Source of the DNA: Halopiger xanaduensis SH-6
GTDB taxonomy: Archaea; Halobacteriota; Halobacteria; Halobacteriales; Natrialbaceae
DNA: 64,000 bases
Assembly (NCBI RefSeq): GCF_000217715.1
Contig: NC_015666.1
Location: 1,624,270 to 1,688,269, forward strand
Reading direction: 5' to 3'
Shown here: positions 1-64,000 of the stretch, piece by piece
Numbering within the stretch: the first letter of the stretch is position 1
Layout: every line of letters starts with the position of its first letter
Position numbers and translations under genes: made by a program
The notes under the pieces: model-generated
The model's database searches: none
What the model saw: only the letters and a program-made list of their open reading frames with translations
Told to the model about the DNA's origin: nothing

Positions 1-1590
1 CCGTCTGCGCTGAAGACCACGTCACCAGAGCGAACGTGGCCGACGCTGCGCGGCCATCCGCCGCTGATCGAACTCGGAGAGCGCCTCGAGATCCCGTCGG
101 CCGTCGACGCGCCGAACAACGACATCACGCTCGTCGTTCCGCCGGAGCATCTGGCTGCGTATCAGGCGGCCCCGCTGGCGTTTTTCCTGGGTGCGACGGT
201 TCGATCCGGCCGGAATCCGCGACTCGAAACGCCGCAGTTCGAGCGATCGCTCGCGGTGGAGTCCTTCGGTGACGAAATTGCCGATCTCTTACGGCGATTC
301 TTCTTCTGTGATTGCCTCACGCGAACGGAGGGACTCTTCCGGTACGAACTGCTCGAGCGGTCGGTGATCGAAGACGACCTACCGTTCGATCTCGCGGCGA
401 CGTACGACGAACCGCTCTCGGTTCGACTGGAACGCTACCTCGAGGTACCGTTCGACCTCATCGAGCCGCACCTGCCCCGGTGGCCGCTGACGGCACACCT
501 GCCGTCGGACCCGGAAAGCGTCGAGGTCGTCCCGTTCGTCGTCAACGAACTCGGTCTCGTTCGCGAAGCGCGCGGTCGGACGCCGACCAACGTTCCGCAG
601 ACGGAGGCGACGAGCGCGCAACTGGTCCGCTCCGCGTCCACGTATCGGTCGTCTGCACCGCCGAACCCGTCCGAATTCGTGGTTCCGGCGGTAACCGGTG
701 AGTCGATCGAGCACGCGTGGTTCGGCGACGGAATCCCGCAGCACGCGTCGAAAGCCACGATCGAAGCCTATCGCAGCGAACTCGATCGCGGCGCTCGGAA
801 CGACTCGATCAAAATCCTGCTCGTCTGTAACGACGTGCGGATGCTCGACGAACACGACCTCCTCGGCGACGCGTACGGAAACCGTGAAGCACTGCCGTTC
901 GACGTCCACTCCGAGTTCGGCGTCGATTCGGACCAGCTCGCGTCCCTGCTGACCGAGGGCGGCTACGACTTCCTCCACTACATCGGCCACGCGACCGAAG
1001 ACGGCATCCGCTGTACCGACGGCGAACTCGACGTTCGAACGCTCGAGTCGGTCGATCTGGGCGTCTTCTTCCTGAACGCCTGTCGCTCCTACGAACAGGG
1101 ACTCGCGCTGACCCGTCGCGGTGCGTTCGGCGGTGTGAGTACGTACAGCGACGTCATCAACGAGGACGCCGTCGAAGCCGGCGAAATCATGGCGCGACTG
1201 CTCAACCGGGGCTTCCCGCTTCGCGGGGCGCTCGAGATCGTCCAGGAGAACGCGGCGCTGGGCGACCAGTATTTGATCGTCGGCGACGGCTCGACCGATA
1301 TCGCCCAGTCCGACGGCGGGTCGCCCGGGATCATCGAACTCGAGGATCACGACGACGACACGTTCGGGTTTGCGGTGCGATCGTATTCGACGAAGGAGTA
1401 CAAGCTCGGAACTTCAAGTACATCGAATCTCGCTACTGTCGCGGACCGTCACCTGACTCCGGGCATAACGCCACCATCTAGCGTGGATAAGCAGTCGCTC
1501 CAAGAGTATCTGACGTGGACCGAACTTCCGTTTCTGATCGACGATCAACTCCACTGGAACGACGGTATCACTCCAGACCCATTTACATAA
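1..1590 (+). CDS. CHAT-domain caspase-like protein (5' partial)
   Basis: The reading frame is open from the first base of the window, so the N-terminus lies upstream; 529 residues are visible. The C-terminal part carries a CHAT (caspase HetF associated with TPR) peptidase signature: a His in HYIGHATEDG (codon at 988) after a hydrophobic strand, then VFFLNACRS with the candidate nucleophile Cys at 1081, followed by a loop containing GAFGGVSTYSDV. CHAT proteases cleave partner proteins and often act in defence or regulated-death systems. The N-terminal half matches no family I recognise and could be a sensor or regulatory region. No partner gene is seen downstream; upstream context is missing. 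The His-Cys pair is seen directly; protease activity is inferred from the family. Confidence 0.75.
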   Translation, partial: PSALKTTSPERTWPTLRGHPPLIELGERLEIPSAVDAPNNDITLVVPPEHLAAYQAAPLAFFLGATVRSGRNPRLETPQFERSLAVESFGDEIADLLRRFFFCDCLTRTEGLFRYELLERSVIEDDLPFDLAATYDEPLSVRLERYLEVPFDLIEPHLPRWPLTAHLPSDPESVEVVPFVVNELGLVREARGRTPTNVPQTEATSAQLVRSASTYRSSAPPNPSEFVVPAVTGESIEHAWFGDGIPQHASKATIEAYRSELDRGARNDSIKILLVCNDVRMLDEHDLLGDAYGNREALPFDVHSEFGVDSDQLASLLTEGGYDFLHYIGHATEDGIRCTDGELDVRTLESVDLGVFFLNACRSYEQGLALTRRGAFGGVSTYSDVINEDAVEAGEIMARLLNRGFPLRGALEIVQENAALGDQYLIVGDGSTDIAQSDGGSPGIIELEDHDDDTFGFAVRSYSTKEYKLGTSSTSNLATVADRHLTPGITPPSSVDKQSLQEYLTWTELPFLIDDQLHWNDGITPDPFT

Positions 1591-1657
1591 TCGCCAACCG
1601 AAATCCTCTTCGCGACGAAAATAGCACTCAGTAGTCGTCAGTACGTTTCACGAATTG

Positions 1658-1792
1658 TTACGGCCCGACCTGACTGCTGATTCCCGCCGCAACTGTGCCC
1701 GTTTGACTCAAGAGGACAAACAGTGTGAACAGGACGCCGATCATTCGTGGGTGCTGTGCGAGGTAATCTTGCATGCTGGTATCGTCTGACAT
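1658..1792 (-). CDS. DUF7503-type small haloarchaeal protein (44 aa)
   Basis: This short frame encodes 44 residues beginning MSDDTSMQDYLAQHPRMIGV, with one hydrophobic segment (VLFTLFVLLSQTGTVAA) and a short polar tail. The pattern of an acidic start, a short amphipathic helix, PRMIGVLF, a hydrophobic stretch and a Gly/Ser tail is the one I recall for the DUF7503 family of tiny haloarchaeal membrane proteins of unknown function. A T-rich box on the minus strand near 1820-1826 lies about 30 nt upstream of the ATG and could be its TATA element. It stands alone between the CHAT gene and the convergent 2-3.7 kb group. Family membership is from memory. Confidence 0.65.
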   Translation of the reverse strand: MSDDTSMQDYLAQHPRMIGVLFTLFVLLSQTGTVAAGISSQVGP

Positions 1793-2048
1793 TGCATGCT
1801 GATGGACATCGCCACTGGAAATAAAGTTATCTTATAATTACATATAGAACGTGATGGAATTGCAGTATCAGTCTACTATACCGTGACTCGGGAATATACT
1901 ACATTCTGACCGGTTATAATTTCACCAGGCTATCAGAATATTACAATATGTGCGGCTTTTGTCACTGGAATTGTGGTTGCGAACGATATCGGCCTAATGA
2001 CGTGTAAATCGACAATCTGTACCGGTCTGTTTACTCGAGACGGTTGCG
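1793..2048. other. Intergenic region, AT-rich
   Basis: There is no convincing gene here. The stretch is AT-rich, holds the likely promoter of the 44-residue protein on the minus strand, and then forms the 3' flank of the metal-dependent hydrolase gene. Confidence 0.5.
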
Positions 2049-2555
2049 CTACGTCAGGAATGATCGTCCATTGACGACCCCGAAACGATCGCAGAGAAGG
2101 ACGAGTCCAGCGGCTACAGCGGTGACAACGAGGGTGGCAGGATCCGACGAGATATAGAGACTCGGTGTCGGCGGTCGATACCACGTGAACGGGTACAGCC
2201 ACGCGCCTGCAGCACCGTCGGCGTACGCTTTGACTCCATCTATCAGAAGGTGCGAGAGCGCTCCGCCAAGTAGCGTACCGAACGCCCGGCGGTGCTGACT
2301 CGTCAAAACCATCGAACCGACGCCCGCGAGAACAAGGGCCCCGCCGAGCGTGTGGATCCCGTCGACGCTGAACGGGACACCTAGGACCGCTTCGAGCGTC
2401 GCGTCGGTGACGAACAGTCCGATGCGGTTGAGATCCGGCAGGAGCGCGCCGATCATCGCGACGGCCACCCACCGTTTCGTGAGCCACTCGAGGCGCCAGC
2501 TCGCGACGGTGAAGATCGCGTAGGCGGCGAGGACGTGCGAGAGGAGATCAGCCAT
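2049..2555 (-). CDS. Membrane-bound metal-dependent hydrolase (DUF457/YdjM-like)
   Basis: An integral membrane protein of about 168 residues with four or five hydrophobic segments. It shows the family hallmarks: an early His in MADLLSHVLAAY, GALLPDLNRIG, GIHTLGGALVLAG, and a second His/Asp site in GGALSHLLIDGVKAY. These His and Asp residues are the predicted metal ligands; the physiological substrate of the family is unknown. I chose the ATG at 2555 rather than 2594 because family members begin close to the DLLSH motif and it gives a short 8-nt overlap with the upstream gene ending at 2548, typical of a co-transcribed pair. Confidence 0.75.
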   Translation of the reverse strand: MADLLSHVLAAYAIFTVASWRLEWLTKRWVAVAMIGALLPDLNRIGLFVTDATLEAVLGVPFSVDGIHTLGGALVLAGVGSMVLTSQHRRAFGTLLGGALSHLLIDGVKAYADGAAGAWLYPFTWYRPPTPSLYISSDPATLVVTAVAAGLVLLCDRFGVVNGRSFLT

Positions 2556-3126
2556 TTCGATCCACCTCTGCGGAATCGGTTGGGCCGTCAGCATTCGTTG
2601 TTGGACGGGCGCTCGTGTCGATCCGCGGTTCGAACCCCAAGTTTCGGATAGTCGGTCGCCAGTGGACGAGGAAGTAGCCGATCGCGAGGAGCACGCCTGC
2701 GACGGAGGCGCCGAGTTTGTAGTAGAAGGCGCTCGTCCCGCCGTTGACGACGATCGTCCGGGTCGGTGTCATCGTCCGATCCGCCTCGAGCACGCCGTAG
2801 ACTTGCACGACGCCGCCGGGTTCGACCGGCTTCTCGAAGCCGCGGATCTCGAGTTCGGCTGCGACGTCGTCTGCGGAGTCGGTGACGTGGATCGTGATAG
2901 CGTTCGATTCGCCATCGACGGATTGAACCTCGCCGAACAGCAGGACGCGCTCGCCAACGTACGCGTCGTAGTCGTCCCGCAGTTGGTCGCCGGTCGGGTG
3001 CGGCCAGCCCTCATCGTACGTCGCACCGTAGTGGGCACAGAGCCCGATCAGGGCCGTGAGAAAGACGGCGGCAACTGCAATTCTGACTGCGCGTCGCATT
3101 CGTCTCCGTGGTCGCAAATCCGCCAC
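2548..3126 (-). CDS. Membrane-anchored OB-fold-like protein
   Basis: 192 residues: a basic N-terminus with a signal-anchor helix (about residues 12-32, AVRIAVAAVFLTALIGLCAH), an extracytoplasmic beta-rich domain (about 55-125) with the cadence of an OB fold (GERVLLFGEVQSVDG, AITIHVTD, VVQVYGVLEADRTM), a second transmembrane helix (about 135-157) and a polar tail. No enzymatic motif is visible. It overlaps the following metal-dependent hydrolase gene by 8 nt, so the two are probably translated together. Start could also be Met10. It resembles conserved haloarchaeal membrane proteins of unknown function. Confidence 0.6.
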   Translation of the reverse strand: MADLRPRRRMRRAVRIAVAAVFLTALIGLCAHYGATYDEGWPHPTGDQLRDDYDAYVGERVLLFGEVQSVDGESNAITIHVTDSADDVAAELEIRGFEKPVEPGGVVQVYGVLEADRTMTPTRTIVVNGGTSAFYYKLGASVAGVLLAIGYFLVHWRPTIRNLGFEPRIDTSARPTTNADGPTDSAEVDRNG

Positions 3127-3183
3127 TTGGTCGTTCCGTTTTCGGGCTCGTGGTGTGTTTGGACAGCAGGTGCGACGGTTATT

Positions 3184-3675
3184 TCACCAGTCGATTGTAT
3201 TGCGGAGTTCCGCGAGCGAGACGAACTGCGCACGGCGCTCGAGTTCGTACCAGCACAGTGCAGTCAGTGCGCCGAGCGCGTTGACCGTCCCATCCGTAAC
3301 GGTGGCAGTACGCTCGGGTCGGAACAGCTGTCCGATCTCCATGAGTACGCCGTAGGTCGTTGCGAGAATGATGACTAGCAACGCCTTTCTGATGATGCCA
3401 GACTCGCGGTCGGCGAGCGCGTACGCAAGGCCGAGTGCGAGAAGTGCGTATGCGATTCCGTGTTGAAAATACGATTGTGGTACAGCGGTGGGGTCGATCC
3501 GGACTCCAAATCCACTCGTCGCGACACCGGTGATAGCCGCGGCTGCCCACTCGAACCCGACTGGGGGAATCGTCGGCGGAGTCGTTACGAGCGACCAGTA
3601 ACAGATCCCCACGGCAATACCGACGGGGCCGAGCCAGCGAATCGGCCGCGGAAGCAACGGAATGCGAAGCGCCAC
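3184..3675 (-). CDS. VanZ family membrane protein
   Basis: 163 residues with four hydrophobic segments and the VanZ-like pattern: FQHGIAYALLALGLAYAL, then a helix ending GVLMEIGQLF, then an extracytoplasmic Arg/Glu loop (RPERTATVTDGTVNALGA). In VanZ-like proteins of bacteria and archaea the Glu and Asp-Asn residues in these loops are conserved, but the biochemical role is unresolved (VanZ confers low-level teicoplanin resistance). It sits 57 nt upstream of the OB-fold protein gene on the same strand and may be the first gene of a three-gene unit. Confidence 0.75.
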   Translation of the reverse strand: MALRIPLLPRPIRWLGPVGIAVGICYWSLVTTPPTIPPVGFEWAAAAITGVATSGFGVRIDPTAVPQSYFQHGIAYALLALGLAYALADRESGIIRKALLVIILATTYGVLMEIGQLFRPERTATVTDGTVNALGALTALCWYELERRAQFVSLAELRNTIDW

Positions 3676-4007
3676 CGTGGCGATGCGTTCTCGAGACCGG
3701 CAGTTAGTAAGGTGCTGGCTGCTCTGACGGCGGTGGTCGCGTGCAGAACGTAGTCGACGGTTAGCCGACGGTAGTCGGCGTTTGTGTGTCTCTGACTGCT
3801 CCTCGAAGGCTGATGAGGACAGTTTCGAGCGAGGGAGTCATCGTAGCTCCCGAGGGAATTCTCTAGTCGAACAACGGATGCGTTCGTAGGGTACCGTTTC
3901 AGATCCCCACCTATCGCTCAGGTCAATTGGGCTTCGTGGTATCTCACACCCATTCAATCCCTGAACAGTATCGCTGTCATAACAATAGCAGAATTTGATC
4001 TATCTCG
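3676..4007. other. Intergenic region between divergent genes
   Basis: 332 nt separate the VanZ-like gene (leftward) and the deacetylase gene (rightward), so both promoters should lie here. A small imperfect GTCGACGGTTAGCCGACGGTAGTCGG repeat-like patch near 3750-3780 is the only structure I see; the last 60 nt are AT-rich and contain a plausible but weak TATA-like element near 3978-3986. Confidence 0.4.
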
Positions 4008-5285
4008 ATGGTAGTGAGACGACGGACCTATCTCTCGATAACAGCGTCGGCCGTCGCCGGTGTCGCAGGCTGTATCGCCTCGCGATCCACCAGTTCGGAC
4101 CACACCAGCAGCGACGAGTCGGCATCGGCATCTGACGATACTCGAGCGTCTCTGCCTGACGAGGAGGGTGGATCACCGAGTGACGATACTGCGGTCGATC
4201 AACCGGACGATGCCGGCACCCACGACGACTTCGAGAATCTCGAGACGTGGGATATCACGGGCGGGACCCTGACAGCGGATCCGAACCGGAGCGTCGTCGG
4301 GTCCCAGAGCGCGGGGGTCGAAGTCCCGGCGTCTCGAGGGCCGACACGACTCGCGAAGACGTTCGCAGAACCGCGTGACCTCGCTGACGTCGTTCCCGGT
4401 GTCGCAGTCGCGGCGGACGACGTCGTCGTCCCATGGGTTCGGCTGGTCGATGCAGAGGGCAATTCGATCGGCTATCGGCGGAGTATCGGCGTCGACCTCC
4501 CGCTGATGCGCTACAACTTCGGCATCGAAGCGCTCGATACGGCGTTCGATGCCACGAGCGTTTGCGAGGTCCACATCCAGCTCTGGACGGCCGAGGGAGA
4601 GACACGAACCGTGTGGTTCGACGACTTCCACGTTACGCCCCGTCCGGAGACCGGAGCGGTGATGATCCAGTTCGACGACGGCAGCGCCACCGACTACACC
4701 GAAGCCTTGCCGATCCTCGAGGACTACGGCTATCCCGCTGCGACGTTCGTCAATTCCGAGTCGATCGACAGCGGCGAGCAGTGGCTCACGACCGACCAGC
4801 TATACGAACTCGATGACGCCGGCTGGTGTATCGGGAATCACACCCGTAGTCATGGACGTCTCCCCGAACTCAACATTGCCGAGCAGGCGGCTGAGATCCG
4901 CGAGGGAAAACAGTGGCTGGTCGAACGGGGATTCGAAGACGGAGCCGAGTATTTCGCCTATCCATACGGGCGGTACGACGCGACAACACTCGAACTCGTC
5001 GACGAGCACCACGCGATCGGCTTTGCCGGGGGCCGTCCAGTGCAGGGATATACCACGAACACCAGGCTTGCGTCCCGGATCAGTGAACCGAGCATTGACC
5101 GCCTCGAGACGGTACTCGAGCGAACAGCCGAACAGCGCGGCATCACGACTGTGCTGTATCACCAGCTCGAGGGCGAGGACCTTGCGGCCTTCGAGCGGCT
5201 GGTCGAAATGCTTCATGAGTACGAGTCGCGTGGTGAGCTCGAGGTGATTCTCCCGACCGATCTCGAAGAACGGTTCCTGTTTTAG
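4008..5285 (+). CDS. Tat-exported lipoprotein polysaccharide deacetylase (NodB fold, CE4)
   Basis: 425 residues. The N-terminus has a twin-Arg signal (RRRTYLS) and a lipobox ending in AGVAGC, predicting Tat export and lipid anchoring at Cys22. A Ser/Asp-rich linker follows (about 25-70), then a beta-sandwich-like region (about 75-210), then a NodB-homology domain (about 215-420). CE4 motifs are present: MIQFDDGSATDY (Asp-Asp pair), GNHTRSHGRL (metal His-x3-His) and AYPYGRYD. CE4 enzymes remove N- or O-acetyl groups from polysaccharides; an extracellular surface glycan is the likely substrate, in keeping with the rest of the window. No partner gene is adjacent. Start is the ATG at 4008 immediately before the Tat motif. 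Confidence 0.85.
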   Translation: MVVRRRTYLSITASAVAGVAGCIASRSTSSDHTSSDESASASDDTRASLPDEEGGSPSDDTAVDQPDDAGTHDDFENLETWDITGGTLTADPNRSVVGSQSAGVEVPASRGPTRLAKTFAEPRDLADVVPGVAVAADDVVVPWVRLVDAEGNSIGYRRSIGVDLPLMRYNFGIEALDTAFDATSVCEVHIQLWTAEGETRTVWFDDFHVTPRPETGAVMIQFDDGSATDYTEALPILEDYGYPAATFVNSESIDSGEQWLTTDQLYELDDAGWCIGNHTRSHGRLPELNIAEQAAEIREGKQWLVERGFEDGAEYFAYPYGRYDATTLELVDEHHAIGFAGGRPVQGYTTNTRLASRISEPSIDRLETVLERTAEQRGITTVLYHQLEGEDLAAFERLVEMLHEYESRGELEVILPTDLEERFLF

Positions 5286-5336
5286 GCCGATGCTGGGAGC
5301 AATCGAACTTATTTGACAAGGGTAGCTAACGAGTTT

Positions 5337-5738
5337 TCACTCGGCGGATTCGGATTCCAACGGTATACGGTCGAGGCCGACAGCATCGTAGTCCTGCTCG
5401 GTCGAAAGGACGCGCTCTTTGCCGGTTGTGACGAGTCCGGCGTGGAGTGCATCGAACGGGGTAAGGTCGTACTCGTCGAGGAACGCTGCGGCGGCCAGAA
5501 CCGCATCCTCGTGTTCTTCCGGCACGATTGGGACCAGTTCGAGCAGGTTGGTAATCGCCCGCGGCGCATCGATTTCATACTCGGCGGCCTCGCGGTCGTA
5601 GAACAACACCAGCACCTCGGCGTACGCAAGTATCGAGGTATGGATGTCATCGTGCTCCTCGAGGGCGCGGATTTCGGCGTCCTGCAGCCAGTAGTCGTCC
5701 TTGACTAGCGCGATGAGAAAGTCAGTCCCGACGTACAC
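5337..5738 (-). CDS. vapC: PIN-domain ribonuclease toxin (VapC family)
   Basis: 133 residues of PIN fold. The acidic active-site residues expected in the family are visible: Asp in MYVGTDFLIAL, Glu in AYAEVLVLF, Asp in LTPFDALHAGL and a C-terminal acidic patch at STEQDYDAV. PIN toxins are Mg-dependent endoribonucleases that block translation when freed from their antitoxin. The gene starts 3 nt after the AbrB-type antitoxin, so both are surely co-transcribed. The C-terminal tail is acidic and Ser/Glu-rich, a usual haloarchaeal trait. Confidence 0.85.
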   Translation of the reverse strand: MYVGTDFLIALVKDDYWLQDAEIRALEEHDDIHTSILAYAEVLVLFYDREAAEYEIDAPRAITNLLELVPIVPEEHEDAVLAAAAFLDEYDLTPFDALHAGLVTTGKERVLSTEQDYDAVGLDRIPLESESAE

Positions 5739-5741
5739 GGC

Positions 5742-6008
5742 TCACTCCTCAGTGTTCTGCGACCGGTTGTCCACTTCTGCTTGAGCCTCTTGGGAGATCG
5801 CCTCGCGCGCGTCCGATTTTAACTCGTCGGCCTCCGTCTCTGTGAAGGCATCGCCAACAGCCGCTCGGAGGCCGTCCAACGGATCCTCGTCGACGGGAAA
5901 GAGCGCAACGTGGCTCGGGAGTTCGACGATACGATACTGGTCACCGAACCGTTCGCGGACGTCTTTCGGGAGGTAGATTCGTCCCCGTTCGTCTGTCGTC
6001 TTTGACAT
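5742..6008 (-). CDS. vapB: AbrB/SpoVT-family antitoxin (VapB type)
   Basis: 88 residues. Residues 1-45 form a swapped-hairpin AbrB DNA-binding domain (TTDERGRIYLPKDVRERFG, then YRIVELPSHVALFPVDEDP), and the C-terminal helix would mask the VapC active site. The gene precedes vapC with a 3-nt gap. VapB proteins normally repress their own promoter; three copies of a 7-bp word lie just upstream and are listed separately as the presumed operator. Confidence 0.85.
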   Translation of the reverse strand: MSKTTDERGRIYLPKDVRERFGDQYRIVELPSHVALFPVDEDPLDGLRAAVGDAFTETEADELKSDAREAISQEAQAEVDNRSQNTEE

Positions 6009-6026
6009 GGCGTATTTACTTATTAT

Positions 6027-6072
6027 ACGGGAAGATCCAAAACTATTCCCGTAGTTATCGTATATTTCCCGT
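6027..6072. promoter_or_regulatory. Presumed VapBC operator: three TTCCCGT half-sites
   Basis: ACGGGAA at 6027-6033 faces TTCCCGT at 6046-6052, forming an inverted repeat with a 12-nt spacer, and a further TTCCCGT occurs at 6066-6072. The array begins 19 nt upstream of the vapB start codon, where an autoregulatory site would sit. The sites are seen directly; binding by VapB or VapBC is inferred. The rest of the spacer up to 6308 shows no gene. Confidence 0.5.
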
Positions 6073-6308
6073 CTCTCTTACTTCCTCTATCCCGCTACCT
6101 GCTCGACCTGTATCGATTGGAATGTTCGATTACAAGGGCAAAGAACCCGGGTCTCCCTCGAGACGGTCGACGAACGCAACACTTCGAATCCGTGTACGTG
6201 TGCGGTCCGACGACGCAAGTCAGTGTATCGAATACAGCTTGTATATCGTAATCTACTCTCGATTAAGAAACAACGGGCTAATTAGATGGCCTGAGCGTAT
6301 TGATTGCC

Positions 6309-7316
6309 TCAGGCGTTCGTCTTGTAGAGTTTCCCGTTCTCGTCGTAGCGGGCGTCGAAGATGCAATCGAATTGTTCATCTGTGAGTGAGATATCGACAG
6401 CCCCGAGGTTCTCATCAAGCTGGTCGACGGTGCGGGCGCCGATGATCGGCACGCAGTCGAAGTCGGGCTGGTCCATGAGCCACCGGAGCGCGACCTGGGC
6501 GGGCGTCGCGTTGACCTCGTCGGCGACGTCGCGGACTGCGTCGAGCACGTGCCACCCTCGTTCCGAGACGTAGAAGTCCGTGAACCGATCGGACAGCTCC
6601 GCACGGGTCCCTTCCGGTGCGTCCAAGTCGTAGGTCCCGTCACCGACGCGCTCGTACTTTCCGGTGAGGAACCCGCCAGCCAGCGGGGAGTACGGACAGA
6701 CCGCGAGGTTCTGATCGGCACAGACCTCGAGGTACTCTGTGACGTCCTCGTAGTATGCGGCGTGAAACAGGGGCTGTGTCACGCTGAAGGCCTCGTAGTT
6801 GTTCACGTCGGCCTTCCAGAGCCCCTTCGTGAGTTTCCAGGCATCACAGGTCGAAATGCCGACGTAGTGGACCTTTCCCTCGGAGACGAGATCGTCGATC
6901 GTTCGCAGCGTGGTCTCGATCGGCGTCTCGTCGTCGAACCGGTGCAGGTACAGGATGTCCAGATAGTCCGTCCCCAACCGCTCGAGCGATCCTTCGACCT
7001 CCGCACGGACGTTCTTCCGGGAGAGGTTTTCCTGGAATCGGGAGACGGTCGACCAGTAGCACTTCGACGCGATCACGAAGTCTTCGCGGTCGCGATCTGC
7101 GAGCCACTCGCCGATCCACTGCTCGGAGTCGCCGTTACCGTAGCCGTTGGCCGTGTCGATGAAGTTGCCCCCGCGTTCTGCGAAGGCATCGAGCAGCTCG
7201 TGGGCTTCCTCGCGGCCCGTCTCGACTACGCCGTCCTGTTCCTTGCCGAAGCGCCATGTTCCGAAACACAGTGGTGAGACCTGCAGGCCTGTCTCGCCGA
7301 GTCGCCGGTTGTTCAT
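6309..7316 (-). CDS. Aldo/keto reductase
   Basis: About 335 residues of NAD(P)H-dependent (beta/alpha)8 oxidoreductase. It opens with the family signature MNNRRLGETGLQVSPLCFGTW. The catalytic tetrad is in place: Asp and Tyr in FIDTANGYGNG, Lys in VIASKCYWS, His in LYLHRFDDETP. The cofactor region near residue 270 (VPIIGARTVDQL) is also conserved. Substrate cannot be read from sequence; such enzymes reduce aldehydes, ketones or sugar intermediates. The ATG at 7316 fits the family start better than that at 7325. Monocistronic by spacing. Confidence 0.85.
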   Translation of the reverse strand: MNNRRLGETGLQVSPLCFGTWRFGKEQDGVVETGREEAHELLDAFAERGGNFIDTANGYGNGDSEQWIGEWLADRDREDFVIASKCYWSTVSRFQENLSRKNVRAEVEGSLERLGTDYLDILYLHRFDDETPIETTLRTIDDLVSEGKVHYVGISTCDAWKLTKGLWKADVNNYEAFSVTQPLFHAAYYEDVTEYLEVCADQNLAVCPYSPLAGGFLTGKYERVGDGTYDLDAPEGTRAELSDRFTDFYVSERGWHVLDAVRDVADEVNATPAQVALRWLMDQPDFDCVPIIGARTVDQLDENLGAVDISLTDEQFDCIFDARYDENGKLYKTNA

Positions 7317-7417
7317 GCACTGCACGTGGGAGACGGAAGGCCATAATAGAAGGGGGAATTTCGATAGCGCCGATCAATGGTGGGAGTAGGGATCGTGCTC
7401 ACCATGAAAATAGGCCG

Positions 7418-7546
7418 CTACTCTTCGTCGGCGTCGGGTTCAGGAGCTACGCGGGAGAGGGCCTCTTGATCTCGGCGTAGCTGTTCCTCCGATTGGCCGG
7501 TGGCTTCGGCCAATTCTTCTACCGTGGGGATCTCATCCATCGCCAT
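7418..7546 (-). CDS. Small acidic helix-turn-helix-like protein (42 aa)
   Basis: A 42-codon frame encodes MAMDEIPTVEELAEATGQ and an acidic tail ending in DADEE. Residues 7-29 look like a helix-turn-helix (TVEELAEATGQSEEQLRRD), as in DeoR- or recombination-directionality-type DNA-binding pieces, but the protein is too short for a whole regulator. Codon usage is typically haloarchaeal. Two exact 15-bp tandem repeats sit immediately upstream of the ATG. It could be a real micro-protein or a surviving fragment of a longer gene; it lies next to three pseudogenes. Confidence 0.45.
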   Translation of the reverse strand: MAMDEIPTVEELAEATGQSEEQLRRDQEALSRVAPEPDADEE

Positions 7547-7550
7547 GTTC

Positions 7551-7580
7551 TATTCTCTACTTTGATATTCTCTACTTTGA
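7551..7580. repeat. Two exact 15-bp tandem repeats
   Basis: TATTCTCTACTTTGA occurs twice back to back, 4 nt upstream of the start codon of the 42-residue protein. A one-mismatch inverted copy of its core lies at 7648-7658, inside the tail of the neighbouring pseudogene. The position suggests a leader or operator element, or simply a slippage duplication. Confidence 0.55.
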
Positions 7581-7615
7581 CCTTTTAGGATATGAATGTG
7601 GGGAGTTCTAGGATT

Positions 7616-8361
7616 TCAACCCACATTCTCGATCTTTTCGATTTTAGTCAAAGTAAAGTGATCGAATTCTCGCTCTAACTGCCACTTCTCGGGTTGGTCT
7701 GTGCCAGTGGCCTACACTTTCGCCTTGACCGTGCCGCTTTCAACCTGGTATCGGAAATCAACCCACTCTCCCGCAAACGAGGTGGAAATCGAATCGTTAC
7801 CTGGCGTTTGATCCCAGTCCGTCATTAAAAACATCTCATCTTCCGTTCCGTTAAACTGAATAATATCGATTGTGTCGTTCTCGCCGCGGATACCGACGTT
7901 CGTTCTATTTGGGGATGGATCCGAATCGTCCCTGAAATCTCAAAGTTATCCCCTAAGTCGAACTCGGGGCCGTCGTTCCAGCGTGCCTCGGTTTCGGCAG
8001 TTCCGTTGACGACTTGGAGCGAGTAGTTGCCGTAAAACGAGTCGGTTGAAGCCGAGATATCTTCGTGGTCGGTCCACCCATCAACGCTCCTGTCCTCGAA
8101 ATCGTCATAGTACGATGCATTATCCGTCGTTGTCGCCGTGAGCGACGGGTGAACACTGGTCTCGGCAAGCGACGGCTGCGTTGCGGACCCGGTCGGCGGT
8201 TGCGCGGTCCCGCTGTCGAAGCCGGCTGCAAACGGGGCTGCGGCCATCGACGTCACCAGCACGATCCCGAAAACAATTGCGAACGTTGTCGTACGGGTGG
8301 GGATCACGCCGGCCAGTCGGGATCGTCGGCTATTCGTTCTTGAATCGGATGTGTCTGACAT
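7616..8361 (-). pseudogene. Broken secreted LamG/concanavalin-like protein
   Basis: The first part (from 8361) encodes a signal-anchor segment (TFAIVFGIVLVTSMAAAPFAAG), a Thr/Ser-rich linker and the start of a beta-sandwich domain (YYDDFEDRSVDGWTDH). Near 7920 the frame breaks: the conceptual protein runs on in the wrong frame to a stop at 7825, while the correct sequence continues in another frame (NRTNVGIRGENDTIDIIQFN) down to 7712. There a TAG interrupts GTVKAKV|ATGTDQPEKWQ, where family members usually have Trp, so it is probably a TGG to TAG change. The tail continues to a natural-looking TGA at 7616-7618. Concanavalin-like lectin domains of this kind bind or decorate glycans at the cell surface. 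Two independent lesions indicate a true pseudogene rather than a sequencing slip. Confidence 0.75.
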
Positions 8362-8374
8362 GGAGAATCAAGCC

Positions 8375-9015
8375 TTAGTTGTCGAACTCCGATGTCCGGA
8401 GTTCCCGCACCAATTGTTCCATATTCGACTCGTCGTCCTCTCCGGCATCCTTTCGCTCGAGTGCAGCATCGAGTAGGCGCTTCCGGCGGCTTAGAACGAT
8501 CTCGTCACACGCATCGAGCACGTAGTCGACTATCTCTTTGAACGTCTCGCGGTCGCAATTAGCGAGGACACCTCCGAACGAGACCGTGCCAGACTCGGGA
8601 CAGTGTCGGTGCCGCCGGTGATCGTGTTTCGTAATCTCCAAGGCCGACTCAAGCGACGTCGGGTCGTAGTTGTAGTCGACCTCGACGCGGGGAAGGTGAT
8701 GTTTCGGTTCAGAGAGTTCCGTTTGTGCGTCGCACTCGTACCAGCACTCGGGGCAGTACAGCGGCGGGTTCCCATAGCTTCGAAGGATCGACCTGCGACC
8801 CACGCGTAGCGATTGTCACCCTGGACCTGGGTGTGCATGTTACCGCGACCGAACATTTCGTCGATCGACTTGATATCACGCTCGTCGCTCTCGGTGCTGT
8901 CATCGTGGGTCGGTTTCGTTTCGTCCTTGGGTCGCGGTCGGTATCGAACTCCCCGGTCCCACTGTCGAAAATGCTCGTTTGAACGCCTAACGCGAAGGTG
9001 GTGTTCGGCGAGCAA
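8375..9015 (-). pseudogene. Frameshifted hypothetical gene with CPEC motif
   Basis: The N-terminal portion (9015 to about 8800) reads into SDERDIKSIDEMFGRGN and QGDNRYAW; the rest (about 8803 to 8375) continues in a shifted frame as GRRSILRSYGNPPLYCPECW with CYS at CPEC and WYEC, and ends with a charged helical C-terminus. Restoring one G in a run of Gs near 8798-8802 rejoins the halves as NRYAWGRRSIL. Alternatively a GTG at 8803 could start a 142-residue protein, but the fit across the break argues for a single disrupted gene. The Cys/His content suggests a zinc site, though I recognise no family. It ends 13 nt before the LamG-like pseudogene. Confidence 0.55.
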
Positions 9016-9017
9016 CG

Positions 9018-9709
9018 ATGTACGTTGTCGGGATTGGACTGTTAGTGTTCGGACTGAGTTTGTCTATGTGTCCGGCCTGATCGCTGACACGACCTACAGC
9101 AACGAGCAAGTGGCGGCGCTCGAGGCGATCGACGAGCACGCCAATGCGACCGAGCGGGAGTATCATGACAACTACGTGCTAAGTGCGTGGGGTGATAGCC
9201 GGATGTACAATCACTTCATAAACGGGGAATCAAAAGGGTACGGCTACGCGCAGAGCAATTACGAGGACTTCATCACGAGTTCTGATCCTGGAAGCTGGTA
9301 CGAGCAGATCGAGGGGCGTGTAGGGTATGTCGTCGTAACCGACGTGGAAAGTGATTTATCGGCAGGGAGTACGCATTCGTAACTGCTCGAGGAATACGGC
9401 GCCGATGGGAACGAAACGGACGGCGTTGCGCACTATCAGGTGCTCTTCGTTGACGATGACGCCGCTGCATTTGCGGTCGTTCCCGGCGCGACCATCACTG
9501 GAACCGGTGAGTCGGGTGCGACGGTAACCGTTGAGAGCGAGCGCACAGTTTCGGGTGAGCGAATTACGTACAATCGAGCGGTGACCATCCGTGAGGATGG
9601 CTCGTTCGCAGTGACCGTGCCGTCCTCCGGTACGTACACCGTCGGCGGAGATTCGGTCGACGTTTCGACGACAGCCGTTATAGAGGGTGAGACGGTCACA
9701 CTCGAGTAG
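9018..9709 (+). pseudogene. C-terminal remnant of an STT3/AglB-like oligosaccharyltransferase
   Basis: The fragment aligns by eye along its whole length with the last third of the intact STT3-like protein at 28024-30441: YVVGIGLLVFG, QVAALEAIDEHA, NYVLSAWGDSRMYNHF, GYGYAQSNYEDF, RVGYVVVTDVE, FVDDDAAAFAVVPGA and the C-terminal beta domain. The reading frame slips by one base near 9062, and an in-frame TAA at 9380-9382 stands where the paralogue has Gln (GSTHS-stop-LLEEYG versus DSTQAQLFERYG). Everything encoding the 11 or so transmembrane helices is missing; the fragment starts 2 nt from the frameshifted gene on the other strand, marking a deletion or insertion boundary. It is non-functional. 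Confidence 0.85.
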
Positions 9710-9757
9710 GGGTTTTATCGCTTGGATGGGTGATAGAACTGGTGCTGACAAACTGGC

Positions 9758-9777
9758 CTAACTAGACACTGCCGGGT
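9758..9777. repeat. Lone IS-end-like sequence
   Basis: Reading the minus strand, ACCCGGCAGTGTCTAGTTAG resembles the left end of the MITE at 18253 (CCGGCAGTGTTCAGATAAG). No partner end or transposase is nearby, so at most it is a scar. The rest of 9710-9932 shows no gene. Confidence 0.3.
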
Positions 9778-9932
9778 CAGGAAATTTGTCGATTGGTACC
9801 AGGAGAATCAAGAGAGGTACGAGCCATTAGTTAGGGAATCATGACCAAGTATTTCCTGTTTCGCAGAGAATGGGGAATAGCTAACATGATCATGAATCGA
9901 ATACTGCAGATTTCTGATCGAGTGGGATACAG

Positions 9933-10757
9933 ATGACGCTACCAGCATTCTCTGTATTGATCTGTGTGTACGAGAGGGATGATTCCGATCATCTCAGATT
10001 AGCTCTTCAGAGTGTAATCGATCAAACTGTGGTGCCCGATGAGCTTGTTCTCGTAGCAGATGGCCCACTAACCGATTCACTTCGCTCCGTCATTGATGAT
10101 TTTCGATCCGAGTACCCCGATATCGTCCGCATGGTTCAGCTCGAAACCAATCAGGGACTTGGTGCTGCCCTTCAGACTGGAGTCGAAGAATGTAAACACA
10201 ATATTGTCGCCCGTATGGACGCGGATGACGTGGCCGTCAATGATCGGTTCGAACGACAACTTGAATACCTCTCGTCAAATCCGGATGTTGATGTAGTTGG
10301 TGGATATATCGGAGAGTTCCAAGACGACCCTGAGGAGATCAATCAGGTCCGAGAAGTCCCACTTGAGTCTGATGAAGTCGAATCGTTCTCTCGGTTTCGG
10401 TGCCCAACAAATCATCCTACCGTGATGTTTCGACGTGAGTCGGTGCTTGAAGCTGGGAGTTATCAATCACTGCGGTCACAACAGGACTACGAGCTATGGA
10501 TGCGAATGCTGTCGCAGGGGTATAAAATCGAGAATCTCCCAGAGGTACTAGTACGGTGTCGTGCTGGTGAAGACTTGTATAACCGGAGAGGGGGGCTGGA
10601 ATATGCACAACTCGAATACTCGCTCCAACGAGAGTTCCTGCAACTTGGTGCAATCACACATTTTGAATTTATTCGGAATCTCCTCCTGCGTATCCCAGTA
10701 AGGTTCATTCCAAATAAATTTCGTAGCATAATATATAAAATACTGTTACGTAATTAG
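9933..10757 (+). CDS. Glycosyltransferase family 2
   Basis: 274 residues of GT-A fold: PAFSVLICVYERDD nucleotide-binding start, LVADGPLTD, the acidic metal motif ARMDADDVAVNDRF, and the acceptor-side Gln-Gln-Asp-Tyr-Glu-Leu-Trp near residue 185 (QQDYELWMRM), the pattern of the amylovoran/EpsE-like GT2 group. It would add one sugar from a nucleotide donor to the lipid-linked glycan at the inner face of the membrane. It is the first gene of an AT-richer island (9.9-20.9 kb) whose codon use differs from flanking DNA, pointing to transfer. The C-terminus is basic and probably membrane-associated. Confidence 0.85.
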   Translation: MTLPAFSVLICVYERDDSDHLRLALQSVIDQTVVPDELVLVADGPLTDSLRSVIDDFRSEYPDIVRMVQLETNQGLGAALQTGVEECKHNIVARMDADDVAVNDRFERQLEYLSSNPDVDVVGGYIGEFQDDPEEINQVREVPLESDEVESFSRFRCPTNHPTVMFRRESVLEAGSYQSLRSQQDYELWMRMLSQGYKIENLPEVLVRCRAGEDLYNRRGGLEYAQLEYSLQREFLQLGAITHFEFIRNLLLRIPVRFIPNKFRSIIYKILLRN

Positions 10758-10855
10758 TATTTCATAACACTAAGTGGAAAATCGAAAGGGCATCTTTGGG
10801 TTTTCAATATGGTTTCTACACAGCAGTTCTGTCGTCTTAGGTTCCATCCCGTCGT

Positions 10856-12112
10856 TTAAGACTGGTTGACTAACTCGCCTACATCTAAAATATAAGACTC
10901 TCGTCGGCCAGTGTGGGTCGAATCAAATGAAATCGCAGTTCCATCAGGGCTCCACCGCGGGTGTAGGTCACATCTCGTTATGCCAGTATATTTGAGCGGC
11001 TCGAAGAAACTACCTATTTTGACAACATCATCTTCTTCACGATCATAGAGGAGGAGGTGGCGCTGTCGTTTCCGATCTGGATAGGTATCAGTGATAATGT
11101 ATCGTCGATTGGGTGAGAGCGATGGGTGTCCGTCACCCCATTCACTGAGCGTGTCAACGTACTTGATATACCCAGAATCTATATCTATGATGTGATACCC
11201 ATTTCCGAACTCACGCGTTCGTCCCCAGACGAATAATTCAGAGTCGGACAACCAACAGTAATGAGATACAACTGATTCGTCCATAACTACCCAGCAGTTT
11301 CCATCACGGTCAGAAACGTACAGACGGGAAACTCGACCTTCTTCACCCCGCCAGCGATGGAGAAAAACGAACCGTTCCCCACTGGGATTATATAACACAT
11401 GGTTCACATAGTGATTGTCAGGGTCAACAGATGTGTCTGCTCGTTCAATGAGTGATTCAAGCGAAATGAGGAACTCCTCATTACCAGACTCTAGATCGAC
11501 CTTCCACAGACCATCGGATTCCGGGCTTGGAAGCGAACCTCTATCTAACCCATACCCATAATCGGGACGGTTACGATCCAACCGGTCATAATTCAACGAA
11601 AGATACTCCTTTCCATCGGGATGGACCGCTTGTATTGGACGAGCATGGGTGGAAATCAGTTCACCGGACGAGTTGATTTCCTTAGCGATGAGATTTCCGG
11701 ACTTCAGATCGTTAAGAAGGACTGATTCTCCGGTCGGGTGCCATTGTGCACGTGTTCCCTGTTGGAGGTTCCACGCAGACGACGATGTAAGGTATACGGA
11801 TTCCTGATTTTGAAAAATGATGATCTTGACTTCATCACTGGTGATTTCGTGAAGAAGCATCTTGTCCATGGAGGAAGTCCATGGGTGGACATCGAAGTAC
11901 CCAAAAAAGCGTTCAGCAGTAAATGACTCAGCATCGTATTGTGATGGGACATCAGAGAGTTCCGTGTCGTCAGCCACCTCGTATACAAAGTCTCGGTCGG
12001 CATACATATAATAGTTCACTCGCTGATAGATGTTCTTTATTCGTTGTTTCACCCCTGGATACTGCTGGAGGATTGAAGCAATTCGTCGCTCTAATCCGTT
12101 GAACTGACTCAT
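10856..12112 (-). CDS. Beta-propeller (PD40/TolB-like) protein of polysaccharide locus
   Basis: 418 residues. The N-terminal 40 residues are helical and basic (LQQYPGVKQRIKNIYQRVNY); the remainder has repeated blades with WD40/PD40-style motifs such as AQWHPTGESVLL, VLYNPSGERFVFLHRW, PSLSPNRRYIITDTY and HPRWSPDGTAISFDS, each followed by a short YILDV-type strand. There is no signal peptide, so it is probably cytoplasmic. Oligogalacturonate-lyase-like and TolB-like propellers are the nearest known architectures, but catalytic residues cannot be assigned. It is transcribed opposite to its neighbours inside the glycosyltransferase island, which suggests a role in glycan binding, processing or control. 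Function unknown. Confidence 0.65.
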   Translation of the reverse strand: MSQFNGLERRIASILQQYPGVKQRIKNIYQRVNYYMYADRDFVYEVADDTELSDVPSQYDAESFTAERFFGYFDVHPWTSSMDKMLLHEITSDEVKIIIFQNQESVYLTSSSAWNLQQGTRAQWHPTGESVLLNDLKSGNLIAKEINSSGELISTHARPIQAVHPDGKEYLSLNYDRLDRNRPDYGYGLDRGSLPSPESDGLWKVDLESGNEEFLISLESLIERADTSVDPDNHYVNHVLYNPSGERFVFLHRWRGEEGRVSRLYVSDRDGNCWVVMDESVVSHYCWLSDSELFVWGRTREFGNGYHIIDIDSGYIKYVDTLSEWGDGHPSLSPNRRYIITDTYPDRKRQRHLLLYDREEDDVVKIGSFFEPLKYTGITRCDLHPRWSPDGTAISFDSTHTGRRESYILDVGELVNQS

Positions 12113-12173
12113 TCGTTATAGAAGGTATTCATACTGGGGTTTAGGTGTGTTCCTATAGCACGAACAAACAGCA

Positions 12174-12180
12174 TTTATTA
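12174..12180 (+). promoter_or_regulatory. TATA box of the GT4 gene at 12204
   Basis: TTTATTA is centred 27 nt upstream of the GTG at 12204, the spacing for a leaderless haloarchaeal transcript. This supports the GTG as the start codon; the ATG two bases earlier is out of frame and is followed at once by TGA. Confidence 0.55.
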
Positions 12181-12203
12181 GAACTGGTAGGGACATTTCA
12201 GAT

Positions 12204-13325
12204 GTGACCACCGATATCCTGTATATCGTCTCTAGATTACGGCCGAGTGGACCGATAAGTCAACTCTATTACACATTACAACACTTAGATGATGACTTTA
12301 ATGCAAATATCCTAACGCTCTCTCCCGAACCAGAAGATACAGAGTTGCCTCGGTTTCAGAAGCTTGGTATTGATTACGAGACTCTCGGACTGTCCCGCTG
12401 GAAGGGATTACTTTACGGTCCCAAGCAACTTCGAGAGATAATCGCTAAACACGATCCAGATATTGTCCATACCCATGGTATCCGAGCAGACACGCTATCA
12501 GCGTTATTTATCTCAGAGTATCCCCGAATCACAACCATTCATAACTATCCGTATGACGATTACCCAGCAAAATTTGGGACAATACAGGGAAATGTGATGG
12601 CTGTTGAGCATACCCAGATGATTCAACGTATTGACCATCCGATAGCCTGTTCAGAGACAATAGCGGATATGATGCAATCGCATGGTATTGATGCAACACC
12701 GATACAAAACGGAGTAGATACAGAGACATATAGTCCAGTCAGCGATGCACAAAAGAGCCAATTAAGGAGAAATCTCAACATCTCAGAGTCGGCAACTATA
12801 TTCGTTTCTATAGGCTCATTGATCTCCCGAAAGAATCCGACTGATGTTATCAAGGGTTTCCAAAGGGCGGATTTGGAGGATAGCACCTTACTCATGCTGA
12901 GTGACGGACCACTAAAGGAAAAATGTGAAAGACTCGCAGCAGGGGATGACCGAATTCGAATCGAGGGCTGGGTAGACAATGTTCTAGAGTACCTTGGTGC
13001 GTCCGACTATTTTGTTTCTGCATCTAGTTCCGAAGGGTTACCGAATACAGTCATGGAAGCACTCGCAGTTGGGTTACCAGTTGTCCTCTCAGATATTCAA
13101 CCACACCGAGAGATCCTCCAGTATAACTCAAATGTAGGGATGACGTTCGACTTAGGTGATGTTGTATCTCTATCAGAATCAATAAATGCGGTATGTGATG
13201 GAAGCTATTCAGCACGGTCAGATTCAGCAAGATCATTAATCACAGAAAATCTGAGTTCTAATGAGATGAGTAATCAATACATGGAAATGTATGAGAATAT
13301 CGCTAAAAACAGAGCCCTCTTATGA
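12204..13325 (+). CDS. Glycosyltransferase family 4 (GT-B)
   Basis: 373 residues. The N-terminal Rossmann domain begins TDILYIVSRLRPSGP and has the acceptor-side HTHGIRAD; the C-terminal domain has FVSIGSLISRKNPTDVIKGF, IEGWVDNVLEYLGASDYFV and the donor motif SSSEGLPNTVMEALAVGLPV with the two Glu residues of the retaining GT4 EX7E signature. It transfers a sugar from a nucleotide donor onto the growing polysaccharide. The start is a GTG preceded by a well-spaced TATA box. It precedes the polymerase gene by 20 nt, likely the same transcript. Confidence 0.85.
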   Translation: MTTDILYIVSRLRPSGPISQLYYTLQHLDDDFNANILTLSPEPEDTELPRFQKLGIDYETLGLSRWKGLLYGPKQLREIIAKHDPDIVHTHGIRADTLSALFISEYPRITTIHNYPYDDYPAKFGTIQGNVMAVEHTQMIQRIDHPIACSETIADMMQSHGIDATPIQNGVDTETYSPVSDAQKSQLRRNLNISESATIFVSIGSLISRKNPTDVIKGFQRADLEDSTLLMLSDGPLKEKCERLAAGDDRIRIEGWVDNVLEYLGASDYFVSASSSEGLPNTVMEALAVGLPVVLSDIQPHREILQYNSNVGMTFDLGDVVSLSESINAVCDGSYSARSDSARSLITENLSSNEMSNQYMEMYENIAKNRALL

Positions 13326-13345
13326 AAATGGTTAGGAGGTGAATC

Positions 13346-14587
13346 ATGGGGGAACACTTGAGAGATATGGCAACCTATACTGAGCATCACACACCGCCAG
13401 CTTGGCTTTTTTACCTGTTTTTTGCAATTGTCTTGTTCTTCCCGATACTCCGAGTCGCAGGACTTCCAGTACTACTCCCAATGAGCTTTTCAATCATCTT
13501 TCTCTGGAAGCCAATCAATATTCCACGCCTCTATTTGATTTCGGTAACTTCCGCAACAATATATCTAATCGGAGTTACATTATTTACAGTTACCCGAAAA
13601 GATGCAGCGGGATTCGCTGATGTAGTCTACATAATCGTTCCAATATCGATTGTACTAATTATTGCATTGACTGCCTCCCTTGCAGGAGCTAACAAAAAGC
13701 AAGCAACATATCGGCTTACTCAGTTTGCTTATCTCTATCTTTATTTCCAGTTTATCATAGTACTTTTATTATATCTACATCCGCCGGTTATTGATGAACT
13801 CCTTCTTTCATATCTATCTCTTCTTGAGGGTAATGTAACATCAAGCGCAGTCTATCTTGGGTCCGCATTTACGCGGCCTGGAGGAACGATTATTAATCCC
13901 ACGTGGGTTGGATTTGCTGTTTACCCGTTTGCACGGTATCTGACCACATATACTGGTCGCTATCGCTATGTTCTCATTGCTTTGACTACAACTCTGCTGT
14001 CTTCTGGACGAATGGCTATGATAACGATCTTCTCCACTGAGGCGATGATTTTTCTCATCACATTAATACAGAATAGAGACACCCAGTCAATTTCCCGCTT
14101 ACTTGGCAAATTAGCAATTTTGGGGGCGTGTATCTCTGCCGCATTTATTTTTCATCCATTCTTTCGAGCGTATCTTGATGCATTTCTTGCAGGTGATCTC
14201 TCCTCACGGTTAATGAGTTATAGTATCACGTATCGACTAGAGATGTATCAGTGGATGTTCTCCGAACCAGCGAAGATGGTCAGGGGTGGTTTAGTCCTTG
14301 CTGAGGCACCACAATATATCGATTCAGGGATGGTGATGCGGACGTTGCAATTTGGTATCTTAGGATATGTGGCATTAAAACTCCCTCTGTTCGCGTTCGC
14401 CCTCCGTGGAGTTCGCTCAGGCGACGGACGACTACTGAAAATGGGAATTGTGATCACGTCTGTCGCAATATTATCATCTCTGACTACGACTACAGCTTCA
14501 AATATGTTATTTATTCCTATTTATGGAGTTACGATTGTTGCTTCAGAGATTGCATTTAATGGAACTTGGGATTCTACTCATAGATAA
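13346..14587 (+). CDS. Wzy-like polysaccharide polymerase (multi-pass membrane protein)
   Basis: 413 residues with about ten to twelve hydrophobic helices, a long extracytoplasmic loop (about residues 130-190) and an Arg-containing motif (TRPGGTIINPTWVGFAVYP). This layout is that of O-antigen/exopolysaccharide polymerases and ligases, which join repeat units on the outer face of the membrane. Sequence conservation in this group is poor, so the call rests on topology and on the neighbours (GT4 genes and a Wzx-like flippase). AT-rich codon use. Start could also be Met8 (MATYTEHH). Confidence 0.6.
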   Translation: MGEHLRDMATYTEHHTPPAWLFYLFFAIVLFFPILRVAGLPVLLPMSFSIIFLWKPINIPRLYLISVTSATIYLIGVTLFTVTRKDAAGFADVVYIIVPISIVLIIALTASLAGANKKQATYRLTQFAYLYLYFQFIIVLLLYLHPPVIDELLLSYLSLLEGNVTSSAVYLGSAFTRPGGTIINPTWVGFAVYPFARYLTTYTGRYRYVLIALTTTLLSSGRMAMITIFSTEAMIFLITLIQNRDTQSISRLLGKLAILGACISAAFIFHPFFRAYLDAFLAGDLSSRLMSYSITYRLEMYQWMFSEPAKMVRGGLVLAEAPQYIDSGMVMRTLQFGILGYVALKLPLFAFALRGVRSGDGRLLKMGIVITSVAILSSLTTTTASNMLFIPIYGVTIVASEIAFNGTWDSTHR

Positions 14588-14826
14588 CTACTACGTGGGT
14601 GTCGGTTCCAGCCAGATCTCAATAGTCTCTTAGGAAGGCACGAAATATCGGCAGTTCCCATCGCTCTAATTCCTGACCGGATTTCTGGAGTGCGTCAAGA
14701 GAGAGCAGACCGGTTAATACACTCGTTCGAACAGGGATGCTGGTCTCACTTCGGGATTAACGCTGTTAAACCACACAAAGTGCGAAGCTATCGCTCATTC
14801 CAGGGCTGATGCCGGGTGCGGCGGTT
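14588..14826. other. Intergenic region with a small minus-strand coding remnant
   Basis: On the minus strand a frame ending at the TGA 14619-14621 reads LLSLDALQKSGQELERWELP and closes FRAFLRDY; upstream it runs into a stop near 14755. The composition looks like the C-terminal end of a lost protein, but I recognise no family. Confidence 0.3.
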
Positions 14827-15300
14827 TCAGCCCGCGTCCAGCTGGCTATAGGTCGGCGGAATTCCGGTCTGGTTGGTCAGTGCCTCCCACTGCCGTCTTA
14901 ACGTGTCGTCGAGCACATAGACGATCCACTCACTGAATACCTCAAAGTGGAATCCAATCGGAGCGTGCTCGCCACGCCGCAGTATGGCGAGCACACCCAC
15001 CAAACAATCACCCAGAGATTCCGCAACTGGAAGCTCACCAGTATGAACAACAACCGCACCGCTGGATCGGTCGAACTTGTTTGAACGCGTGCTTCGCGCA
15101 TCGTCCGAAACGCTACAATCCGTGCTTGCCACGGTGCCCTGTTGATAGGAGATACAGACCGCAAGCGGGAAGTGCAGTTCCCGCTCGCTTCCCTCGTATA
15201 TCACGATTCTGTCCAGTAGGGGACCCTCGTGTCCAGTTTCTCGGCCATCTGCTTCCAACGGCGGATGGTCGGAAAAGCGACTGGATGCTACGGCATCAGT
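14827..15300 (-). pseudogene. Degenerate DDE transposase
   Basis: Three frames hold consecutive transposase-like segments: FPTIRRWKQMAEKLDTRVPY (near 15290-15220), then SERELHFPLAVCISYQQG (near 15190-15130), then TMREARV followed by RLLFILVSFQLRNLWVIVWW (near 15090-14990), and finally FEVFSEWIVYVLDDTLRRQW (near 14940-14890). The string of a hydrophobic LVSFxLRNLWV helix after a basic REAR motif is typical of the C-terminal part of haloarchaeal IS4-superfamily (ISH) transposases. At least two frameshifts and one stop make it inactive. The exact IS family and ends cannot be fixed from sequence alone. Confidence 0.6.
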
Positions 15301-15533
15301 CGCTCGACCGACGGGCCGTCGTAGAAACCCCGGCCAGCGAGAAGTCCAGCGACATCGAATGGAAGAGCCGCAACGCGGCTGGGCAGTCGCTCGACAGCAT
15401 CGGCCTCTGATTCGTCCTGCGGACAGAAGTCATGGCCAATGTCAGCGGCTCCGGCTCTCACACCGATTGGGAAATACCGATATTATAGTGGTTGACGAAA
15501 CCTTTTGCACTCTCTGACTCATTGGAACACCTG
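15301..15533. other. Spacer between insertion-sequence remnants
   Basis: No convincing gene. The stretch connects the decayed transposase to the short IS630-like fragment and probably consists of further insertion-sequence debris. Confidence 0.3.
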
Positions 15534-15632
15534 ATGGTTGAGGTAGAGAAACATCTCTCACGGGAAGAGCTTGCAGCTCTCATCCGAGAGGAAACCGATA
15601 AAATCGCTCAATGTCGCTCAAACGGATCTTGA
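15534..15632 (+). pseudogene. N-terminal scrap of an IS630-type transposase
   Basis: A 32-codon frame encodes MVEVEKHLSREELAALIREE followed by TDKIAQC. The HLSREEL...LIREETD pattern is how many haloarchaeal IS630-family transposases begin, ahead of their helix-turn-helix. Nothing of the catalytic core follows, since the frame stops 28 nt before the end of the next gene. Identification rests on a very short match. Confidence 0.35.
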
Positions 15633-15659
15633 ACCGAACAACCGGTTAAGATCACGCCA

Positions 15660-16736
15660 TCAATCTTCAAAAAGCGCTTCGTACTTCTTTGTAGATTCCT
15701 CAATAGAGAAATCTTGTGCTCTCTTTTTTAATTTTTCAGCGGATATTGGATTCTCCAGTGTAGTTATCAATGCGCTTTTCATTGCCTCTGGGTCTTCGAT
15801 TGGAACGAGTTTACCATACTTCCCATTCTTCAGGACCTCTGCAGGCCCACTTGGACAATCAGTCGAGACAACCGGAGTGCCACAAGCCATCGCTTCAATA
15901 AGAACGTTTGCAAGACCTTCCAACCGAGAAGATAAACAAAACACATCTGCATTACTCATATATTGGAATGGGTCATCTACAAATCCAGGAAAGTACACAT
16001 CCTCTCGGATATTTAACCTGCCCGCTAGCGACTTATATTCTGAAGTGCATTCGCCTTTACCAAGTATTATTAGCTGGACATCCTCAGAATACTCTTTCGA
16101 CAATATTGCAAAGGATCTAATTAATGTTTTGAAGTCCTTTTGAGGAGTATGACGTCCGACTCCTAGAATGGTTTTAGAATTTCTTTTGAATTCAGAGGGT
16201 GTTTGTGGACTAATCTTTGTTATACCCTCATTCACTACTGGATTATATATTGTAGTTACTTTATCCGGGTCTATTTTTGCCCAGTCTTTTATATGTTCCG
16301 TTACACCTTCAGAGACACCTACAACATTATCGGCATATTTATACAGATATTTTGGAAATATATCGTGTAATTCGTTATGATAGTTATTTGTCCTATTTAT
16401 ATGCTCAGTTACTATCACCTGCGGAGATGTTAATGAAATTTTCCTGCTGAGTATTGTTAGTATATTGGGACCCGCCATCATAGGTATGATTACATCCGAT
16501 TGAGATTGTCGTAAATGTTTAGCGAGGGGGATTATAGACCACAGCATTCGATTAACAGGAAGGACAGAAAGACGAACATCAGGTGAAAGTTCGTTTATTA
16601 ATTTTCCCTGTTGAGAGATAACAAGTACCTCTACTTGATGACCGTTTTCAGACAATTGATTGGCCAAGTTTACTGTTACCCGTTCTGCGCCACCGATTGA
16701 GAGGTCACCAATAAACAAGGTTACTTTTGAGCTCAT
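15660..16736 (-). CDS. Glycosyltransferase family 4 (GT-B)
   Basis: 358 residues. Opens KVTLFIGDLSIGGAERVTVN, the usual GT4 start with the Gly-rich GGAE turn; the middle has VVGVSEGVTEHI and ILGVGRHTPQKDFKTLIRSF; the donor site reads SSRLEGLANVLIEAMACGTP, with both Glu residues of EX7E. The closest well-known group is the PglA/PglH/WbnH-like GalNAc transferases, but sugar specificity cannot be deduced. It is one of the most AT-rich genes of the island and shares its orientation with the next GT4 gene, 79 nt away. Confidence 0.85.
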   Translation of the reverse strand: MSSKVTLFIGDLSIGGAERVTVNLANQLSENGHQVEVLVISQQGKLINELSPDVRLSVLPVNRMLWSIIPLAKHLRQSQSDVIIPMMAGPNILTILSRKISLTSPQVIVTEHINRTNNYHNELHDIFPKYLYKYADNVVGVSEGVTEHIKDWAKIDPDKVTTIYNPVVNEGITKISPQTPSEFKRNSKTILGVGRHTPQKDFKTLIRSFAILSKEYSEDVQLIILGKGECTSEYKSLAGRLNIREDVYFPGFVDDPFQYMSNADVFCLSSRLEGLANVLIEAMACGTPVVSTDCPSGPAEVLKNGKYGKLVPIEDPEAMKSALITTLENPISAEKLKKRAQDFSIEESTKKYEALFED

Positions 16737-16815
16737 TATTTGTCACTTAAAGATGAGTGGGTTGAAACATCTTAAAGAGTTTGATGACGTGTTTTCCCAT
16801 CGGTTGCACAGCCAT

Positions 16816-18060
16816 CTACACTCTATCATATAATTCCACAAATTTTTCTGTTATAACCTCGGGTGAGTATTGTCTAAGCTGAGATTCAGCCTGCTCAGAA
16901 TATGATCTGAGTATGGCTGGATCTAATACAGAAGTGAGTTCTTGTGTAAACTCATCAGCAGATGTATATGTAACGGTTTGTCCACAATCGCCAATTATCT
17001 TGTCTATGCTTCCAACATCTGTAGAGAATATGGGTGTACTTGCGCCCATTGCTTCTAAAAACACACGACCAAAAGGTTCGTCCCATCGTCCCGTATAAAG
17101 AAAGAGGTCATGCTTAGAGTACATTGTCGGTAATTGGTTGTACGGTACGTGTCCGTGAAGGGTTATGTTGTCGGATAATTTTTCCTTGTCAATTTCCCTT
17201 TCCAGGGTGGGACGGAGATCACCATCTCCTGCGATAGAGAGATTGAATTTACATTCGTGTTCTCGATGAAGTTTTTGAGCAATATCTATTAATCGATCCG
17301 TTCCTTTTCTGTGACGTAGCGTTCCCACAAATAGAATATTAAAAGGCTCCGTGAAATCACTTTGATGGGGGACATTAAAATGGTCATCGAACATGTTTGG
17401 AATTACTGATATTTTGTCAGCAGGGTATCCAAATGCATCGTATCTTTCTTTCACGTGAGGAGATAACGCTTGAAAATGGCTGATTCCGGGGAGATTTTTA
17501 TACCCTTTTCGAATCATACGATAATTTCTCATTCTACGTGCGAACACGTTCCCTGATCGCAATATATCCCAAGGAATGGAGTTATCTTCCTGCCAATTTA
17601 TAGTTGTACTCTCGTGTACTGAACAGGTCGCACATTTCAGTAGTCCATTGCTTTCACACGGTGCTTGGTTCATATAGAGAAGGTCATTTCGAGGGCAGAT
17701 CCCCCCAAATGCATTTAAGGTTACTACCGGAGATGTTTGTGTGTTGGTTCCGAGATGACCCATTGCAGGAATTGAACGCATTAAGTAGCTATGAACAATA
17801 TCGTATTTTCCTAATTCAGATTCTTTTCTGGTTATTGCCTTGTTCAACTCTTCTGCAAAATTGTAAATTTTCCCTCGCCTAACGCCCAGTTCTTCTACAT
17901 CATAGAGGTCTTGTTGTGCCTGATAATCATATTCTGATGTACAATATACAGTCACGTCATGGGAGCGTCCCGCAATATGATTAATAATTTGATCAGCAGA
18001 GTGAGTGGCACCGGTTCCCTCCGCAGAAGGCGCACTAGGGTGTATAAAAGCGATATCCAT
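16816..18060 (-). CDS. Glycosyltransferase family 4 with Cys-rich insert
   Basis: 414 residues. The start MDIAFIHPSAPSAEGTGATH is followed by a Rossmann-like domain and, at about residues 125-150, an insert containing GGICPRND, APCESNGLLKCATC: four cysteines that may bind a metal. The C-terminal domain shows NILFVGTLRHRKGTDRLIDI, LHGHVPYNQLPTMYSKHDLF and the donor motif GRWDEPFGRVFLEAMGASTP, with EX7E. The Cys insert is known from a subset of bacterial and archaeal GT4 enzymes of unassigned specificity. AT-rich codon use as in the neighbouring GT4. Confidence 0.85.
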   Translation of the reverse strand: MDIAFIHPSAPSAEGTGATHSADQIINHIAGRSHDVTVYCTSEYDYQAQQDLYDVEELGVRRGKIYNFAEELNKAITRKESELGKYDIVHSYLMRSIPAMGHLGTNTQTSPVVTLNAFGGICPRNDLLYMNQAPCESNGLLKCATCSVHESTTINWQEDNSIPWDILRSGNVFARRMRNYRMIRKGYKNLPGISHFQALSPHVKERYDAFGYPADKISVIPNMFDDHFNVPHQSDFTEPFNILFVGTLRHRKGTDRLIDIAQKLHREHECKFNLSIAGDGDLRPTLEREIDKEKLSDNITLHGHVPYNQLPTMYSKHDLFLYTGRWDEPFGRVFLEAMGASTPIFSTDVGSIDKIIGDCGQTVTYTSADEFTQELTSVLDPAILRSYSEQAESQLRQYSPEVITEKFVELYDRV

Positions 18061-18252
18061 ACATTGGTAGCTTGATTTTCTGGTATAAATACCCTGTGAT
18101 CAGTCCTATCAAACCATTTTACGTTATATATAATGTAATTATACATAATTCGCTAGCATCATTATTGAGTTCATGGAAGCTGAGCTCACTATAGTCTGGT
18201 CTGGACAACATCGTACACCGCAGATCGCTTTGAGACACAGCTCAACGACCCC

Positions 18253-18458
18253 GGCAGTGTTCAGATAAGCGACTGCCGGCTGAGTAACCACCGTCGGGCG
18301 GGACTGAAAGGGGCCGCTGTCTCGGCGAACCCCGACGAAGCAAGGACCGCAGGACGGAGTCCAAGGACCGCAGCGAGTAGCAGAAGTCGAGACGGCGAGG
18401 GCTTTCAACACCGTCTCAGTCAATCTTCGAGCAGAATCGCTCATATCTGAACAGTACT
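18253..18458. mobile_element. MITE with 9-bp target duplication
   Basis: A roughly 206-bp element has inverted ends GGCAGTGTTCAGATAA (left) and AGTACTGTTCAGATAT (right, read inward), sharing TGTTCAGATA exactly. It is bracketed by the identical 9-mer AACGACCCC at 18244-18252 and 18459-18467, the footprint of insertion. The ends resemble those I recall for haloarchaeal IS6-type elements; no transposase is encoded. The interior carries AAGGACCGCAG twice and an ACTGAAAGGGGC stretch. The rest of 18061-18592 is non-coding. Confidence 0.7.
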
Positions 18459-18561
18459 AACGACCCCAACCGAACCACTCTTATTTGGATAGATACATGG
18501 AATGCTCAACGGGCGTCTCACAAGATGACTAAATATCTATACACACTTTGACACATTTATG

Positions 18562-18568
18562 ATAAAAA
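18562..18568 (+). promoter_or_regulatory. TATA box of the flippase gene at 18593
   Basis: ATAAAAA is centred about 28 nt upstream of the ATG at 18593, matching a leaderless haloarchaeal promoter and supporting that start codon. Confidence 0.5.
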
Positions 18569-18592
18569 CTCCAATATTTCAAATATTCGATT

Positions 18593-20104
18593 ATGAAGAG
18601 TAAAGTATTACTGGGATTCCTCTCAATTTTAGGGTCCAAACTCGGGGTGGTCTTACTCGGTTTAATCATCACACCGATTCTTGTTCGGTTACTGGGGAGC
18701 ACATTGTACGGTGACTACGCATTTGTAATGTCTATGCTTGGTATTACCATGATTCTTGTCAATGCAGGTATTTTTGATGGGACGCGGAAGTTCATGGTTG
18801 AGGACCGAGACCAACAAAATTGGCAGGACTACGTTTTTGGGTTCTATTTTCGTGTTGCGCTTGGGCTTGCCTTCCTGGTGCTCTTATCTTTCGTCCTGTT
18901 CGCATGGACTGGGTTACCCAGACAGTTGTTCGGAGTTGAATTTGTACTCTATTTTTATTTACTCGGAGTACTAGTTCTGGGACGGCAAGTATTCTCCGTC
19001 GCTCGTGGCGGTTTGATAAGTCTCGGACTTGAAAAGAAGAGTGAGCCTTTGCCCATAATTAAAAAGGTTCTCTTTGGTATCATCAGCCTTTCGCTCGTCT
19101 ACGTAGGCTATGGTGTCGTTGGGGTTCTTGTCGGACAGATTGTCGCAACAGTTGTGGTCTCAATCATCGCATTAGTAATCTTGTTCAAAAGGTTGGATTT
19201 GGATGCTGTGTTCGGCCGTGTTCCTTCTGATTTCCCAAAACGGAGATTGCTATCATTTAACAAATTGAGTGTCGTATTTATCCTCCTTACGACCTCTCTC
19301 TATCATATTGATATACTCCTTTTGCAGCCTTTAGCGGGGAGTCAAGCAACTGGGTACTATCGAGCATCACTTGTCATCGCGGAGTTCCTCTGGCTCGTAC
19401 CAAACGTATGTCAGACGGTTTTACTACACTCCTCATCAGAACTCTGGTCAAAGAAACAGACAGACGAGATCACGGAATTAATATCTCGCGTAACTAGGTA
19501 CAACATCGCGTTTTTGGTATTGGTGGGGCTCGGTCTGACTGCTCTCGCCAAGGATTTTGTCCCGTTATACTTCGGAGCCGAATTTGAGGAGTCAGTTCTC
19601 CCGTTGTTGATCCTCCTTCCTGGCGTAATTGGCTTTGCCATCTCCCGGCCAATTTTCGCAATTGGACAAGGAAAAGGGAGCCTCCGCGTACTTATTATGG
19701 CGACGGGTACAGCAGCACTCATCAACCTTTTTTTAAACCTCTTGCTCATCCCAGAATACGGCATGACTGGGGCAGCAATTGCGACGTCAATTGGATACGG
19801 ATCTATGCTAATTTTTCACGTCCTAGCAGCGCGACAAATCGGCTTCAATCCTCTTATGGACCTACGACTTAACCGAATCGCGGTAACAGGCTTTGTCACA
19901 GCTATTGTAATCTTTAGTAGCACAGCGCTCATTGAATCAGCGATCCTTTCGCTGGTAGTGGTCCCGCCAGTCGGGTTTGTCGTATATATGTTGATTGGAC
20001 TCAAAATTCGTATAGTCTCACCGGATGAAATACGCGAGGGCACGAACCGACTCCCAGATCCGATAAGTAGTCTCGTCAATTGGACAGCCGCTATAATTGA
20101 TTGA
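18593..20104 (+). CDS. Wzx-like polysaccharide flippase (MOP superfamily)
   Basis: 503 residues with about 13-14 hydrophobic helices. The N-terminus LLGFLSILGSKLGVVLLGLI and the motif LVRLLGSTLYGDYAFVMSML are typical of RfbX/Wzx flippases; a later YGMTGAAIATSIGYG is the second conserved family signature. Such proteins move undecaprenyl- or dolichol-linked repeat units to the outer face of the membrane. With the Wzy-like polymerase at 13346 it would form a Wzx/Wzy pathway. Codon use is intermediate between the AT-rich genes to the left and the GC-rich genes to the right. Confidence 0.85.
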   Translation: MKSKVLLGFLSILGSKLGVVLLGLIITPILVRLLGSTLYGDYAFVMSMLGITMILVNAGIFDGTRKFMVEDRDQQNWQDYVFGFYFRVALGLAFLVLLSFVLFAWTGLPRQLFGVEFVLYFYLLGVLVLGRQVFSVARGGLISLGLEKKSEPLPIIKKVLFGIISLSLVYVGYGVVGVLVGQIVATVVVSIIALVILFKRLDLDAVFGRVPSDFPKRRLLSFNKLSVVFILLTTSLYHIDILLLQPLAGSQATGYYRASLVIAEFLWLVPNVCQTVLLHSSSELWSKKQTDEITELISRVTRYNIAFLVLVGLGLTALAKDFVPLYFGAEFEESVLPLLILLPGVIGFAISRPIFAIGQGKGSLRVLIMATGTAALINLFLNLLLIPEYGMTGAAIATSIGYGSMLIFHVLAARQIGFNPLMDLRLNRIAVTGFVTAIVIFSSTALIESAILSLVVVPPVGFVVYMLIGLKIRIVSPDEIREGTNRLPDPISSLVNWTAAIID

Positions 20105-20153
20105 CTGAATCAGTCGTTATCTATTTAGTGAACTCCACAGCAATAATACCTAT

Positions 20154-20993
20154 CTATTTACTGAATTTATAGAATAATTCAGCTCGGTCACCTCGCGGTA
20201 ACTTCTCGGCCGTGAACCCGAACTCCTCAAACCGATTTCGGATATCCGTGGCAGAACTATCGAAATCCTCGACGGAGGGTCGCCTCTCGTTACCAGGGAG
20301 ATGTACTTCACAGTAAACTACTCGGCAACTCGGTGCTGACAGCGCACGCTCTAACCCATCAATTACGAGCGGTTCAGCGCCTTCGACATCAATCTTAACC
20401 ACGTTCGGCGGTGGTATCTCACCGTCGTCAATCAACTGATCCCCGGTGGTCGTTGGGACCTCAATGGTATCCTTGTTATCGCCGGGTCCGATTGCTGACG
20501 AGCCATATCCAATGTCCGACTCCTTGGGCTGGCTGAACCCAATAGTTCCGACCGAATTGGAGAGCGCCATCTCAATCACCTCAATGTGCTCAAACCCGTT
20601 ACGGGAGATATCCTGTTTGAGTAAGTCGAGGTTCGGCGGATACGGTTCGAATGCGATCACATTCCCGTCTGGGCATTCATTAGCCGCAAATAACGAGTAA
20701 AGACCAGTGTTAGCACCAATGTCGTAGACGACATCGTCGGCCCTGATTTCATCAAGAAAATCGGCGAGTTCCTCTTTTTCTGAGTTGAATCGTTCGTGGT
20801 TTCGTTCCACCATCGCTACGGAAGGTGCCGAAAAGCGAACAGTCCACCCCTCTAGGGTGAGTGAACATTCGCCTCTGATCGACATCGTCCTGTAGTATGC
20901 GTCTCGACGCGCTTTTTTGAATGCTCGTTTAAGCAGAGTTTTTGCTCCTTGATTCTGATAGATAGAGAGGCTACGAGCAATGAGTGAGGACAT
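20154..20993 (-). CDS. FkbM-family SAM-dependent methyltransferase
   Basis: 279 residues. The SAM-binding motif is VVYDIGANTGLYSLFAANEC (about residues 85-104), followed by VIAFEPYPPNLDLLKQDI and the family signature NVVKIDVEGAEPLVIDGL (about 200). FkbM-like enzymes O-methylate sugars or macrolides; here methylation of a glycan residue is likely. The gene points toward the convergent flippase gene with 49 nt between stops. A second FkbM protein lies at 44407. Confidence 0.85.
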   Translation of the reverse strand: MSSLIARSLSIYQNQGAKTLLKRAFKKARRDAYYRTMSIRGECSLTLEGWTVRFSAPSVAMVERNHERFNSEKEELADFLDEIRADDVVYDIGANTGLYSLFAANECPDGNVIAFEPYPPNLDLLKQDISRNGFEHIEVIEMALSNSVGTIGFSQPKESDIGYGSSAIGPGDNKDTIEVPTTTGDQLIDDGEIPPPNVVKIDVEGAEPLVIDGLERALSAPSCRVVYCEVHLPGNERRPSVEDFDSSATDIRNRFEEFGFTAEKLPRGDRAELFYKFSK

Positions 20994-21773
20994 GGTTACG
21001 GCTATGTTATCTCAGAGCATCCATATCTGTTTTGATATCCCAGATGATGCCTCAATTTTGTTTCTCATCACTGCTCGCTAGTCTTGGCTTTTTCGTTCCT
21101 TAGAGCCCTTGGCTCTATGGAAATCCTGCTATTAAGACCCTGGGGGGTGAACTCAGACCTGCCTTGATCGCGTATCAACAGGAGGAGTCAGTAACCGATA
21201 TTTCGATAATAGTGAAGTTCACAAAAGAAGAATGGAACAAGAATACCGAATGTAAGTTCGCCCCTTGTTCTATATTTGTTCTACTTAATCGCCAAACATC
21301 TGGCGCATTTTCGGAGATTCTTTCTAAACTTCTCACTTGATAAATTATTAGGCTTACCGAACCCAATGGATAAAACCCACAGTCGATCGGGCCGAGTGCG
21401 TGAAAGCAAGTAACCTGAAACACTGGATCTGCAGACAGGAGCCCGGCATCAGCGAGAGCTGCACCAAAAAATGGGTCTCGCGAACGATCGACGCCGTCCT
21501 CGAGTTTTCGAAACACCGCCTCGTGGTCCGCAAACGCACGACCGTAAGAACGTCCCCAAGTATACCGAACGGCGATTGGTACGTCCCGTCGATACGGACG
21601 TACCGGGTGAACGTGCCGGCTTAAGCGGCAGGTCCAATACAGACCGCAGATCCGGATCGAGCGACAGACTACCGACGATGATCTGACCTTCCCGGTGACA
21701 GATGACGTCCACAGAAGCAAGTTCTTGCGATGCGAGCGGTTTCGCTAGCGCAATCGGATCGACAGCGCGCTCC
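20994..21773. other. Degenerate region without intact gene
   Basis: There is no intact gene in this stretch. On the minus strand two adjacent segments look coding: one reads ALLDHLHERFGRQLERAV and EGQIIVGSLSLDPDLRSV (about 21850-21630), the other GRSYGRAFADHEAVFRKLED and AALADAGLLSADPVFQV (about 21560-21410). I cannot assign either; they may be the wreck of one gene or a transposase. Confidence 0.3.
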
Positions 21774-22081
21774 AGTTGTCTGCCGAACCGTTCGTGTAGG
21801 TGATCTAAAAGCGCTTCCCGAAGCTGTCGCACTGAACGCCCTTCGGGACGGACAGCTGCTGTACGGTGTCGCCAGACGAAAGCGGCAGATGAATGGCGAC
21901 TCGATACCTTGAACGAGGAAAGGGAACGACGACAACGCGAATTTATTGACCGCTTCGCCAAGAGTGGAATCTAATGGTCGACGGAGACGTTGTCGTTCAT
22001 TGCCTAGAGTTGATCAACCAGTCTACAAACGAGTACAAGGAGATGCGAGATGTATTATTGTATGTCACAGGTCTGGCGTGA
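21774..22081 (+). pseudogene. Remnant of an MNT nucleotidyltransferase / HEPN pair
   Basis: In one frame the plus strand reads VGDLKALPEAVALNALRDGQ LLYG (21804-21879); after a frameshift near 21880 it resumes as ADEWRLDTLNEERERRQREF and ends DRFAKSGI at a TAA (21972-21974). This looks like the C-terminus of a minimal nucleotidyltransferase antitoxin (MntA type). The TAATG overlap starts a 35-codon frame MVDGDVVVHCLELINQSTNE...KEMRDV, resembling the N-terminus of a HEPN-domain toxin (HepT). Both are truncated; the catalytic GSxxxG-SDxD and RX4-6H motifs are absent. The call rests on pattern recognition of short segments. Confidence 0.4.
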
Positions 22082-22352
22082 AACGACGGAGTACGAAAAC
22101 TCTGGATAACTGACGGTCACCGTAAAACTGTCCACGCGGCCTCTCACAGCCTCTCGAAGAGGAGCCACTCTCTGGGTGAACCCCATCTCAGCCGATCGCG
22201 CCTATTCGTGTGTAATCGGTACTGTACGTGTCTCACAGTTGGAGACGACAGGTGCGCACGAAGGACTGGAGAACAGATCGATCGGTGATGGCATGGACGA
22301 AAATCAGTCGAATGCCTGATCCACTACATCGGTATCCTTCAGCGTGTCCAGA
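22082..22352. other. Intergenic region, no gene seen
   Basis: Nothing recognisable beyond the 3' flank of the epimerase gene. Confidence 0.4.
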
Positions 22353-23276
22353 TCAAATCAGCGTCGCAAGTCCTTTTTCGAGTGAAACCGACGGTGAGAA
22401 TCCGAAGTTCGATTTAAGTTTAGAAATATCAGCACGACTTTTCTCGATATCACTAGGACGTGCATCGACGTGAACGATTTCCGATTCCGAATTCGCGATT
22501 TCACGAATCGTTTCGGCTAGCTCGAGAATAGAGACGCTCTCTCCGGTTCCCACGTTGAATACGCCAGTTGCCTCGGAATGTAAAGCCAACAGGTTCGCCC
22601 GCACAATGTCCTGAACGTGGACGAAGTCTCGAGTCTGCGTCCCATCGCCTTCGACCGTAATTTCGTTCCCAGTGGTCGCCTGTTCGACAAAGACGCCGAT
22701 AACGGCACTATAGTCGCTATCGAGTTGGCCCGGCCCGTACACGTTGAAGTATCGAAGTATAACCGCGTCTAGATCGAACTCCTCGATGTACAGCTGAACG
22801 TACTCTTCCGCAGCGAGCTTCGAGACTCCGTACGGAGATGTTGGATTCGTCGGCGCATCCTCGGAGATCGGCACCGACTCGGGCTGGCCGTATACCGCTG
22901 CACTCGAGGCAAACACGAAACGAGCGGACTCGTCATGCGCTCGCTTGAGCAGCTTCAGAGTCGCAGTAACGTTGATGTCATGCGTGAGCTCGGGATGATG
23001 CATCGACTTCTCGACGCTGATCAACGCCGCTTGATGAAAGATCACGTCGACGTCCGCGGTTGCCCGATCCAGATCGTCATCGTTCCTAATATCTCCCTCG
23101 ATTAACGTCGCTTCGTCCGGAACGTTCGATCGAGAGCCACTCGATAAGTTATCGAGCACGCGCACCTCGTTTTCGTCAACAAGTGCCTCAACGATATTGC
23201 TCCCGATAAAGCCAGCGCCGCCGGTAATGAGAATCTCTTTCTCGGAGAGAGATGGCATTCCGTCGTGCGAACTCAT
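22353..23276 (-). CDS. NAD-dependent sugar-nucleotide epimerase (GalE/WbpP-like SDR)
   Basis: 307 residues of extended short-chain dehydrogenase. The dinucleotide motif is ILITGGAGFIGSNIVEAL (about 11-28); the catalytic triad is Ser in FASSAAVYG, and Tyr-x3-Lys in SPYGVSKLAAEEY; RYFNVYGPGQ is the substrate-side motif typical of UDP-glucose/GlcNAc 4-epimerases. It would supply a UDP-hexose to the polysaccharide machinery. Its ATG overlaps the TGA of the sugar-phosphate transferase gene (ATGA at 23273-23276), which fixes the start and shows translational coupling. Confidence 0.85.
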   Translation of the reverse strand: MSSHDGMPSLSEKEILITGGAGFIGSNIVEALVDENEVRVLDNLSSGSRSNVPDEATLIEGDIRNDDDLDRATADVDVIFHQAALISVEKSMHHPELTHDINVTATLKLLKRAHDESARFVFASSAAVYGQPESVPISEDAPTNPTSPYGVSKLAAEEYVQLYIEEFDLDAVILRYFNVYGPGQLDSDYSAVIGVFVEQATTGNEITVEGDGTQTRDFVHVQDIVRANLLALHSEATGVFNVGTGESVSILELAETIREIANSESEIVHVDARPSDIEKSRADISKLKSNFGFSPSVSLEKGLATLI

Positions 23277-24757
23277 TCGTCAGAGGCGAACTCCCTGACG
23301 TCGGATAACACTTTCCAGATCTGTCGAACGACGATCTTCACATCGAACCAGAAGGATTGGCGACGAACGTATTCGAGATCGTACCAGAGTTTCTTTCCCG
23401 GTTCGTGGCCAGTTACGTCGTTGATCTGTGCAAGGCCAGTGAGACCCGGTTTGACGAACCAGCGTTTCTCCCAGTCGATACCGTCCCTCTGTATTTCGGT
23501 GTCGAGCTCCGGCCGCTCGGGCCGAGGTCCGACGACGCTCATGTCACCGACGAGTATCGACCAGAGCTGCGGAATCTCATCGAGATGCGTCTTCCGGAGG
23601 AGACGACCGACACGCGTTACACGTGGATCAACATCGCCAGCATCTTCTTCGCTGATCTTCGCCCCCGTCTTTGATTCCGCATTCTCTACCATACTCCGGA
23701 ACTTGTACACGGCAAACGATTCTCCGAACACTGCAGTTCGGTCCTGTTGATAGAGCACTGATCCGCCATCGTCAAGCTTGATAGCTGCCGATATAGCGAC
23801 GATTATAGGTGCAAGTGCGACCAGTGCAGCCGTCGCGAATGCAATGTCGAACAGCCGCTTGAACAGGTGATCCAGCGGATCCCACGGCTCGAGATCGATG
23901 TCGACTAAGTCCCCAACATCACCCTCGGCGACCAACACGCTGTCGGCGTACTCCCGATGGACCTTCGCATCCACGCCGTGTTCGTAACAGGCATCTAAAG
24001 CGCCAAAAAACTCCGCTCGATCGGCCTGGCGAAACGCTAGGACGACGGTGTCGATGTCGTATTCGACGAGCGTATCCTCGAGTCGAGAGAGCCCGCCGAT
24101 CCGAGACAATTCGTCGAGGGCTTGTTCGAGTTCCTGATTCCCACCGGTGTGCTGCAACGCCAGTCCACCGTCGGCAGTAACTCTCATCCCGTCGTCCTCG
24201 CCGATAGCGCCCTCGTTGAACTCGTAGTAGTCCACGCTCGAGGGACAGAGATACCCGAGGACGGGCGCGTCCACGGCAGGTGCGATGCGTTCGATCTGCG
24301 CCAGATCGTCGCCGACGAGGAGCGTTCGCCCGTCGGCCCCCTGTGGGCGGCGCCGGATCCAGACGAACCACGCGGGCAGGACGATTCCGAGCAGCCCGAT
24401 GATCATCACGAGCGTCGCTCGCGGCAGCCGGTGCGACCACTTGAAGTAGCCAAGTGTCGCGAGCGCGAACCCCGCCACGACAACGCGTTTTTGGACCAGT
24501 ACCACGGTATCCAGAATCCGCCGCGGGCGGGGTTTGTACAGCGGCAGGAGACTCACCGTCACCGTCACGACGGATAGCAGGACGGCCAAGTAGAACGATT
24601 CGCCGGTGAGTACGGTGGCCTCGAGCCGATTGAAAAGCGGCACGTACGTGGTAAACAGCGTCTGGGAGAGTTCGTGGTTGGCGGCGACCACGGCGGCGAG
24701 GGTCAACCCGATCACGCCGAGGAGGCTCACGACACGAAACCGCCACCCAGTAAGCAT
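23273..24757 (-). CDS. Polyprenyl-phosphate sugar-1-phosphate transferase (PNPT, WbaP/WcaJ-like)
   Basis: 494 residues: four N-terminal membrane helices (about 8-150), a Rossmann-like CoA-binding domain (about 160-290), a fifth membrane segment (LFKRLFDIAFATAALVALAP) and a C-terminal bacterial sugar-transferase domain with YKFRSMVENAE, LRKTHLDEIPQLWSILVGDM, VGPRPERPELD and KPGLTGLAQIN. These enzymes start polysaccharide synthesis by moving a sugar-1-phosphate to a C55-type lipid phosphate on the cytoplasmic face. It is coupled to the downstream epimerase, so that epimerase may make its donor. It is the best candidate initiator for the 10-20 kb island. Confidence 0.88.
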   Translation of the reverse strand: MLTGWRFRVVSLLGVIGLTLAAVVAANHELSQTLFTTYVPLFNRLEATVLTGESFYLAVLLSVVTVTVSLLPLYKPRPRRILDTVVLVQKRVVVAGFALATLGYFKWSHRLPRATLVMIIGLLGIVLPAWFVWIRRRPQGADGRTLLVGDDLAQIERIAPAVDAPVLGYLCPSSVDYYEFNEGAIGEDDGMRVTADGGLALQHTGGNQELEQALDELSRIGGLSRLEDTLVEYDIDTVVLAFRQADRAEFFGALDACYEHGVDAKVHREYADSVLVAEGDVGDLVDIDLEPWDPLDHLFKRLFDIAFATAALVALAPIIVAISAAIKLDDGGSVLYQQDRTAVFGESFAVYKFRSMVENAESKTGAKISEEDAGDVDPRVTRVGRLLRKTHLDEIPQLWSILVGDMSVVGPRPERPELDTEIQRDGIDWEKRWFVKPGLTGLAQINDVTGHEPGKKLWYDLEYVRRQSFWFDVKIVVRQIWKVLSDVREFASDE

Positions 24758-25030
24758 TCGTTACAGGGAAGGTTCCGACAGTGGCATAAGTTTGTTGAAA
24801 GGCGAGTTCCTCCGGGCGGCCTACAGGCTAAGCCGTGTGCCCCGGGATTTGACTCCGGATTCCGAAGTAGACGTTTTTCCCGATGCTCGAGAGATTGAAT
24901 ACACAGTCTTCATTCGAAAACAGTTGACGAAGTCGATCGACGGTAACGGGGTGACTTTCGCTAGCACCGTGTCAAAACACCTATGGCCTTTCGAACGACT
25001 CACCACTGGTATGAACACTCCGGGTGAGCT

Positions 25031-26155
25031 ATGGAACTGATCGACGAGAAGGGGAATCTCTTCGGCGTCGTCAACGTTATCGATGCACTTGTGGTTTTAC
25101 TCGTTCTCGCGGTCGGTATCGCCGGTATTGCGGTCGTCGGCGTTCTCGGTCCAGGAGACGACACTACGGACGGTGACAACGGTCCATCGATCGAAACCCG
25201 CTACGCAACGATCGATCTCGACACGCAGTCGTCCTCGAGCGCCGAAGCCATCGCCACGGGTGACAATATGACAAGCGGCGTCGATGATGAACGCCTTACG
25301 GTTACCGATGTCTATGCGATTCCGACCTCGAGCGAGACGGCCGACGTAACCGTCCGCACCGAGGTCGAGGGAACACAGTACGAGAACGGTACGCTCGCGT
25401 TCAGCGGCAGCGAGTTGGCAAGCGGCCACAATATCTCGATCCAAACCGATGAGTACGACGTAACCGGCTCCATCAAGACTGTCGAGAACACGACCGCCAA
25501 ACTACAGACCAACGAAACCGAGGTCTTGTTCGAACAGACGGTCGACCAGGAGACGGCCGAAGCGATCGAGACTGGCGACGAATCACAGCTCGGCAACGAG
25601 ACGATTGGAACCCTCGAAACGGTCTCTGTCTATCCCATCGGCAACGGACAGTACCGTGTTATCGCCGGCGCGACGCTCGAGACCCTCGCAACCGAAGACG
25701 ACCCGCGGTACGGCTCCGCACTCGTCGAGCCCGAATCGACGATTGCGTTCTCGACGGCCGAGTACGATCTCCAACCTACGATACGCGAACTCGGAACAAC
25801 GGAGGAACCAGGCGAGCCGACGACGACCACCGTCGAAATCGATCTCAACCAACTCGGAGACCGCGAAGCATCCCAGTTCGAACCCGGACTAACCGAGACG
25901 GCGGGCGGTGACACGTGGGCGACGGTTACGAGCGTCGACCGCGAACCGGCCTCGGTCATCGTCGAAACCGAGGATGGCAATCTGCACGAGCGCCAGCACC
26001 CAACCAAATACGACGTGACTCTCACCGTCGAACTGCAGACCCGCGAGACTGATCTCGGGTTGCAGTTCAAGAGCCAGTCCTTCCGGAACGGTGAGACTAT
26101 CTATCTCGACTTTGGTGTCACAACCGTCGAGGAACGCGCGTGGATCGTTGACTGA
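25031..26155 (+). CDS. DUF4330-family membrane-anchored protein
   Basis: 374 residues. The N-terminus MELIDEKGNLFGVVNVIDAL followed by the helix LVVLLVLAVGIAGIAVVGVL is the DUF4330 signature; the rest is an acidic extracytoplasmic region rich in Thr and Glu with repeating beta segments (about 60-370), as in long haloarchaeal members. DUF4330 proteins often sit next to polysaccharide or cell-surface genes but have no known activity. It overlaps nothing and is followed after 2 nt by the next gene, so the two form an operon. Confidence 0.75.
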   Translation: MELIDEKGNLFGVVNVIDALVVLLVLAVGIAGIAVVGVLGPGDDTTDGDNGPSIETRYATIDLDTQSSSSAEAIATGDNMTSGVDDERLTVTDVYAIPTSSETADVTVRTEVEGTQYENGTLAFSGSELASGHNISIQTDEYDVTGSIKTVENTTAKLQTNETEVLFEQTVDQETAEAIETGDESQLGNETIGTLETVSVYPIGNGQYRVIAGATLETLATEDDPRYGSALVEPESTIAFSTAEYDLQPTIRELGTTEEPGEPTTTTVEIDLNQLGDREASQFEPGLTETAGGDTWATVTSVDREPASVIVETEDGNLHERQHPTKYDVTLTVELQTRETDLGLQFKSQSFRNGETIYLDFGVTTVEERAWIVD

Positions 26156-26157
26156 CA

Positions 26158-26826
26158 ATGAGCGATTCGAACGCTGACTCGATACAGCAGACGCTCGAGG
26201 CCCTCGAACAGCGGCTTCGAACGGGTATCGAACGCTCCCGGCTCGCCAGCACGGTACGGACCCTCGGCCGGTACGTTCGTCACTCGTGGCTGTACCGGTG
26301 GCTCACGCCGGAACCCGACCCGGAGGTGATCGTCATCGATCTCCGCGAGACCTACACCGTCGGGCCGTTCATCCGCCTGCTCGATCGAATGCTCGGACAC
26401 TGTGCGCGCGCAACACCCTCCTCGAGGACTGTCGAATTCTCACACCGCGTCGAGGATCGGTTCCGCGCACGGCCGCTCCGAGTGCTCGGCGCCGCGATCC
26501 TCGGGGGAGTCGTCTTCTCAGGACTCGTTTCCATCGTCCTCGGACAAATCGGGACTGGATGGGTCATCGGTCACGCCGTCCTCGCCGGACTGGCCGTCCT
26601 CGGACTGCGCTCGGAACGGTCCCTCGAGGACCTGACCGAAACCAGAGCGTGGGAGCTGCTCGTTGCTGCGTTCGAACCGCCGGAGCCACCAACTGAATCC
26701 GAAATAGCGACTGAGGAAGACGGATCGGTCGACGATTCGGGAACGCCCGCTCAGGACGGGCTTCCGTCGGAGAAAACACAAGGTCGGAGTTCAGATAGCA
26801 GTCAATCTTCGAGGGAGGACGTTTAA
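26158..26826 (+). CDS. Conserved haloarchaeal membrane protein, function unknown
   Basis: 222 residues: a helical amphipathic N-terminus (about 1-45), then VIVIDLRETYTVGPFIRLLD (about 57-76), two adjacent hydrophobic helices (LGAAILGGVVFSGLVSIVLG and IGHAVLAGLAVLGL, about 112-150) and a disordered acidic tail. I recognise no family with a known role. Its start 2 nt after the DUF4330 gene suggests that the two products act together, perhaps in cell-envelope assembly. Confidence 0.55.
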   Translation: MSDSNADSIQQTLEALEQRLRTGIERSRLASTVRTLGRYVRHSWLYRWLTPEPDPEVIVIDLRETYTVGPFIRLLDRMLGHCARATPSSRTVEFSHRVEDRFRARPLRVLGAAILGGVVFSGLVSIVLGQIGTGWVIGHAVLAGLAVLGLRSERSLEDLTETRAWELLVAAFEPPEPPTESEIATEEDGSVDDSGTPAQDGLPSEKTQGRSSDSSQSSREDV

Positions 26827-26901
26827 CGGGCGAATTTTCGGATAACTCTTCGATCTAGTCTCTCGTATGGACTGCGCTGAGGGAGTACGTCGACACAGAA
26901 G

Positions 26902-27801
26902 TTACGCGGTCAACAACGCGACCCCACCGCCGCCGACGATCGCCAGCCCGCCCAAGCCGAAGCAGACGATCCAAAACGGGATCCGTTCGACGACGCGCAT
27001 CAACAAGCCGATGGTCGCATATCCCACGACGGCGCTGGTTACGATCGCTAGCGCGGCAGCACTCGGACTCACGCCGGGCACACCGCCCTCAGTCACGACG
27101 GTCAAGACGCCGGCACCCAGACCTGCCGGAATCGAGAGCAGAAAGGAAAGCCGAAACGCCGACGGTGCCTGATACGAGCGAAAGAGCAGAACGCTCGTTG
27201 TCACACCAGATCGTGAGATTCCGGGCAGGATTGACAGCCCCTGAAATGCGCCGACGATCACGGCGTCCCGAAGGGTCGGCTCATTACGGTCCTCGAACGC
27301 AACAGACTCGGAGACCAACTGCAACACCCCGGTCGCGACGAGCAACGCGCCGATCGCTGCGATAAACAGCCCGCCGCTCAGTTCGTTCACGAAGTCTGCA
27401 GCGAACACGTAGAGCGGGATACCGACCAGTCCCGTCGCGAGACAGGCGACGACGACGAATGTCGTCACCGCGTTTGCACCGATAAATGCCGTCGACGGGC
27501 GCCACTCGGGAACGGCTGCAAAACTCTCTCGAATATCGTCACGATAGTACAGCGCCGACGAGAGCGTCGTTCCGACCTGCAGGAACAGCGCCAGCTGCAG
27601 TGCGTGCTCCGGCGACGTGCCGACGAGCGTCAGGAACAGCGAGAGGTTCCCCTGCGAGGAGACCGGCAGCCACTCGACGATACCCTGGACGATGCCGGCG
27701 AGAACTGCGACGAGAAATTCCCAGTTCGCGGAGGTACTCACAGGAGGGGCTACAATCGTATTCTCGAGCACGATGTTAAGCATACTCACGTTCACGACCA
27801 C
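26902..27801 (-). CDS. uppP: Undecaprenyl-diphosphatase UppP (BacA family)
   Basis: 299 residues, about eight membrane helices. The two catalytic consensus regions are present: QGIVEWLPVSSQGNLSLF (Glu and Ser-rich motif 1) and GLSILPGISRSGVTTSVLLF (PGxSRSG motif 2). UppP removes a phosphate from C55-type isoprenyl diphosphate on the outer membrane face, regenerating the lipid carrier released by polymerisation or glycan transfer; it thus serves the surface-glycan pathways in this window. Met7 at 27783 is an alternative start. It lies 2 nt beyond a short epimerase fragment on the same strand. Confidence 0.85.
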   Translation of the reverse strand: MVVNVSMLNIVLENTIVAPPVSTSANWEFLVAVLAGIVQGIVEWLPVSSQGNLSLFLTLVGTSPEHALQLALFLQVGTTLSSALYYRDDIRESFAAVPEWRPSTAFIGANAVTTFVVVACLATGLVGIPLYVFAADFVNELSGGLFIAAIGALLVATGVLQLVSESVAFEDRNEPTLRDAVIVGAFQGLSILPGISRSGVTTSVLLFRSYQAPSAFRLSFLLSIPAGLGAGVLTVVTEGGVPGVSPSAAALAIVTSAVVGYATIGLLMRVVERIPFWIVCFGLGGLAIVGGGGVALLTA

Positions 27802-27803
27802 GA

Positions 27804-27950
27804 TCAGGAGCGACGAACCAGCGGCTCGTACTCGCTGTCGTAGACGGCCTCGAGATCCTCGAGGGCAATCGTGTTGTGGCCATCACTGACGAACCCTTCG
27901 GCGAGGTGACCGCCGCTAAATCCGGCCGCATCCGTACTGAGAAGCTGCAT
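27804..27950 (-). pseudogene. N-terminal fragment of an SDR sugar epimerase
   Basis: A 48-codon frame reads MQLLSTDAAGFSGGHLAEGF and continues DGHNTIALEDLEAVYDSEYE. It matches the start of UDP-hexose epimerases (LVTGAAGFIGGHLAE... DGHxVxxLDNL) with the Gly-rich dinucleotide motif altered and the whole remaining 250 residues missing. It is too short to fold as an enzyme. It marks a lost sugar-nucleotide gene between UppP and the STT3-like gene; low possibility that the short peptide is expressed. Confidence 0.55.
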
Positions 27951-28023
27951 TGTCGTTGTACAGAGGTTTTATCGAGCGTACTTTTAGGTTGTTATTCAGC
28001 TGAATATCTCACACTGTGTTCGG

Positions 28024-30441
28024 TCAGTCGCCGACCGAAACCGATTGACCGTTCAGAACGTCGTCCTCGGAAACGGTCACCGTCTGATTCCCAACTGCGT
28101 ACTCGCCTGCGTACGGGACCGTCACCGTCCCTTGGCCGTCGTCTCCGATAGCCACGTCGCGTTCGTAGGTGATCGACTCATCGGACACCGATACCGTCGT
28201 CTCGAGGGGCACGGACGAACCCGCCTCGCCGGAGACGTCGAGCGTCGCACCGGGGACGACTGCGAACGCAGCAACGTCGTCGTCGACGAAGAGCGCCTGG
28301 TAGTGGGCGACGCCGTCAGTTTCGTTCCCGGCCGAACCGTACCGCTCGAACAACTGCGCCTGCGTACTGTCTGCCGGCACATCCCGCTCGACGTCGGTGA
28401 GGACGACGTAGCCGACGCGGCCGTCGAACCGATCGTACCAGCCGTCGGGATCTGAACCGGTGACGAAATCGACGTAATTGCTCTGTGCGTAGCCGTACCC
28501 TTGCGACTCGCCATTCACAAAGTGGTTGTACATCCGGTTGTCGCCCCACTCGCTCAGCACGTAATTCGATGGGTACTCCCGCTCGACTGATCCGGCGTGA
28601 TCGTCGATCGCCTCGAGCGCGGCAACCTGTGAGTCGTCGTACGCCACATCGGAAGTCAACCCGGGCACGTAGATCAGACTCATACCGAACACGAGTAGGA
28701 AAATTCCGACGACGTACACGGCTGCACGACCATCGGGAAGCGCGATCGACGGCTCCGATCGACCGCCGTCCGAAGCCAACGACGGTGCCCGTGCGCGATC
28801 AGCCGGTGACGGCGAGTCGCCGCGGAACGGGACGGGACGACGCGCGAGATCGACCGCGGACAGCACGTACACGAACCCGAGTCCGCCGAGGATCGCGAGC
28901 GGAATCGCGAGTTGGCTGGCAAACCGAACCTGAATCCCCGCTAGCACCAGTAGATATCCTGTGTAAGTTCCGACGAGCAACCACCCGGGTTCGTATCGTC
29001 GATAGACGAGCCAGACCACCCAGCCCAGCACGACCAGTCCGAGATAGAATCCGACGCCGAGCTGGTACAGCGGACCGAAGAACACGGCATACTCCGTCGC
29101 GAACAGCGACATTGTCTCGCTCGCTCCTTCCCGGAAGAACAGATCGTCGATACGTTGCTGCGCTGCCGCCCAGTCTTCCGGACGCAATCGGCGGAAGGCG
29201 AACAGCCCGATGGCGGCGACCACTGCTTCGACGGCCACTAACCCGCCGAGATGTACTTCCCGCCGACGCCACAGTTCACCGAGCGTGAATACGACCGTTC
29301 CCCCGGCTAGCACCATCGCAGGCGTCGCCGAGACGAAGGTCTCGTGCCATCCCCATCGGACGTTTAACGTAATCGAAATCACCGCGCCCAACGCAAGTCC
29401 AGCCAACAGCGGAAGATTCGCCTGTAGCGACGGCACGCCTTCTCGAGCATCCATCGCCGCTCGCAGGGCGATGTATCCGGCCAGCGGGAGCAAGAGCAGC
29501 GGCGAGCCGCCCCACGCGTGCGTTCCGACAGCGACGGAAATTCCGAAGGTGCAGGCGACGACCCACGTCGCGGGCGATCGAAGGTGGTCCGAAACGACAC
29601 CGCCCGTCTCGAGACGATGTTGAAGATCAACCGCAAGCCATCCGAGCGTGAGTAGCGTCACGCCGAGCCAGAAGTACTGATGCAGCTGGTGATCGATGAA
29701 TCCCAGTTCTGTGTACACTACGTGTGTGGGCGTGACAGCGAAGAGTAGCACTGATGCGATCCCGACGCGAACGTCTCGAGTGAGTAAGACGGTCAGCTTG
29801 TAGATCAACGCAGCCAGCGCAACCGACGCGACGATCGGAAGCCAGGCGGCGACGATATCCGCTGCCCACTGATCACCACCGAGTAACTCGGCAAGAAACC
29901 AGTTAGTCGCGTGAGAGGAGGGACGCGTCCATCCGGTATCGACCAAGACACCGTAATCCGTCGGTCCGGACGACTTTGCCAGCAGTCGTTCCATCCAGTA
30001 GCGGAAGAAGTACGGATCGTTCCCGGGCGAGACGACGTATCCGCGCTGGAAAACGCGGTTGTAAACGAGCATCCGCGCGGCGGCGACGACCGCCAGCGCG
30101 CCGAGTAGCGCAGACAGCGCCCGTGCGTCAATATCATATTTGAACGAAAACGAACGCTCGTCTTGTGCATCGGTTGATTCCGTGACGATTTCGTCCCCTG
30201 CAAGAACCGCTTGGACGACCGGTTCATCCGCAACGCGATATTCACCATCGTGTTTCTCGACTATCCCACGGGACACTAGCTCACCAAAGGTTCCAGAATC
30301 CAGAGCGACATCGTCGAAGGTCCACGTCTCGGCGTCCACATCGACCTCGAGAACCGCTTCGAGCACCCGTTCCCCGTCCTCATGATCCTCGAGGAACGCG
30401 GTGGTCGCGTCCGCGACGGCACTCGAGTCGTCGTCAGTCAT
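28024..30441 (-). CDS. Divergent STT3/AglB-like oligosaccharyltransferase with winged-helix-like N-terminus
   Basis: 805 residues. Residues 1-90 are soluble and resemble a winged helix (helices, then GIVEKHDGEYRVADEP as a wing). About 13 membrane helices follow (about 100-600), with the acidic pairs GNDPYFFRYW and GFIDHQLHQYF in the positions of the STT3 first-loop Asp and DxD/ExD motifs. The C-terminal soluble domain has SEWGDNRMYNHF (about residue 630) where canonical AglB has WWDYGH, and ends in a beta domain. STT3 enzymes transfer lipid-linked glycan to Asn of secreted proteins; the altered acceptor-binding motif suggests a different acceptor or sequon. A broken relative lies at 9018. Function as an oligosaccharyltransferase is inferred. 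Confidence 0.75.
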   Translation of the reverse strand: MTDDDSSAVADATTAFLEDHEDGERVLEAVLEVDVDAETWTFDDVALDSGTFGELVSRGIVEKHDGEYRVADEPVVQAVLAGDEIVTESTDAQDERSFSFKYDIDARALSALLGALAVVAAARMLVYNRVFQRGYVVSPGNDPYFFRYWMERLLAKSSGPTDYGVLVDTGWTRPSSHATNWFLAELLGGDQWAADIVAAWLPIVASVALAALIYKLTVLLTRDVRVGIASVLLFAVTPTHVVYTELGFIDHQLHQYFWLGVTLLTLGWLAVDLQHRLETGGVVSDHLRSPATWVVACTFGISVAVGTHAWGGSPLLLLPLAGYIALRAAMDAREGVPSLQANLPLLAGLALGAVISITLNVRWGWHETFVSATPAMVLAGGTVVFTLGELWRRREVHLGGLVAVEAVVAAIGLFAFRRLRPEDWAAAQQRIDDLFFREGASETMSLFATEYAVFFGPLYQLGVGFYLGLVVLGWVVWLVYRRYEPGWLLVGTYTGYLLVLAGIQVRFASQLAIPLAILGGLGFVYVLSAVDLARRPVPFRGDSPSPADRARAPSLASDGGRSEPSIALPDGRAAVYVVGIFLLVFGMSLIYVPGLTSDVAYDDSQVAALEAIDDHAGSVEREYPSNYVLSEWGDNRMYNHFVNGESQGYGYAQSNYVDFVTGSDPDGWYDRFDGRVGYVVLTDVERDVPADSTQAQLFERYGSAGNETDGVAHYQALFVDDDVAAFAVVPGATLDVSGEAGSSVPLETTVSVSDESITYERDVAIGDDGQGTVTVPYAGEYAVGNQTVTVSEDDVLNGQSVSVGD

Positions 30442-30730
30442 TGCCCGTCTGGTGAGCGCGGGACCCCATCATGTTTTCGTTCTAGAGAACTGGGTCGACG
30501 TTGCGTAAGAAGTCTCCTTCGGTGCCGTCCCGCAGATCATCAGACAAACAACTGTTGCCTTGCGACGAGATGCGAAGCCGTTCGAAGTCTACTGTATGAT
30601 GCCGACAAAGAAGACGACGAGTCGTTTCGATTGTGGACGTAATATCCTGCTGACGGCCTATCGTTTCTCGAGAATAGCACGGCTGTCGCTACGCGAGTAG
30701 CGTTCGAAAGAAAAGCGAAATACGGGAAGG
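30442..30730. other. Intergenic region between S-layer gene and STT3-like gene
   Basis: The left part should hold the promoter of the STT3-like gene (minus strand). A plus-strand frame ending VYDADKEDDESFRLWT near 30640 looks faintly coding but has no start or partner. The T-rich minus-strand run at 30700-30720 belongs to the S-layer terminator. Confidence 0.35.
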
Positions 30731-30745
30731 CCGGACGAAGTCCGG
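30731..30745 (-). terminator. Hairpin terminator of the S-layer gene
   Basis: CCGGAC and GTCCGG form a perfect 6-bp stem with a 3-nt loop, 13 nt after the S-layer stop codon. On the minus strand it is followed by TTTCGCTTTTCTTTCG (30717-30702), the pyrimidine run expected after archaeal terminators of highly expressed genes. Confidence 0.6.
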
Positions 30746-30758
30746 TAGTTAGTTAACG

Positions 30759-33146
30759 TTAGTCCTGACGGCGCAGGGCCAGCATGGCGGCTGCGAGCAG
30801 GGCGATTGCGGCGACAGCAACGCCGAAGCCGGGCGTACCGTCGCTGGACTCGCCATCATCGTCGGAGCCGCTGTCCTCGGAGCCGCTGTCCTCGGAGCCG
30901 CTGTCCTCGGAGCCGCTGTCCTCGGAGCCGCTGTCGTCAGGCGTCTCTTCAGCAACGGTCAGGGTGCCACTGGCGGATTCGTCACCAGCAGTGACGCCCC
31001 AGCTGACGTCGCCAGCTTCCGAAGTGTCGAAGTCGTAGCTCTCGCTCCACTCGTCGCCGGGCTCGAGAGTGACGTTCTCGCTGGCGACGGGTTCGTCAGC
31101 GATGTCGACACCGATCTCGACTTCCTCGGCGGCGCCACCGTCGTTGGAGACGGTCACGTCGAGCGACGCGTCGTCACCAACGGTGACTTCGCCAGGCGCG
31201 GAAGTGTCGATGTTGATGTCAGGCTGACCGGCTTCGACGAGGACTGCGTCCTGCTCGTCCTCGCCGTCAACGTCAGTGTTCTCGGCTTCGATCGTGAACT
31301 CGGTGCCCGTGTCGTACTCGCTGAAGTCGTAGGTGGCGGTGAACGTACCGTCACTGGCGACTTCAACGTCTTCGGACTCCGTGAACGTACCGGAGGCGCG
31401 AACGGACGTGTCGACTTCGCTACCGGGCGCCGCGTTGGTCGTGCCGGTGATTTCAGCGTCTTCCGAGTTCGGGACTTCCTCGTTCGCGTCGTCGAGGCTC
31501 AGTTCGCCCTCTTCGATCGTGAACTCGTTCTCGATTTCAACCTCTTCGTCCTCATCGCTGACGAAGGGGTTGTCCTCGGTCACCGTGTACGTGAGGTCGT
31601 ACGACTGGTCGGTGTCGAAGTCATCGTCTCCCTGGTACTCGAGAGCAACGACGAGGTCACCGTCGTAGTCCTCGAGACTCGTTCCGGAAACGGTGAAGTC
31701 ATCGAGGTCCAGCTCGTTATCAGCGTTCGGGCTGGGGTCCTCGATCGTCATGTTAACGCCGACATCCTGGAAGAAGGTGCTCAGCGACTGACCATCTGCA
31801 CTTGACAGATCGCCATCAGTGTGGTTGGACAGTGCACCTTCGTGGCCGAAGTTCTCGATGCTCAGGAGCAGGTGGTCGCCGTCAGCGACGGTATCGCTGT
31901 CCGTGAGCGTCGCTTCTTCGAAGTCGTCACCGGTGAGTTCGTCGTCAGCCGGTGCGATCTGCGTCGTCACGTCACCGAAGTCGGACTTCTCTTCAACCAT
32001 GAAGTAGTCCGTATCGGTTTCGCCGTCGTCGGTTACGGACGAGTTGTCCATATCAACTTCGGTACCGGCCACCATCTCGTAATCGTGAGCGGCAAGGGGA
32101 TTACCCTGGCTTGGCGACGCACTCACGTTGGTCTCTTCGATGGTGACATCATCTTCGTATGCTTCGTGAACGCTCCAGCCGTGATTCTCGCCCGTGAAGT
32201 TGTGCGAGTACGTGTTGTACTGAAGCGTAATCTCGTCGAAACCGTCATCCGAGTCGTCCGTGAACTCGACTGCGGTCTGGAAGTTGTCGTCGTCCTCGTC
32301 ACCGATCTGAACAACACCGGTGTCGGTGTAATCCATGCTCACGGTGACGTTGATGAGATCGCCTTCTTCGCCCGAAGTGTCCCCAATGAAGCTAACGTCA
32401 GCCTCATCGTCGATCACTTCGACCGATGCGTTTTCTTCAGCCAGCGAATCGGTCGTTTCGAAGTCAAACTCGTAGTCGTCAGCGTCGATGTCGGTGAAGT
32501 TGGCGGAGAACTCTTGATCCTCGCCGATGTTCTTGAGCGTCAGAACATCTTCATCATCCTCGTAGGTATCCGAATCGGCCCAACCGCCGTTGTTAACGAA
32601 GATGTCCTCGAGGTCCTCGCCGTCGAGTCCGTCAGCCGTGACGTTCAGGTGCTGGTCGGAACGGTCAGACTCGATCGAGATATCCGTCGCACCGTCTTGC
32701 TGGACGGAGCTACGGTCGAACGCGATATCGAGGCTTTCAGTCGAACCCCAGAAGACGTGGCCATCCCAGGAACTGTTGTCGTCACCGACAACATTGATGT
32801 GATAACCTCGCTCTTCCAGGTCGTCAGTCTCGATAACTGCCGAGCCAGTGTCGCTGTCTATTCGCTGTTCTTCGACGACATCAGCATCACTGTCGACTTC
32901 AGCACCCTCTCGGATCTGAACAGCGTCAGCGTCTGTGCTGAAACCGGTGAGGTTGATTTCTTGACCGAGCCATGCATCTTCGAAGCTTTCCACGTTGTCT
33001 GCGTTGTATGACGGTCCAGCGTCTGTAGGGCCGTGACTAGCTACCGCGCCGCCCGCAAACGCTGCGGACATCGCAACAACAGACAGGACCATAATCGCTG
33101 CCAGGAACACTGCGCGTCCCTTTTCGCGATATGAATTTCCGCTCAT
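30759..33146 (-). CDS. csg: S-layer glycoprotein with PGF-CTERM anchor
   Basis: 795 residues. The N-terminus is a long signal peptide (YREKGRAVFLAAIMVLSVVA, cleavage after AGGAVA). The mature chain is very acidic and beta-rich with a conserved WLGQEINLTGFS near its start, and 12 N-x-S/T sequons can be counted (for example INLT, LNVT, ANFT, HNFT, VNMT, ENVT). A low-complexity SGSED tract precedes the C-terminal TPGFGVAVAAIALLAAAMLA helix and Arg-Arg tail, the PGF-CTERM signal processed by archaeosortase A, which replaces the helix by a lipid. It should build the outer lattice and be the main acceptor of the AglB pathway next door. The gene has its own promoter, a long leader and a terminator. 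Confidence 0.92.
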   Translation of the reverse strand: MSGNSYREKGRAVFLAAIMVLSVVAMSAAFAGGAVASHGPTDAGPSYNADNVESFEDAWLGQEINLTGFSTDADAVQIREGAEVDSDADVVEEQRIDSDTGSAVIETDDLEERGYHINVVGDDNSSWDGHVFWGSTESLDIAFDRSSVQQDGATDISIESDRSDQHLNVTADGLDGEDLEDIFVNNGGWADSDTYEDDEDVLTLKNIGEDQEFSANFTDIDADDYEFDFETTDSLAEENASVEVIDDEADVSFIGDTSGEEGDLINVTVSMDYTDTGVVQIGDEDDDNFQTAVEFTDDSDDGFDEITLQYNTYSHNFTGENHGWSVHEAYEDDVTIEETNVSASPSQGNPLAAHDYEMVAGTEVDMDNSSVTDDGETDTDYFMVEEKSDFGDVTTQIAPADDELTGDDFEEATLTDSDTVADGDHLLLSIENFGHEGALSNHTDGDLSSADGQSLSTFFQDVGVNMTIEDPSPNADNELDLDDFTVSGTSLEDYDGDLVVALEYQGDDDFDTDQSYDLTYTVTEDNPFVSDEDEEVEIENEFTIEEGELSLDDANEEVPNSEDAEITGTTNAAPGSEVDTSVRASGTFTESEDVEVASDGTFTATYDFSEYDTGTEFTIEAENTDVDGEDEQDAVLVEAGQPDINIDTSAPGEVTVGDDASLDVTVSNDGGAAEEVEIGVDIADEPVASENVTLEPGDEWSESYDFDTSEAGDVSWGVTAGDESASGTLTVAEETPDDSGSEDSGSEDSGSEDSGSEDSGSDDDGESSDGTPGFGVAVAAIALLAAAMLALRRQD
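30862..30936. repeat. Five 15-bp repeats coding SGSED in the S-layer protein
   Basis: The unit GGAGCCGCTGTCCTC (plus strand) is repeated about five times with one variant at the right-hand end. It encodes five Ser/Gly/Glu/Asp pentapeptides just before the PGF-CTERM motif, in the wall-spanning stalk region. Near-identical codon choice means it can expand or contract by slippage. Confidence 0.8.
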
Positions 33147-33305
33147 GTGTTGTGTTATAGTTGTGTTATCTGCGTTTAGGTTGGTTAGCGAGCGATCAGT
33201 GGAAGACGACCGTTACCGGCATCGTTCGACACATCATCGTATGCCGACTCAGCCTTCCGGGTAGGGGTATTCGGAGGAAGAAGGGATTTCGTAATAAGCT
33301 TTCTG
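33147..33305 (-). promoter_or_regulatory. S-layer promoter and long 5' leader
   Basis: On the minus strand AGCTTATTAC (33300-33291) is a TATA-like box; with a start site about 27 nt downstream, the mRNA would carry a leader of about 120 nt before the ATG at 33146. The leader contains a direct ATAACACAACTATAACACAAC repeat-like tract just before the start codon. A structured leader is plausible for an abundant S-layer mRNA; the exact start site is inferred. Confidence 0.45.
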
Positions 33306-33730
33306 TTTAACAGGTCGGGCTGAGAATGGATTTCAGGTAGACCTTACACCTCGATAATACTGTTTTACGGCTTTCCATTGCCTTGGTAACACCGAATTAT
33401 CCTAAGTATTGTTGAAATGTTGATCTCAACGGGTGTGCTGTGCCTTGTGGACCAGTCTGATTCGACCGAAGCATCCTCAAACACCAGTGTATCAACTTCG
33501 AGCAACAGCAGGCACTTTCCAGTTGCGGCCACTTCTCCAGAAACTGCCTCGAGATCAGTGGTTCGAGAACACTCTCATCACGAAGTGAAGCGAAACCAGT
33601 GTGGTCCAAAAGCATGTAAAGCGGTCTGTTGAAGAACACGAAGGTTGTGGTCCGTCCGACTGATATTGAGAGTTAGTTTGCACTGTCTGTCGAAACTCGC
33701 AACAAAAAATGACCGCGAGTTCTGGCGAGT
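33306..33730. other. Intergenic region with degraded coding sequence
   Basis: No intact gene. On the minus strand, shifting frames give FFNRPLYMLLDHTGFASLRD (about 33640-33580) and LLEVDTLVFEDASVESDWST (about 33505-33445), which look like fragments of a decayed gene, possibly a transposase. I cannot name it. Confidence 0.3.
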
Positions 33731-36640
33731 CTATACGGCTGGTTCGGTAGCTATCGGTGCAACCGAATCGACCGAGCTGGCCGGTTCATTGTCAGCGGAG
33801 TTGTTCTCTTCCGTGTCGTCGGTACTATCTCCGTTAGTTCCGTTGCTTCCGCTCTCATTACTCGAGTTTCCGTCGGTTGGATCTTCGAGTTCGACCTCCT
33901 CGAGATCGACGGAAACCGTCTCACCGTCGACGATTGCGGACTCAGTGACTTCGGTCTGTCCCTGATACTCGGTAACGCCAAGATCCTGTTCACCGGGCTG
34001 CTCGACCGAAACGACGTAGTCGCTGAGCGCTTCGACGCTACTGTTCGTATAACCGTCCTCGACGCTCAGTTCGTCGTTCGTCGCGTACGGCACCGTCAGT
34101 TCGAAGCTTCCATCCTCATTAACCGAAGCTTCCTGTTCGTAGGTGAATGTTCGTCCGGGATCGGTTTCGAGCTCGACCGCTGCGGTCACAGTCGCGTTTT
34201 CGACGATGGATTGGTCGTCGACGGTTCCGGTAATCGTTGCCCCCTCGACGCGCTCGAAGGTTTTGACGGTCGATGTGAGATGCGCATCCCACACCGGGAT
34301 CCCGAGTGACTGGTCGATCTCGTCGTTCTCACGCGCGTCAGCGAGATTCGCCTGTATCGCGGCCGTCTGGTTGCTCCAGCCCATTTCGAGCGGGATCGAA
34401 TAGTGTGGTAAGAGTTGCTGTCCTCTCTGCATTCCGCCGACAACTGCGTAGTCGTCGTTCTCGTGGACAAGGCGGTAGTGCTCCATTTCGTTCGCGTCCT
34501 GGAGGTACAGCGACGCCGTCGTCGTGTTGTAGTAGTTCTCGTTCGGCCCGGCGACCTGTTGTTGCTCGCCGTTGAACTCGTATTCCTTCGTGTCGTAGTA
34601 GTTACTGTAGCCGGGTCCGGTAAAGGCCGTCATCGCGCTGAACTTCCCGCCGGCCATCTGGTCGTCGATCATCACGTACCGGACGTCTTCGCCGCTGTCG
34701 TTGGTATCGGCAGCCAGTTGCTCGAGTTGCTCGTTCGATTCGTCGGTCGGCGATTCACCGGCGGCGATCGCGTCGAGGATGAGTTCGGCTCGCTCCTCGG
34801 AGGTCGCCGTCAAGAACGCCGATGACGATCTCGCATTTTGTTGGAAAGGGTTCGAGTGGGGAATCCGTTCGCCCTGGGTCGTAATCAGGTGTCCGTAGTC
34901 CCACCACGAGATCACGCCGTACGAACCTTTGGGATAGTCGTAATCGCCATCCTCCGGGTACTCGTAGGTACCGTAGTACTCGAGTTCGTCAGTGTTGTTC
35001 GCGTCCGCCCAGTCACCCGGCTCGGGCGTGTTTCCTTCGAGCCAGTGGTTCGCTTCCTCCCACGTCATCGCGTCGCTGTTCGGTCCAACGGATTCGGCGC
35101 TCCCCCACGCGGTTGCCGTCGCGATCGGCGGCAGCAACGGCGCGAACAGCAGAAGGACGACGATGACGACTGTGAGCACTTGATAGGTCTCGAGTTGTCT
35201 AACCGACTCAAGGCGCTTCGTAAGATCGAGATCGAAGAGTCGTACAACCTCCGCGACGAACGCGGCGTTAACGACGGCGATTGCGAGGACGAGGTAGTAC
35301 GAGAAACGAACCTGTGCCGCTGCCATACTAATCAAGAACAGCGACCAAACAATAACGAGCGTGTGCTCGGCACGGAATTTACGGCCGAAGAGTGGTCGAA
35401 TTGCGAGGAAGACAAGACCGATGAGCATCGTGTAGAACGCACTCCCTGACTCGGAGAAGACGTGGTTGAAATAGTTGTCCGGCGGTTGGACCTCTTGAAC
35501 GGTCAGTGCGGATTCGGATGCACCGACGGGCAGCAGTCGCCCCGTGAGGTTTCCAACGAGCGTACTGTAGAGGTCTGGGAGTACGAGCCAGATAAGTGCC
35601 AGCGCGCCGGCACCGATTCCGACAACTGCAGCGGGATAGTACCGACGATCGATACTTCGATTGTTCCACTCTCGGGCGAGCCAGGCCATGAAAAGACAGC
35701 CGACTGCGACCGAGAGTGCAAGGAGGGGTTGAAGGTAGCTGAAATTAGTGGTTCCAAATCCGGGTCGTTCGATCAGTATCGCCGTCACGAGCGTCGTGAC
35801 GCCGAGACTCACCGCACCGACGAATGCGATATGGTCTGGAGAGACTCCGCGGAGATAATCGAGACAGAGTTGCACGGCGAAGAATGCGCCGAAGATACCG
35901 ACGAGTACGACGCCAGACGGCCAAACCCAGATGTAAAGCGAGAGCGCGAGTCCGGCAAGGACGCTATAGAGGGCAGGCGTACGAAGCGGCTGCCAGTCCT
36001 TATCCGCGATCAGTTCGTAGATCGGTTTCTCCCGCTCTCCGACGGTCAGTGCGACCATCATCGCGAGGACCGCAATCGCCATAAACAGCGCCTCACCGAC
36101 GTGGTGGTCGAGCTGGCCGACGGTCGATCGCGAGAGGAACTGTCCGCGGGAAAGCGCGAGAATGATGATCGAGATGATGCCGCCAAGCGTCCCGCCGAGG
36201 CGTCGTCCCATGTAGAAGACGGGAATTGCGACGAGCGCCGCCATGAGCGGAATCGAAAGCAGCGACACCGTGTACAGCGTTTGGGCGGACGGATCGCCGA
36301 GCCCAACGATCATCGCCGCCGTGACGATCAGTTGATCGAAGAGCGTACCGAACTGGCCGACGTAATTCCCTTCCGGGAAGCCAGTCCAGATCTCGTACGG
36401 CATCGTGTGCGGATAGTTTTCCGCGGTCCACTGGATCGTTCGCCAGTGGTACCACGAGTCGATTCCCGCCAACGCAGGAGTTCCATCGCCAGTCGTGAAC
36501 CGATCGAACGACTGGGTCCGCAACCAGAACATAAACAGCATCACGGCCCCGATAATAGGGAAGTGATACCAGTTTCGCCACGTCGCGAGGGCGGAGGACG
36601 TATCGGACTCCTCCTCGACGTGTTCGGTATCCGTGCTCAT
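33731..36640 (-). CDS. aglB: Dolichyl-monophosphooligosaccharide-protein glycotransferase AglB
   Basis: 969 residues. About 13 membrane helices occupy roughly residues 25-500. The STT3 catalytic acidic sites are visible: AGIDSWYHWRTIQW in the first external loop and STVGQLDHHVGEALF further on. The soluble domain carries the acceptor-binding signature SWWDYGHLITTQGERIPHSN (WWDYG at about residue 579) and a C-terminal beta domain with an acidic Ser/Asn tail. AglB moves the assembled glycan from dolichol phosphate to Asn in N-x-S/T sequons outside the cell; the adjacent S-layer protein is its natural target. The ATG at 36640 is chosen because a TATA box lies 27 nt upstream; the TTG at 36664 overlaps that box. 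Confidence 0.95.
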   Translation of the reverse strand: MSTDTEHVEEESDTSSALATWRNWYHFPIIGAVMLFMFWLRTQSFDRFTTGDGTPALAGIDSWYHWRTIQWTAENYPHTMPYEIWTGFPEGNYVGQFGTLFDQLIVTAAMIVGLGDPSAQTLYTVSLLSIPLMAALVAIPVFYMGRRLGGTLGGIISIIILALSRGQFLSRSTVGQLDHHVGEALFMAIAVLAMMVALTVGEREKPIYELIADKDWQPLRTPALYSVLAGLALSLYIWVWPSGVVLVGIFGAFFAVQLCLDYLRGVSPDHIAFVGAVSLGVTTLVTAILIERPGFGTTNFSYLQPLLALSVAVGCLFMAWLAREWNNRSIDRRYYPAAVVGIGAGALALIWLVLPDLYSTLVGNLTGRLLPVGASESALTVQEVQPPDNYFNHVFSESGSAFYTMLIGLVFLAIRPLFGRKFRAEHTLVIVWSLFLISMAAAQVRFSYYLVLAIAVVNAAFVAEVVRLFDLDLTKRLESVRQLETYQVLTVVIVVLLLFAPLLPPIATATAWGSAESVGPNSDAMTWEEANHWLEGNTPEPGDWADANNTDELEYYGTYEYPEDGDYDYPKGSYGVISWWDYGHLITTQGERIPHSNPFQQNARSSSAFLTATSEERAELILDAIAAGESPTDESNEQLEQLAADTNDSGEDVRYVMIDDQMAGGKFSAMTAFTGPGYSNYYDTKEYEFNGEQQQVAGPNENYYNTTTASLYLQDANEMEHYRLVHENDDYAVVGGMQRGQQLLPHYSIPLEMGWSNQTAAIQANLADARENDEIDQSLGIPVWDAHLTSTVKTFERVEGATITGTVDDQSIVENATVTAAVELETDPGRTFTYEQEASVNEDGSFELTVPYATNDELSVEDGYTNSSVEALSDYVVSVEQPGEQDLGVTEYQGQTEVTESAIVDGETVSVDLEEVELEDPTDGNSSNESGSNGTNGDSTDDTEENNSADNEPASSVDSVAPIATEPAV

Positions 36641-36662
36641 TAGGTTGCACCAGACCCAAGTC

Positions 36663-36670
36663 AAAAATAA
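36663..36670 (-). promoter_or_regulatory. TATA box of aglB
   Basis: On the minus strand TTATTTTT is centred 27 nt upstream of the ATG at 36640, giving a leaderless aglB transcript and defining its start codon. Confidence 0.6.
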
Positions 36671-36775
36671 GCCTTGTCATATACTCGTCGCGTTTTCATG
36701 TGTTAGTCGTCGACGTCACATCAACGGCTGATTTGGCCCCGAAAAACTAACGGCCAGTATCTGGAACCCCCTCCA

Positions 36776-37696
36776 ATGGACGTTTCGGTCGTGCTCTGTA
36801 CTTACGACACCGACGCGTACGACGACTTCTGCGAGGCCGCGACGAGCGTCCTCGAGCAGACGTACGACGACGTGGAACTCGTCGTCGTCGTCGACGGCAC
36901 CGACGCCGTACACGAACGCGTGCTCGAGGATTTCGGCGATCGAGACGACGTCGTTGTTCACTGTAACGACAAGAATATGGGGCTGCTGGCGAGCCGAAAT
37001 CGCGGCGCCGAACTTGCTACCGGTGACGTTGTCGCCTTCATCGATGACGATGCCGTCGCGGACGAACAGTGGCTCGAGTCGCTCGTGGACGCGTACGAGG
37101 AAAAGAACGCGATCGCAGCGGGCGGAAAAATGACGCCACGGTGGACGGCCGATCATCCCGACTTTCTCCCCGAGGAGTTCTACTGGCTCGTTGGCGTGAC
37201 CCACCGCGGCTTCGCTGATGGGCCAGGGGAGGTCCGGAACACGTTCGGCTCGAATATCTCATTTCGTCGTGACGTCTTTCTGAATCTCGAGGGCTTCGAT
37301 ACGGATATCGGCGGCCGAAAGGGCGACAAAAACCTGCAGGGAGGGGAGACGGAACTGTGCGCGCGGATGCAACGGAAGTACGGGCGCGGCGTCTGGTACG
37401 TTCCCGAGGCCGAAGTCGAGCACAAGGTCTTCCGATATCGAACCGATCCGACGTGGCTCCTTGAGCGAGCATTTTGGCAAGGATATTCGAAACGCGCGAT
37501 GGAAACGCTCGTTCCGGACTCGAGCAACGAGGAGAGCGAGTTTCTCGGCAAGCTCCTCCTGAAATACGTACCCGAGAGGACGCGGCGGCTCACGGATGAT
37601 CCGAGCATCGGACGGGCGACCCGACTCCTCGCGCTGTTCGTCTTCACAGCCGTCGTTGGGGTTGGATATCTGTACGGGGTTGTTCGATACCGATGA
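36776..37696 (+). CDS. aglG: AglG-like family 2 glycosyltransferase (glucuronosyl type)
   Basis: 306 residues. GT-A start MDVSVVLCTYDTDAYDDF, acidic metal motif AFIDDDAVADEQW (about residues 88-100), acceptor/donor region EEFYWLVGVTHRGF, NTFGSNISFRRDVF, and a conserved ETELCARM; it ends with a single membrane helix (LFVFTAVVGVGYLYGVV). This layout matches haloarchaeal AglG, which adds glucuronic acid to glucosyl-dolichyl phosphate in Haloferax N-glycosylation. It lies divergent from aglB and overlaps the next GT4 gene by 4 nt (ATGA). A close paralogue is at 52420. Sugar specificity is by family analogy. Confidence 0.8.
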   Translation: MDVSVVLCTYDTDAYDDFCEAATSVLEQTYDDVELVVVVDGTDAVHERVLEDFGDRDDVVVHCNDKNMGLLASRNRGAELATGDVVAFIDDDAVADEQWLESLVDAYEEKNAIAAGGKMTPRWTADHPDFLPEEFYWLVGVTHRGFADGPGEVRNTFGSNISFRRDVFLNLEGFDTDIGGRKGDKNLQGGETELCARMQRKYGRGVWYVPEAEVEHKVFRYRTDPTWLLERAFWQGYSKRAMETLVPDSSNEESEFLGKLLLKYVPERTRRLTDDPSIGRATRLLALFVFTAVVGVGYLYGVVRYR

Positions 37697-38715
37697 CTGC
37701 CACGCGTCCTTCGACGGCCGTCCTCTGGCTGACGCCCGATAAACCGGAAGATATCAGCGTTGGCCGTCGGCGTATCGCCGATCATCTCGAGGAGAGCGGC
37801 GTCGACGTAACACTCAGGGGCACCACGCCGAAGACAGTCCTGCAGTCGCTTCGTGACGCCGGTCAGTACGACGTCGTCGCCGGAACGACGCGTGCGGGCG
37901 CTATCGCGGGTACGGCAATCAAACTCGCGACTGGCACTCCGCTAATCGTCGACCACATCGATCCGATCCGACAGTTCGAAACGAACAATCCGCGCTGGCT
38001 CGCAGAGATCGTCCGTCGACTCGAGAATGTGGCCTTCCGCGTCGCCGATCGCGTTCTCTACGTCTACGACGAGGAAACGCCCCGGGTCGGACGGTTCGGA
38101 ACGGTGACGAAGACTGCTCTCGGGGTCGACTTTGATCGGTTCGCATATCCGGATCCCGAAGTCGTCGAACGAGCCGAATCGGCGCTCGAGGGGACAGTAG
38201 CGGAGAACGTGGCGATCTACGTCGGCGGCCTCGAGCCGATCTACCACATCCGCGACCTGCTCGCTGCGGCGACGCAGCTCGACGAGAGTTGGACGCTGCT
38301 GGTCCTCGGGACGGGATCACTGTCGGAGCAGATCGAACGAGCAGCGGCCGCCCACGAAAACATCGTCTATCCGGGAACGGTTCCCCACGAGGACATTCCG
38401 GGCTATCTCCGCGCCGCCGACGTCGGCGTCTGTCTCGTTGACGATCCGCACACGCTGAAAGTACTCGAGTACGGTGCGGCAGGATTGCCGACGGTTCAGG
38501 TTCGGGGTCGTGCAGAAGAGCGGTTCGACGGCCTTGTCGAGTTTTGCGATCCGACGCCGGACAGTATCGCCCGCGCGATCGAGCGCGCCGAGGAGGAAAC
38601 CGATTCGATGAGGGGGAAACAATCGATGACAACTGAACTCCAGTCGTTCGCGCGCGAGTTCGACTGGGCCGAGATCGCCGAGACGTATAAGAATACCATC
38701 ACAAATCTGAAATAA
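37693..38715 (+). CDS. Glycosyltransferase family 4 (GT-B)
   Basis: 340 residues. N-terminal domain with VLWLTPDKPEDISVGRRRIA and an acceptor region; the C-terminal domain has VAIYVGGLEPIYHIRDLLAA, IVYPGTVPHEDIPGYLRAAD and VGVCLVDDPHTLKVLEYGAA, the last standing where GT4 enzymes bind the donor, although only one of the two usual Glu residues is present. It overlaps the AglG-like gene by 4 nt and is followed by a sulfatase-like gene after 21 nt, so these form one operon. Likely a sugar transferase of the N-glycan; specificity unknown. Confidence 0.8.
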   Translation: MTATRPSTAVLWLTPDKPEDISVGRRRIADHLEESGVDVTLRGTTPKTVLQSLRDAGQYDVVAGTTRAGAIAGTAIKLATGTPLIVDHIDPIRQFETNNPRWLAEIVRRLENVAFRVADRVLYVYDEETPRVGRFGTVTKTALGVDFDRFAYPDPEVVERAESALEGTVAENVAIYVGGLEPIYHIRDLLAAATQLDESWTLLVLGTGSLSEQIERAAAAHENIVYPGTVPHEDIPGYLRAADVGVCLVDDPHTLKVLEYGAAGLPTVQVRGRAEERFDGLVEFCDPTPDSIARAIERAEEETDSMRGKQSMTTELQSFAREFDWAEIAETYKNTITNLK

Positions 38716-38736
38716 GCCGACGGTGGAATCGTCGAC

Positions 38737-40095
38737 ATGGAGGACGTTGTTCTCGTCACCGTCGACTCGTTGCGCGCGGATCACGTCGGATGGCACGGCT
38801 ACGAGCGAGAGACGACGCCGAACTTGGACGCTCTCGCCAAGCGGAGCCACACCTGCACGAACGCGTTCGCCCACGCCTGCAGCACGCGGCCGTCCTTCCC
38901 GTCGATCCTCACGTCGTCGTACGCCCTCATGTACGGCGGCTATGAGCGGATCTCGCCGGAGCGAACGCTGATTTCGGAAGTCTTCGACGAGGCCGGCTAC
39001 CGGACGGCCGGCTTCCACTCGAACCTGTATCTCAGCGCCGATTTCGACTACGACCGCGGGTTCGACGAGTTCTACGACTCGAAGACGGATCCGTCGGCGA
39101 CCGCGCGGCTCCGGCAGTTCGTTAAGGACCAACTGGACTCGGACGGCCTGGTGTACCAGACGCTCGCTCGAGCGTTCGAAACCGCCGAGGAAACCGCCGG
39201 CGTGAACATCGGCTCGGCCTACGTCAGCGCCGACGAGATCACCGACCACGCGCTCGAGTGGGCCGAGTCAGTCACCGACGACGGCCCCCGGTTCCTGTGG
39301 GTACACTACATGGACGTCCACCACCCGTACGTCCCGCCGGAACGCCACCAGCGCGCCTTCCGCGACGAGCCGATCGGCGAGCGGCGGGCGATCCAGCTCC
39401 GGCGCAAGATGATCGAGTCGCCCGAGGACGTCACCGAGTCGGAACTCGAGGACATCATTGACCTTTACGACGCGGAGATTCGGTTTACCGACGAGCAGAT
39501 CAGCCGGTTGATCGACACCGTCCGCGAGCGGTGGGGCGACGTCACCGCGCTCGTCACCGCCGACCACGGCGAGGAGTTTCTCGACCACGGCCAGTTCAGC
39601 CACTACGCGACCTTCTACGACGAAGTGCTCCACGTCCCGCTGCTGTACGACGACAGCTCCGGAGATGGAGAAGAACACGATGACCTCGTCGGGCTCCTCG
39701 ACGTGACGCCGACGCTCGTCGAGAGCGCGGGCCTCGAGCAGCCGCCGAACTTCTACGGGGAGAGCCTGCAATCCCTGTTCGACGGTGACGGCTGGTCTCG
39801 AGAGCACATCATCGGCGACTGGGAGAACACGAACTCGGGCGAGCAACGCTTCTCATACCGCGATCGGGAGTGGAAGTACATCCGAACCGGGGATGGCGAA
39901 GAACTGTACGATTTGACGGCCGATCCCGACGAACGGGAGAACGTCGTCGACACCGAGCCGGAAATCCTCGAGCACGCGCGAAGCGTCATCGACGATCACC
40001 GCCAGGAGGTCGCCGCGACCGAGACCGACATCGGCGACGTTCACATGGACGACACCGTCAAAGAACGACTGCGGGACCTCGGCTACCAGGAGTAA
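38737..40095 (+). CDS. Sulfatase-like enzyme (alkaline phosphatase superfamily)
   Basis: 452 residues. Metal-site motifs are VLVTVDSLRADHVGWHGY at the start, MDVHHPYVPP, and VTADHGEEFLDHG. At the nucleophile position the sequence reads ACSTRPSFPSIL: a Thr-x-Pro-Ser rather than the Cys-x-Pro-Ser-Arg needed for formylglycine. Thr nucleophiles occur in phosphodiesterases and phosphoglycerol or phosphoethanolamine transferases of the same superfamily, so the substrate may be a phospho- rather than sulfo-ester. No signal peptide is seen. The C-terminus ends RLRDLGYQE, as in many haloarchaeal paralogues. Gene order with GT genes implies glycan modification. Confidence 0.75.
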   Translation: MEDVVLVTVDSLRADHVGWHGYERETTPNLDALAKRSHTCTNAFAHACSTRPSFPSILTSSYALMYGGYERISPERTLISEVFDEAGYRTAGFHSNLYLSADFDYDRGFDEFYDSKTDPSATARLRQFVKDQLDSDGLVYQTLARAFETAEETAGVNIGSAYVSADEITDHALEWAESVTDDGPRFLWVHYMDVHHPYVPPERHQRAFRDEPIGERRAIQLRRKMIESPEDVTESELEDIIDLYDAEIRFTDEQISRLIDTVRERWGDVTALVTADHGEEFLDHGQFSHYATFYDEVLHVPLLYDDSSGDGEEHDDLVGLLDVTPTLVESAGLEQPPNFYGESLQSLFDGDGWSREHIIGDWENTNSGEQRFSYRDREWKYIRTGDGEELYDLTADPDERENVVDTEPEILEHARSVIDDHRQEVAATETDIGDVHMDDTVKERLRDLGYQE

Positions 40096-40098
40096 ACG

Positions 40099-41046
40099 AT
40101 GGCCGCGCAAACGCCGCTCGTGAGCGTCATCGTCCCGACGTACAACCGCCCCGAGCGACTGGTGCGCTCGCTCGAGAGTATCGCGGAGCAGACCTACGAC
40201 GAACTCGAGATCGTCGTCGTCGACGACTGCTCGGAAACGCCGGCTTCGGAGGCCATCGAGCCGCTGCGCGACGAGTTCCCGTACGAGCTCGTCGTCATCA
40301 GACACGACGAAAACCGGGGCGCGAACGCGGCCCGAAACACGGGCATCCGCGAGGCGTCAGGGGAGTTCCTCGCCTTCCTCGACGACGACGACGAGTGGGC
40401 GCCGTCGAAGGTGCGCCGTCAAGTGGCGGCGTTTCGGCGCGCACCCGAGGACGTGGGGCTCGTCTATACCGCCCTTCAACTCGTCGACGACGACGGCGAG
40501 GAGATCCGAACGACGGACGCATCGGTTAGCGGCGACGTGACGCGGACGCTCCTCTGCCGGAACGCCATCGGGTCGTTCTCCTGCGTAATGGTCCGGAACG
40601 CCGCCGTCGACGACGCCGGCCTCCTCGACGAGGAGTTCCCGAGCTGGCAGGATCTGGACTGGTACATCCGCATATCCGAGGAGTGGCGCGTCGAAGCGAT
40701 CCCCGAACCGCTGGTCACGAACCACGCCGGGAGCCACGACCGGATCACCGACGACCTCGAGTCGCTAATACAGGAGACGTATCCGCGATTCCTCTGGAAG
40801 CATCGACCTCGAGCGGCCTCGTATGGACGATTCTTCGAGCGCAAGATGCGCGCGTGGGCCGCGTTCCGGGTCGGCGCGTGGTACGCGCTTCCGGCCGGCC
40901 AGTACGAAACTGCGCAGCGATTCGTTCGGCGGGCAATCGCGCTGTACCCGCTGGAGCCGCAGTTCTTCCTCTACGCTGCGCTTGCAGCCGGCGGTGAGCC
41001 GGCGAACTCTGCGTTCGAGACGGTGAAGCGGTCGATTCCGCACTAG
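40099..41046 (+). CDS. Glycosyltransferase family 2
   Basis: 315 residues. GT-A fold with PLVSVIVPTYNRPERLVRSL, the motif AFLDDDDEWAPSKVRRQVAA (DxD-type metal site), and the acceptor motif SWQDLDWYIRIS. The C-terminal part is helical with no clear membrane segment, as in AglI/AglE-type haloarchaeal transferases. It begins 3 nt after the sulfatase-like stop codon, so translation is linked. A strong hairpin follows the stop codon, closing the operon that began at 36776. Confidence 0.85.
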   Translation: MAAQTPLVSVIVPTYNRPERLVRSLESIAEQTYDELEIVVVDDCSETPASEAIEPLRDEFPYELVVIRHDENRGANAARNTGIREASGEFLAFLDDDDEWAPSKVRRQVAAFRRAPEDVGLVYTALQLVDDDGEEIRTTDASVSGDVTRTLLCRNAIGSFSCVMVRNAAVDDAGLLDEEFPSWQDLDWYIRISEEWRVEAIPEPLVTNHAGSHDRITDDLESLIQETYPRFLWKHRPRAASYGRFFERKMRAWAAFRVGAWYALPAGQYETAQRFVRRAIALYPLEPQFFLYAALAAGGEPANSAFETVKRSIPH

Positions 41047-41051
41047 CACAC

Positions 41052-41076
41052 ATCGCTATCGCGCCGCGGTAGCGAT
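41052..41076 (+). terminator. Hairpin after the GT2 gene
   Basis: ATCGCTA (41052-41058) and TAGCGAT (41070-41076) form a 7-bp stem, and the GC-rich loop can pair further (CGC with GCG). It starts 6 nt after the stop codon. A short T tract is lacking, so termination is only probable. Confidence 0.45.
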
Positions 41077-41262
41077 TTGGCCGCAACGCTGGTTTCCAAA
41101 ACGGCCAGAAACGTCCGCATAACAGTAGCCTCGGAAGTGCACGGCTAATCAAGAGCATGAGTATGCGCCGTGGTCGGCTAAACCGCGGGCGGTGGTATCC
41201 CGCTCGTATGCGCGATCGAGAACTGGTCCCTGCACCGTCGTGTTCCGTCACGTCCTCGAGAG

Positions 41263-42351
41263 GTGGTGTTCGTGGCCGACGATAGCGATCGAACAGCCGA
41301 CGAAAACTCCGTCGCGGACGGCGGCTATCTCGAGCGAGAAGAACCGAGAGCTGAGACGACCGGAACCCCGTACCAGACGGGTGATCCGGTACTCGCCCGG
41401 ATTGGCGAGACGCCGCTCGTCGACTACCCAGAACCGACAGAGGGCGGCGATATCCTCCTCAAACTGGAAGCCGACAACCCGACCGGTTCGATGAAGGACC
41501 GCGTCGCGCTCGGGATGATCCGCGAACTCGAGGCCAAAGGGCAACTCGAGGCGGACGACGTTGTGGTGGAAGCGTCCTCGGGGAACACCGCCGGTGCGGT
41601 CGCGCTGGTGACCAACCGACTCGGCTACGATAGCGTCCTGACGGTACCGGAGGGGACGAGCGGCCAGAAGATCGGCTACGTTCGGGCGTTCGGCAGCGAA
41701 ATCGTCGAGTGTCCGGACCTCGAATCCGGCGACGAACGGCACTACCGCTCGACGGCCGAGCGGATCGCGGCGGAGCGAGGCGGCGTGTGGCTGGACCAGT
41801 ACTCGACACAACTGAATCCGACCGTCCACTACGAGTGGACCGGCCCCGAACTGTGGCAGCAGGCGGCAGGGGATCTGACGCACGTCGTCTGTCCAATGGG
41901 GACCGGCGGCACGCTCTCCGGAATCGCAAGGTACGTGAAAGAGCAGACTTCGGACGTCGATATCGTCGGCGTCGACGCCGAAAAGTCGAATATTTCCGAA
42001 GCCTTCTACGACCGCGATCCGGGGACGTACGACACCGACGTTGAGGGCCTCGGAAAGGAACGCGAACTACCGACCATGTGGTTCGACTACATCGACGAGG
42101 TTCGCAGCGTCGGTGATCGGCGAGCGTTCGAAGAGGCTCGTCGAGCAGCCGCCGAACACGGCGTCCTCGTCGGCGGCTCCTCCGGCGCGGCGATCGCCGT
42201 CGCTCGAGAGGTCGCTGACGACCAGCCGAACGCACGTATCGCCGTGATCGGCTGCGACGGCGGCGAACAGTACTTCGATACCGTTTTCGCTGAGGGGGCG
42301 ATGGATACGGAGGCGTCACGCGAGGAACCGGCCTCGTCATATCCCGAATAA
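41263..42351 (+). CDS. Cysteine-synthase-like PLP enzyme
   Basis: 362 residues of fold-type II PLP enzyme. NPTGSMKDRVA supplies the PLP Lys, SSGNTAGAVAL the Ser-Gly-Asn-Thr substrate loop, MGTGGTLSGIARYV the phosphate cup and GGSSGAAIAVA the PLP-N1 site. The closest family is O-acetylserine or O-phosphoserine sulfhydrylase / cystathionine beta-synthase-like. The first 30 residues are an acidic extension. Start is a GTG; another GTG at 41272 is equally possible. Its place within the agl cluster, 97 nt before an asparagine-synthase-like gene, is unusual for a housekeeping enzyme and suggests a role in making an amino-acid or amino-sugar derivative for the glycan. Confidence 0.8.
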   Translation: MVFVADDSDRTADENSVADGGYLEREEPRAETTGTPYQTGDPVLARIGETPLVDYPEPTEGGDILLKLEADNPTGSMKDRVALGMIRELEAKGQLEADDVVVEASSGNTAGAVALVTNRLGYDSVLTVPEGTSGQKIGYVRAFGSEIVECPDLESGDERHYRSTAERIAAERGGVWLDQYSTQLNPTVHYEWTGPELWQQAAGDLTHVVCPMGTGGTLSGIARYVKEQTSDVDIVGVDAEKSNISEAFYDRDPGTYDTDVEGLGKERELPTMWFDYIDEVRSVGDRRAFEEARRAAAEHGVLVGGSSGAAIAVAREVADDQPNARIAVIGCDGGEQYFDTVFAEGAMDTEASREEPASSYPE

Positions 42352-42448
42352 CCTCGAGTAGGTGGCTACAGTTTGACTCGGCTGCACCAGACGATAACCG
42401 CCGGCGGTGTTTTTCTCGCTGTCCAGCAAACGACGAGTCAAGGCTAGT

Positions 42449-44347
42449 ATGGTCGGGATCTGCGGCGTTCTGGGCGACCGGCAGCACGACATCGAGTCGC
42501 TCGCCGAGACGATCGAATGGGACGACGACGACGAGGAAACGGCGACCTACCGAGACGATACTGTGCAGGTTCAACTCTCCGTTCACCGGGAAACCGACGC
42601 AGCGCAACCTGCAACAGCCCAAATGGAAAGTGGCGAGCAGTTGTGCTGGGTCTGGGGCGACGTTATCGGCGCCGAAGATTCGACGGGATATACGCCAAGG
42701 CAGGATCAGTCAACGTGCGATGCGGCGTACTGCGCAGGCTTACTCGAGGAGCAGGGGCTGTCGTTCGTCGACGGACTGAACAGCGAGTTTGCGGGACTGG
42801 TAGTGGATCGAGACCGCGGCGAGGCGACGCTGTTTACCGACCGACTCGGCGCCCGACCGATTTACCTCACGGAAGCGCTCGACGGCCGCGTCCTGTTTTC
42901 GACCCACCTGAACACGATCTTGGCGCACCCGGAGTTTCGACCGACCGTCGATGACGAGCTCATGTCGGAGTTTTTCAAGTTCGAGCGGGCCTTCGGGATC
43001 TACACGCCGTTCGAGGATGTCCACCAACTACATCCTGGATCGAAACTCATCGTCGATCTCGAGAGCGGAAAAACATCGCTCGAGCGCTACTGGCAACCTC
43101 ACTATCGGCCGACGGAAAAACCGTACGATGCGTTCGTCGAGGAGTTTTCCTCGATCATACAGCGGTGCATCGAGGAGCGCCGGAATCCGGCGGACGACGA
43201 TGGCATCTTCATTAGCGGCGGCAGCGACTCGCGGCTGCTCCTGTCGCTGTTCGAGGACCGCGACGTGACGGGATACCACCTGAACGACGCGATGAACGAC
43301 GAGGCGAAGACGGCTTACAAAGTCTGTGAGATGCTGGACGTCGAGTTCCGATTTCTCCAGCGCGATCCGGAGTACCTGACGGACGTGCTGGAGCGAGTGG
43401 GCGACTTTCAGATTTTCTCCTCGTTCTTCGATCAGGCGCACTTCGCAGGGTTTGAGGATGAACTCACCGACGAAATCGACGCCGTCTTCGCCGGTCACAC
43501 AGCCGATACTGTCCTCGAGGGGTTTTACATGCCGACGCGGGATGTCGACGTCCCCGGACTCGAGTGGACGATTCCAGTCCCGATCCTCGATCAGATCGCG
43601 GGTGTCGACGAGTACGCCGAGCACATCACCTGTGACTATCAGTATCACCGCGGTCCGTCGGTAAACTCACAGCCGAAGTGCGTGACTCTCGAGAAGGACC
43701 CCGTCGCGGTGCTGCGAGAGCACATGTCGGAATCGGGCGGCGCTATCGACCACCACGGCGTGCGCTATCCGTCGCTCGAATCGCTCGTCCACACCGGCGG
43801 CTTCTACCCGATCACGAACAACAAGGCGTACCTTATGTACTACTCCGCGAACCAGATGCTTCCGACGCACTACCCATACCTCGATAATCGAGTGATCGAG
43901 TTCTCGTTGTCCGTTCCGCACCGCCACCACGTCCGCCGGAGCGTCGTCAACCGGGCCGTGGCGAAGCGGAACCGCGCCCTGGCTGAGATTCCAAAGGCGG
44001 GGATCGGTCTGCCGTTGACCTACCCGAGAACGGTGTACAGCGCCGCGCGGCTGTGGCGGAGCTTCAAAAGCAAGCTCGGATCGGAGTCGGGAGCCGGCGG
44101 CGGATCCTGGAGCGATCCCGAGCGCGTCGTCCGGGAGACCGACATCGTCGAGGAGCACCTGCTGACCCCCGAGAACGCCGAGCGGTGTCCGGATATCGTC
44201 GATTGGGAAACGCTCGAGAACCTGTACCGAGCCCATCTCGAGGGAGATAACGAGTCCTTCGAGTTGTTCGGCGCGCTTTCGCTCTGTCACTCGTATCCGG
44301 TCGCAAACGATCTGCTACGGGGCAAGGAAACGATAACCGACGACTGA
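42449..44347 (+). CDS. Asparagine-synthase-like amidotransferase
   Basis: 632 residues in two domains. The N-terminal class II glutaminase-like domain begins MVGICGVLGD with Cys5 as the only candidate nucleophile and contains LNSEFAGLVVDRD and LFTDRLGARPIYL. The synthetase domain has the PP-loop IFISGGSDSRLLLSLFEDRD (about 250) that binds ATP, and FAGHTADTVLEGFY. Known members amidate carboxylates, including sugar uronic acids in polysaccharide loci. The N-terminal Cys is not at position 2, so the glutaminase half may need processing or be inactive. ATG at 42449 is chosen because family members begin at this motif. Confidence 0.8.
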   Translation: MVGICGVLGDRQHDIESLAETIEWDDDDEETATYRDDTVQVQLSVHRETDAAQPATAQMESGEQLCWVWGDVIGAEDSTGYTPRQDQSTCDAAYCAGLLEEQGLSFVDGLNSEFAGLVVDRDRGEATLFTDRLGARPIYLTEALDGRVLFSTHLNTILAHPEFRPTVDDELMSEFFKFERAFGIYTPFEDVHQLHPGSKLIVDLESGKTSLERYWQPHYRPTEKPYDAFVEEFSSIIQRCIEERRNPADDDGIFISGGSDSRLLLSLFEDRDVTGYHLNDAMNDEAKTAYKVCEMLDVEFRFLQRDPEYLTDVLERVGDFQIFSSFFDQAHFAGFEDELTDEIDAVFAGHTADTVLEGFYMPTRDVDVPGLEWTIPVPILDQIAGVDEYAEHITCDYQYHRGPSVNSQPKCVTLEKDPVAVLREHMSESGGAIDHHGVRYPSLESLVHTGGFYPITNNKAYLMYYSANQMLPTHYPYLDNRVIEFSLSVPHRHHVRRSVVNRAVAKRNRALAEIPKAGIGLPLTYPRTVYSAARLWRSFKSKLGSESGAGGGSWSDPERVVRETDIVEEHLLTPENAERCPDIVDWETLENLYRAHLEGDNESFELFGALSLCHSYPVANDLLRGKETITDD

Positions 44348-44406
44348 CTGTTCGGCGCCAGCCACCGATCGTCGGCTGCGTCGCGTGAGATGCAGCGCCT
44401 AGTATA

Positions 44407-45303
44407 ATGGGTCGGTTCGTCGTAGACGGCTACCAAATGTGCGCGCTCCACGAGCGAGCGGAAACGCTGCTCTCCTCGCTGTACTCGGGTCCGATTCGGA
44501 ACGCCTCCGAGCAAGCCGGTCTCCATCCGTTCGTCTTCGAGATCCATCGACGAATCCAGACGCTTACGAAGCGCGTCGATCACCGACTCGCACCGAATCC
44601 GTACCCCGTCGAGGTGAACGGCCGAACCGTCCGGTTCGACGTCTCGACGCTTCCCGAGTACAACCGCGTCTCGAGCTTTCTCGATGAGGAAGCGGTTATC
44701 GATGCGATCGTCTCGGAACTTCGGGACGACGACGTCTACTGGGACGTCGGCGCCAACATCGGCACGCATGCGTTGCTACCGGCGGCGGCACATCCCGGCG
44801 CCCGCATCATTGCCGTCGAACCACACCACCGAAACGTCGCGAAACTGATCCGGAACAAGACGCTCAACGAGTCGGACTCCGTCACGATCCTCCCGATCGC
44901 GCTCAGCGACCATACCGGCACGGCGACGCTGCGCGGCGCGGACGACCGCCCCGGCTACGGCTCGTTCTCGCTGGGCGACGACACGGAGGAGACCGTCGCG
45001 GACGTCCCCGTGCGGCCGGGCGACGACGTGATCGCGGACGGCGTGCCGAAACCGTCGGTCGTGAAAATCGACGTCGAAGGCGCCGAACGCGAGGTGCTCG
45101 ACGGGCTGTCGGAGACGCTCGCCGAGGGGTCGATACGCACCGTGTTCTGCGAGGTCCACCGCCACGAGGGCGTCGACGAGAGCGACGTCGTGGGTCGACT
45201 CGAGGACCGCGAATACGACGTAAGCCGTATCACTGAGCGCGGACCCACGGTCTTCCTCAAAGCGGATCGAACAGAGTCAAAGAGGTCGCTCCCGTTGCTA
45301 TGA
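44407..45303 (+). CDS. FkbM-family methyltransferase
   Basis: 298 residues. SAM motif VYWDVGANIGTHALLPAAA (about 118-136), then IIAVEPHHRNVAKLIRNKTL and the signature SVVKIDVEGAEREVLDGLSE (about 217-236). The first 100 residues are a helical lid domain. FkbM proteins O-methylate sugar hydroxyls or carboxylates; in Haloferax an analogous enzyme (AglP) methylates a hexuronic acid of the N-glycan, although AglP is of another subfamily. GC-rich codon use like other agl genes. It is followed after 76 nt by the flippase. Confidence 0.85.
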   Translation: MGRFVVDGYQMCALHERAETLLSSLYSGPIRNASEQAGLHPFVFEIHRRIQTLTKRVDHRLAPNPYPVEVNGRTVRFDVSTLPEYNRVSSFLDEEAVIDAIVSELRDDDVYWDVGANIGTHALLPAAAHPGARIIAVEPHHRNVAKLIRNKTLNESDSVTILPIALSDHTGTATLRGADDRPGYGSFSLGDDTEETVADVPVRPGDDVIADGVPKPSVVKIDVEGAEREVLDGLSETLAEGSIRTVFCEVHRHEGVDESDVVGRLEDREYDVSRITERGPTVFLKADRTESKRSLPLL

Positions 45304-45379
45304 CCGTGGACGAGTTCGAGTATCGACTGAGAACCGAGTTCGGACGTCGGTCGGGAGACGCTCGCCTCGAGACCAGCGT

Positions 45380-46798
45380 ATGAAACTCGGCCAGATCTCG
45401 TTCGTCACGTTCGCGTCCCAGATCGCGTCGTCGGTATTCGGATTCGTCGCGACAATATACCTCGCGCGCACCCTCGGGCCGGGCGTACTGGGTACGTATT
45501 TCCTGGTCGTGGCGGTCGTAGTCTGGTTGAAGGTGATCGCCTTCGGCGGCGTCCAATCGGCGATCACGAAGCGACTGAGCGAGGGCGACGAACCTGGAGC
45601 GTACATCGCCGCCGGCACGGGGTTGTTCGCCGCGATCTACGCGGTACTGGTCGTCGGCCTCTACCTTGGCCGCGATCTGGTCGACGCGTATATCGGCCGC
45701 CCTGTCACGATACCGATTATACTCGTCCTCTTCGCGGCGCTCCTGCTGCTGTTCGTCTCGGCCACGTTGCAGGGCCAACACCGCGTCCACATCTCCGGCG
45801 CGCTCAGTCCGGTCGACATGCTCTCGAGAAGCGGGCTCCAGATCGGCGCTGCCCTGCTCGGCTTTGGACTGTTTGGGCTGCTGGCCGGCTACGCGGTGGC
45901 GAGTATCGTCGCAGGACTCGTCGGCGCGATATTCGTCAGTTGGAAGTGGCAGCTCCCCGAGCGACGCCACCTCTGGAGCGTGTTCGATTACGCCCGCTAC
46001 TCGTGGCTCGGACGGCTGAGTTCGCGGACGTTCTCCTCGATGGACACGCTCGTGCTCGGGGTCTTCGTCGCCTCCGACCTCATCGGTATCTACGAGATCG
46101 CCTGGAACCTCGCGTCGCTGCTCGCGGTCTTCAGCCTCGCGATCCAGCAGACGGTATTTCCCGAGATCAGCAGCGTCGCCGAGGACGGCGATCAGGAACG
46201 GATCGTCGCCTTGCTCGACGATGCCTTCGCCTACGCCGGCCTGTTCCTGATTCCGGGGCTGGTTGGCTGTCTCCTCATCGGGGATTTCGTCCTGCGGGTC
46301 TACGGCCCGGAGTTCGGCGCCGGCCACGTCGTGCTCGTAATTCTCGTCGCGGCCCGCCTCGTCTACGCGTACGGCGAACAGTTCCTCAACGCGCTCAACG
46401 GCCTCGACAGACCGGACCTCGCCTTCCGGATCAACGGCGTCTTCTTCGTTACCAACGTCGGGCTCAACTTCGCGCTCGTCGCGACCTACGGGTGGCGCGG
46501 CGCCGCCGTCGCAACGGCAGTTTCCGCGCTGGTCACGGTCTCGATCGGCTACTGGGTTCTCTCCCGGTTTATCCCCGTCTCGTTCCCGCTGCGGGCGGTC
46601 GCGATGCAGGTGCTCGCGACGGTACCGATGGCCGCCGTCGTCGGCTGCGGCCGGCTGTTCCTCGAGCCGAGCATCCCGGTGACCGTCGGGTTGGTCGCCG
46701 TCGGCGCGGGCACGTACTTCGCGGCGCTGTTCCTCGTCTCGGGTCGCTTCCGGACGACGGTCGTGCGCAACCTGCCCGTCGAGTACGGCGGCTCGTAG
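45380..46798 (+). CDS. Wzx/AglR-like lipid-linked oligosaccharide flippase
   Basis: 472 residues with about 14 membrane helices. Starts MKLGQISFVTFASQIASSVF and shows the signatures IYLARTLGPGVLGTYFLVVA, SWLGRLSSRTFSSMDTLVLG and YGWRGAAVATAVSALVTVSI of polysaccharide flippases. In Haloferax AglR, a related protein, contributes to flipping of dolichol-linked mannose. It is a distant paralogue of the AT-rich flippase at 18593, so the locus carries separate flippases for two glycans. Confidence 0.85.
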   Translation: MKLGQISFVTFASQIASSVFGFVATIYLARTLGPGVLGTYFLVVAVVVWLKVIAFGGVQSAITKRLSEGDEPGAYIAAGTGLFAAIYAVLVVGLYLGRDLVDAYIGRPVTIPIILVLFAALLLLFVSATLQGQHRVHISGALSPVDMLSRSGLQIGAALLGFGLFGLLAGYAVASIVAGLVGAIFVSWKWQLPERRHLWSVFDYARYSWLGRLSSRTFSSMDTLVLGVFVASDLIGIYEIAWNLASLLAVFSLAIQQTVFPEISSVAEDGDQERIVALLDDAFAYAGLFLIPGLVGCLLIGDFVLRVYGPEFGAGHVVLVILVAARLVYAYGEQFLNALNGLDRPDLAFRINGVFFVTNVGLNFALVATYGWRGAAVATAVSALVTVSIGYWVLSRFIPVSFPLRAVAMQVLATVPMAAVVGCGRLFLEPSIPVTVGLVAVGAGTYFAALFLVSGRFRTTVVRNLPVEYGGS

Positions 46799-46848
46799 GC
46801 TGCGAACCGCCCCCGTGATTCATCGGGCCGGCGCTGGTAGGTGAGGGT

Positions 46849-47610
46849 ATGCAAGCCGTCGTTCTCGCCGCCGGCAAGGGGACTCGCCTTCAGCCCCTCA
46901 CCGACGACAAACCAAAGGTGCTCGTCGAAGTCGACGGGAAGCCGATCATCGAAGACGTCTTCGACAACCTCCTCGAGATCGGTGCGAGCGAGTTTATCGT
47001 GGTCGTCGGCTACCAGAAAGAACAGATCATCGAACGCTACGGCGACGCCTACGAGGGTGTTCCCATCACGTACGCGCACCAGCGCGAGCAGTTGGGCCTC
47101 GCCCACGCGATCCTCCAGGCGGAGCCCCACGTCGACGGCGACTTCATGTTGATGCTCGGCGACAACGTCTTTCGCGCCAATCTAGCCGACGTCGTCAATC
47201 GCCAGCAGGAGGACCGAGCAGACGCGGCCTTCCTGGTCGAGGAAGTCCCCTACGAGGAGGCTTCGCGTTACGGCGTCCTCGATACCAACGAGTACGGCGA
47301 GATCGTCGAAGTGATGGAGAAACCGGACGATCCGCCGTCGAACCTCGTCATGACCGGTTTTTACACGTTTACGCCGGCGATCTTCCACGCCTGTCACCTC
47401 GTTCAGCCGAGCGACCGCGGCGAGTACGAACTCCCGGACGCGATCGATCTGTTGATCCAGTCAGGCCGGACGATCGACGCGATTCGCATGGACGGGTGGC
47501 GCGTCGACGTCGGCTATCCCGAGGACCGGGACAAAGCCGAAGCGCGCCTCTCCGGGGATTCGGTGCCGGACGAGAACGGTAACGATGACGAGAGTGACGG
47601 CGGAGAGTAA
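46849..47610 (+). CDS. aglF: Sugar-phosphate nucleotidyltransferase (AglF-like)
   Basis: 253 residues of nucleotidyl-transferase fold: QAVVLAAGKGTRLQPLTDDK with the G-x-G-T-R-L signature and the Lys of KPKVLVEVDGKPII; MLMLGDNVF provides the metal Asp; EKPDDPPSNLVMTGFYTF is the sugar-binding loop. It would make UDP-glucose or dTDP-glucose from hexose-1-phosphate, as AglF does in Haloferax. A purine-rich GGTGAGGG lies just upstream of the ATG and may act as a Shine-Dalgarno sequence. It ends 3 nt before the convergent TrmB-like gene. Confidence 0.8.
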   Translation: MQAVVLAAGKGTRLQPLTDDKPKVLVEVDGKPIIEDVFDNLLEIGASEFIVVVGYQKEQIIERYGDAYEGVPITYAHQREQLGLAHAILQAEPHVDGDFMLMLGDNVFRANLADVVNRQQEDRADAAFLVEEVPYEEASRYGVLDTNEYGEIVEVMEKPDDPPSNLVMTGFYTFTPAIFHACHLVQPSDRGEYELPDAIDLLIQSGRTIDAIRMDGWRVDVGYPEDRDKAEARLSGDSVPDENGNDDESDGGE

Positions 47611-47613
47611 CGA

Positions 47614-48468
47614 CTACAGTTCCGGCCGCGTCTCGAGGCTCTCGTACTCCCAGATCAGGTCGAAGTACCGCTTCATCCCCGCGACGAACGAGCCGTTTTC
47701 GGTGATCGCGGCCTGCCGCCGGTGGTTCGGCACGTCGGTCTCTTCGACGAGGAAGATCGCTTTTCCGGAGTCATAGTCCATACTCGGATCGACGAACGTC
47801 CCACGCCAGGGGAGTCGCTCCTTACTGAAGCGGTACTCAATGGCCGGAAAGTCGCTCGCGATTCGGTCGACGATCTCCGCCTGCGTGGCCGCCTTCTCCG
47901 CCGGCAAGTGCCGCTGATCGAGAAAGAGCACCGAAACGGGAGTGTCCTCCTCGAGCGCGGCTTCCACGGCCGGCTCGATGTCGTCGAAGTACGCGAAGCT
48001 GTTCGTGATGACGTAGACGCCGTCCGTCGCGTTCCGGTAGAGCTGCCGGGTTTCGGTCTCGCTGGGCTGGCCGACGTCGACGACGTGGAACAGTTCGGAC
48101 GTCGGCGTCACGTCCCCGTCCGCTCGCTCGTATCGCGGGCCGAACACCTCGAGAAACTCTCCGCGGAGGTCCTCGATCTCAGCGCAGTAATCCTCGTATC
48201 GCTGTCGCCGATTTTCCTTCGCTCGCTCGAGGATCTCCTCGGGCGACTTCGGCTGGTACTGTTTCGGTCGGCCGGGGATCACCTCGATGAAGCCGTAGTC
48301 GGCCAGCGACTCGAGGACGCCGTACACCCGTGCCTGCGGGATGTCCGTCGCGTCCGAGATGTCCGGGGCGGTGGTTCGACCGGCGCTCAGCAGGTGCGCG
48401 AGCGCCGTCGCCTCGTACTCTTTGAGATCTAACTGCTGGAGCAGGTCGGTCGGTCCGGTACCTACCAT
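47614..48468 (-). CDS. TrmB-family transcriptional regulator
   Basis: About 284 residues. The N-terminal winged helix (about 8-75) reads LLQQLDLKEYEATALAHLLS and DIPQARVYGVLESLADYGFI, followed by a coiled helix with many Arg and Glu residues and a C-terminal sensor domain (about 120-284) typical of sugar-responsive TrmB proteins. These repress or activate sugar-metabolism genes according to a bound ligand. The ATG at 48468 avoids overlap with the stop codon of the preceding epimerase at 48471; the gap is 2 nt, so it is co-transcribed with the SDR genes and may control the cluster. Confidence 0.8.
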   Translation of the reverse strand: MVGTGPTDLLQQLDLKEYEATALAHLLSAGRTTAPDISDATDIPQARVYGVLESLADYGFIEVIPGRPKQYQPKSPEEILERAKENRRQRYEDYCAEIEDLRGEFLEVFGPRYERADGDVTPTSELFHVVDVGQPSETETRQLYRNATDGVYVITNSFAYFDDIEPAVEAALEEDTPVSVLFLDQRHLPAEKAATQAEIVDRIASDFPAIEYRFSKERLPWRGTFVDPSMDYDSGKAIFLVEETDVPNHRRQAAITENGSFVAGMKRYFDLIWEYESLETRPEL

Positions 48469-48470
48469 AG

Positions 48471-49463
48471 CTATGCGCATCGTCGTAACAAGTCCCTAAC
48501 CGATTCCTCGACTGTGTGTCGCGCCTCCCACTCGAGGACCTCGTTGGCCTTCGAGGTGTCGACGGCGAAGTCCTCGACCATCGTCTCGTCGCTTCGAGGG
48601 TTCTCGACGAGTTCGACGTCAACTGTCTTGTCCAATTCCTCGCGGGCGAGGTCCCGAACCGTCTCCGCGACTTCCATGACCGAGGGGTCCTCGTTCCCTG
48701 CGATTTCGCACGTCTCTATACCGGTTTCGTCGTTTGCTAGCTGTGTGAACATCCGTTCGGCGCTCCGGACGTACGCCCTGGCGACGTCTTTGACGTGGAC
48801 GAAGTTCCGGGACTGGGTTCCCGGTTCGTACACCGTCAGCGGTTCGCCCGCCGTCGCTCGCTCGACGAAGAAGTTGATCACGGTCGGCTTCGAGACGACG
48901 GTCTCGTCGACGGTGTGATCGCCGTACAGGTTCGACTTCAGGAACAGGTGTGCCGGGAACGCACCGTCGGCGAACGACTCGATAGCCCGTTCGCCGAGGA
49001 GCTTCGTCCGCCCGTACCAGTTGAACGGGTCCCGCGGCAGGTCGGCGGTGATCGGGAACTGCTCGGGGTCACCCAGTACCGCCATACTGAACGGGAAGAC
49101 GAGCCCAGTCCCGGTCTTCCGGCAGAACCAGGCGACGTTGTTCGTTCCCGTGACGTTGACCTCGTAGGCCAGATCGGGGTTCTCGTCGCAGTCGTCGACG
49201 CCGCTGACCGCCGCGAGGTGCAGGACGATGTCTGCACCGTCGAGGGCTTCCTCGAGTCGCCGTCGATCGCGAACATCGACGTGGGTGACGTCGGTCTCGC
49301 CGATCGACTCGACCTGTCCGCGGTAGTAGTTGTCGAGCGCGCGGAGGGTCCAGTTGGGGTGCGTCGACTGCAGTTGCTGCACGACGCGACTGCCGATGTA
49401 TCCGGCCGCGCCGGTGATCGCAATCGTCGGTTTGGTTCCGTCGATCGTGTCGGGTGCAGTCAT
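48471..49463 (-). CDS. NAD-dependent epimerase/dehydratase (SDR)
   Basis: About 330 residues. IAITGAAGYIGSRVVQQLQ is the dinucleotide motif; NWYGRTKLLGERAIE holds the Tyr-x3-Lys pair; FVHVKDVARAYVRSAERM is a common extended-SDR C-terminal motif. It likely converts one nucleotide sugar to another (epimerase or 4,6-dehydratase). Start at the ATG 49463, two nucleotides after the stop codon of the upstream SDR gene, so 48-51.7 kb form a tightly packed unit of three SDR genes and the regulator. Confidence 0.8.
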   Translation of the reverse strand: MTAPDTIDGTKPTIAITGAAGYIGSRVVQQLQSTHPNWTLRALDNYYRGQVESIGETDVTHVDVRDRRRLEEALDGADIVLHLAAVSGVDDCDENPDLAYEVNVTGTNNVAWFCRKTGTGLVFPFSMAVLGDPEQFPITADLPRDPFNWYGRTKLLGERAIESFADGAFPAHLFLKSNLYGDHTVDETVVSKPTVINFFVERATAGEPLTVYEPGTQSRNFVHVKDVARAYVRSAERMFTQLANDETGIETCEIAGNEDPSVMEVAETVRDLAREELDKTVDVELVENPRSDETMVEDFAVDTSKANEVLEWEARHTVEESVRDLLRRCA

Positions 49464-49465
49464 GG

Positions 49466-50431
49466 TTACGCTTCGAGCCTCGTCGAGGGCGTTCGCTCTC
49501 CTTGCAGTCGCTTCGCAAGATCGCGGATCCCCTCGCGGAGCGTCCACTCGGGTTCGAATCCCGTCTCCGAGAGCCGGTCGAAGTTCACGTGGTACGACGG
49601 TCCCGGATGCTCATCTTCGAGGAAGGTGATGTCGAGGTCGCGCTCGAGGCCGAGTTCGTCGCGGACGATCGACGCGATGTGGGCGATCCGGTAGTTCTCC
49701 TCGGTCGCACCGACGTTGTAGACCGTTTTGGGCCACGATTCGGGCTCGAGGAGCGCGTGGGCGTACGCTCGCGCCGCGTCCTCGACGTGGATGAACGGCC
49801 GCCAGTTGGTGCCGTCGCCGTACACCGTCAGCGGCCGCTCGGTCAGGCTGCGGAAGACGAAGTGGTTCACGACGAGGTTGAACCGGACGCCCGGCGCCCA
49901 GCCGTAGTTCGTGCTCATGCGCAGCGCCGTTCCGTCGAAGCCGTAGTCGTCGATCGCGTCGGCGAGCAACTGCTCGGATTCGACCTTCGACTCCGCGTAG
50001 GGGTTGAGCGGATTCTGCTTGGTCGTCTCGTCGATGTTCGTACTGGCCGTCCGTCCGTAGTTGTTGCACGACGACGCGAAGACGACGGAATCGACGTCGA
50101 GCTTGCCGGCGGCGGTGAGGACGTTGGCCGTCCCGTCGCGGTTGACCGCGAACGTTTCCTCGCGGCGGTCGTGCGTCGATGCCGCGCCCGTGATCGCCGC
50201 AAGGTGAACGACGCGGTCGACGCCCCGCATCGCGCTCTCGACATCGCCGTACTCGCGAACGTCACCGCGTCGGAATTCCAGGCTGTCGCCGATACAGCCC
50301 CGGAGATTCGCCGGCGATCCCGACGCAAGTGAATCGAAGACGACGACCTCGTCGACACGCTCGTCCTCGAGCAACTTCGGAACGAGTGCGCTCCCGATGT
50401 AGCCGCAGCCACCGGTCACGAGCACGCGCAT
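49466..50431 (-). CDS. NAD-dependent epimerase/dehydratase (SDR)
   Basis: About 321 residues. MRVLVTGGCGYIGSALVPKL is the dinucleotide motif; SSCNNYGRT and NPYAESKVESEQLL form the catalytic Ser/Tyr-x3-Lys region; MSTNYGWAPGVRFNLVVNHF is the substrate loop. It starts 1 nt after the UDP-sulfoquinovose-synthase-like gene ends. The reaction is not assignable beyond nucleotide-sugar epimerase/dehydratase; the pair of adjacent SDRs suggests successive steps on one sugar. Confidence 0.8.
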   Translation of the reverse strand: MRVLVTGGCGYIGSALVPKLLEDERVDEVVVFDSLASGSPANLRGCIGDSLEFRRGDVREYGDVESAMRGVDRVVHLAAITGAASTHDRREETFAVNRDGTANVLTAAGKLDVDSVVFASSCNNYGRTASTNIDETTKQNPLNPYAESKVESEQLLADAIDDYGFDGTALRMSTNYGWAPGVRFNLVVNHFVFRSLTERPLTVYGDGTNWRPFIHVEDAARAYAHALLEPESWPKTVYNVGATEENYRIAHIASIVRDELGLERDLDITFLEDEHPGPSYHVNFDRLSETGFEPEWTLREGIRDLAKRLQGERTPSTRLEA

Positions 50432-50432
50432 G

Positions 50433-51680
50433 TCACTCGGCCTCGATGTCAGCAGACTGTGGTTCGTCAGACGAGGAACTCGAGTCCTTGGCTGCGATCG
50501 ATTCGGCCTCCGCGTCGGCCAACACATCCGGCAGGAACCGATCTTCGTGTGCCTCGACACGAACCTGATACTCGACTAGCGTGTCGAGCACGTCCCTAAC
50601 ACCCTCCTTGAACGTCGTCAACTGGCCGTCGATTAGGTCGGCATACCGGTCATTCTCGATCTCCATTTTGTGGGTCTCGTCCTCCTCGCGTGGGTTTTCG
50701 AAGTGTTCGACGTCGACGTCGAGCCCAAACTCATTCGAGACATCAGCGATTGTCTCTGCGATTTCGACAATGCTGATCGCGCGGGTCACCTGGTTGTAGA
50801 CGACGTGATCGTCCGGTCGGTCATCTGGATCGATGAGCGCTAACCGCGCGAGCCCCTCGACGGCGTCCTCGAGCGCGATGAACGGCTTGCGCTGTTCGCC
50901 CTTCCCGTAGACCGTCATCGGGTAGCCGGCGACGGCCTGTGCGCAGAACCGGTGGGCGACGACCCCGAAGTAGTAGTCGAAGTCGAACCGGGTCGCCAGC
51001 CGCGGATCCGCGGCCGTCTCCTCGGTTTCGGCCCCGTAGGTGATTGCGGTCCGAACGTCGGAGATCGGGATGTCGAACTGGTCGTGGGCCAGGCGCATGT
51101 TGGCTGCGTCGTGGGATTTCGTCAGGTGGTACCAGCTGCCGGCCATCGCGGGGAACGGCACCTCGTCGCGCTCGCCCTGATTCTCCATCGTCGCGCCGCC
51201 CTCGGGGATCGGGAACTCCGGTGCACCGTAGACGCCGGTCGTCGTCGTCTCGATGAAGTGCGTGTCGGTCAGGTCGTGTTCCTCGAGTCCCCACAGAAGG
51301 TTGCGCGTCGCCTGGAGGTTGTTGTGCTGGGTATAGTTCGCCCGCTCGCCGTTGATCTGCGAGTACGGCGCGGAGGGCTGTGCGGCGGTGTGGACGATCG
51401 CCTCCGGTTCGTGGACCGTCAGCAGCCGGTCGACTGCGTCTTTGTCGGCGAGGTCGGCTTCGACGAACGAGAGGTTCGTGAGGCCGTGGACGTCTTCGGC
51501 AGCCTCGAGTCGCTCGTCTATCTCGGCGACAGGAACGGCGCTCGTCGAGCCGACGGACTTGACCCACTCCCGTCGTCCGAAGTTGTCGACGAGGACGACG
51601 CGATCGTCTGTGCGATTTGCGATTCGAAGGGCAGTCGGCCAGCCGATGTAGCCGTCGGCACCGGTTACGAAGACAGTCAT
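50433..51680 (-). CDS. agl3: UDP-sulfoquinovose-synthase-like protein (SQD1/Agl3)
   Basis: 415 residues of extended SDR. Distinctive SQD1-type motifs are present: VTGADGYIGWPTALRIANR, VDNFGRREW, QPSAPYSQINGERANYTQHN, the triad Thr in TTTTGVYGAPE and Tyr-x3-Lys in WYHLTKSHDAANM, RFDFDYYFGVVAHRFCAQA, and VYGKGEQRKPFIALED. SQD1 (plants, bacteria) and Agl3 (Sulfolobus) add sulfite to UDP-glucose to give UDP-sulfoquinovose, used for sulfolipid or N-glycan respectively. The last 60 residues form a Ser/Glu-rich extension. In this agl cluster a sulfonated sugar in the N-glycan is the obvious inference. Confidence 0.85.
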   Translation of the reverse strand: MTVFVTGADGYIGWPTALRIANRTDDRVVLVDNFGRREWVKSVGSTSAVPVAEIDERLEAAEDVHGLTNLSFVEADLADKDAVDRLLTVHEPEAIVHTAAQPSAPYSQINGERANYTQHNNLQATRNLLWGLEEHDLTDTHFIETTTTGVYGAPEFPIPEGGATMENQGERDEVPFPAMAGSWYHLTKSHDAANMRLAHDQFDIPISDVRTAITYGAETEETAADPRLATRFDFDYYFGVVAHRFCAQAVAGYPMTVYGKGEQRKPFIALEDAVEGLARLALIDPDDRPDDHVVYNQVTRAISIVEIAETIADVSNEFGLDVDVEHFENPREEDETHKMEIENDRYADLIDGQLTTFKEGVRDVLDTLVEYQVRVEAHEDRFLPDVLADAEAESIAAKDSSSSSDEPQSADIEAE

Positions 51681-51906
51681 AGTGACTCAGGTCGTGAGTA
51701 AGTAGGAAAAGAGGGTGCGTTCGTTCAGCGATTGTACGATGTTGTTACTGTTGATAGATAGTAGTTAACGTCTATAACGATGCGGATAATACGGAACCGC
51801 TACCGGCAGCGAAACGCGGCCGTTATTCGAACGCAACCAAGTACACAGCCGTTTTGATCGCTCGTTCGGTGTCCCTACATCGTTCCAAACGCTAACACCG
51901 TTTCGA
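51681..51906. other. AT-rich intergenic region
   Basis: No gene. It should hold the promoter of the four-gene unit that begins with the SQD1-like gene on the minus strand. Confidence 0.4.
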
Positions 51907-52305
51907 TCAATAGAATGTTTCTACATAGGTATTAATGGCGTTGATCGAGTTACTCAGATTGTGAGTCAAATGGATACCGAAAACCAGCCGCGCGATGACA
52001 ATCGTCAGCGAACCGACCACCTCTCGGATGTCAACGACGGATGTGGCTGTACCGAGATCTGGGAAGAACTCGCCGAGAGCCGCGCGTCCGATTAGTATCG
52101 GGGCCACTCCCTTCCTCCGGAGCTTTCCCCGGTCTATCAGTCCCGGTGCGATCGGCGCTCGACTTGAGGTGTCAGCTACTGCGGACGAAACTGCACAGTC
52201 CGCTGTCTGACGGAGCCTCAGTTCCACGCCCGTGCGATCGCGCTTGATCGGAGCTCCGGTCTCGAGCGTTCTATTGAGCGGTCCCGTCTGGCCCCTGTCC
52301 TTCAT
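51907..52305 (-). CDS. Hypothetical protein, possibly a remnant
   Basis: 132 codons. The C-terminal half (GLIDRGKLRRKGVAPILIGR, ALGEFFPDLGTATSVVDIRE, VGSLTIVIARLVFGIHLTHN) looks like real protein with one hydrophobic stretch, while the N-terminal third is basic and low in structure. No family is recognised. It could be a small gene or the tail of a larger one that was lost. Its neighbours are the SQD1-like unit and the second AglG-like gene. Confidence 0.3.
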   Translation of the reverse strand: MKDRGQTGPLNRTLETGAPIKRDRTGVELRLRQTADCAVSSAVADTSSRAPIAPGLIDRGKLRRKGVAPILIGRAALGEFFPDLGTATSVVDIREVVGSLTIVIARLVFGIHLTHNLSNSINAINTYVETFY

Positions 52306-52388
52306 CTTTCAATAGACAATTACGGCTAGATAACTAGCCTAGATACCGATCTATTGCCAATAATAAGCTATTCACTCGAAGGAAAAGG

Positions 52389-52395
52389 CTTATTC
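52389..52395 (+). promoter_or_regulatory. TATA box of the second AglG-like gene
   Basis: CTTATTC is centred 28 nt upstream of the ATG at 52420, in the same GGCTTATT context seen before aglB. It favours that ATG over the upstream in-frame TTG at 52354. Confidence 0.5.
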
Positions 52396-52419
52396 AGCGA
52401 TCACAGCAATCGGTTCTCG

Positions 52420-53352
52420 ATGAAGGTCTCCGTCGTCATCTGCATCTATTCGATGGACCGGTTCGAGGCGTTCTCAGAGGCAGTGGAGAGCGTTCTCGAC
52501 CAAACTTACGAACCTGTCGAAACAATACTGATCGTCGACGGAAACCAAACGGTCTATGAACGCGTTGAGGAAGAATGGGGAGGGCATGAACGGATAACAG
52601 TCTATTGCAACGACGAGAATGTTGGCCTCTCGATGAGTCGCAACCGGGGAGCCGAACTCGCGAACGGCGACGTAATTGCGTTTCTCGACGATGATGCCGT
52701 CGCTGACGAGCAATGGGTCAAAGAACTGGTATCGGTCTATGAGGAGCATGACGTAGAAGCGGTCGGTGGGAAAATGGTCCCGCAATGGGTCGCGGGTAAA
52801 CCTACTTTTCTACCGGAAGAGTTTTACTGGCTCGTTGGCGTGACCTATCGGGGATTCCCAAACGAAGGGGCAGTTCGAAACACATTCGGATCGAACATTT
52901 CGTTCCGAGCAGACGTGCTATCGGAGCTCGGGGGATTCGATCCGAACCTCGGGCGAAAGAGTGGCAAACATGTTCAGGGGGAGGAGACGGAACTCGCAGC
53001 ACGACTCCGTACCGAACTCAATGGAACACTCTATTATACGCCAGATGCCAAAGTTAAACATAAGATTTTCGACTACCGAACGCGGTTTCCGTGGTTAGCA
53101 AAACGAGCGTTCTGGCAGGGGTACTCAAAGCACGTCATGAAACGACTTGTTCCAGCGTCTGGAGCGGACGAGACGGCGTTCCTCAAACGATTGGTCCTCA
53201 AATTTGTCGCCGAACGAGTCGCGAACCTGTTTCGAACACCGGATAAGTCGAAAGTCCTGCAGTTGTGGGCTATCTTCGTGTTTACGGTTGCTGTCGGGCT
53301 TGGCTACATATACGGGATGGTTCGAAACCACTCTCTCGACTCGAAGGAATAG
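52420..53352 (+). CDS. AglG-like family 2 glycosyltransferase, second copy
   Basis: 310 residues. It follows the AglG-like protein at 36776 motif for motif: MKVSVVICIYSMDRFEAF, AFLDDDAVADEQW, FYWLVGVTYRGF, NTFGSNISFRADVL, QGEETELAARL, FWQGYSKHVMKRLVP, and the same C-terminal membrane helix (IFVFTVAVGLGYIYGMV). It probably transfers a hexuronic acid to dolichol-linked sugar. Divergence is well beyond a recent duplication, so the two copies may serve different glycans or different positions. Leaderless promoter as noted. Confidence 0.8.
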   Translation: MKVSVVICIYSMDRFEAFSEAVESVLDQTYEPVETILIVDGNQTVYERVEEEWGGHERITVYCNDENVGLSMSRNRGAELANGDVIAFLDDDAVADEQWVKELVSVYEEHDVEAVGGKMVPQWVAGKPTFLPEEFYWLVGVTYRGFPNEGAVRNTFGSNISFRADVLSELGGFDPNLGRKSGKHVQGEETELAARLRTELNGTLYYTPDAKVKHKIFDYRTRFPWLAKRAFWQGYSKHVMKRLVPASGADETAFLKRLVLKFVAERVANLFRTPDKSKVLQLWAIFVFTVAVGLGYIYGMVRNHSLDSKE

Positions 53353-53414
53353 CTCTCTGATCGTCAGGCCGGCATATCGTTTCAGAGAGTCGTGACGTGG
53401 CGTAATAGATCGGC

Positions 53415-54758
53415 CTATCGATATCCGAGCTGTTCGAGCCGATCCTCCACCATTCCGGATACTTCCGTTTGGACGTTCGTTCCGTCTGGCCATGCGGGTA
53501 ACGCATCGATCATCGTATTCCGACGATCAGCGGGAACATCGACTAACTCCTCTTCGGACACCTCGTATCCAACCTCGACGTCATCACCCCTTGAGACGAT
53601 CAATTTGTACGCTCCGTCGTAGACTGCTTTCTTCTCGTATCCGCTGAGACTGCCCTCGACTAACAGTTGTCGATTTTCGGGAATTTCTCCGCGTAACGAA
53701 TGACCAGTCATCTCTGGACCAGAGACCCCGACAGAATCCGTAATCGTCGGTGCGATGTCGATGAGGGAGACGTCAGAATCAAACGTCCAATCGGCGTTCG
53801 TCAATAGCGGAACGCGAGCGAGCGCCTCGTACGGAGCGCCACCGTGATCGACGCAACCGGTTCCATTGAAGTGTTCGACGTCGAATTCGACTTGTTCCCA
53901 GAGCGCTTCACCGTGGTCCGCAGTAACGATCAGCAACGGATCGTCGAGTGCGTTCTCGAGGCCAGTCTCGAACCGGGAAAGCGCATCGTCGACGTAGTCG
54001 ACGGACGCGCGGTACAGCCGTCGACGGTGTTCTCGATAGGACTGACAGTCCTCACTACAGTCGGTATCGGTTCGATAGCGCCAGTTCTCAAGGTCGTCGA
54101 TAGACGTATCGATGTCGTGTTTCTTCCAGTACTCCGAGGGCGGATCGACGGGAATGTGGGGGTCCGCGAGATGTAAGAACGCGAACGTCCGAGTCCGATC
54201 GGAAACCCACTCAAGGTAGTCCTCGAGAACGTCGTCCGCATCGGAGTTCATTTTGTGATAAAGTGCGTGATCGTGGAATCGTCCGGAAACGGCGACGAAC
54301 GGTGTATCGTGTCCGAATCCGCCATAAGTGTCATAACCGGCTCCAGCAAGGATCTCCGTGAGCGTTACGCGATCTTCGTCCATTCGGGGCGGCAGCGAGA
54401 GTCCATCAGAATTGTCGAATTCGTCTGTCTGCTTCATTGCACCGTGTTCGTGTGGGTAAATGCCGGTTAGAAGCGAGGAAACCGCTGGGAAGGTCCACGC
54501 GCCCGGCGTCACGGCGTCGGTGCCGTTTAGGCTTGCGAGATAGGGCGTCGTCTCGTCGTCGACGTAGTCGGCGCGGAGCGCGTCGACCACGATACAGACG
54601 ATGTGATCCGGTGCGTCGTCCGCCGGATCCAGTTCGGGGAGTGCCTTCTCGGCAAATGCGGCGTCCGCTTTTCGCGTCTGATACCGGTCATAGGGGGCGG
54701 CGAGTAACCGTTTCGCCCACGGCGGAAGGGTCTCGATCAGCGCCCGCTTGAGATTCAT
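53415..54758 (-). CDS. Sulfatase-like enzyme (alkaline phosphatase superfamily)
   Basis: About 447 residues. Metal-site motifs: IVCIVVDALRADYVDDETTP, LADPHIPVDPP, IVTADHGEALWEQ and VDHGGAPYEAL. The nucleophile region reads PGAWTFPAVSSLLTGIYPHE, with Thr-x-Pro-Ala instead of the formylglycine motif Cys-x-Pro-Ser-Arg. Ends RLEQLGYR like its paralogues. Substrate may be a phosphodiester or sulfate ester on a glycan. The ATG at 54758 (MNLKRALIETLPPW) is preferred because upstream residues do not resemble protein of this family. Confidence 0.75.
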   Translation of the reverse strand: MNLKRALIETLPPWAKRLLAAPYDRYQTRKADAAFAEKALPELDPADDAPDHIVCIVVDALRADYVDDETTPYLASLNGTDAVTPGAWTFPAVSSLLTGIYPHEHGAMKQTDEFDNSDGLSLPPRMDEDRVTLTEILAGAGYDTYGGFGHDTPFVAVSGRFHDHALYHKMNSDADDVLEDYLEWVSDRTRTFAFLHLADPHIPVDPPSEYWKKHDIDTSIDDLENWRYRTDTDCSEDCQSYREHRRRLYRASVDYVDDALSRFETGLENALDDPLLIVTADHGEALWEQVEFDVEHFNGTGCVDHGGAPYEALARVPLLTNADWTFDSDVSLIDIAPTITDSVGVSGPEMTGHSLRGEIPENRQLLVEGSLSGYEKKAVYDGAYKLIVSRGDDVEVGYEVSEEELVDVPADRRNTMIDALPAWPDGTNVQTEVSGMVEDRLEQLGYR

Positions 54759-54901
54759 CGCTAGACAATTCGTCCTAATCCTCTTTTGTCCTTTGCAACC
54801 GTAGCGGCCGCCGCCCGTCTCGGACTTCGCTCGCGGGACGGATAATACGATGATATAGGAACAGACAGATATTAACCTCACCCTTCGAAAGGCCAGTCTG
54901 A

Positions 54902-55834
54902 ATGGAGACGACAGTCGTAACCGGCGCGGCGGGGTTCATCGGCTCTCACCTCGTCGATACGCTTCTCGAACGCGGCTACGAAGTGCGCGGAATCGACGAT
55001 CTCTCGACGGGGCAACTCGAGAACCTCGACGAGGCGCGAGAGCACGAGGCGTTCTCGTTCGTCGAAGGGAGCGTTCGCGACCGGGACACCCTCGCCCGAG
55101 CGCTCGACGGCGCCAACTGCGTGTTCCACCAGGCAGCGGTGTCGTCGGTCGCGCGGAGTTTCGACGATCCCGCGACGGTCGCGGACGTCAACTGCGGCGG
55201 GACCTCAATGCTCTTCGAGGTCGCTGCCGACGCCGGCGTCGAGACGTTCGTCGTCGCCTCCTCGGCGGCGGTCTACGGCTCCGGCGGTGAACTTCCAAAG
55301 CGCGAGGCGATGCCGGTCGATCCGGAGTCGCCGTATGCGCTTTCGAAATACTACACCGAACAAGCCGCGCTTCAACTCGGCGATCAGTACGGGATAGATG
55401 CGGTCGCGCTCCGATATTTCAATGTCTACGGACCACGACAAGATCCGGACAGCGAGTACGCGGCCGTCGTTCCGAAGTTCCTCGAGTTGATGAGCGACGG
55501 CGAACGTCCGGTGATATACGGTGATGGTGAGCAGTCGCGCGATTTCGTCTTCGTCGGCGACGTCGTTGACGCGAACGTTCGGGCCGTGGAGAGCAACTGT
55601 CGCGACGAGGTGTTAAACGTCGCAGGCGGTCGTCGGATCACAATCAACGATCTAGTTAGCCGAATCAACGACGTACTGGGGACAGAACTCGAGCCGATAT
55701 ACGACGATCCGCGGCCCGGCGACATTCGACATTCGGGGGCAGACGTCTCGAAGGCAAACCGAGCCATTGAGTACGAACCGACGGTCGATCTCGAAACGGG
55801 ACTCCGACGGACTGCAGATTTGACCGAGCGATGA
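54902..55834 (+). CDS. UDP-hexose 4-epimerase-like SDR
   Basis: 310 residues. VVTGAAGFIGSHLVDTLLE is the dinucleotide motif; VASSAAVYGSGG and SPYALSKYYTEQAAL give the Ser/Tyr-x3-Lys triad; RYFNVYGPRQDP is the substrate motif shared with WbpP/GalE-type UDP-GlcNAc/Glc 4-epimerases. It overlaps the next GT4 gene by 4 nt (ATGA), so its product probably feeds that transferase. It resembles the epimerase at 22353. Confidence 0.85.
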   Translation: METTVVTGAAGFIGSHLVDTLLERGYEVRGIDDLSTGQLENLDEAREHEAFSFVEGSVRDRDTLARALDGANCVFHQAAVSSVARSFDDPATVADVNCGGTSMLFEVAADAGVETFVVASSAAVYGSGGELPKREAMPVDPESPYALSKYYTEQAALQLGDQYGIDAVALRYFNVYGPRQDPDSEYAAVVPKFLELMSDGERPVIYGDGEQSRDFVFVGDVVDANVRAVESNCRDEVLNVAGGRRITINDLVSRINDVLGTELEPIYDDPRPGDIRHSGADVSKANRAIEYEPTVDLETGLRRTADLTER

Positions 55835-57063
55835 GCGGAGACGCGACTGACTCCGAAGCGGAGGGAGAATCGACCTATCCCGACGTCTGCGTCGTCACCC
55901 ACCCCCTCGGTGGCGCCGGCGAGAACGCCACACGGACGCTTCTGGAAATCCTCTCGGCGATCACGACGATCTCGCTCGTGACGGCCGGACTACCCGAAGG
56001 GTCAACGATTCGCGAAGACCATGAGGTCGTCGAGTTGACGACGGCCAACACCGGCGAGTCGATCCCCGTCGCCGCCGCCCGTTTTCTCCTCAATCAGTTT
56101 CGGATGTGTCGGCTCCTCGCCCGACGCGACGAGGAGGTCGTACTCTTCTACGGCGCAATCGCATATTTCCTGCCAATCTGCTGTGCGAAACTCGCCGGCA
56201 AGACCGTTGTTCTGGAACCGCGGGGCAACGTTCCGCTGACACTTCGCCTTCACTGGGAACAGCGGGTGCCGGGACCAATCGCCCGCGGGCTCGCGGGTCT
56301 CGTGTGGGGGCTCGAGCGGCTCGGCTATTGGCTATCGGACGCGATCGTCACGTACACGCCGTCGATGGCCTCGTCGCTTGGTTTGGAGCGATTCGAGGAC
56401 AAACTATACACGAACGGTGCTCGCTACGTTGACACCGAGCGGTTCACCCCACGAGGTCCGTTTCGCGAACGGGACCACGTGGTCGGGTTCCTGGGTCGGC
56501 TCGACGAAGAGAAGGGAATTCGGACGCTGGCGGAGGTGGCAAAACGGCTTCCCGACGACGTTACGTTCAGGTTCATTGGCGATGGGGCGCTCCGAGGCTG
56601 GCTGGAATCGGAACTGAGCGATGAAATCGCAGCGAGCACGGTCGAGGTGACCGGCTGGATCGACCACGACGAGGTGCCTGATCAACTCACCGAGTTACAG
56701 TTGCTGGTGATGCCGTCGGCGCCAACCGAAGGATTGCCGACGACGATTCTCGAGGCAATGGCGTGTGGGACGCCGGTCTACGCGACTCCAGTAGTGGGCG
56801 TTCCGGACGTCGTGAAAGACGGGGAAACGGGATACCTGATGGAGGACACGTCCGACGAAGCGATTGCACGCAAAATTCAACGGATACAGACGTCTGATGA
56901 CCTCCGATCGATGTCCCATCGGTGTCGGACGCTCGTCGAGGAAGAGTACAGCTTTGAGGGCGCTGTAGAACGATTCGCGGGCATTCTAGATGCGATTTCG
57001 CAAAGAGGAATGGTCTCTGGAATGGAGAAGAGAAATACCGACGGCACCGATGCGGTTAACTGA
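55831..57063 (+). CDS. Glycosyltransferase family 4 (GT-B)
   Basis: 410 residues. VCVVTHPLGGAGENATRTLL opens the acceptor domain; a hydrophobic region near 105-155 may touch the membrane; the C-terminal domain has VVGFLGRLDEEKGIRTLAEV, TGWIDHDEVPDQLTELQLLV and MPSAPTEGLPTTILEAMACG with EX7E. Retaining sugar transferase of unknown specificity. Coupled by ATGA overlap to the epimerase and followed after 21 nt by a sulfatase-like gene: a three-gene cassette (epimerase, GT4, sulfatase-like). Confidence 0.85.
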   Translation: MSGDATDSEAEGESTYPDVCVVTHPLGGAGENATRTLLEILSAITTISLVTAGLPEGSTIREDHEVVELTTANTGESIPVAAARFLLNQFRMCRLLARRDEEVVLFYGAIAYFLPICCAKLAGKTVVLEPRGNVPLTLRLHWEQRVPGPIARGLAGLVWGLERLGYWLSDAIVTYTPSMASSLGLERFEDKLYTNGARYVDTERFTPRGPFRERDHVVGFLGRLDEEKGIRTLAEVAKRLPDDVTFRFIGDGALRGWLESELSDEIAASTVEVTGWIDHDEVPDQLTELQLLVMPSAPTEGLPTTILEAMACGTPVYATPVVGVPDVVKDGETGYLMEDTSDEAIARKIQRIQTSDDLRSMSHRCRTLVEEEYSFEGAVERFAGILDAISQRGMVSGMEKRNTDGTDAVN

Positions 57064-57084
57064 GTCGGACGGCGTGACTGCACT

Positions 57085-58536
57085 ATGAAACCGAACGTAC
57101 TCTTGATCGTTCTTGACAGCGTTCGTGCGAGGAACACGAGCCTCCACGAACACGCGAACGATACGACGCCCTTTCTGAACGAGTTTGCCGAATCCGCGAC
57201 CCGCTATCGACAGGCGCGTGCACCGGGAACGACTAGCGTGACCAGCCACGCGAGTATATTTACCGGACTCCACGTGAACGAACATCGGGTGACGAGTGCG
57301 GAGGCGAAACTGAGCGAAGGGGCGACGGTCTTCGAACGGCTTAGGGACGAACACGGTTACGAGACCGGCGTCTTCTCCGAAAACGTCTGGATCACCGACG
57401 TAGATATCGGTCTCGACCACGGGTTCGATACGGTCGTCGGTCCGCAGGACGTCCCGTATCCCGACGCGCTGAATCCGAGGTCATTCGTCTCGGACAGAGG
57501 AACGGGCCGTTTCACTGAGTACGTCAGAGAATGCCTGCGTGACGATGCGCCGCTGAGGGGACTAATCAACGGCGCGTACACGAAGATATCGTCGGACTAT
57601 CCGTCTCTCCTACCGAGTTTCATCGACGGCACGTCGCCGGGGAACCTCTACACCGATAAGTTTCTCGATTGGATTGATACGACGGTGAACGACGAATGGG
57701 CGGCGTGTGTCAACCTCATGGACGCTCACCTGCCCTACAATCCGAAGGAGGAATTCAACGAGTGGGGCGATGATCTGCTTCGGACGATCGAAGACGAGGC
57801 CGTCGACCAATGGCAACTCCACTGCGGTGACGGGTTATGGTGGCGCCAAAAAGCCCGCGAGGCGCTCTACGATGGCGCCATCCGACAGGCCGATTCCTAC
57901 GTTCAACGAATTATCGACGGACTCGAGGAGCGAGGCGTTCTCGACGATACGCTCGTCGTCATCACGAGCGACCACGGCGAAGGGTTCGGTGAACGGAGTC
58001 GCATACGTCCCGCTCGGATCGCCGGCCATAACGTGTCCGTTCACGAAGTTCTCCTACACGTTCCCCTCGTGGTCAAACGGCCGGGTCAACGGAACGCACA
58101 CGAGGTCGACTCCGTCGCGACCTTGGCGCGGTTCCCGACGGTAGTGGAGAACGCGCTCGAGGGAGCGACCGCTCCCGACGGCTTCGTCCCCGACCGTCCG
58201 GTCGTGGCATCGAGCTACCGGATCACGGACGACGAGAGTCTCAAGGCGCGAGCCCTCGAACACTGTGACGACCTGAGCGCGTTCGAGTCCTTTACTCACG
58301 TCGTCTACGAGGACGACGACGACGTGGTCCGAAAGTACATCACCTGGAAAGACAGGGAAGCGACCGTCGAGATCAGGAACGCGCAAGACTCGTACAAGGT
58401 ATCGAACACCGGCGGTCGAAAAGTCCGTGAGGTGTTCGGCGAGATGGAGGAAGCAGCCGTCAGAGCGGAAGGGAGTGGCACCGACGACCTCGACGAGGCG
58501 ACGTACGATAGGCTCGAGAAGCTGGGATACGTATAG
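57085..58536 (+). CDS. Sulfatase-like enzyme (alkaline phosphatase superfamily)
   Basis: 483 residues. Metal-site motifs: VLLIVLDSVRARNTSLHEHA, NLMDAHLPYNP and VVITSDHGEGFGE, IAGHNVSVHEVLLHVPLVVK. Around the nucleophile the sequence is RAPGTTSVTSHASIFTGLHV: Thr residues but no Cys-x-Pro-Ser-Arg, as in the other two paralogues. Ends RLEKLGYV. Third sulfatase-like gene of the cluster; activity may be phosphotransfer or phosphodiester cleavage rather than desulfation. Confidence 0.75.
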   Translation: MKPNVLLIVLDSVRARNTSLHEHANDTTPFLNEFAESATRYRQARAPGTTSVTSHASIFTGLHVNEHRVTSAEAKLSEGATVFERLRDEHGYETGVFSENVWITDVDIGLDHGFDTVVGPQDVPYPDALNPRSFVSDRGTGRFTEYVRECLRDDAPLRGLINGAYTKISSDYPSLLPSFIDGTSPGNLYTDKFLDWIDTTVNDEWAACVNLMDAHLPYNPKEEFNEWGDDLLRTIEDEAVDQWQLHCGDGLWWRQKAREALYDGAIRQADSYVQRIIDGLEERGVLDDTLVVITSDHGEGFGERSRIRPARIAGHNVSVHEVLLHVPLVVKRPGQRNAHEVDSVATLARFPTVVENALEGATAPDGFVPDRPVVASSYRITDDESLKARALEHCDDLSAFESFTHVVYEDDDDVVRKYITWKDREATVEIRNAQDSYKVSNTGGRKVREVFGEMEEAAVRAEGSGTDDLDEATYDRLEKLGYV

Positions 58537-58613
58537 AACCGCCGAATCAATTTCATGCGATGGCTTTTATTGAACCAGATTCCGTCCTTCAAGTCGGAGA
58601 TCTGACCTAAACC

Positions 58614-58620
58614 TTTTATC
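58614..58620 (+). promoter_or_regulatory. TATA box of the acyltransferase gene
   Basis: TTTTATC centred 28 nt upstream of the ATG at 58645; leaderless transcript predicted. It shows that a new transcription unit starts after the sulfatase-like gene. Confidence 0.55.
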
Positions 58621-58644
58621 TGATCACTCTTTCTGAACACATAT

Positions 58645-59223
58645 ATGAGACTAGTACAGAAACTGCGACGACGGGTAAAAGACTCAATTTATCGGTTCTG
58701 GGGAATATATAGCCATCTCGGATCGGACGCGTACATCTCCGAACTCGAATCGCGCGGTTGTGAGGTTGGTGAGGGAACAAGGTTTTATGGAGAAAACAAC
58801 GTCGATCTCGGATACGCTCCTCAAATATCTATCGGGAAAAACTGTATAATAACTGACAAAGTGCGGATGCTCGCCCACGCTAAGGATAAACCCATCCTAT
58901 CTCAAGCCTTCGATACTGCTCCGAACTATTCAAAGAGGGGAACGATCGATATCGGAGACAACGTATTTCTAGGGGAACGAACAATTGTTCTACCCGACGT
59001 ATCTATCGGTGATAACGTCATTATCGGTGCCGGTTCAGTAATCTCCTCAGACATTCCTTCTAATTCTGTTGCAGTCGGTGTCCCGTGTGAAGTTAAATGT
59101 TCGTTAGAAGAGTATCGTGACCGCCGCCTCAGTACCGAGGAGGCTGATATCGAAGAAGTCACTGAATGCTATCGGGACCAGAATCGGCCCTTCCCCGACT
59201 GGTTAAGGAGTAATACTGAGTGA
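58645..59223 (+). CDS. Hexapeptide-repeat acyltransferase (LbH fold)
   Basis: 192 residues. After a basic helix the chain shows left-handed beta-helix turns: GEGTRFYGENNVDLGYAPQI, IDIGDNVFLGERTIVLPDVS, IGDNVIIGAGSVISSDIPSN, and the closing VAVGVPCEVK typical of WbbJ/Maa/NeuD-type O-acetyltransferases. It would acetylate a sugar hydroxyl using acetyl-CoA. AT-richer than the genes on either side, like its convergent neighbour at 59240, with which it may have been acquired. Confidence 0.8.
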   Translation: MRLVQKLRRRVKDSIYRFWGIYSHLGSDAYISELESRGCEVGEGTRFYGENNVDLGYAPQISIGKNCIITDKVRMLAHAKDKPILSQAFDTAPNYSKRGTIDIGDNVFLGERTIVLPDVSIGDNVIIGAGSVISSDIPSNSVAVGVPCEVKCSLEEYRDRRLSTEEADIEEVTECYRDQNRPFPDWLRSNTE

Positions 59224-59239
59224 AATACACTGTGTGCTG

Positions 59240-60889
59240 TTATTGGTGCGTTTTTGTATAGAAATAAGACGTATTCTCAATTATCGCCTTACAGATGTCG
59301 TCAAGCACAGCATCACCACCTGGTTTCAAACTCTCGATTGACTCCAGATTTTCTATTATCGATTCTTCAGACGAATACGAATTTGGTAGTACTAGGTCGA
59401 AGCTGATGGGACGTTGAATGAAGTAGTTGTATAAGTATTTCCTCACCAATGAACTCATCCGTTCGTCTAATTCTAGTTCACTCGATCCACTATCGATTAA
59501 CTTCCGATATTCATCTTTCGTTTCGGGATCATATGTAAACCCCTTTCCAGCATAATGCGAGTCAGCGGTGGTTATCACAGGAGTATCGAGGTAGGTAGCT
59601 TCCATTCCGACGGTTGAGGTGTATACCAAGACAATATCGCTCGATCGCATAAGTTCGTATGGGTCAACGTCGGTATCTGGCTCTAAAAGAGTCGTATTAT
59701 CGGGAAGTTCATCAAATGTCGAATCTAAAATATCAGTGATACTTTGTTCCGTTCCCCGCATTTTTTCTGCCGGATGTACCTTTATCACCAAATGTTTGTC
59801 ATCGAACGTCTCGAACAGTTCAACCGTTTCCCTGACCCATTCGTACTGATCATCGAACAACCGAGAGACGTCCCTAATTGCCGCATCCCACGGGAGGTGC
59901 GTATACATGGAGTACATTTCAGTATCCTCTTCGAGTTCGAGGCTTTCCCCCGAATCGGCATACTGTGTTTGTTCGACAGTTTCCATCCTTTCACCCATAA
60001 ATTCGTCAAGTTCACGTTCTTGATCTGAACCCAATGGCCTCTGTTCTACTATCCGCCAGCTCTTATCCGAGATATAATGGGTGAGAGGACCATCTAATCG
60101 GCTAAACATAAGATCTTGTCCGTCCCCGTAGATCGGATCGCTACTTGCAGTGATCGGTATATCATTTATTTTAGCATATTCCAGAGCCATACCTCTCGGA
60201 AGGTACGACGATCCAGTTGAGACGAAATAATCAAAATCATATTCCTTATGCAGCTTATCGGTAACATCCCATGCAATACGACCGGTACGTTTGAACTGTT
60301 CTAGAAGCTGCACGTGCTCCGGATTTTCGTAGTCGATCTCCGCAATCTGGAGAGCACGATACGTAGATGAAACTGCATAGTCTTCGATCTTCGATTCGAT
60401 TTCGTCCCTTTTGACCGAATCATCGTAATTGATCTCATCCAGAAAAACATCAGGAATATTCATCAATTCCGCAAATTCATTACTCTGATGAACGCATCTG
60501 ACACAGTTATCCTCATATTGGGACATGTTCCCCTTGCATGCACCCAAACTGCCATCTCCGAAAACAAATACTGAACCAACCCCCCTGTAATTTAATCCGT
60601 GTGCGATTATTCCGTGCAACGTCGTTCGATAGTCCGTCGAATAAAATTCGGGGAAGAACGCGGTCATCTCGTGTTCAGAAGTACTAATTTCTTCAAAATC
60701 AAGTTCTTCCAAAGATTCTTTTAATTGTGAGCGTATTGCGGAAGTGAACGATAGATACGTTTTGGCAGCGTGTTTCTCGATACCGAGTCTCCTCGCTAAC
60801 TCACTGAGGCTTCGGAGCCTCTCTTCCTTCATTTCCATTGTATGGGTATAACTGCGTAAAGCCGATGTAATTCTTTGGAAACGACCCAT
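59240..60889 (-). CDS. KpsS/LipB-like capsule polysaccharide protein (GT-B-like)
   Basis: 549 residues. The C-terminal third resembles capsule polysaccharide synthesis and CDP-glycerol transferase-like GT-B enzymes: KHLVIKVHPAEKMRGTEQS, then SSDIVLVYTSTVGMEATYLD TPVITT and HYAGKGFTYDP. An N-terminal half of unknown type holds GACKGNMSQYEDNCVRCVHQ, three Cys residues that might bind a metal, and GLNYRGVGSVFVFGDG. It probably transfers a sugar or polyol phosphate, or recognises the capsule chain, but its substrate is unknown. AT-rich codons and isolation from the agl genes suggest separate origin. An alternative start is Met18 or Met20. Confidence 0.65.
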   Translation of the reverse strand: MGRFQRITSALRSYTHTMEMKEERLRSLSELARRLGIEKHAAKTYLSFTSAIRSQLKESLEELDFEEISTSEHEMTAFFPEFYSTDYRTTLHGIIAHGLNYRGVGSVFVFGDGSLGACKGNMSQYEDNCVRCVHQSNEFAELMNIPDVFLDEINYDDSVKRDEIESKIEDYAVSSTYRALQIAEIDYENPEHVQLLEQFKRTGRIAWDVTDKLHKEYDFDYFVSTGSSYLPRGMALEYAKINDIPITASSDPIYGDGQDLMFSRLDGPLTHYISDKSWRIVEQRPLGSDQERELDEFMGERMETVEQTQYADSGESLELEEDTEMYSMYTHLPWDAAIRDVSRLFDDQYEWVRETVELFETFDDKHLVIKVHPAEKMRGTEQSITDILDSTFDELPDNTTLLEPDTDVDPYELMRSSDIVLVYTSTVGMEATYLDTPVITTADSHYAGKGFTYDPETKDEYRKLIDSGSSELELDERMSSLVRKYLYNYFIQRPISFDLVLPNSYSSEESIIENLESIESLKPGGDAVLDDICKAIIENTSYFYTKTHQ

Positions 60890-61061
60890 GATCCAGATGT
60901 AGATTATAATTCGGAACCTATCTCACATGAATGGTAGCACATACGTGTCGTATATAATACAGTAAGGATTCAATTATAGTTGCTGGAATACAGGAGAGCA
61001 AGAACGGTGACGGATACCCAAAGGCGGGGCGTTATTACTGCCGCATGCGAACCCACGAGGT

Positions 61062-61727
61062 ATGTCGAATCCGATCTGTCAGGTCCAGGTCCGACTTGGA
61101 TCAACACGTCTCCCCGGAAAAGTACTGTATCCGCTCGAGTCCCGTCGCGTCATCGGATGGGTGATCGACCGCTGTACGGCCGCGGAAACCGTAACCGATG
61201 CGGTGGTCGCAGTCGGAAACGAACCCGAAAACGAGGCCATAACCGAGTGGTGCGAACGAAACGGCGTCCGACACGCCACCGGTCCAGAAGGAAACCTATT
61301 GGAGCGACATCTGGCCGTGGCCGAGGCATATAGCAGCGATCCGGTCGTCCGTGTGACCGGCGACTGTCCGTTCGTTCCACCGGCAGAAATCGATCGCATG
61401 GTCGGCGAACACGAGTCGAACGACGCGCGATATACCACCAACGTCACGGACGATATGCCAATCGGAACGGCCGTCGACGTGATTGACAGGGAAGTTCTCG
61501 AGGAACTGCGAGAACTCGGTGATTCGCACCCGGTTCGTCGACTCCGCGAGAACCCCGACCGATGGGACGTCGCGTTTTCGCCGAACGAGCGATGGGTGGC
61601 CGTGTCAGAGGCCCACATTGCCGTGGATACCCCGTCAGATTACTGGCGAGTAACCGACGCACTGGAGGCCGTCGGTGACAATCCGTTGGACATCGCGGAA
61701 TGGATGGCTCAACGACAAGGTATTTGA
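61062..61727 (+). CDS. SpsF/NeuA-type cytidylyltransferase
   Basis: 221 residues of nucleotidyltransferase fold. CQVQVRLGSTRLPGKVLYPL has the R-x-G-S-T-R-L-P-G-K signature of SpsF and CMP-sugar synthetases; VRVTGDCPFVPPAEIDRMV supplies the metal Asp; MPIGTAVDVIDREVLEEL follows. Such enzymes activate keto-sugars (Neu5Ac, pseudaminic or legionaminic acid) as CMP derivatives, or act in spore-coat sugar synthesis. It begins the module that continues through 64000 with FAH-fold, PseG-like and formyltransferase genes. Confidence 0.8.
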   Translation: MSNPICQVQVRLGSTRLPGKVLYPLESRRVIGWVIDRCTAAETVTDAVVAVGNEPENEAITEWCERNGVRHATGPEGNLLERHLAVAEAYSSDPVVRVTGDCPFVPPAEIDRMVGEHESNDARYTTNVTDDMPIGTAVDVIDREVLEELRELGDSHPVRRLRENPDRWDVAFSPNERWVAVSEAHIAVDTPSDYWRVTDALEAVGDNPLDIAEWMAQRQGI

Positions 61728-61752
61728 CTGCCGGAACCGCAGTGGCACGGTA

Positions 61753-62406
61753 ATGATGCTCTCCGCGGATTCCATCGGGAAGTTTGTCGCGCTCGGCGGG
61801 ACGTTTCATTCGCATCTCGACGAAAAAGAGCGAACGTATCGATGGCCGGACCTGTGGGTTGTCCCCGACGACGGGATCGTTCCCGAGGGGGAACCGATCG
61901 AAATCCCGCCGCAGACGGACCAGATAAAGCCGGGCTGTGAACTCACGGCCGTCATCGGTGAGGAACTCCGGCAGGCATCTGAAGCGGAGGCGTGGGACGG
62001 GATCAAGGGATTCACGATCTCGAACGACGTCACCGCGTCCGGCGACTGGCCGGGATGGTCGGATCCGGACCACGGCATGGTGACCGGAGTCGGCTACAAG
62101 GTGATTGACACCTTCTCACCGATTCTCACCGATGTCGTCGAGAAGCGAGACGAGAGTCATTACGACAATCTCGAGGTCAAGGTCCGCGTCGACGGCGAGA
62201 CTGCCGTATCCGGTTCGACCGCTCAGATGGCGTTTACCATCCCGGAGATGGTCTCCTTCGCGAGCAAGGTAACGACGCTCCGCGAGAACGACGTCGTCGC
62301 ACTCGGTGACCCCGGTAACCCGACTGTATTCCTCGACGACGCCGAGTCGGTGACATGTGAGATCGAGAGCATTGGTTCGTTGACGAGCCCCGTCGAACGG
62401 CTGTAG
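61753..62406 (+). CDS. Fumarylacetoacetate hydrolase (FAH)-fold protein
   Basis: About 217 residues. FAH-superfamily motifs: KPGCELTAVIGEELRQA with the metal-binding Glu, GFTISNDVTASGDWPGW (canonical GYxxxNDVSARD-like), and GSTAQMAFTIPEMVSFAS. Family members hydrolyse or decarboxylate 2-oxo/diketo acids. The ATG at 61753 gives a 25-nt gap after the cytidylyltransferase gene; the next gene follows after 7 nt, so it belongs to the same operon. A role on the alpha-keto acid of a nonulosonate is inferred from context only. Confidence 0.75.
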   Translation: MMLSADSIGKFVALGGTFHSHLDEKERTYRWPDLWVVPDDGIVPEGEPIEIPPQTDQIKPGCELTAVIGEELRQASEAEAWDGIKGFTISNDVTASGDWPGWSDPDHGMVTGVGYKVIDTFSPILTDVVEKRDESHYDNLEVKVRVDGETAVSGSTAQMAFTIPEMVSFASKVTTLRENDVVALGDPGNPTVFLDDAESVTCEIESIGSLTSPVERL

Positions 62407-62413
62407 GTAGACG

Positions 62414-63427
62414 ATGAAGGCGGTCATACGGGCAGACGGTGGCCCGGAGATTGGCTACGGGCATCTCGTTCGAACCGGAGCCGTGGCCGAGTTGCTCGTC
62501 GAGAACGGTCATCGAGTGACGTACGCGACGGCGACGCCCGACTGCGTCACCGAGGTCTGTCCATCCGGTATCGAGACCCTCGAGCTACCTTCGCGAACTG
62601 ACGTCTCACCGCTGCTCGAACGACTCGAGGACGTTAACGTCGTCCTCGTTGATTCCTATCTCGCCGACTGCGACTACCAGCGTGCCCTCCGGAAGATCGC
62701 ACCGACTGCCGTCGTGACCGACGATACGCGACACCCGGTCCATGCCGATCTCGTCGCCAACGGGAACCTGTACGCGCCCGATCTCGAGTACGAGGTGTGC
62801 GGCGAGGAGCCGATGTGGTGTTTCGGCCCGGCGTATCTGCTCCTTCGGCAGGAGATCGCACGACGCGCGAAACGAGAGCCGCCGCGTCGCGAACAGCCGG
62901 AGCGTGCGCTCGTGACGATGGGCGGAAGCGACACCGCGGAACTGACGCCGACTGTGCTCAGAGCGTTCGACGGCGTCGATCTGACCGTCGACGCCGTCGT
63001 CGGACCCGGGTTTTCGGCCGCCCAGGAACGAGCGATACGCGAGGTCGCGGCAGACGTATCGGCGCGGGTTCGCGTCGTTCGTGACCCGGAAGACCTCGCA
63101 GAGCGGATGTTCTGTGCCGACCTCGCGGTGAGTACGGCGAGTACCACGACCTATGAACTGCTCGCGCTCGGAACGCCGATCGTGAGTATCCCCGTCGTCG
63201 ATAACCAGCTCCCGATCGCGGCGGCGCTCCGGGAGCGAGACGCAGCGATCGTACTTGAGCGTGACGCCGGTGAATCGGCAATTCGCCGAGCGATCGACCG
63301 ATATCTAATGTGCGCGTCGCTCCGCGCGGAACGGCGGCGGTGCGGACGGGAGCTCGTCGACGGTCGCGGTGCACGGCGAGTCTATACCGAATTGCTTTCA
63401 CTCGTCGACGGGGATTCGAAACCATGA
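62414..63427 (+). CDS. PseG-like nucleotide-sugar hydrolase / glycosyltransferase-fold protein
   Basis: 337 residues of GT-B-like fold. AVIRADGGPEIGYGHLVRTG is the PseG signature (RADxxxxIGxGHxxR); VVLVDSYLADCDYQRALRKI and VTMGGSDTAELTPTVLRAF follow; the C-terminal donor-type site is STASTTTYELLALGTPIVSI. PseG removes UDP from UDP-2,4-diacetamido-2,4,6-trideoxy-altrose in pseudaminic acid synthesis. Overlaps the next gene by 4 nt (ATGA). Actual substrate unknown. Confidence 0.75.
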   Translation: MKAVIRADGGPEIGYGHLVRTGAVAELLVENGHRVTYATATPDCVTEVCPSGIETLELPSRTDVSPLLERLEDVNVVLVDSYLADCDYQRALRKIAPTAVVTDDTRHPVHADLVANGNLYAPDLEYEVCGEEPMWCFGPAYLLLRQEIARRAKREPPRREQPERALVTMGGSDTAELTPTVLRAFDGVDLTVDAVVGPGFSAAQERAIREVAADVSARVRVVRDPEDLAERMFCADLAVSTASTTTYELLALGTPIVSIPVVDNQLPIAAALRERDAAIVLERDAGESAIRRAIDRYLMCASLRAERRRCGRELVDGRGARRVYTELLSLVDGDSKP

Positions 63428-64000
63428 GCGACGAAATCGACGTAATTTTTCTCGGCATCAACGACGCCGGAATGCGCGTCTACGAGTGGCTCTGTGATCG
63501 CGATGGCGTCTTCGTTCACTCGCTGTTGACGACCCGAGAGCAACTCCGAACCATCGAGGACGTTCGGCCGGACTTCCTCGTGTCCTGTGGCTATCGACGC
63601 CTTGTTCCAGAGTCGATCCTCGAGATCCCGACCGAGGGATGCGTGAACCTCCATCCCGCGTATCTCCCGTACAACCGGGGTGCGAATCCGAACGTCTGGA
63701 GTATTGTCGACAATACGCCAGCGGGAGTGACGCTCCATTACATGGACTCGAGCCTCGATACAGGAGACATCATCGCACGCCGAACAGTGCCGACGGACTT
63801 CGAAGATACCGGCAAAGACCTCTATCGGCGGCTGGAGGATGCGCAAGTGGACCTGTTCCGGGACGCGTGGCCGGACATCGAGGCAGGAGATCCCTCGACG
63901 ATCACGCAGGATTCCGACGCCGGCACCTATCACGAAACGACTGACTTCAAAGAGCTATGTCGACTCGATCCCGACGAAACCGTGCGCGTCAAGGAGTTTC
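63424..64000 (+). CDS. Sugar N-formyltransferase-like protein (3' partial)
   Basis: The frame begins at the ATG overlapping the PseG-like stop codon and is open to the end of the window (192 residues). It carries the formyltransferase fold: DVIFLGINDAGMRVYEW, then the catalytic motif NLHPAYLPYNRGANP with Asn and His, and HYMDSSLDTGDIIARR with the Asp. These enzymes transfer formyl from N10-formyltetrahydrofolate to an amino group of methionyl-tRNA, or to amino sugars in surface glycans; its place after PseG points to a sugar. The C-terminal domain lies outside the window. Confidence 0.8.
   Translation, partial: MSDEIDVIFLGINDAGMRVYEWLCDRDGVFVHSLLTTREQLRTIEDVRPDFLVSCGYRRLVPESILEIPTEGCVNLHPAYLPYNRGANPNVWSIVDNTPAGVTLHYMDSSLDTGDIIARRTVPTDFEDTGKDLYRRLEDAQVDLFRDAWPDIEAGDPSTITQDSDAGTYHETTDFKELCRLDPDETVRVKEF

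Follow-up and report, generated by a model that had tools for sequence, protein, structure and literature searches.

A haloarchaeal subfamily of SQD1-like proteins in an S-layer glycosylation setting: candidate UDP-sulfoquinovosamine synthases

Introduction

The question raised by this locus is which nucleotide sugar, if any, is sulfonated by an SQD1-like protein in a haloarchaeon. The stretch of DNA analyzed here, termed the window, comprises 64,000 nucleotides of the 4.36 Mb genome of Halopiger xanaduensis SH-6, a member of the Natrialbaceae, and carries a gene, termed SQD below, that the initial annotation had described as resembling a UDP-sulfoquinovose (UDP-SQ) synthase and had taken to point to a C-sulfonated sugar on the S-layer. 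The annotation also started from haloarchaea not being known for sulfoquinovosyl lipids, a premise that is outdated. A Haloquadratum walsbyi operon of SqdB and two GalE homologues was described, and sulfolipids proposed for it, by Bolhuis 2006 (PMC1544339); the haloarchaeal homologues of SQD were set apart as a separate cluster IV and treated as UDP-SQ synthases by Zolghadr 2015 (PMC4388408); and the S-layer N-glycan of Haloarcula hispanica was reported to be 6-sulfo-QuiN-(1,6)-[Glc-(1,2)]-Gal (Lu 2015, cited in PMC9943897), with DolP-QuiNS present in the membranes of the same organism (PMC9943897).

In the available portions of Bolhuis 2006 and Zolghadr 2015, UDP-sulfoquinovose and a sulfolipid were assumed or no sugar was assigned, and neither the active-site change nor the GlmS/GlmU linkage described below was found there. 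The present analysis adds the subtype residues, the family-wide three-SDR arrangement and GlmS/GlmU linkage, and the proposal of an amino sugar, none of which was found in the accessible text of the literature examined. In that literature, UDP-sulfoquinovose synthases were the sole enzymes of the SQD1 fold found described as placing sulfur directly on a sugar carbon.

Results

An SQD1-family gene

The minus-strand ORF of SQD (Table 1) is intact, and the plus strand across the same interval is interrupted by stops. A phmmer comparison aligned residues 3–354 collinearly with PDB entries 1QRR and 1I24 of Arabidopsis SQD1 (E 1.9e-67, 231 bits), and the three motifs named in the initial annotation are all present, SAPYS at residues 103–107, YTQHNN at 116–121 and YHLTKSHD at 184–191. 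An AlphaFold2 model of SQD was built from 36 haloarchaeal sequences, with a mean pLDDT of 77 and values below 50 in the active-site loops 102–112, 148–160 and 178–183. When this model was searched against the PDB with Foldseek, the best three matches were SQD1 entries (E ~1e-30, TM 0.74–0.79, 31–32% identity in the structural alignment), and the next-best match reached only 6e-18, more than 10 orders of magnitude weaker. The likeness to Arabidopsis SQD1 takes in the fold, full-length collinearity, the Thr/Tyr/Lys triad, the His beside the Tyr, and the SAPYS and QHNN motifs.

The gene and its homology to SQD1 are as the initial annotation had proposed; its strand, a score under the curated cut-off and altered active-site residues had not been mentioned there. 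The label 'UDP-sulfoquinovose synthase' is doubtful, because SQD scores 348 bits against the 575 bits demanded by the NCBIfam UDP-SQ synthase equivalog NF041015, and because Arg101 and Met145 are replaced. The NF041015 cut-off was reached in none of 296 genomes of the phylum.

Table 1. Features of the window discussed in the text.
Feature	Position	Strand	Description
Divergent second STT3/AglB-like protein	28024..30441	minus	TIGR04154 score of 100 bits is under the cut-off; weak match to AglB_L1
S-layer-type surface glycoprotein	30759..33146	minus	halo_sig_pep, BGTF domain, PGF-CTERM over cut-off
AglB oligosaccharyltransferase	33731..36664	minus	TIGR04154, 856 bits > 450; STT3, AglB core and AglB_L1 domains
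AglF, UTP--glucose-1-phosphate uridylyltransferase	46849..47610	plus	NF041313, 437 bits > cut-off 400
TrmB-family regulator (PF01978)	47614..48480	minus	Start 48480 or 48468; last operon gene
SDR2	48471..49463	minus	GalE-like extended SDR, 330 aa, ATG 49463; FP-SMAV-GDP and YGRTK motifs
SDR1	49466..50431	minus	GalE/RmlB-like extended SDR, 321 aa, ATG 50431; ASSCN-YG and YAExK motifs
SQD	50433..51680	minus	SQD1/Agl3-family extended SDR, 415 aa, Pro102/Thr148 (P/T) subtype

Active-site residues and the Pro/Thr subfamily

Agl3 of Sulfolobus acidocaldarius, an enzyme of the SQD1 family, works in the S-layer N-glycosylation of that archaeon, and the available part of its description reports that alanine at His95, Arg101, Met145, Tyr182 or Lys186 abolished activity (Zolghadr 2015, PMC4388408). 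On alignment to SQD1, two of these positions depart from Agl3, with Arg101 replaced by proline (P102) and Met145 by threonine (T148) in 80 of 80 haloarchaeal relatives. Residues T147, Y184, K188, H185 and H97 were kept in the same 80 sequences. Compared with Arabidopsis SQD1, the haloarchaeal protein has P for R101, T for the M, A for the E that precedes the Q, and R/T for N/Q at 210–211, in addition to being encoded in a three-SDR operon; Arg210 was considered a candidate stand-in for the lost Arg101. The NAD-site GxxGxxG is retained, and the SQD1-specific SAPYS, QHNN and YH-TK elements are almost invariant in the family. The fingerprint given for SQD1/Agl3 in the accessible text of a review is [ST]MGxnYx3K, the acid and base being described there as not known; the corresponding region of SQD reads TTTGVYG, with TTG where the fingerprint has [ST]MG. 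The change of Glu147 to Val was rejected as a diagnostic loss, since Val is also found in the S. meliloti and Palleronia homologues.

The Pro/Thr pattern is common to a second haloarchaeal clade (~65% identity) and to homologues in other Halobacteriota. In six sequences termed R-type, the Arg is kept in all and the second site is M, L or I. In a tree without crenarchaeal sequences, the Pro/Thr sequences (n=32) formed one branch with support of 100/100 apart from the R-type, a grouping that fits cluster IV; the stem to this clade was long, at 1.68 changes per site in a tree that carries a long-branch warning and leaves the placement of L108 unsure. The same gene as L108 was also present as L128 (7959–9479, G251), with Ser for Arg101 and the Met kept (EISSAPYS, GTMGEMG). 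It adjoins GlmU-GlmS-GlmU and a TrmB gene, and is possibly of an intermediate type.

The initial annotation had held that loss of the sulfite-binding residues relative to SQD1 would speak against a sulfonated sugar. What was found is that the Agl3-essential Arg101 and Met145 are absent in all 80 relatives, so that the reaction may have been altered or lost. This weakens the name UDP-sulfoquinovose synthase but does not refute sulfonation, because the literature examined leaves the sulfite-binding residues unstated.

A conserved operon with two partner SDRs

SQD opens a tight, single-strand operon in which SDR1, SDR2 and TrmB come next. The ATG of SDR1 lies 1 bp past the SQD stop and that of SDR2 2 bp past the SDR1 stop, in keeping with the coupling to two SDR genes and a TrmB regulator suggested at the outset. 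Across 89 haloarchaeal loci, SDR1 adjoined SQD in 86 and SDR2 was near it in 83, the strand being the same in every case. A TrmB-family gene was near SQD in 37 of these loci, in 9/9 clade B loci and in several loci outside Halobacteria. The operon of H. walsbyi belongs to the same family, and the J07HQW1 locus of that species (L071) has SQD-SDR1-SDR2. SQD1 and Agl3 form UDP-SQ without partner SDRs, whereas the haloarchaeal SQD comes with both. Attempts to assign a function to SDR1 and SDR2 from the PDB or NCBIfam failed, the matches being only to generic epimerases and dehydratases. No sulfite-supply gene was found within the SQD operon.

Three SQD homologues, 79–85% identical to P0001, are carried on one chromosome of Natrinema zhouii (L009, L012 and L032), and each of them adjoins at least SDR1.

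N-glycosylation genes in the window

AglB lies ~14 kb and the S-layer-type gene ~17 kb from SQD, and the protein encoded by the latter is a possible acceptor of the glycan. AglF is convergent with the SQD operon and is the nearest nucleotidyltransferase to it, being a glucose-1-phosphate enzyme. The description of the locus as part of an N-glycosylation cluster therefore holds for this genome, with AglB, AglF and an S-layer-type gene in the window, but not for the family as a whole. Among the matches listed, SQD was within 25 kb of the best-scoring AglB in only 8 of 58 genomes, and the AglB neighborhood was rejected as a family-wide trait.

In several Haloarcula loci (for example L023, 11169–13571), the gene that immediately follows SDR2 encodes a protein resembling the divergent second STT3/AglB-like protein of the window. 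These divergent proteins score 100–140 bits, below the cut-off. They could represent a second oligosaccharyltransferase, which is of interest in view of the missing AglB-independent transferase of Haloferax.

Linkage of SQD to GlmS and GlmU

A GlmS-family gene, of which a representative scores over the TIGR01135 cut-off, was found near SQD in 31 of 89 haloarchaeal loci and shared the strand of SQD in 28 of these. In the second haloarchaeal clade it was present in 9/9 loci, where the gene order is TrmB-SQD-SDR1-SDR2-NTase-(NTase)-GlmS or has GlmS upstream. The first NTase of one locus (L099) was identified as Arch_glmU, with a score of 553 against a cut-off of 292. Outside Halobacteria, locus L127 is arranged SQD-SDR1-SDR2-GlmU-GlmU-GlmS, and L119 shows a variant of this order with another SDR. 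In the R-type locus L129, which is from the same phylum, inspection of ORF starts across its 15 kb contig revealed neither GlmS nor GlmU.

The linkage was also evident at the level of whole genomes. GlmS was no more than 20 kb from SQD in 35 of the 54 genomes with a listed GlmS, against a random expectation of 0.7. For the 36 genomes in which SQD, GlmS and AglB were all listed, pairs within 25 kb were counted, and SQD-GlmS pairs were found in 24, GlmS-AglB pairs in 5 and SQD-AglB pairs in 5; the GlmS and AglB positions are those of the best-scoring matches listed, and related genomes are not independent. The idea that SQD-GlmS linkage is a by-product of general glycan islands was rejected on the basis of the 24/36 against 5/36 for GlmS-AglB. 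In H. xanaduensis, SQD is separated by ~20 kb from its closest GlmS and GlmU-like genes, which lie beside nonulosonate-like genes.

Distribution and the Haloarcula glycan

The SQD gene was found in 100 of 233 good Halobacteriales genomes, representing 40 of 74 genera. In Haloarcula it was present in 31/32 genomes, including 28/28 good ones, at one copy each, and no second SQD was detected in Haloarcula genomes at E<=1e-60. From this genus-wide presence, we infer that H. hispanica itself carries SQD. No synthase of the H. hispanica 6-sulfo-QuiN was found named in the literature examined, as far as its available text extends.

The mass published for the H. hispanica glycan was compared with calculated values. 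For a bis-PMP-labeled trisaccharide of two Hex and one sulfoquinovosamine the calculated m/z is 898.30, in agreement with the published 898, and for the same PMP-labeled trisaccharide with sulfoquinovose instead it is 899.29, which does not fit the published value. The Haloarcula glycan provides a precedent for C-sulfonation of an S-layer sugar in haloarchaea, in a genus whose genomes carry SQD of the family studied here. The idea of such a sugar, put forward in the initial annotation, is strengthened by this combination.

Discussion

Proposed function

One interpretation of these data, to which we give roughly even chances, is that the SQD module is a UDP-sulfoquinovosamine synthase that supplies an amino sugar to S-layer glycans by an SQD1-type mechanism. 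It would be the simplest way to reconcile an SQD1 fold and a rebuilt active site with linkage to GlmS/GlmU and with the Haloarcula glycan. The initial annotation had not considered an amino sugar, to which the GlmS/GlmU linkage points. Several findings weigh against this interpretation, namely the replacement of Arg101 and Met145, the score under the NF041015 cut-off, the ~20 kb between the operon and the GlmS and GlmU-like genes of this genome, with nonulosonate-like genes beside the latter, AglF as the nucleotidyltransferase nearest to the operon, the lack of a sulfite-supply gene in it, and the presence of partner SDRs that SQD1 and Agl3 do not need.

The proposed pathway, including the catalysis, substrate, product and acceptor, would run as follows. 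As in SQD1 and Agl3, C4 of a UDP-hexose would be oxidized by NAD+, water would be lost across C5–C6, sulfite would be added at C6, and C4 would be re-reduced to give a 6-C-sulfonated UDP-sugar. The natural substrate would be an amino sugar, UDP-GlcNAc or UDP-GlcN, and the product UDP-sulfoquinovosamine (6-sulfo-QuiN), which might initially be N-acetylated. The sulfo-sugar would then be passed to dolichol phosphate and on to S-layer N-glycans through the AglB machinery. SDR1 and SDR2 would act in the same pathway, and TrmB is a putative regulator of the operon. A further system acting on UDP-GlcNAc was compared and would share the first steps with SQD, namely C4 oxidation and water loss at C5–C6; it differs in having TCE and TDK for acid and base, in the absence of sulfite addition, and in lying outside the SQD1 family.

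A wider reading is held more tentatively and falls a little short of even chances. It would have an archaeal SQD1 subfamily, with a Pro/Thr active site and two dedicated SDRs, sulfonate UDP-GlcNAc or UDP-GlcN at C6, would treat TrmB-SQD-SDR1-SDR2-GlmU-GlmS as an inherited unit in haloarchaea and other Halobacteriota, and would identify the subfamily with the missing 6-sulfo-QuiN synthase of Haloarcula. If true, the sulfonation reaction would be shown to be re-targetable to another sugar through a different active site, partner SDRs and amino-sugar genes, and a synthase would be assigned to a published haloarchaeal S-layer glycan. Caution would also be called for with the automatic labels 'UDP-sulfoquinovose synthase' and 'sulfolipid biosynthesis' for a gene present in ~40% of Halobacteriales genomes.

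Alternative explanations

An ordinary UDP-sulfoquinovose synthase acting on UDP-glucose, with the S-layer N-glycan bearing sulfoquinovose itself, as it does in Sulfolobus, and the active-site changes tolerated or compensated, appears unlikely but is kept as a rival. It would accord with SQD1 as the best match by both sequence and fold, with the treatment of cluster IV as UDP-SQ synthases in the accessible text of Zolghadr 2015 (PMC4388408), and with AglF, which makes UDP-glucose, adjoining the operon and also being near SQD in other loci. SQ-Hex repeats have moreover been reported on the S-layer of Haloferax volcanii (Parente 2014, in the part available); however, H. volcanii is reported, again in text seen in part, to lack an Agl3 homologue. 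The replacement of two Agl3-essential residues in 80/80 relatives and the score of SQD below the curated cut-off count against this explanation, as do the linkage to GlmS/GlmU and the identification of the published Haloarcula sulfo-sugar as an amino sugar in the available text.

The next explanation in rank, also judged improbable, is that SQD is a non-sulfonating epimerase, oxidoreductase or dehydratase derived from SQD1, which together with SDR1 and SDR2 would make a sulfur-free rare nucleotide sugar. The replacement of the [ST]MG fingerprint within TTTGVYG and the long Pro/Thr stem could be taken in this sense, and a multi-step interconversion is suggested by the need for two SDR partners. 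Against it stand the near invariance of SAPYS, QHNN and YH-TK and the single SQD of Haloarcula, the genus for which a sulfo-amino sugar is published, where no second one was detected at E<=1e-60; nor is Glu147 to Val a diagnostic difference.

That the operon makes a sulfolipid head group replacing phospholipids, as proposed in the available text on the Haloquadratum SqdB and two GalE operon, is very improbable given AglB, AglF and an S-layer gene as neighbors in the window, an STT3-like gene directly downstream in Haloarcula, and Haloarcula publications that, in the parts available, show a sulfonated S-layer glycan and DolP-QuiNS and no sulfoquinovosyl lipid.

Other genes of the glycan island

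At window positions 61062–63427 are genes for a cytidylyltransferase (PF02348) and PseG (159 bits against a cut-off of 153.55). Beyond the window, at L130 373–4714 (G000 C3:1688372–1692713), ORF starts resemble NeuB, a DegT aminotransferase and two SDRs. Judged by sequence resemblance, these two groups of genes are likely to form a pseudaminic/legionaminic-type pathway adjoining the candidate sulfo-sugar operon.

Several glycosyltransferase, flippase-like and unknown genes at 9933–20993 and 58645–60889 have a low third-position GC of 0.40–0.53, against 0.7–0.85 around them, which suggests that parts of the glycan island were recently gained. Two sulfatase-family proteins (PF00884) are encoded at 53415–54881 and 57085–58536, within 7 kb of the SQD operon on its upstream side, and a cysteine-synthase-like gene is present at 41263–42351. 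A plasmid of the bacterium Pseudonocardia autotrophica (L089, 12001–15476) carries an SQD homologue with 42% identity, in which the Arg is kept, and a PLP-dependent cysteine-synthase-like gene is located 1.2 kb downstream of it.
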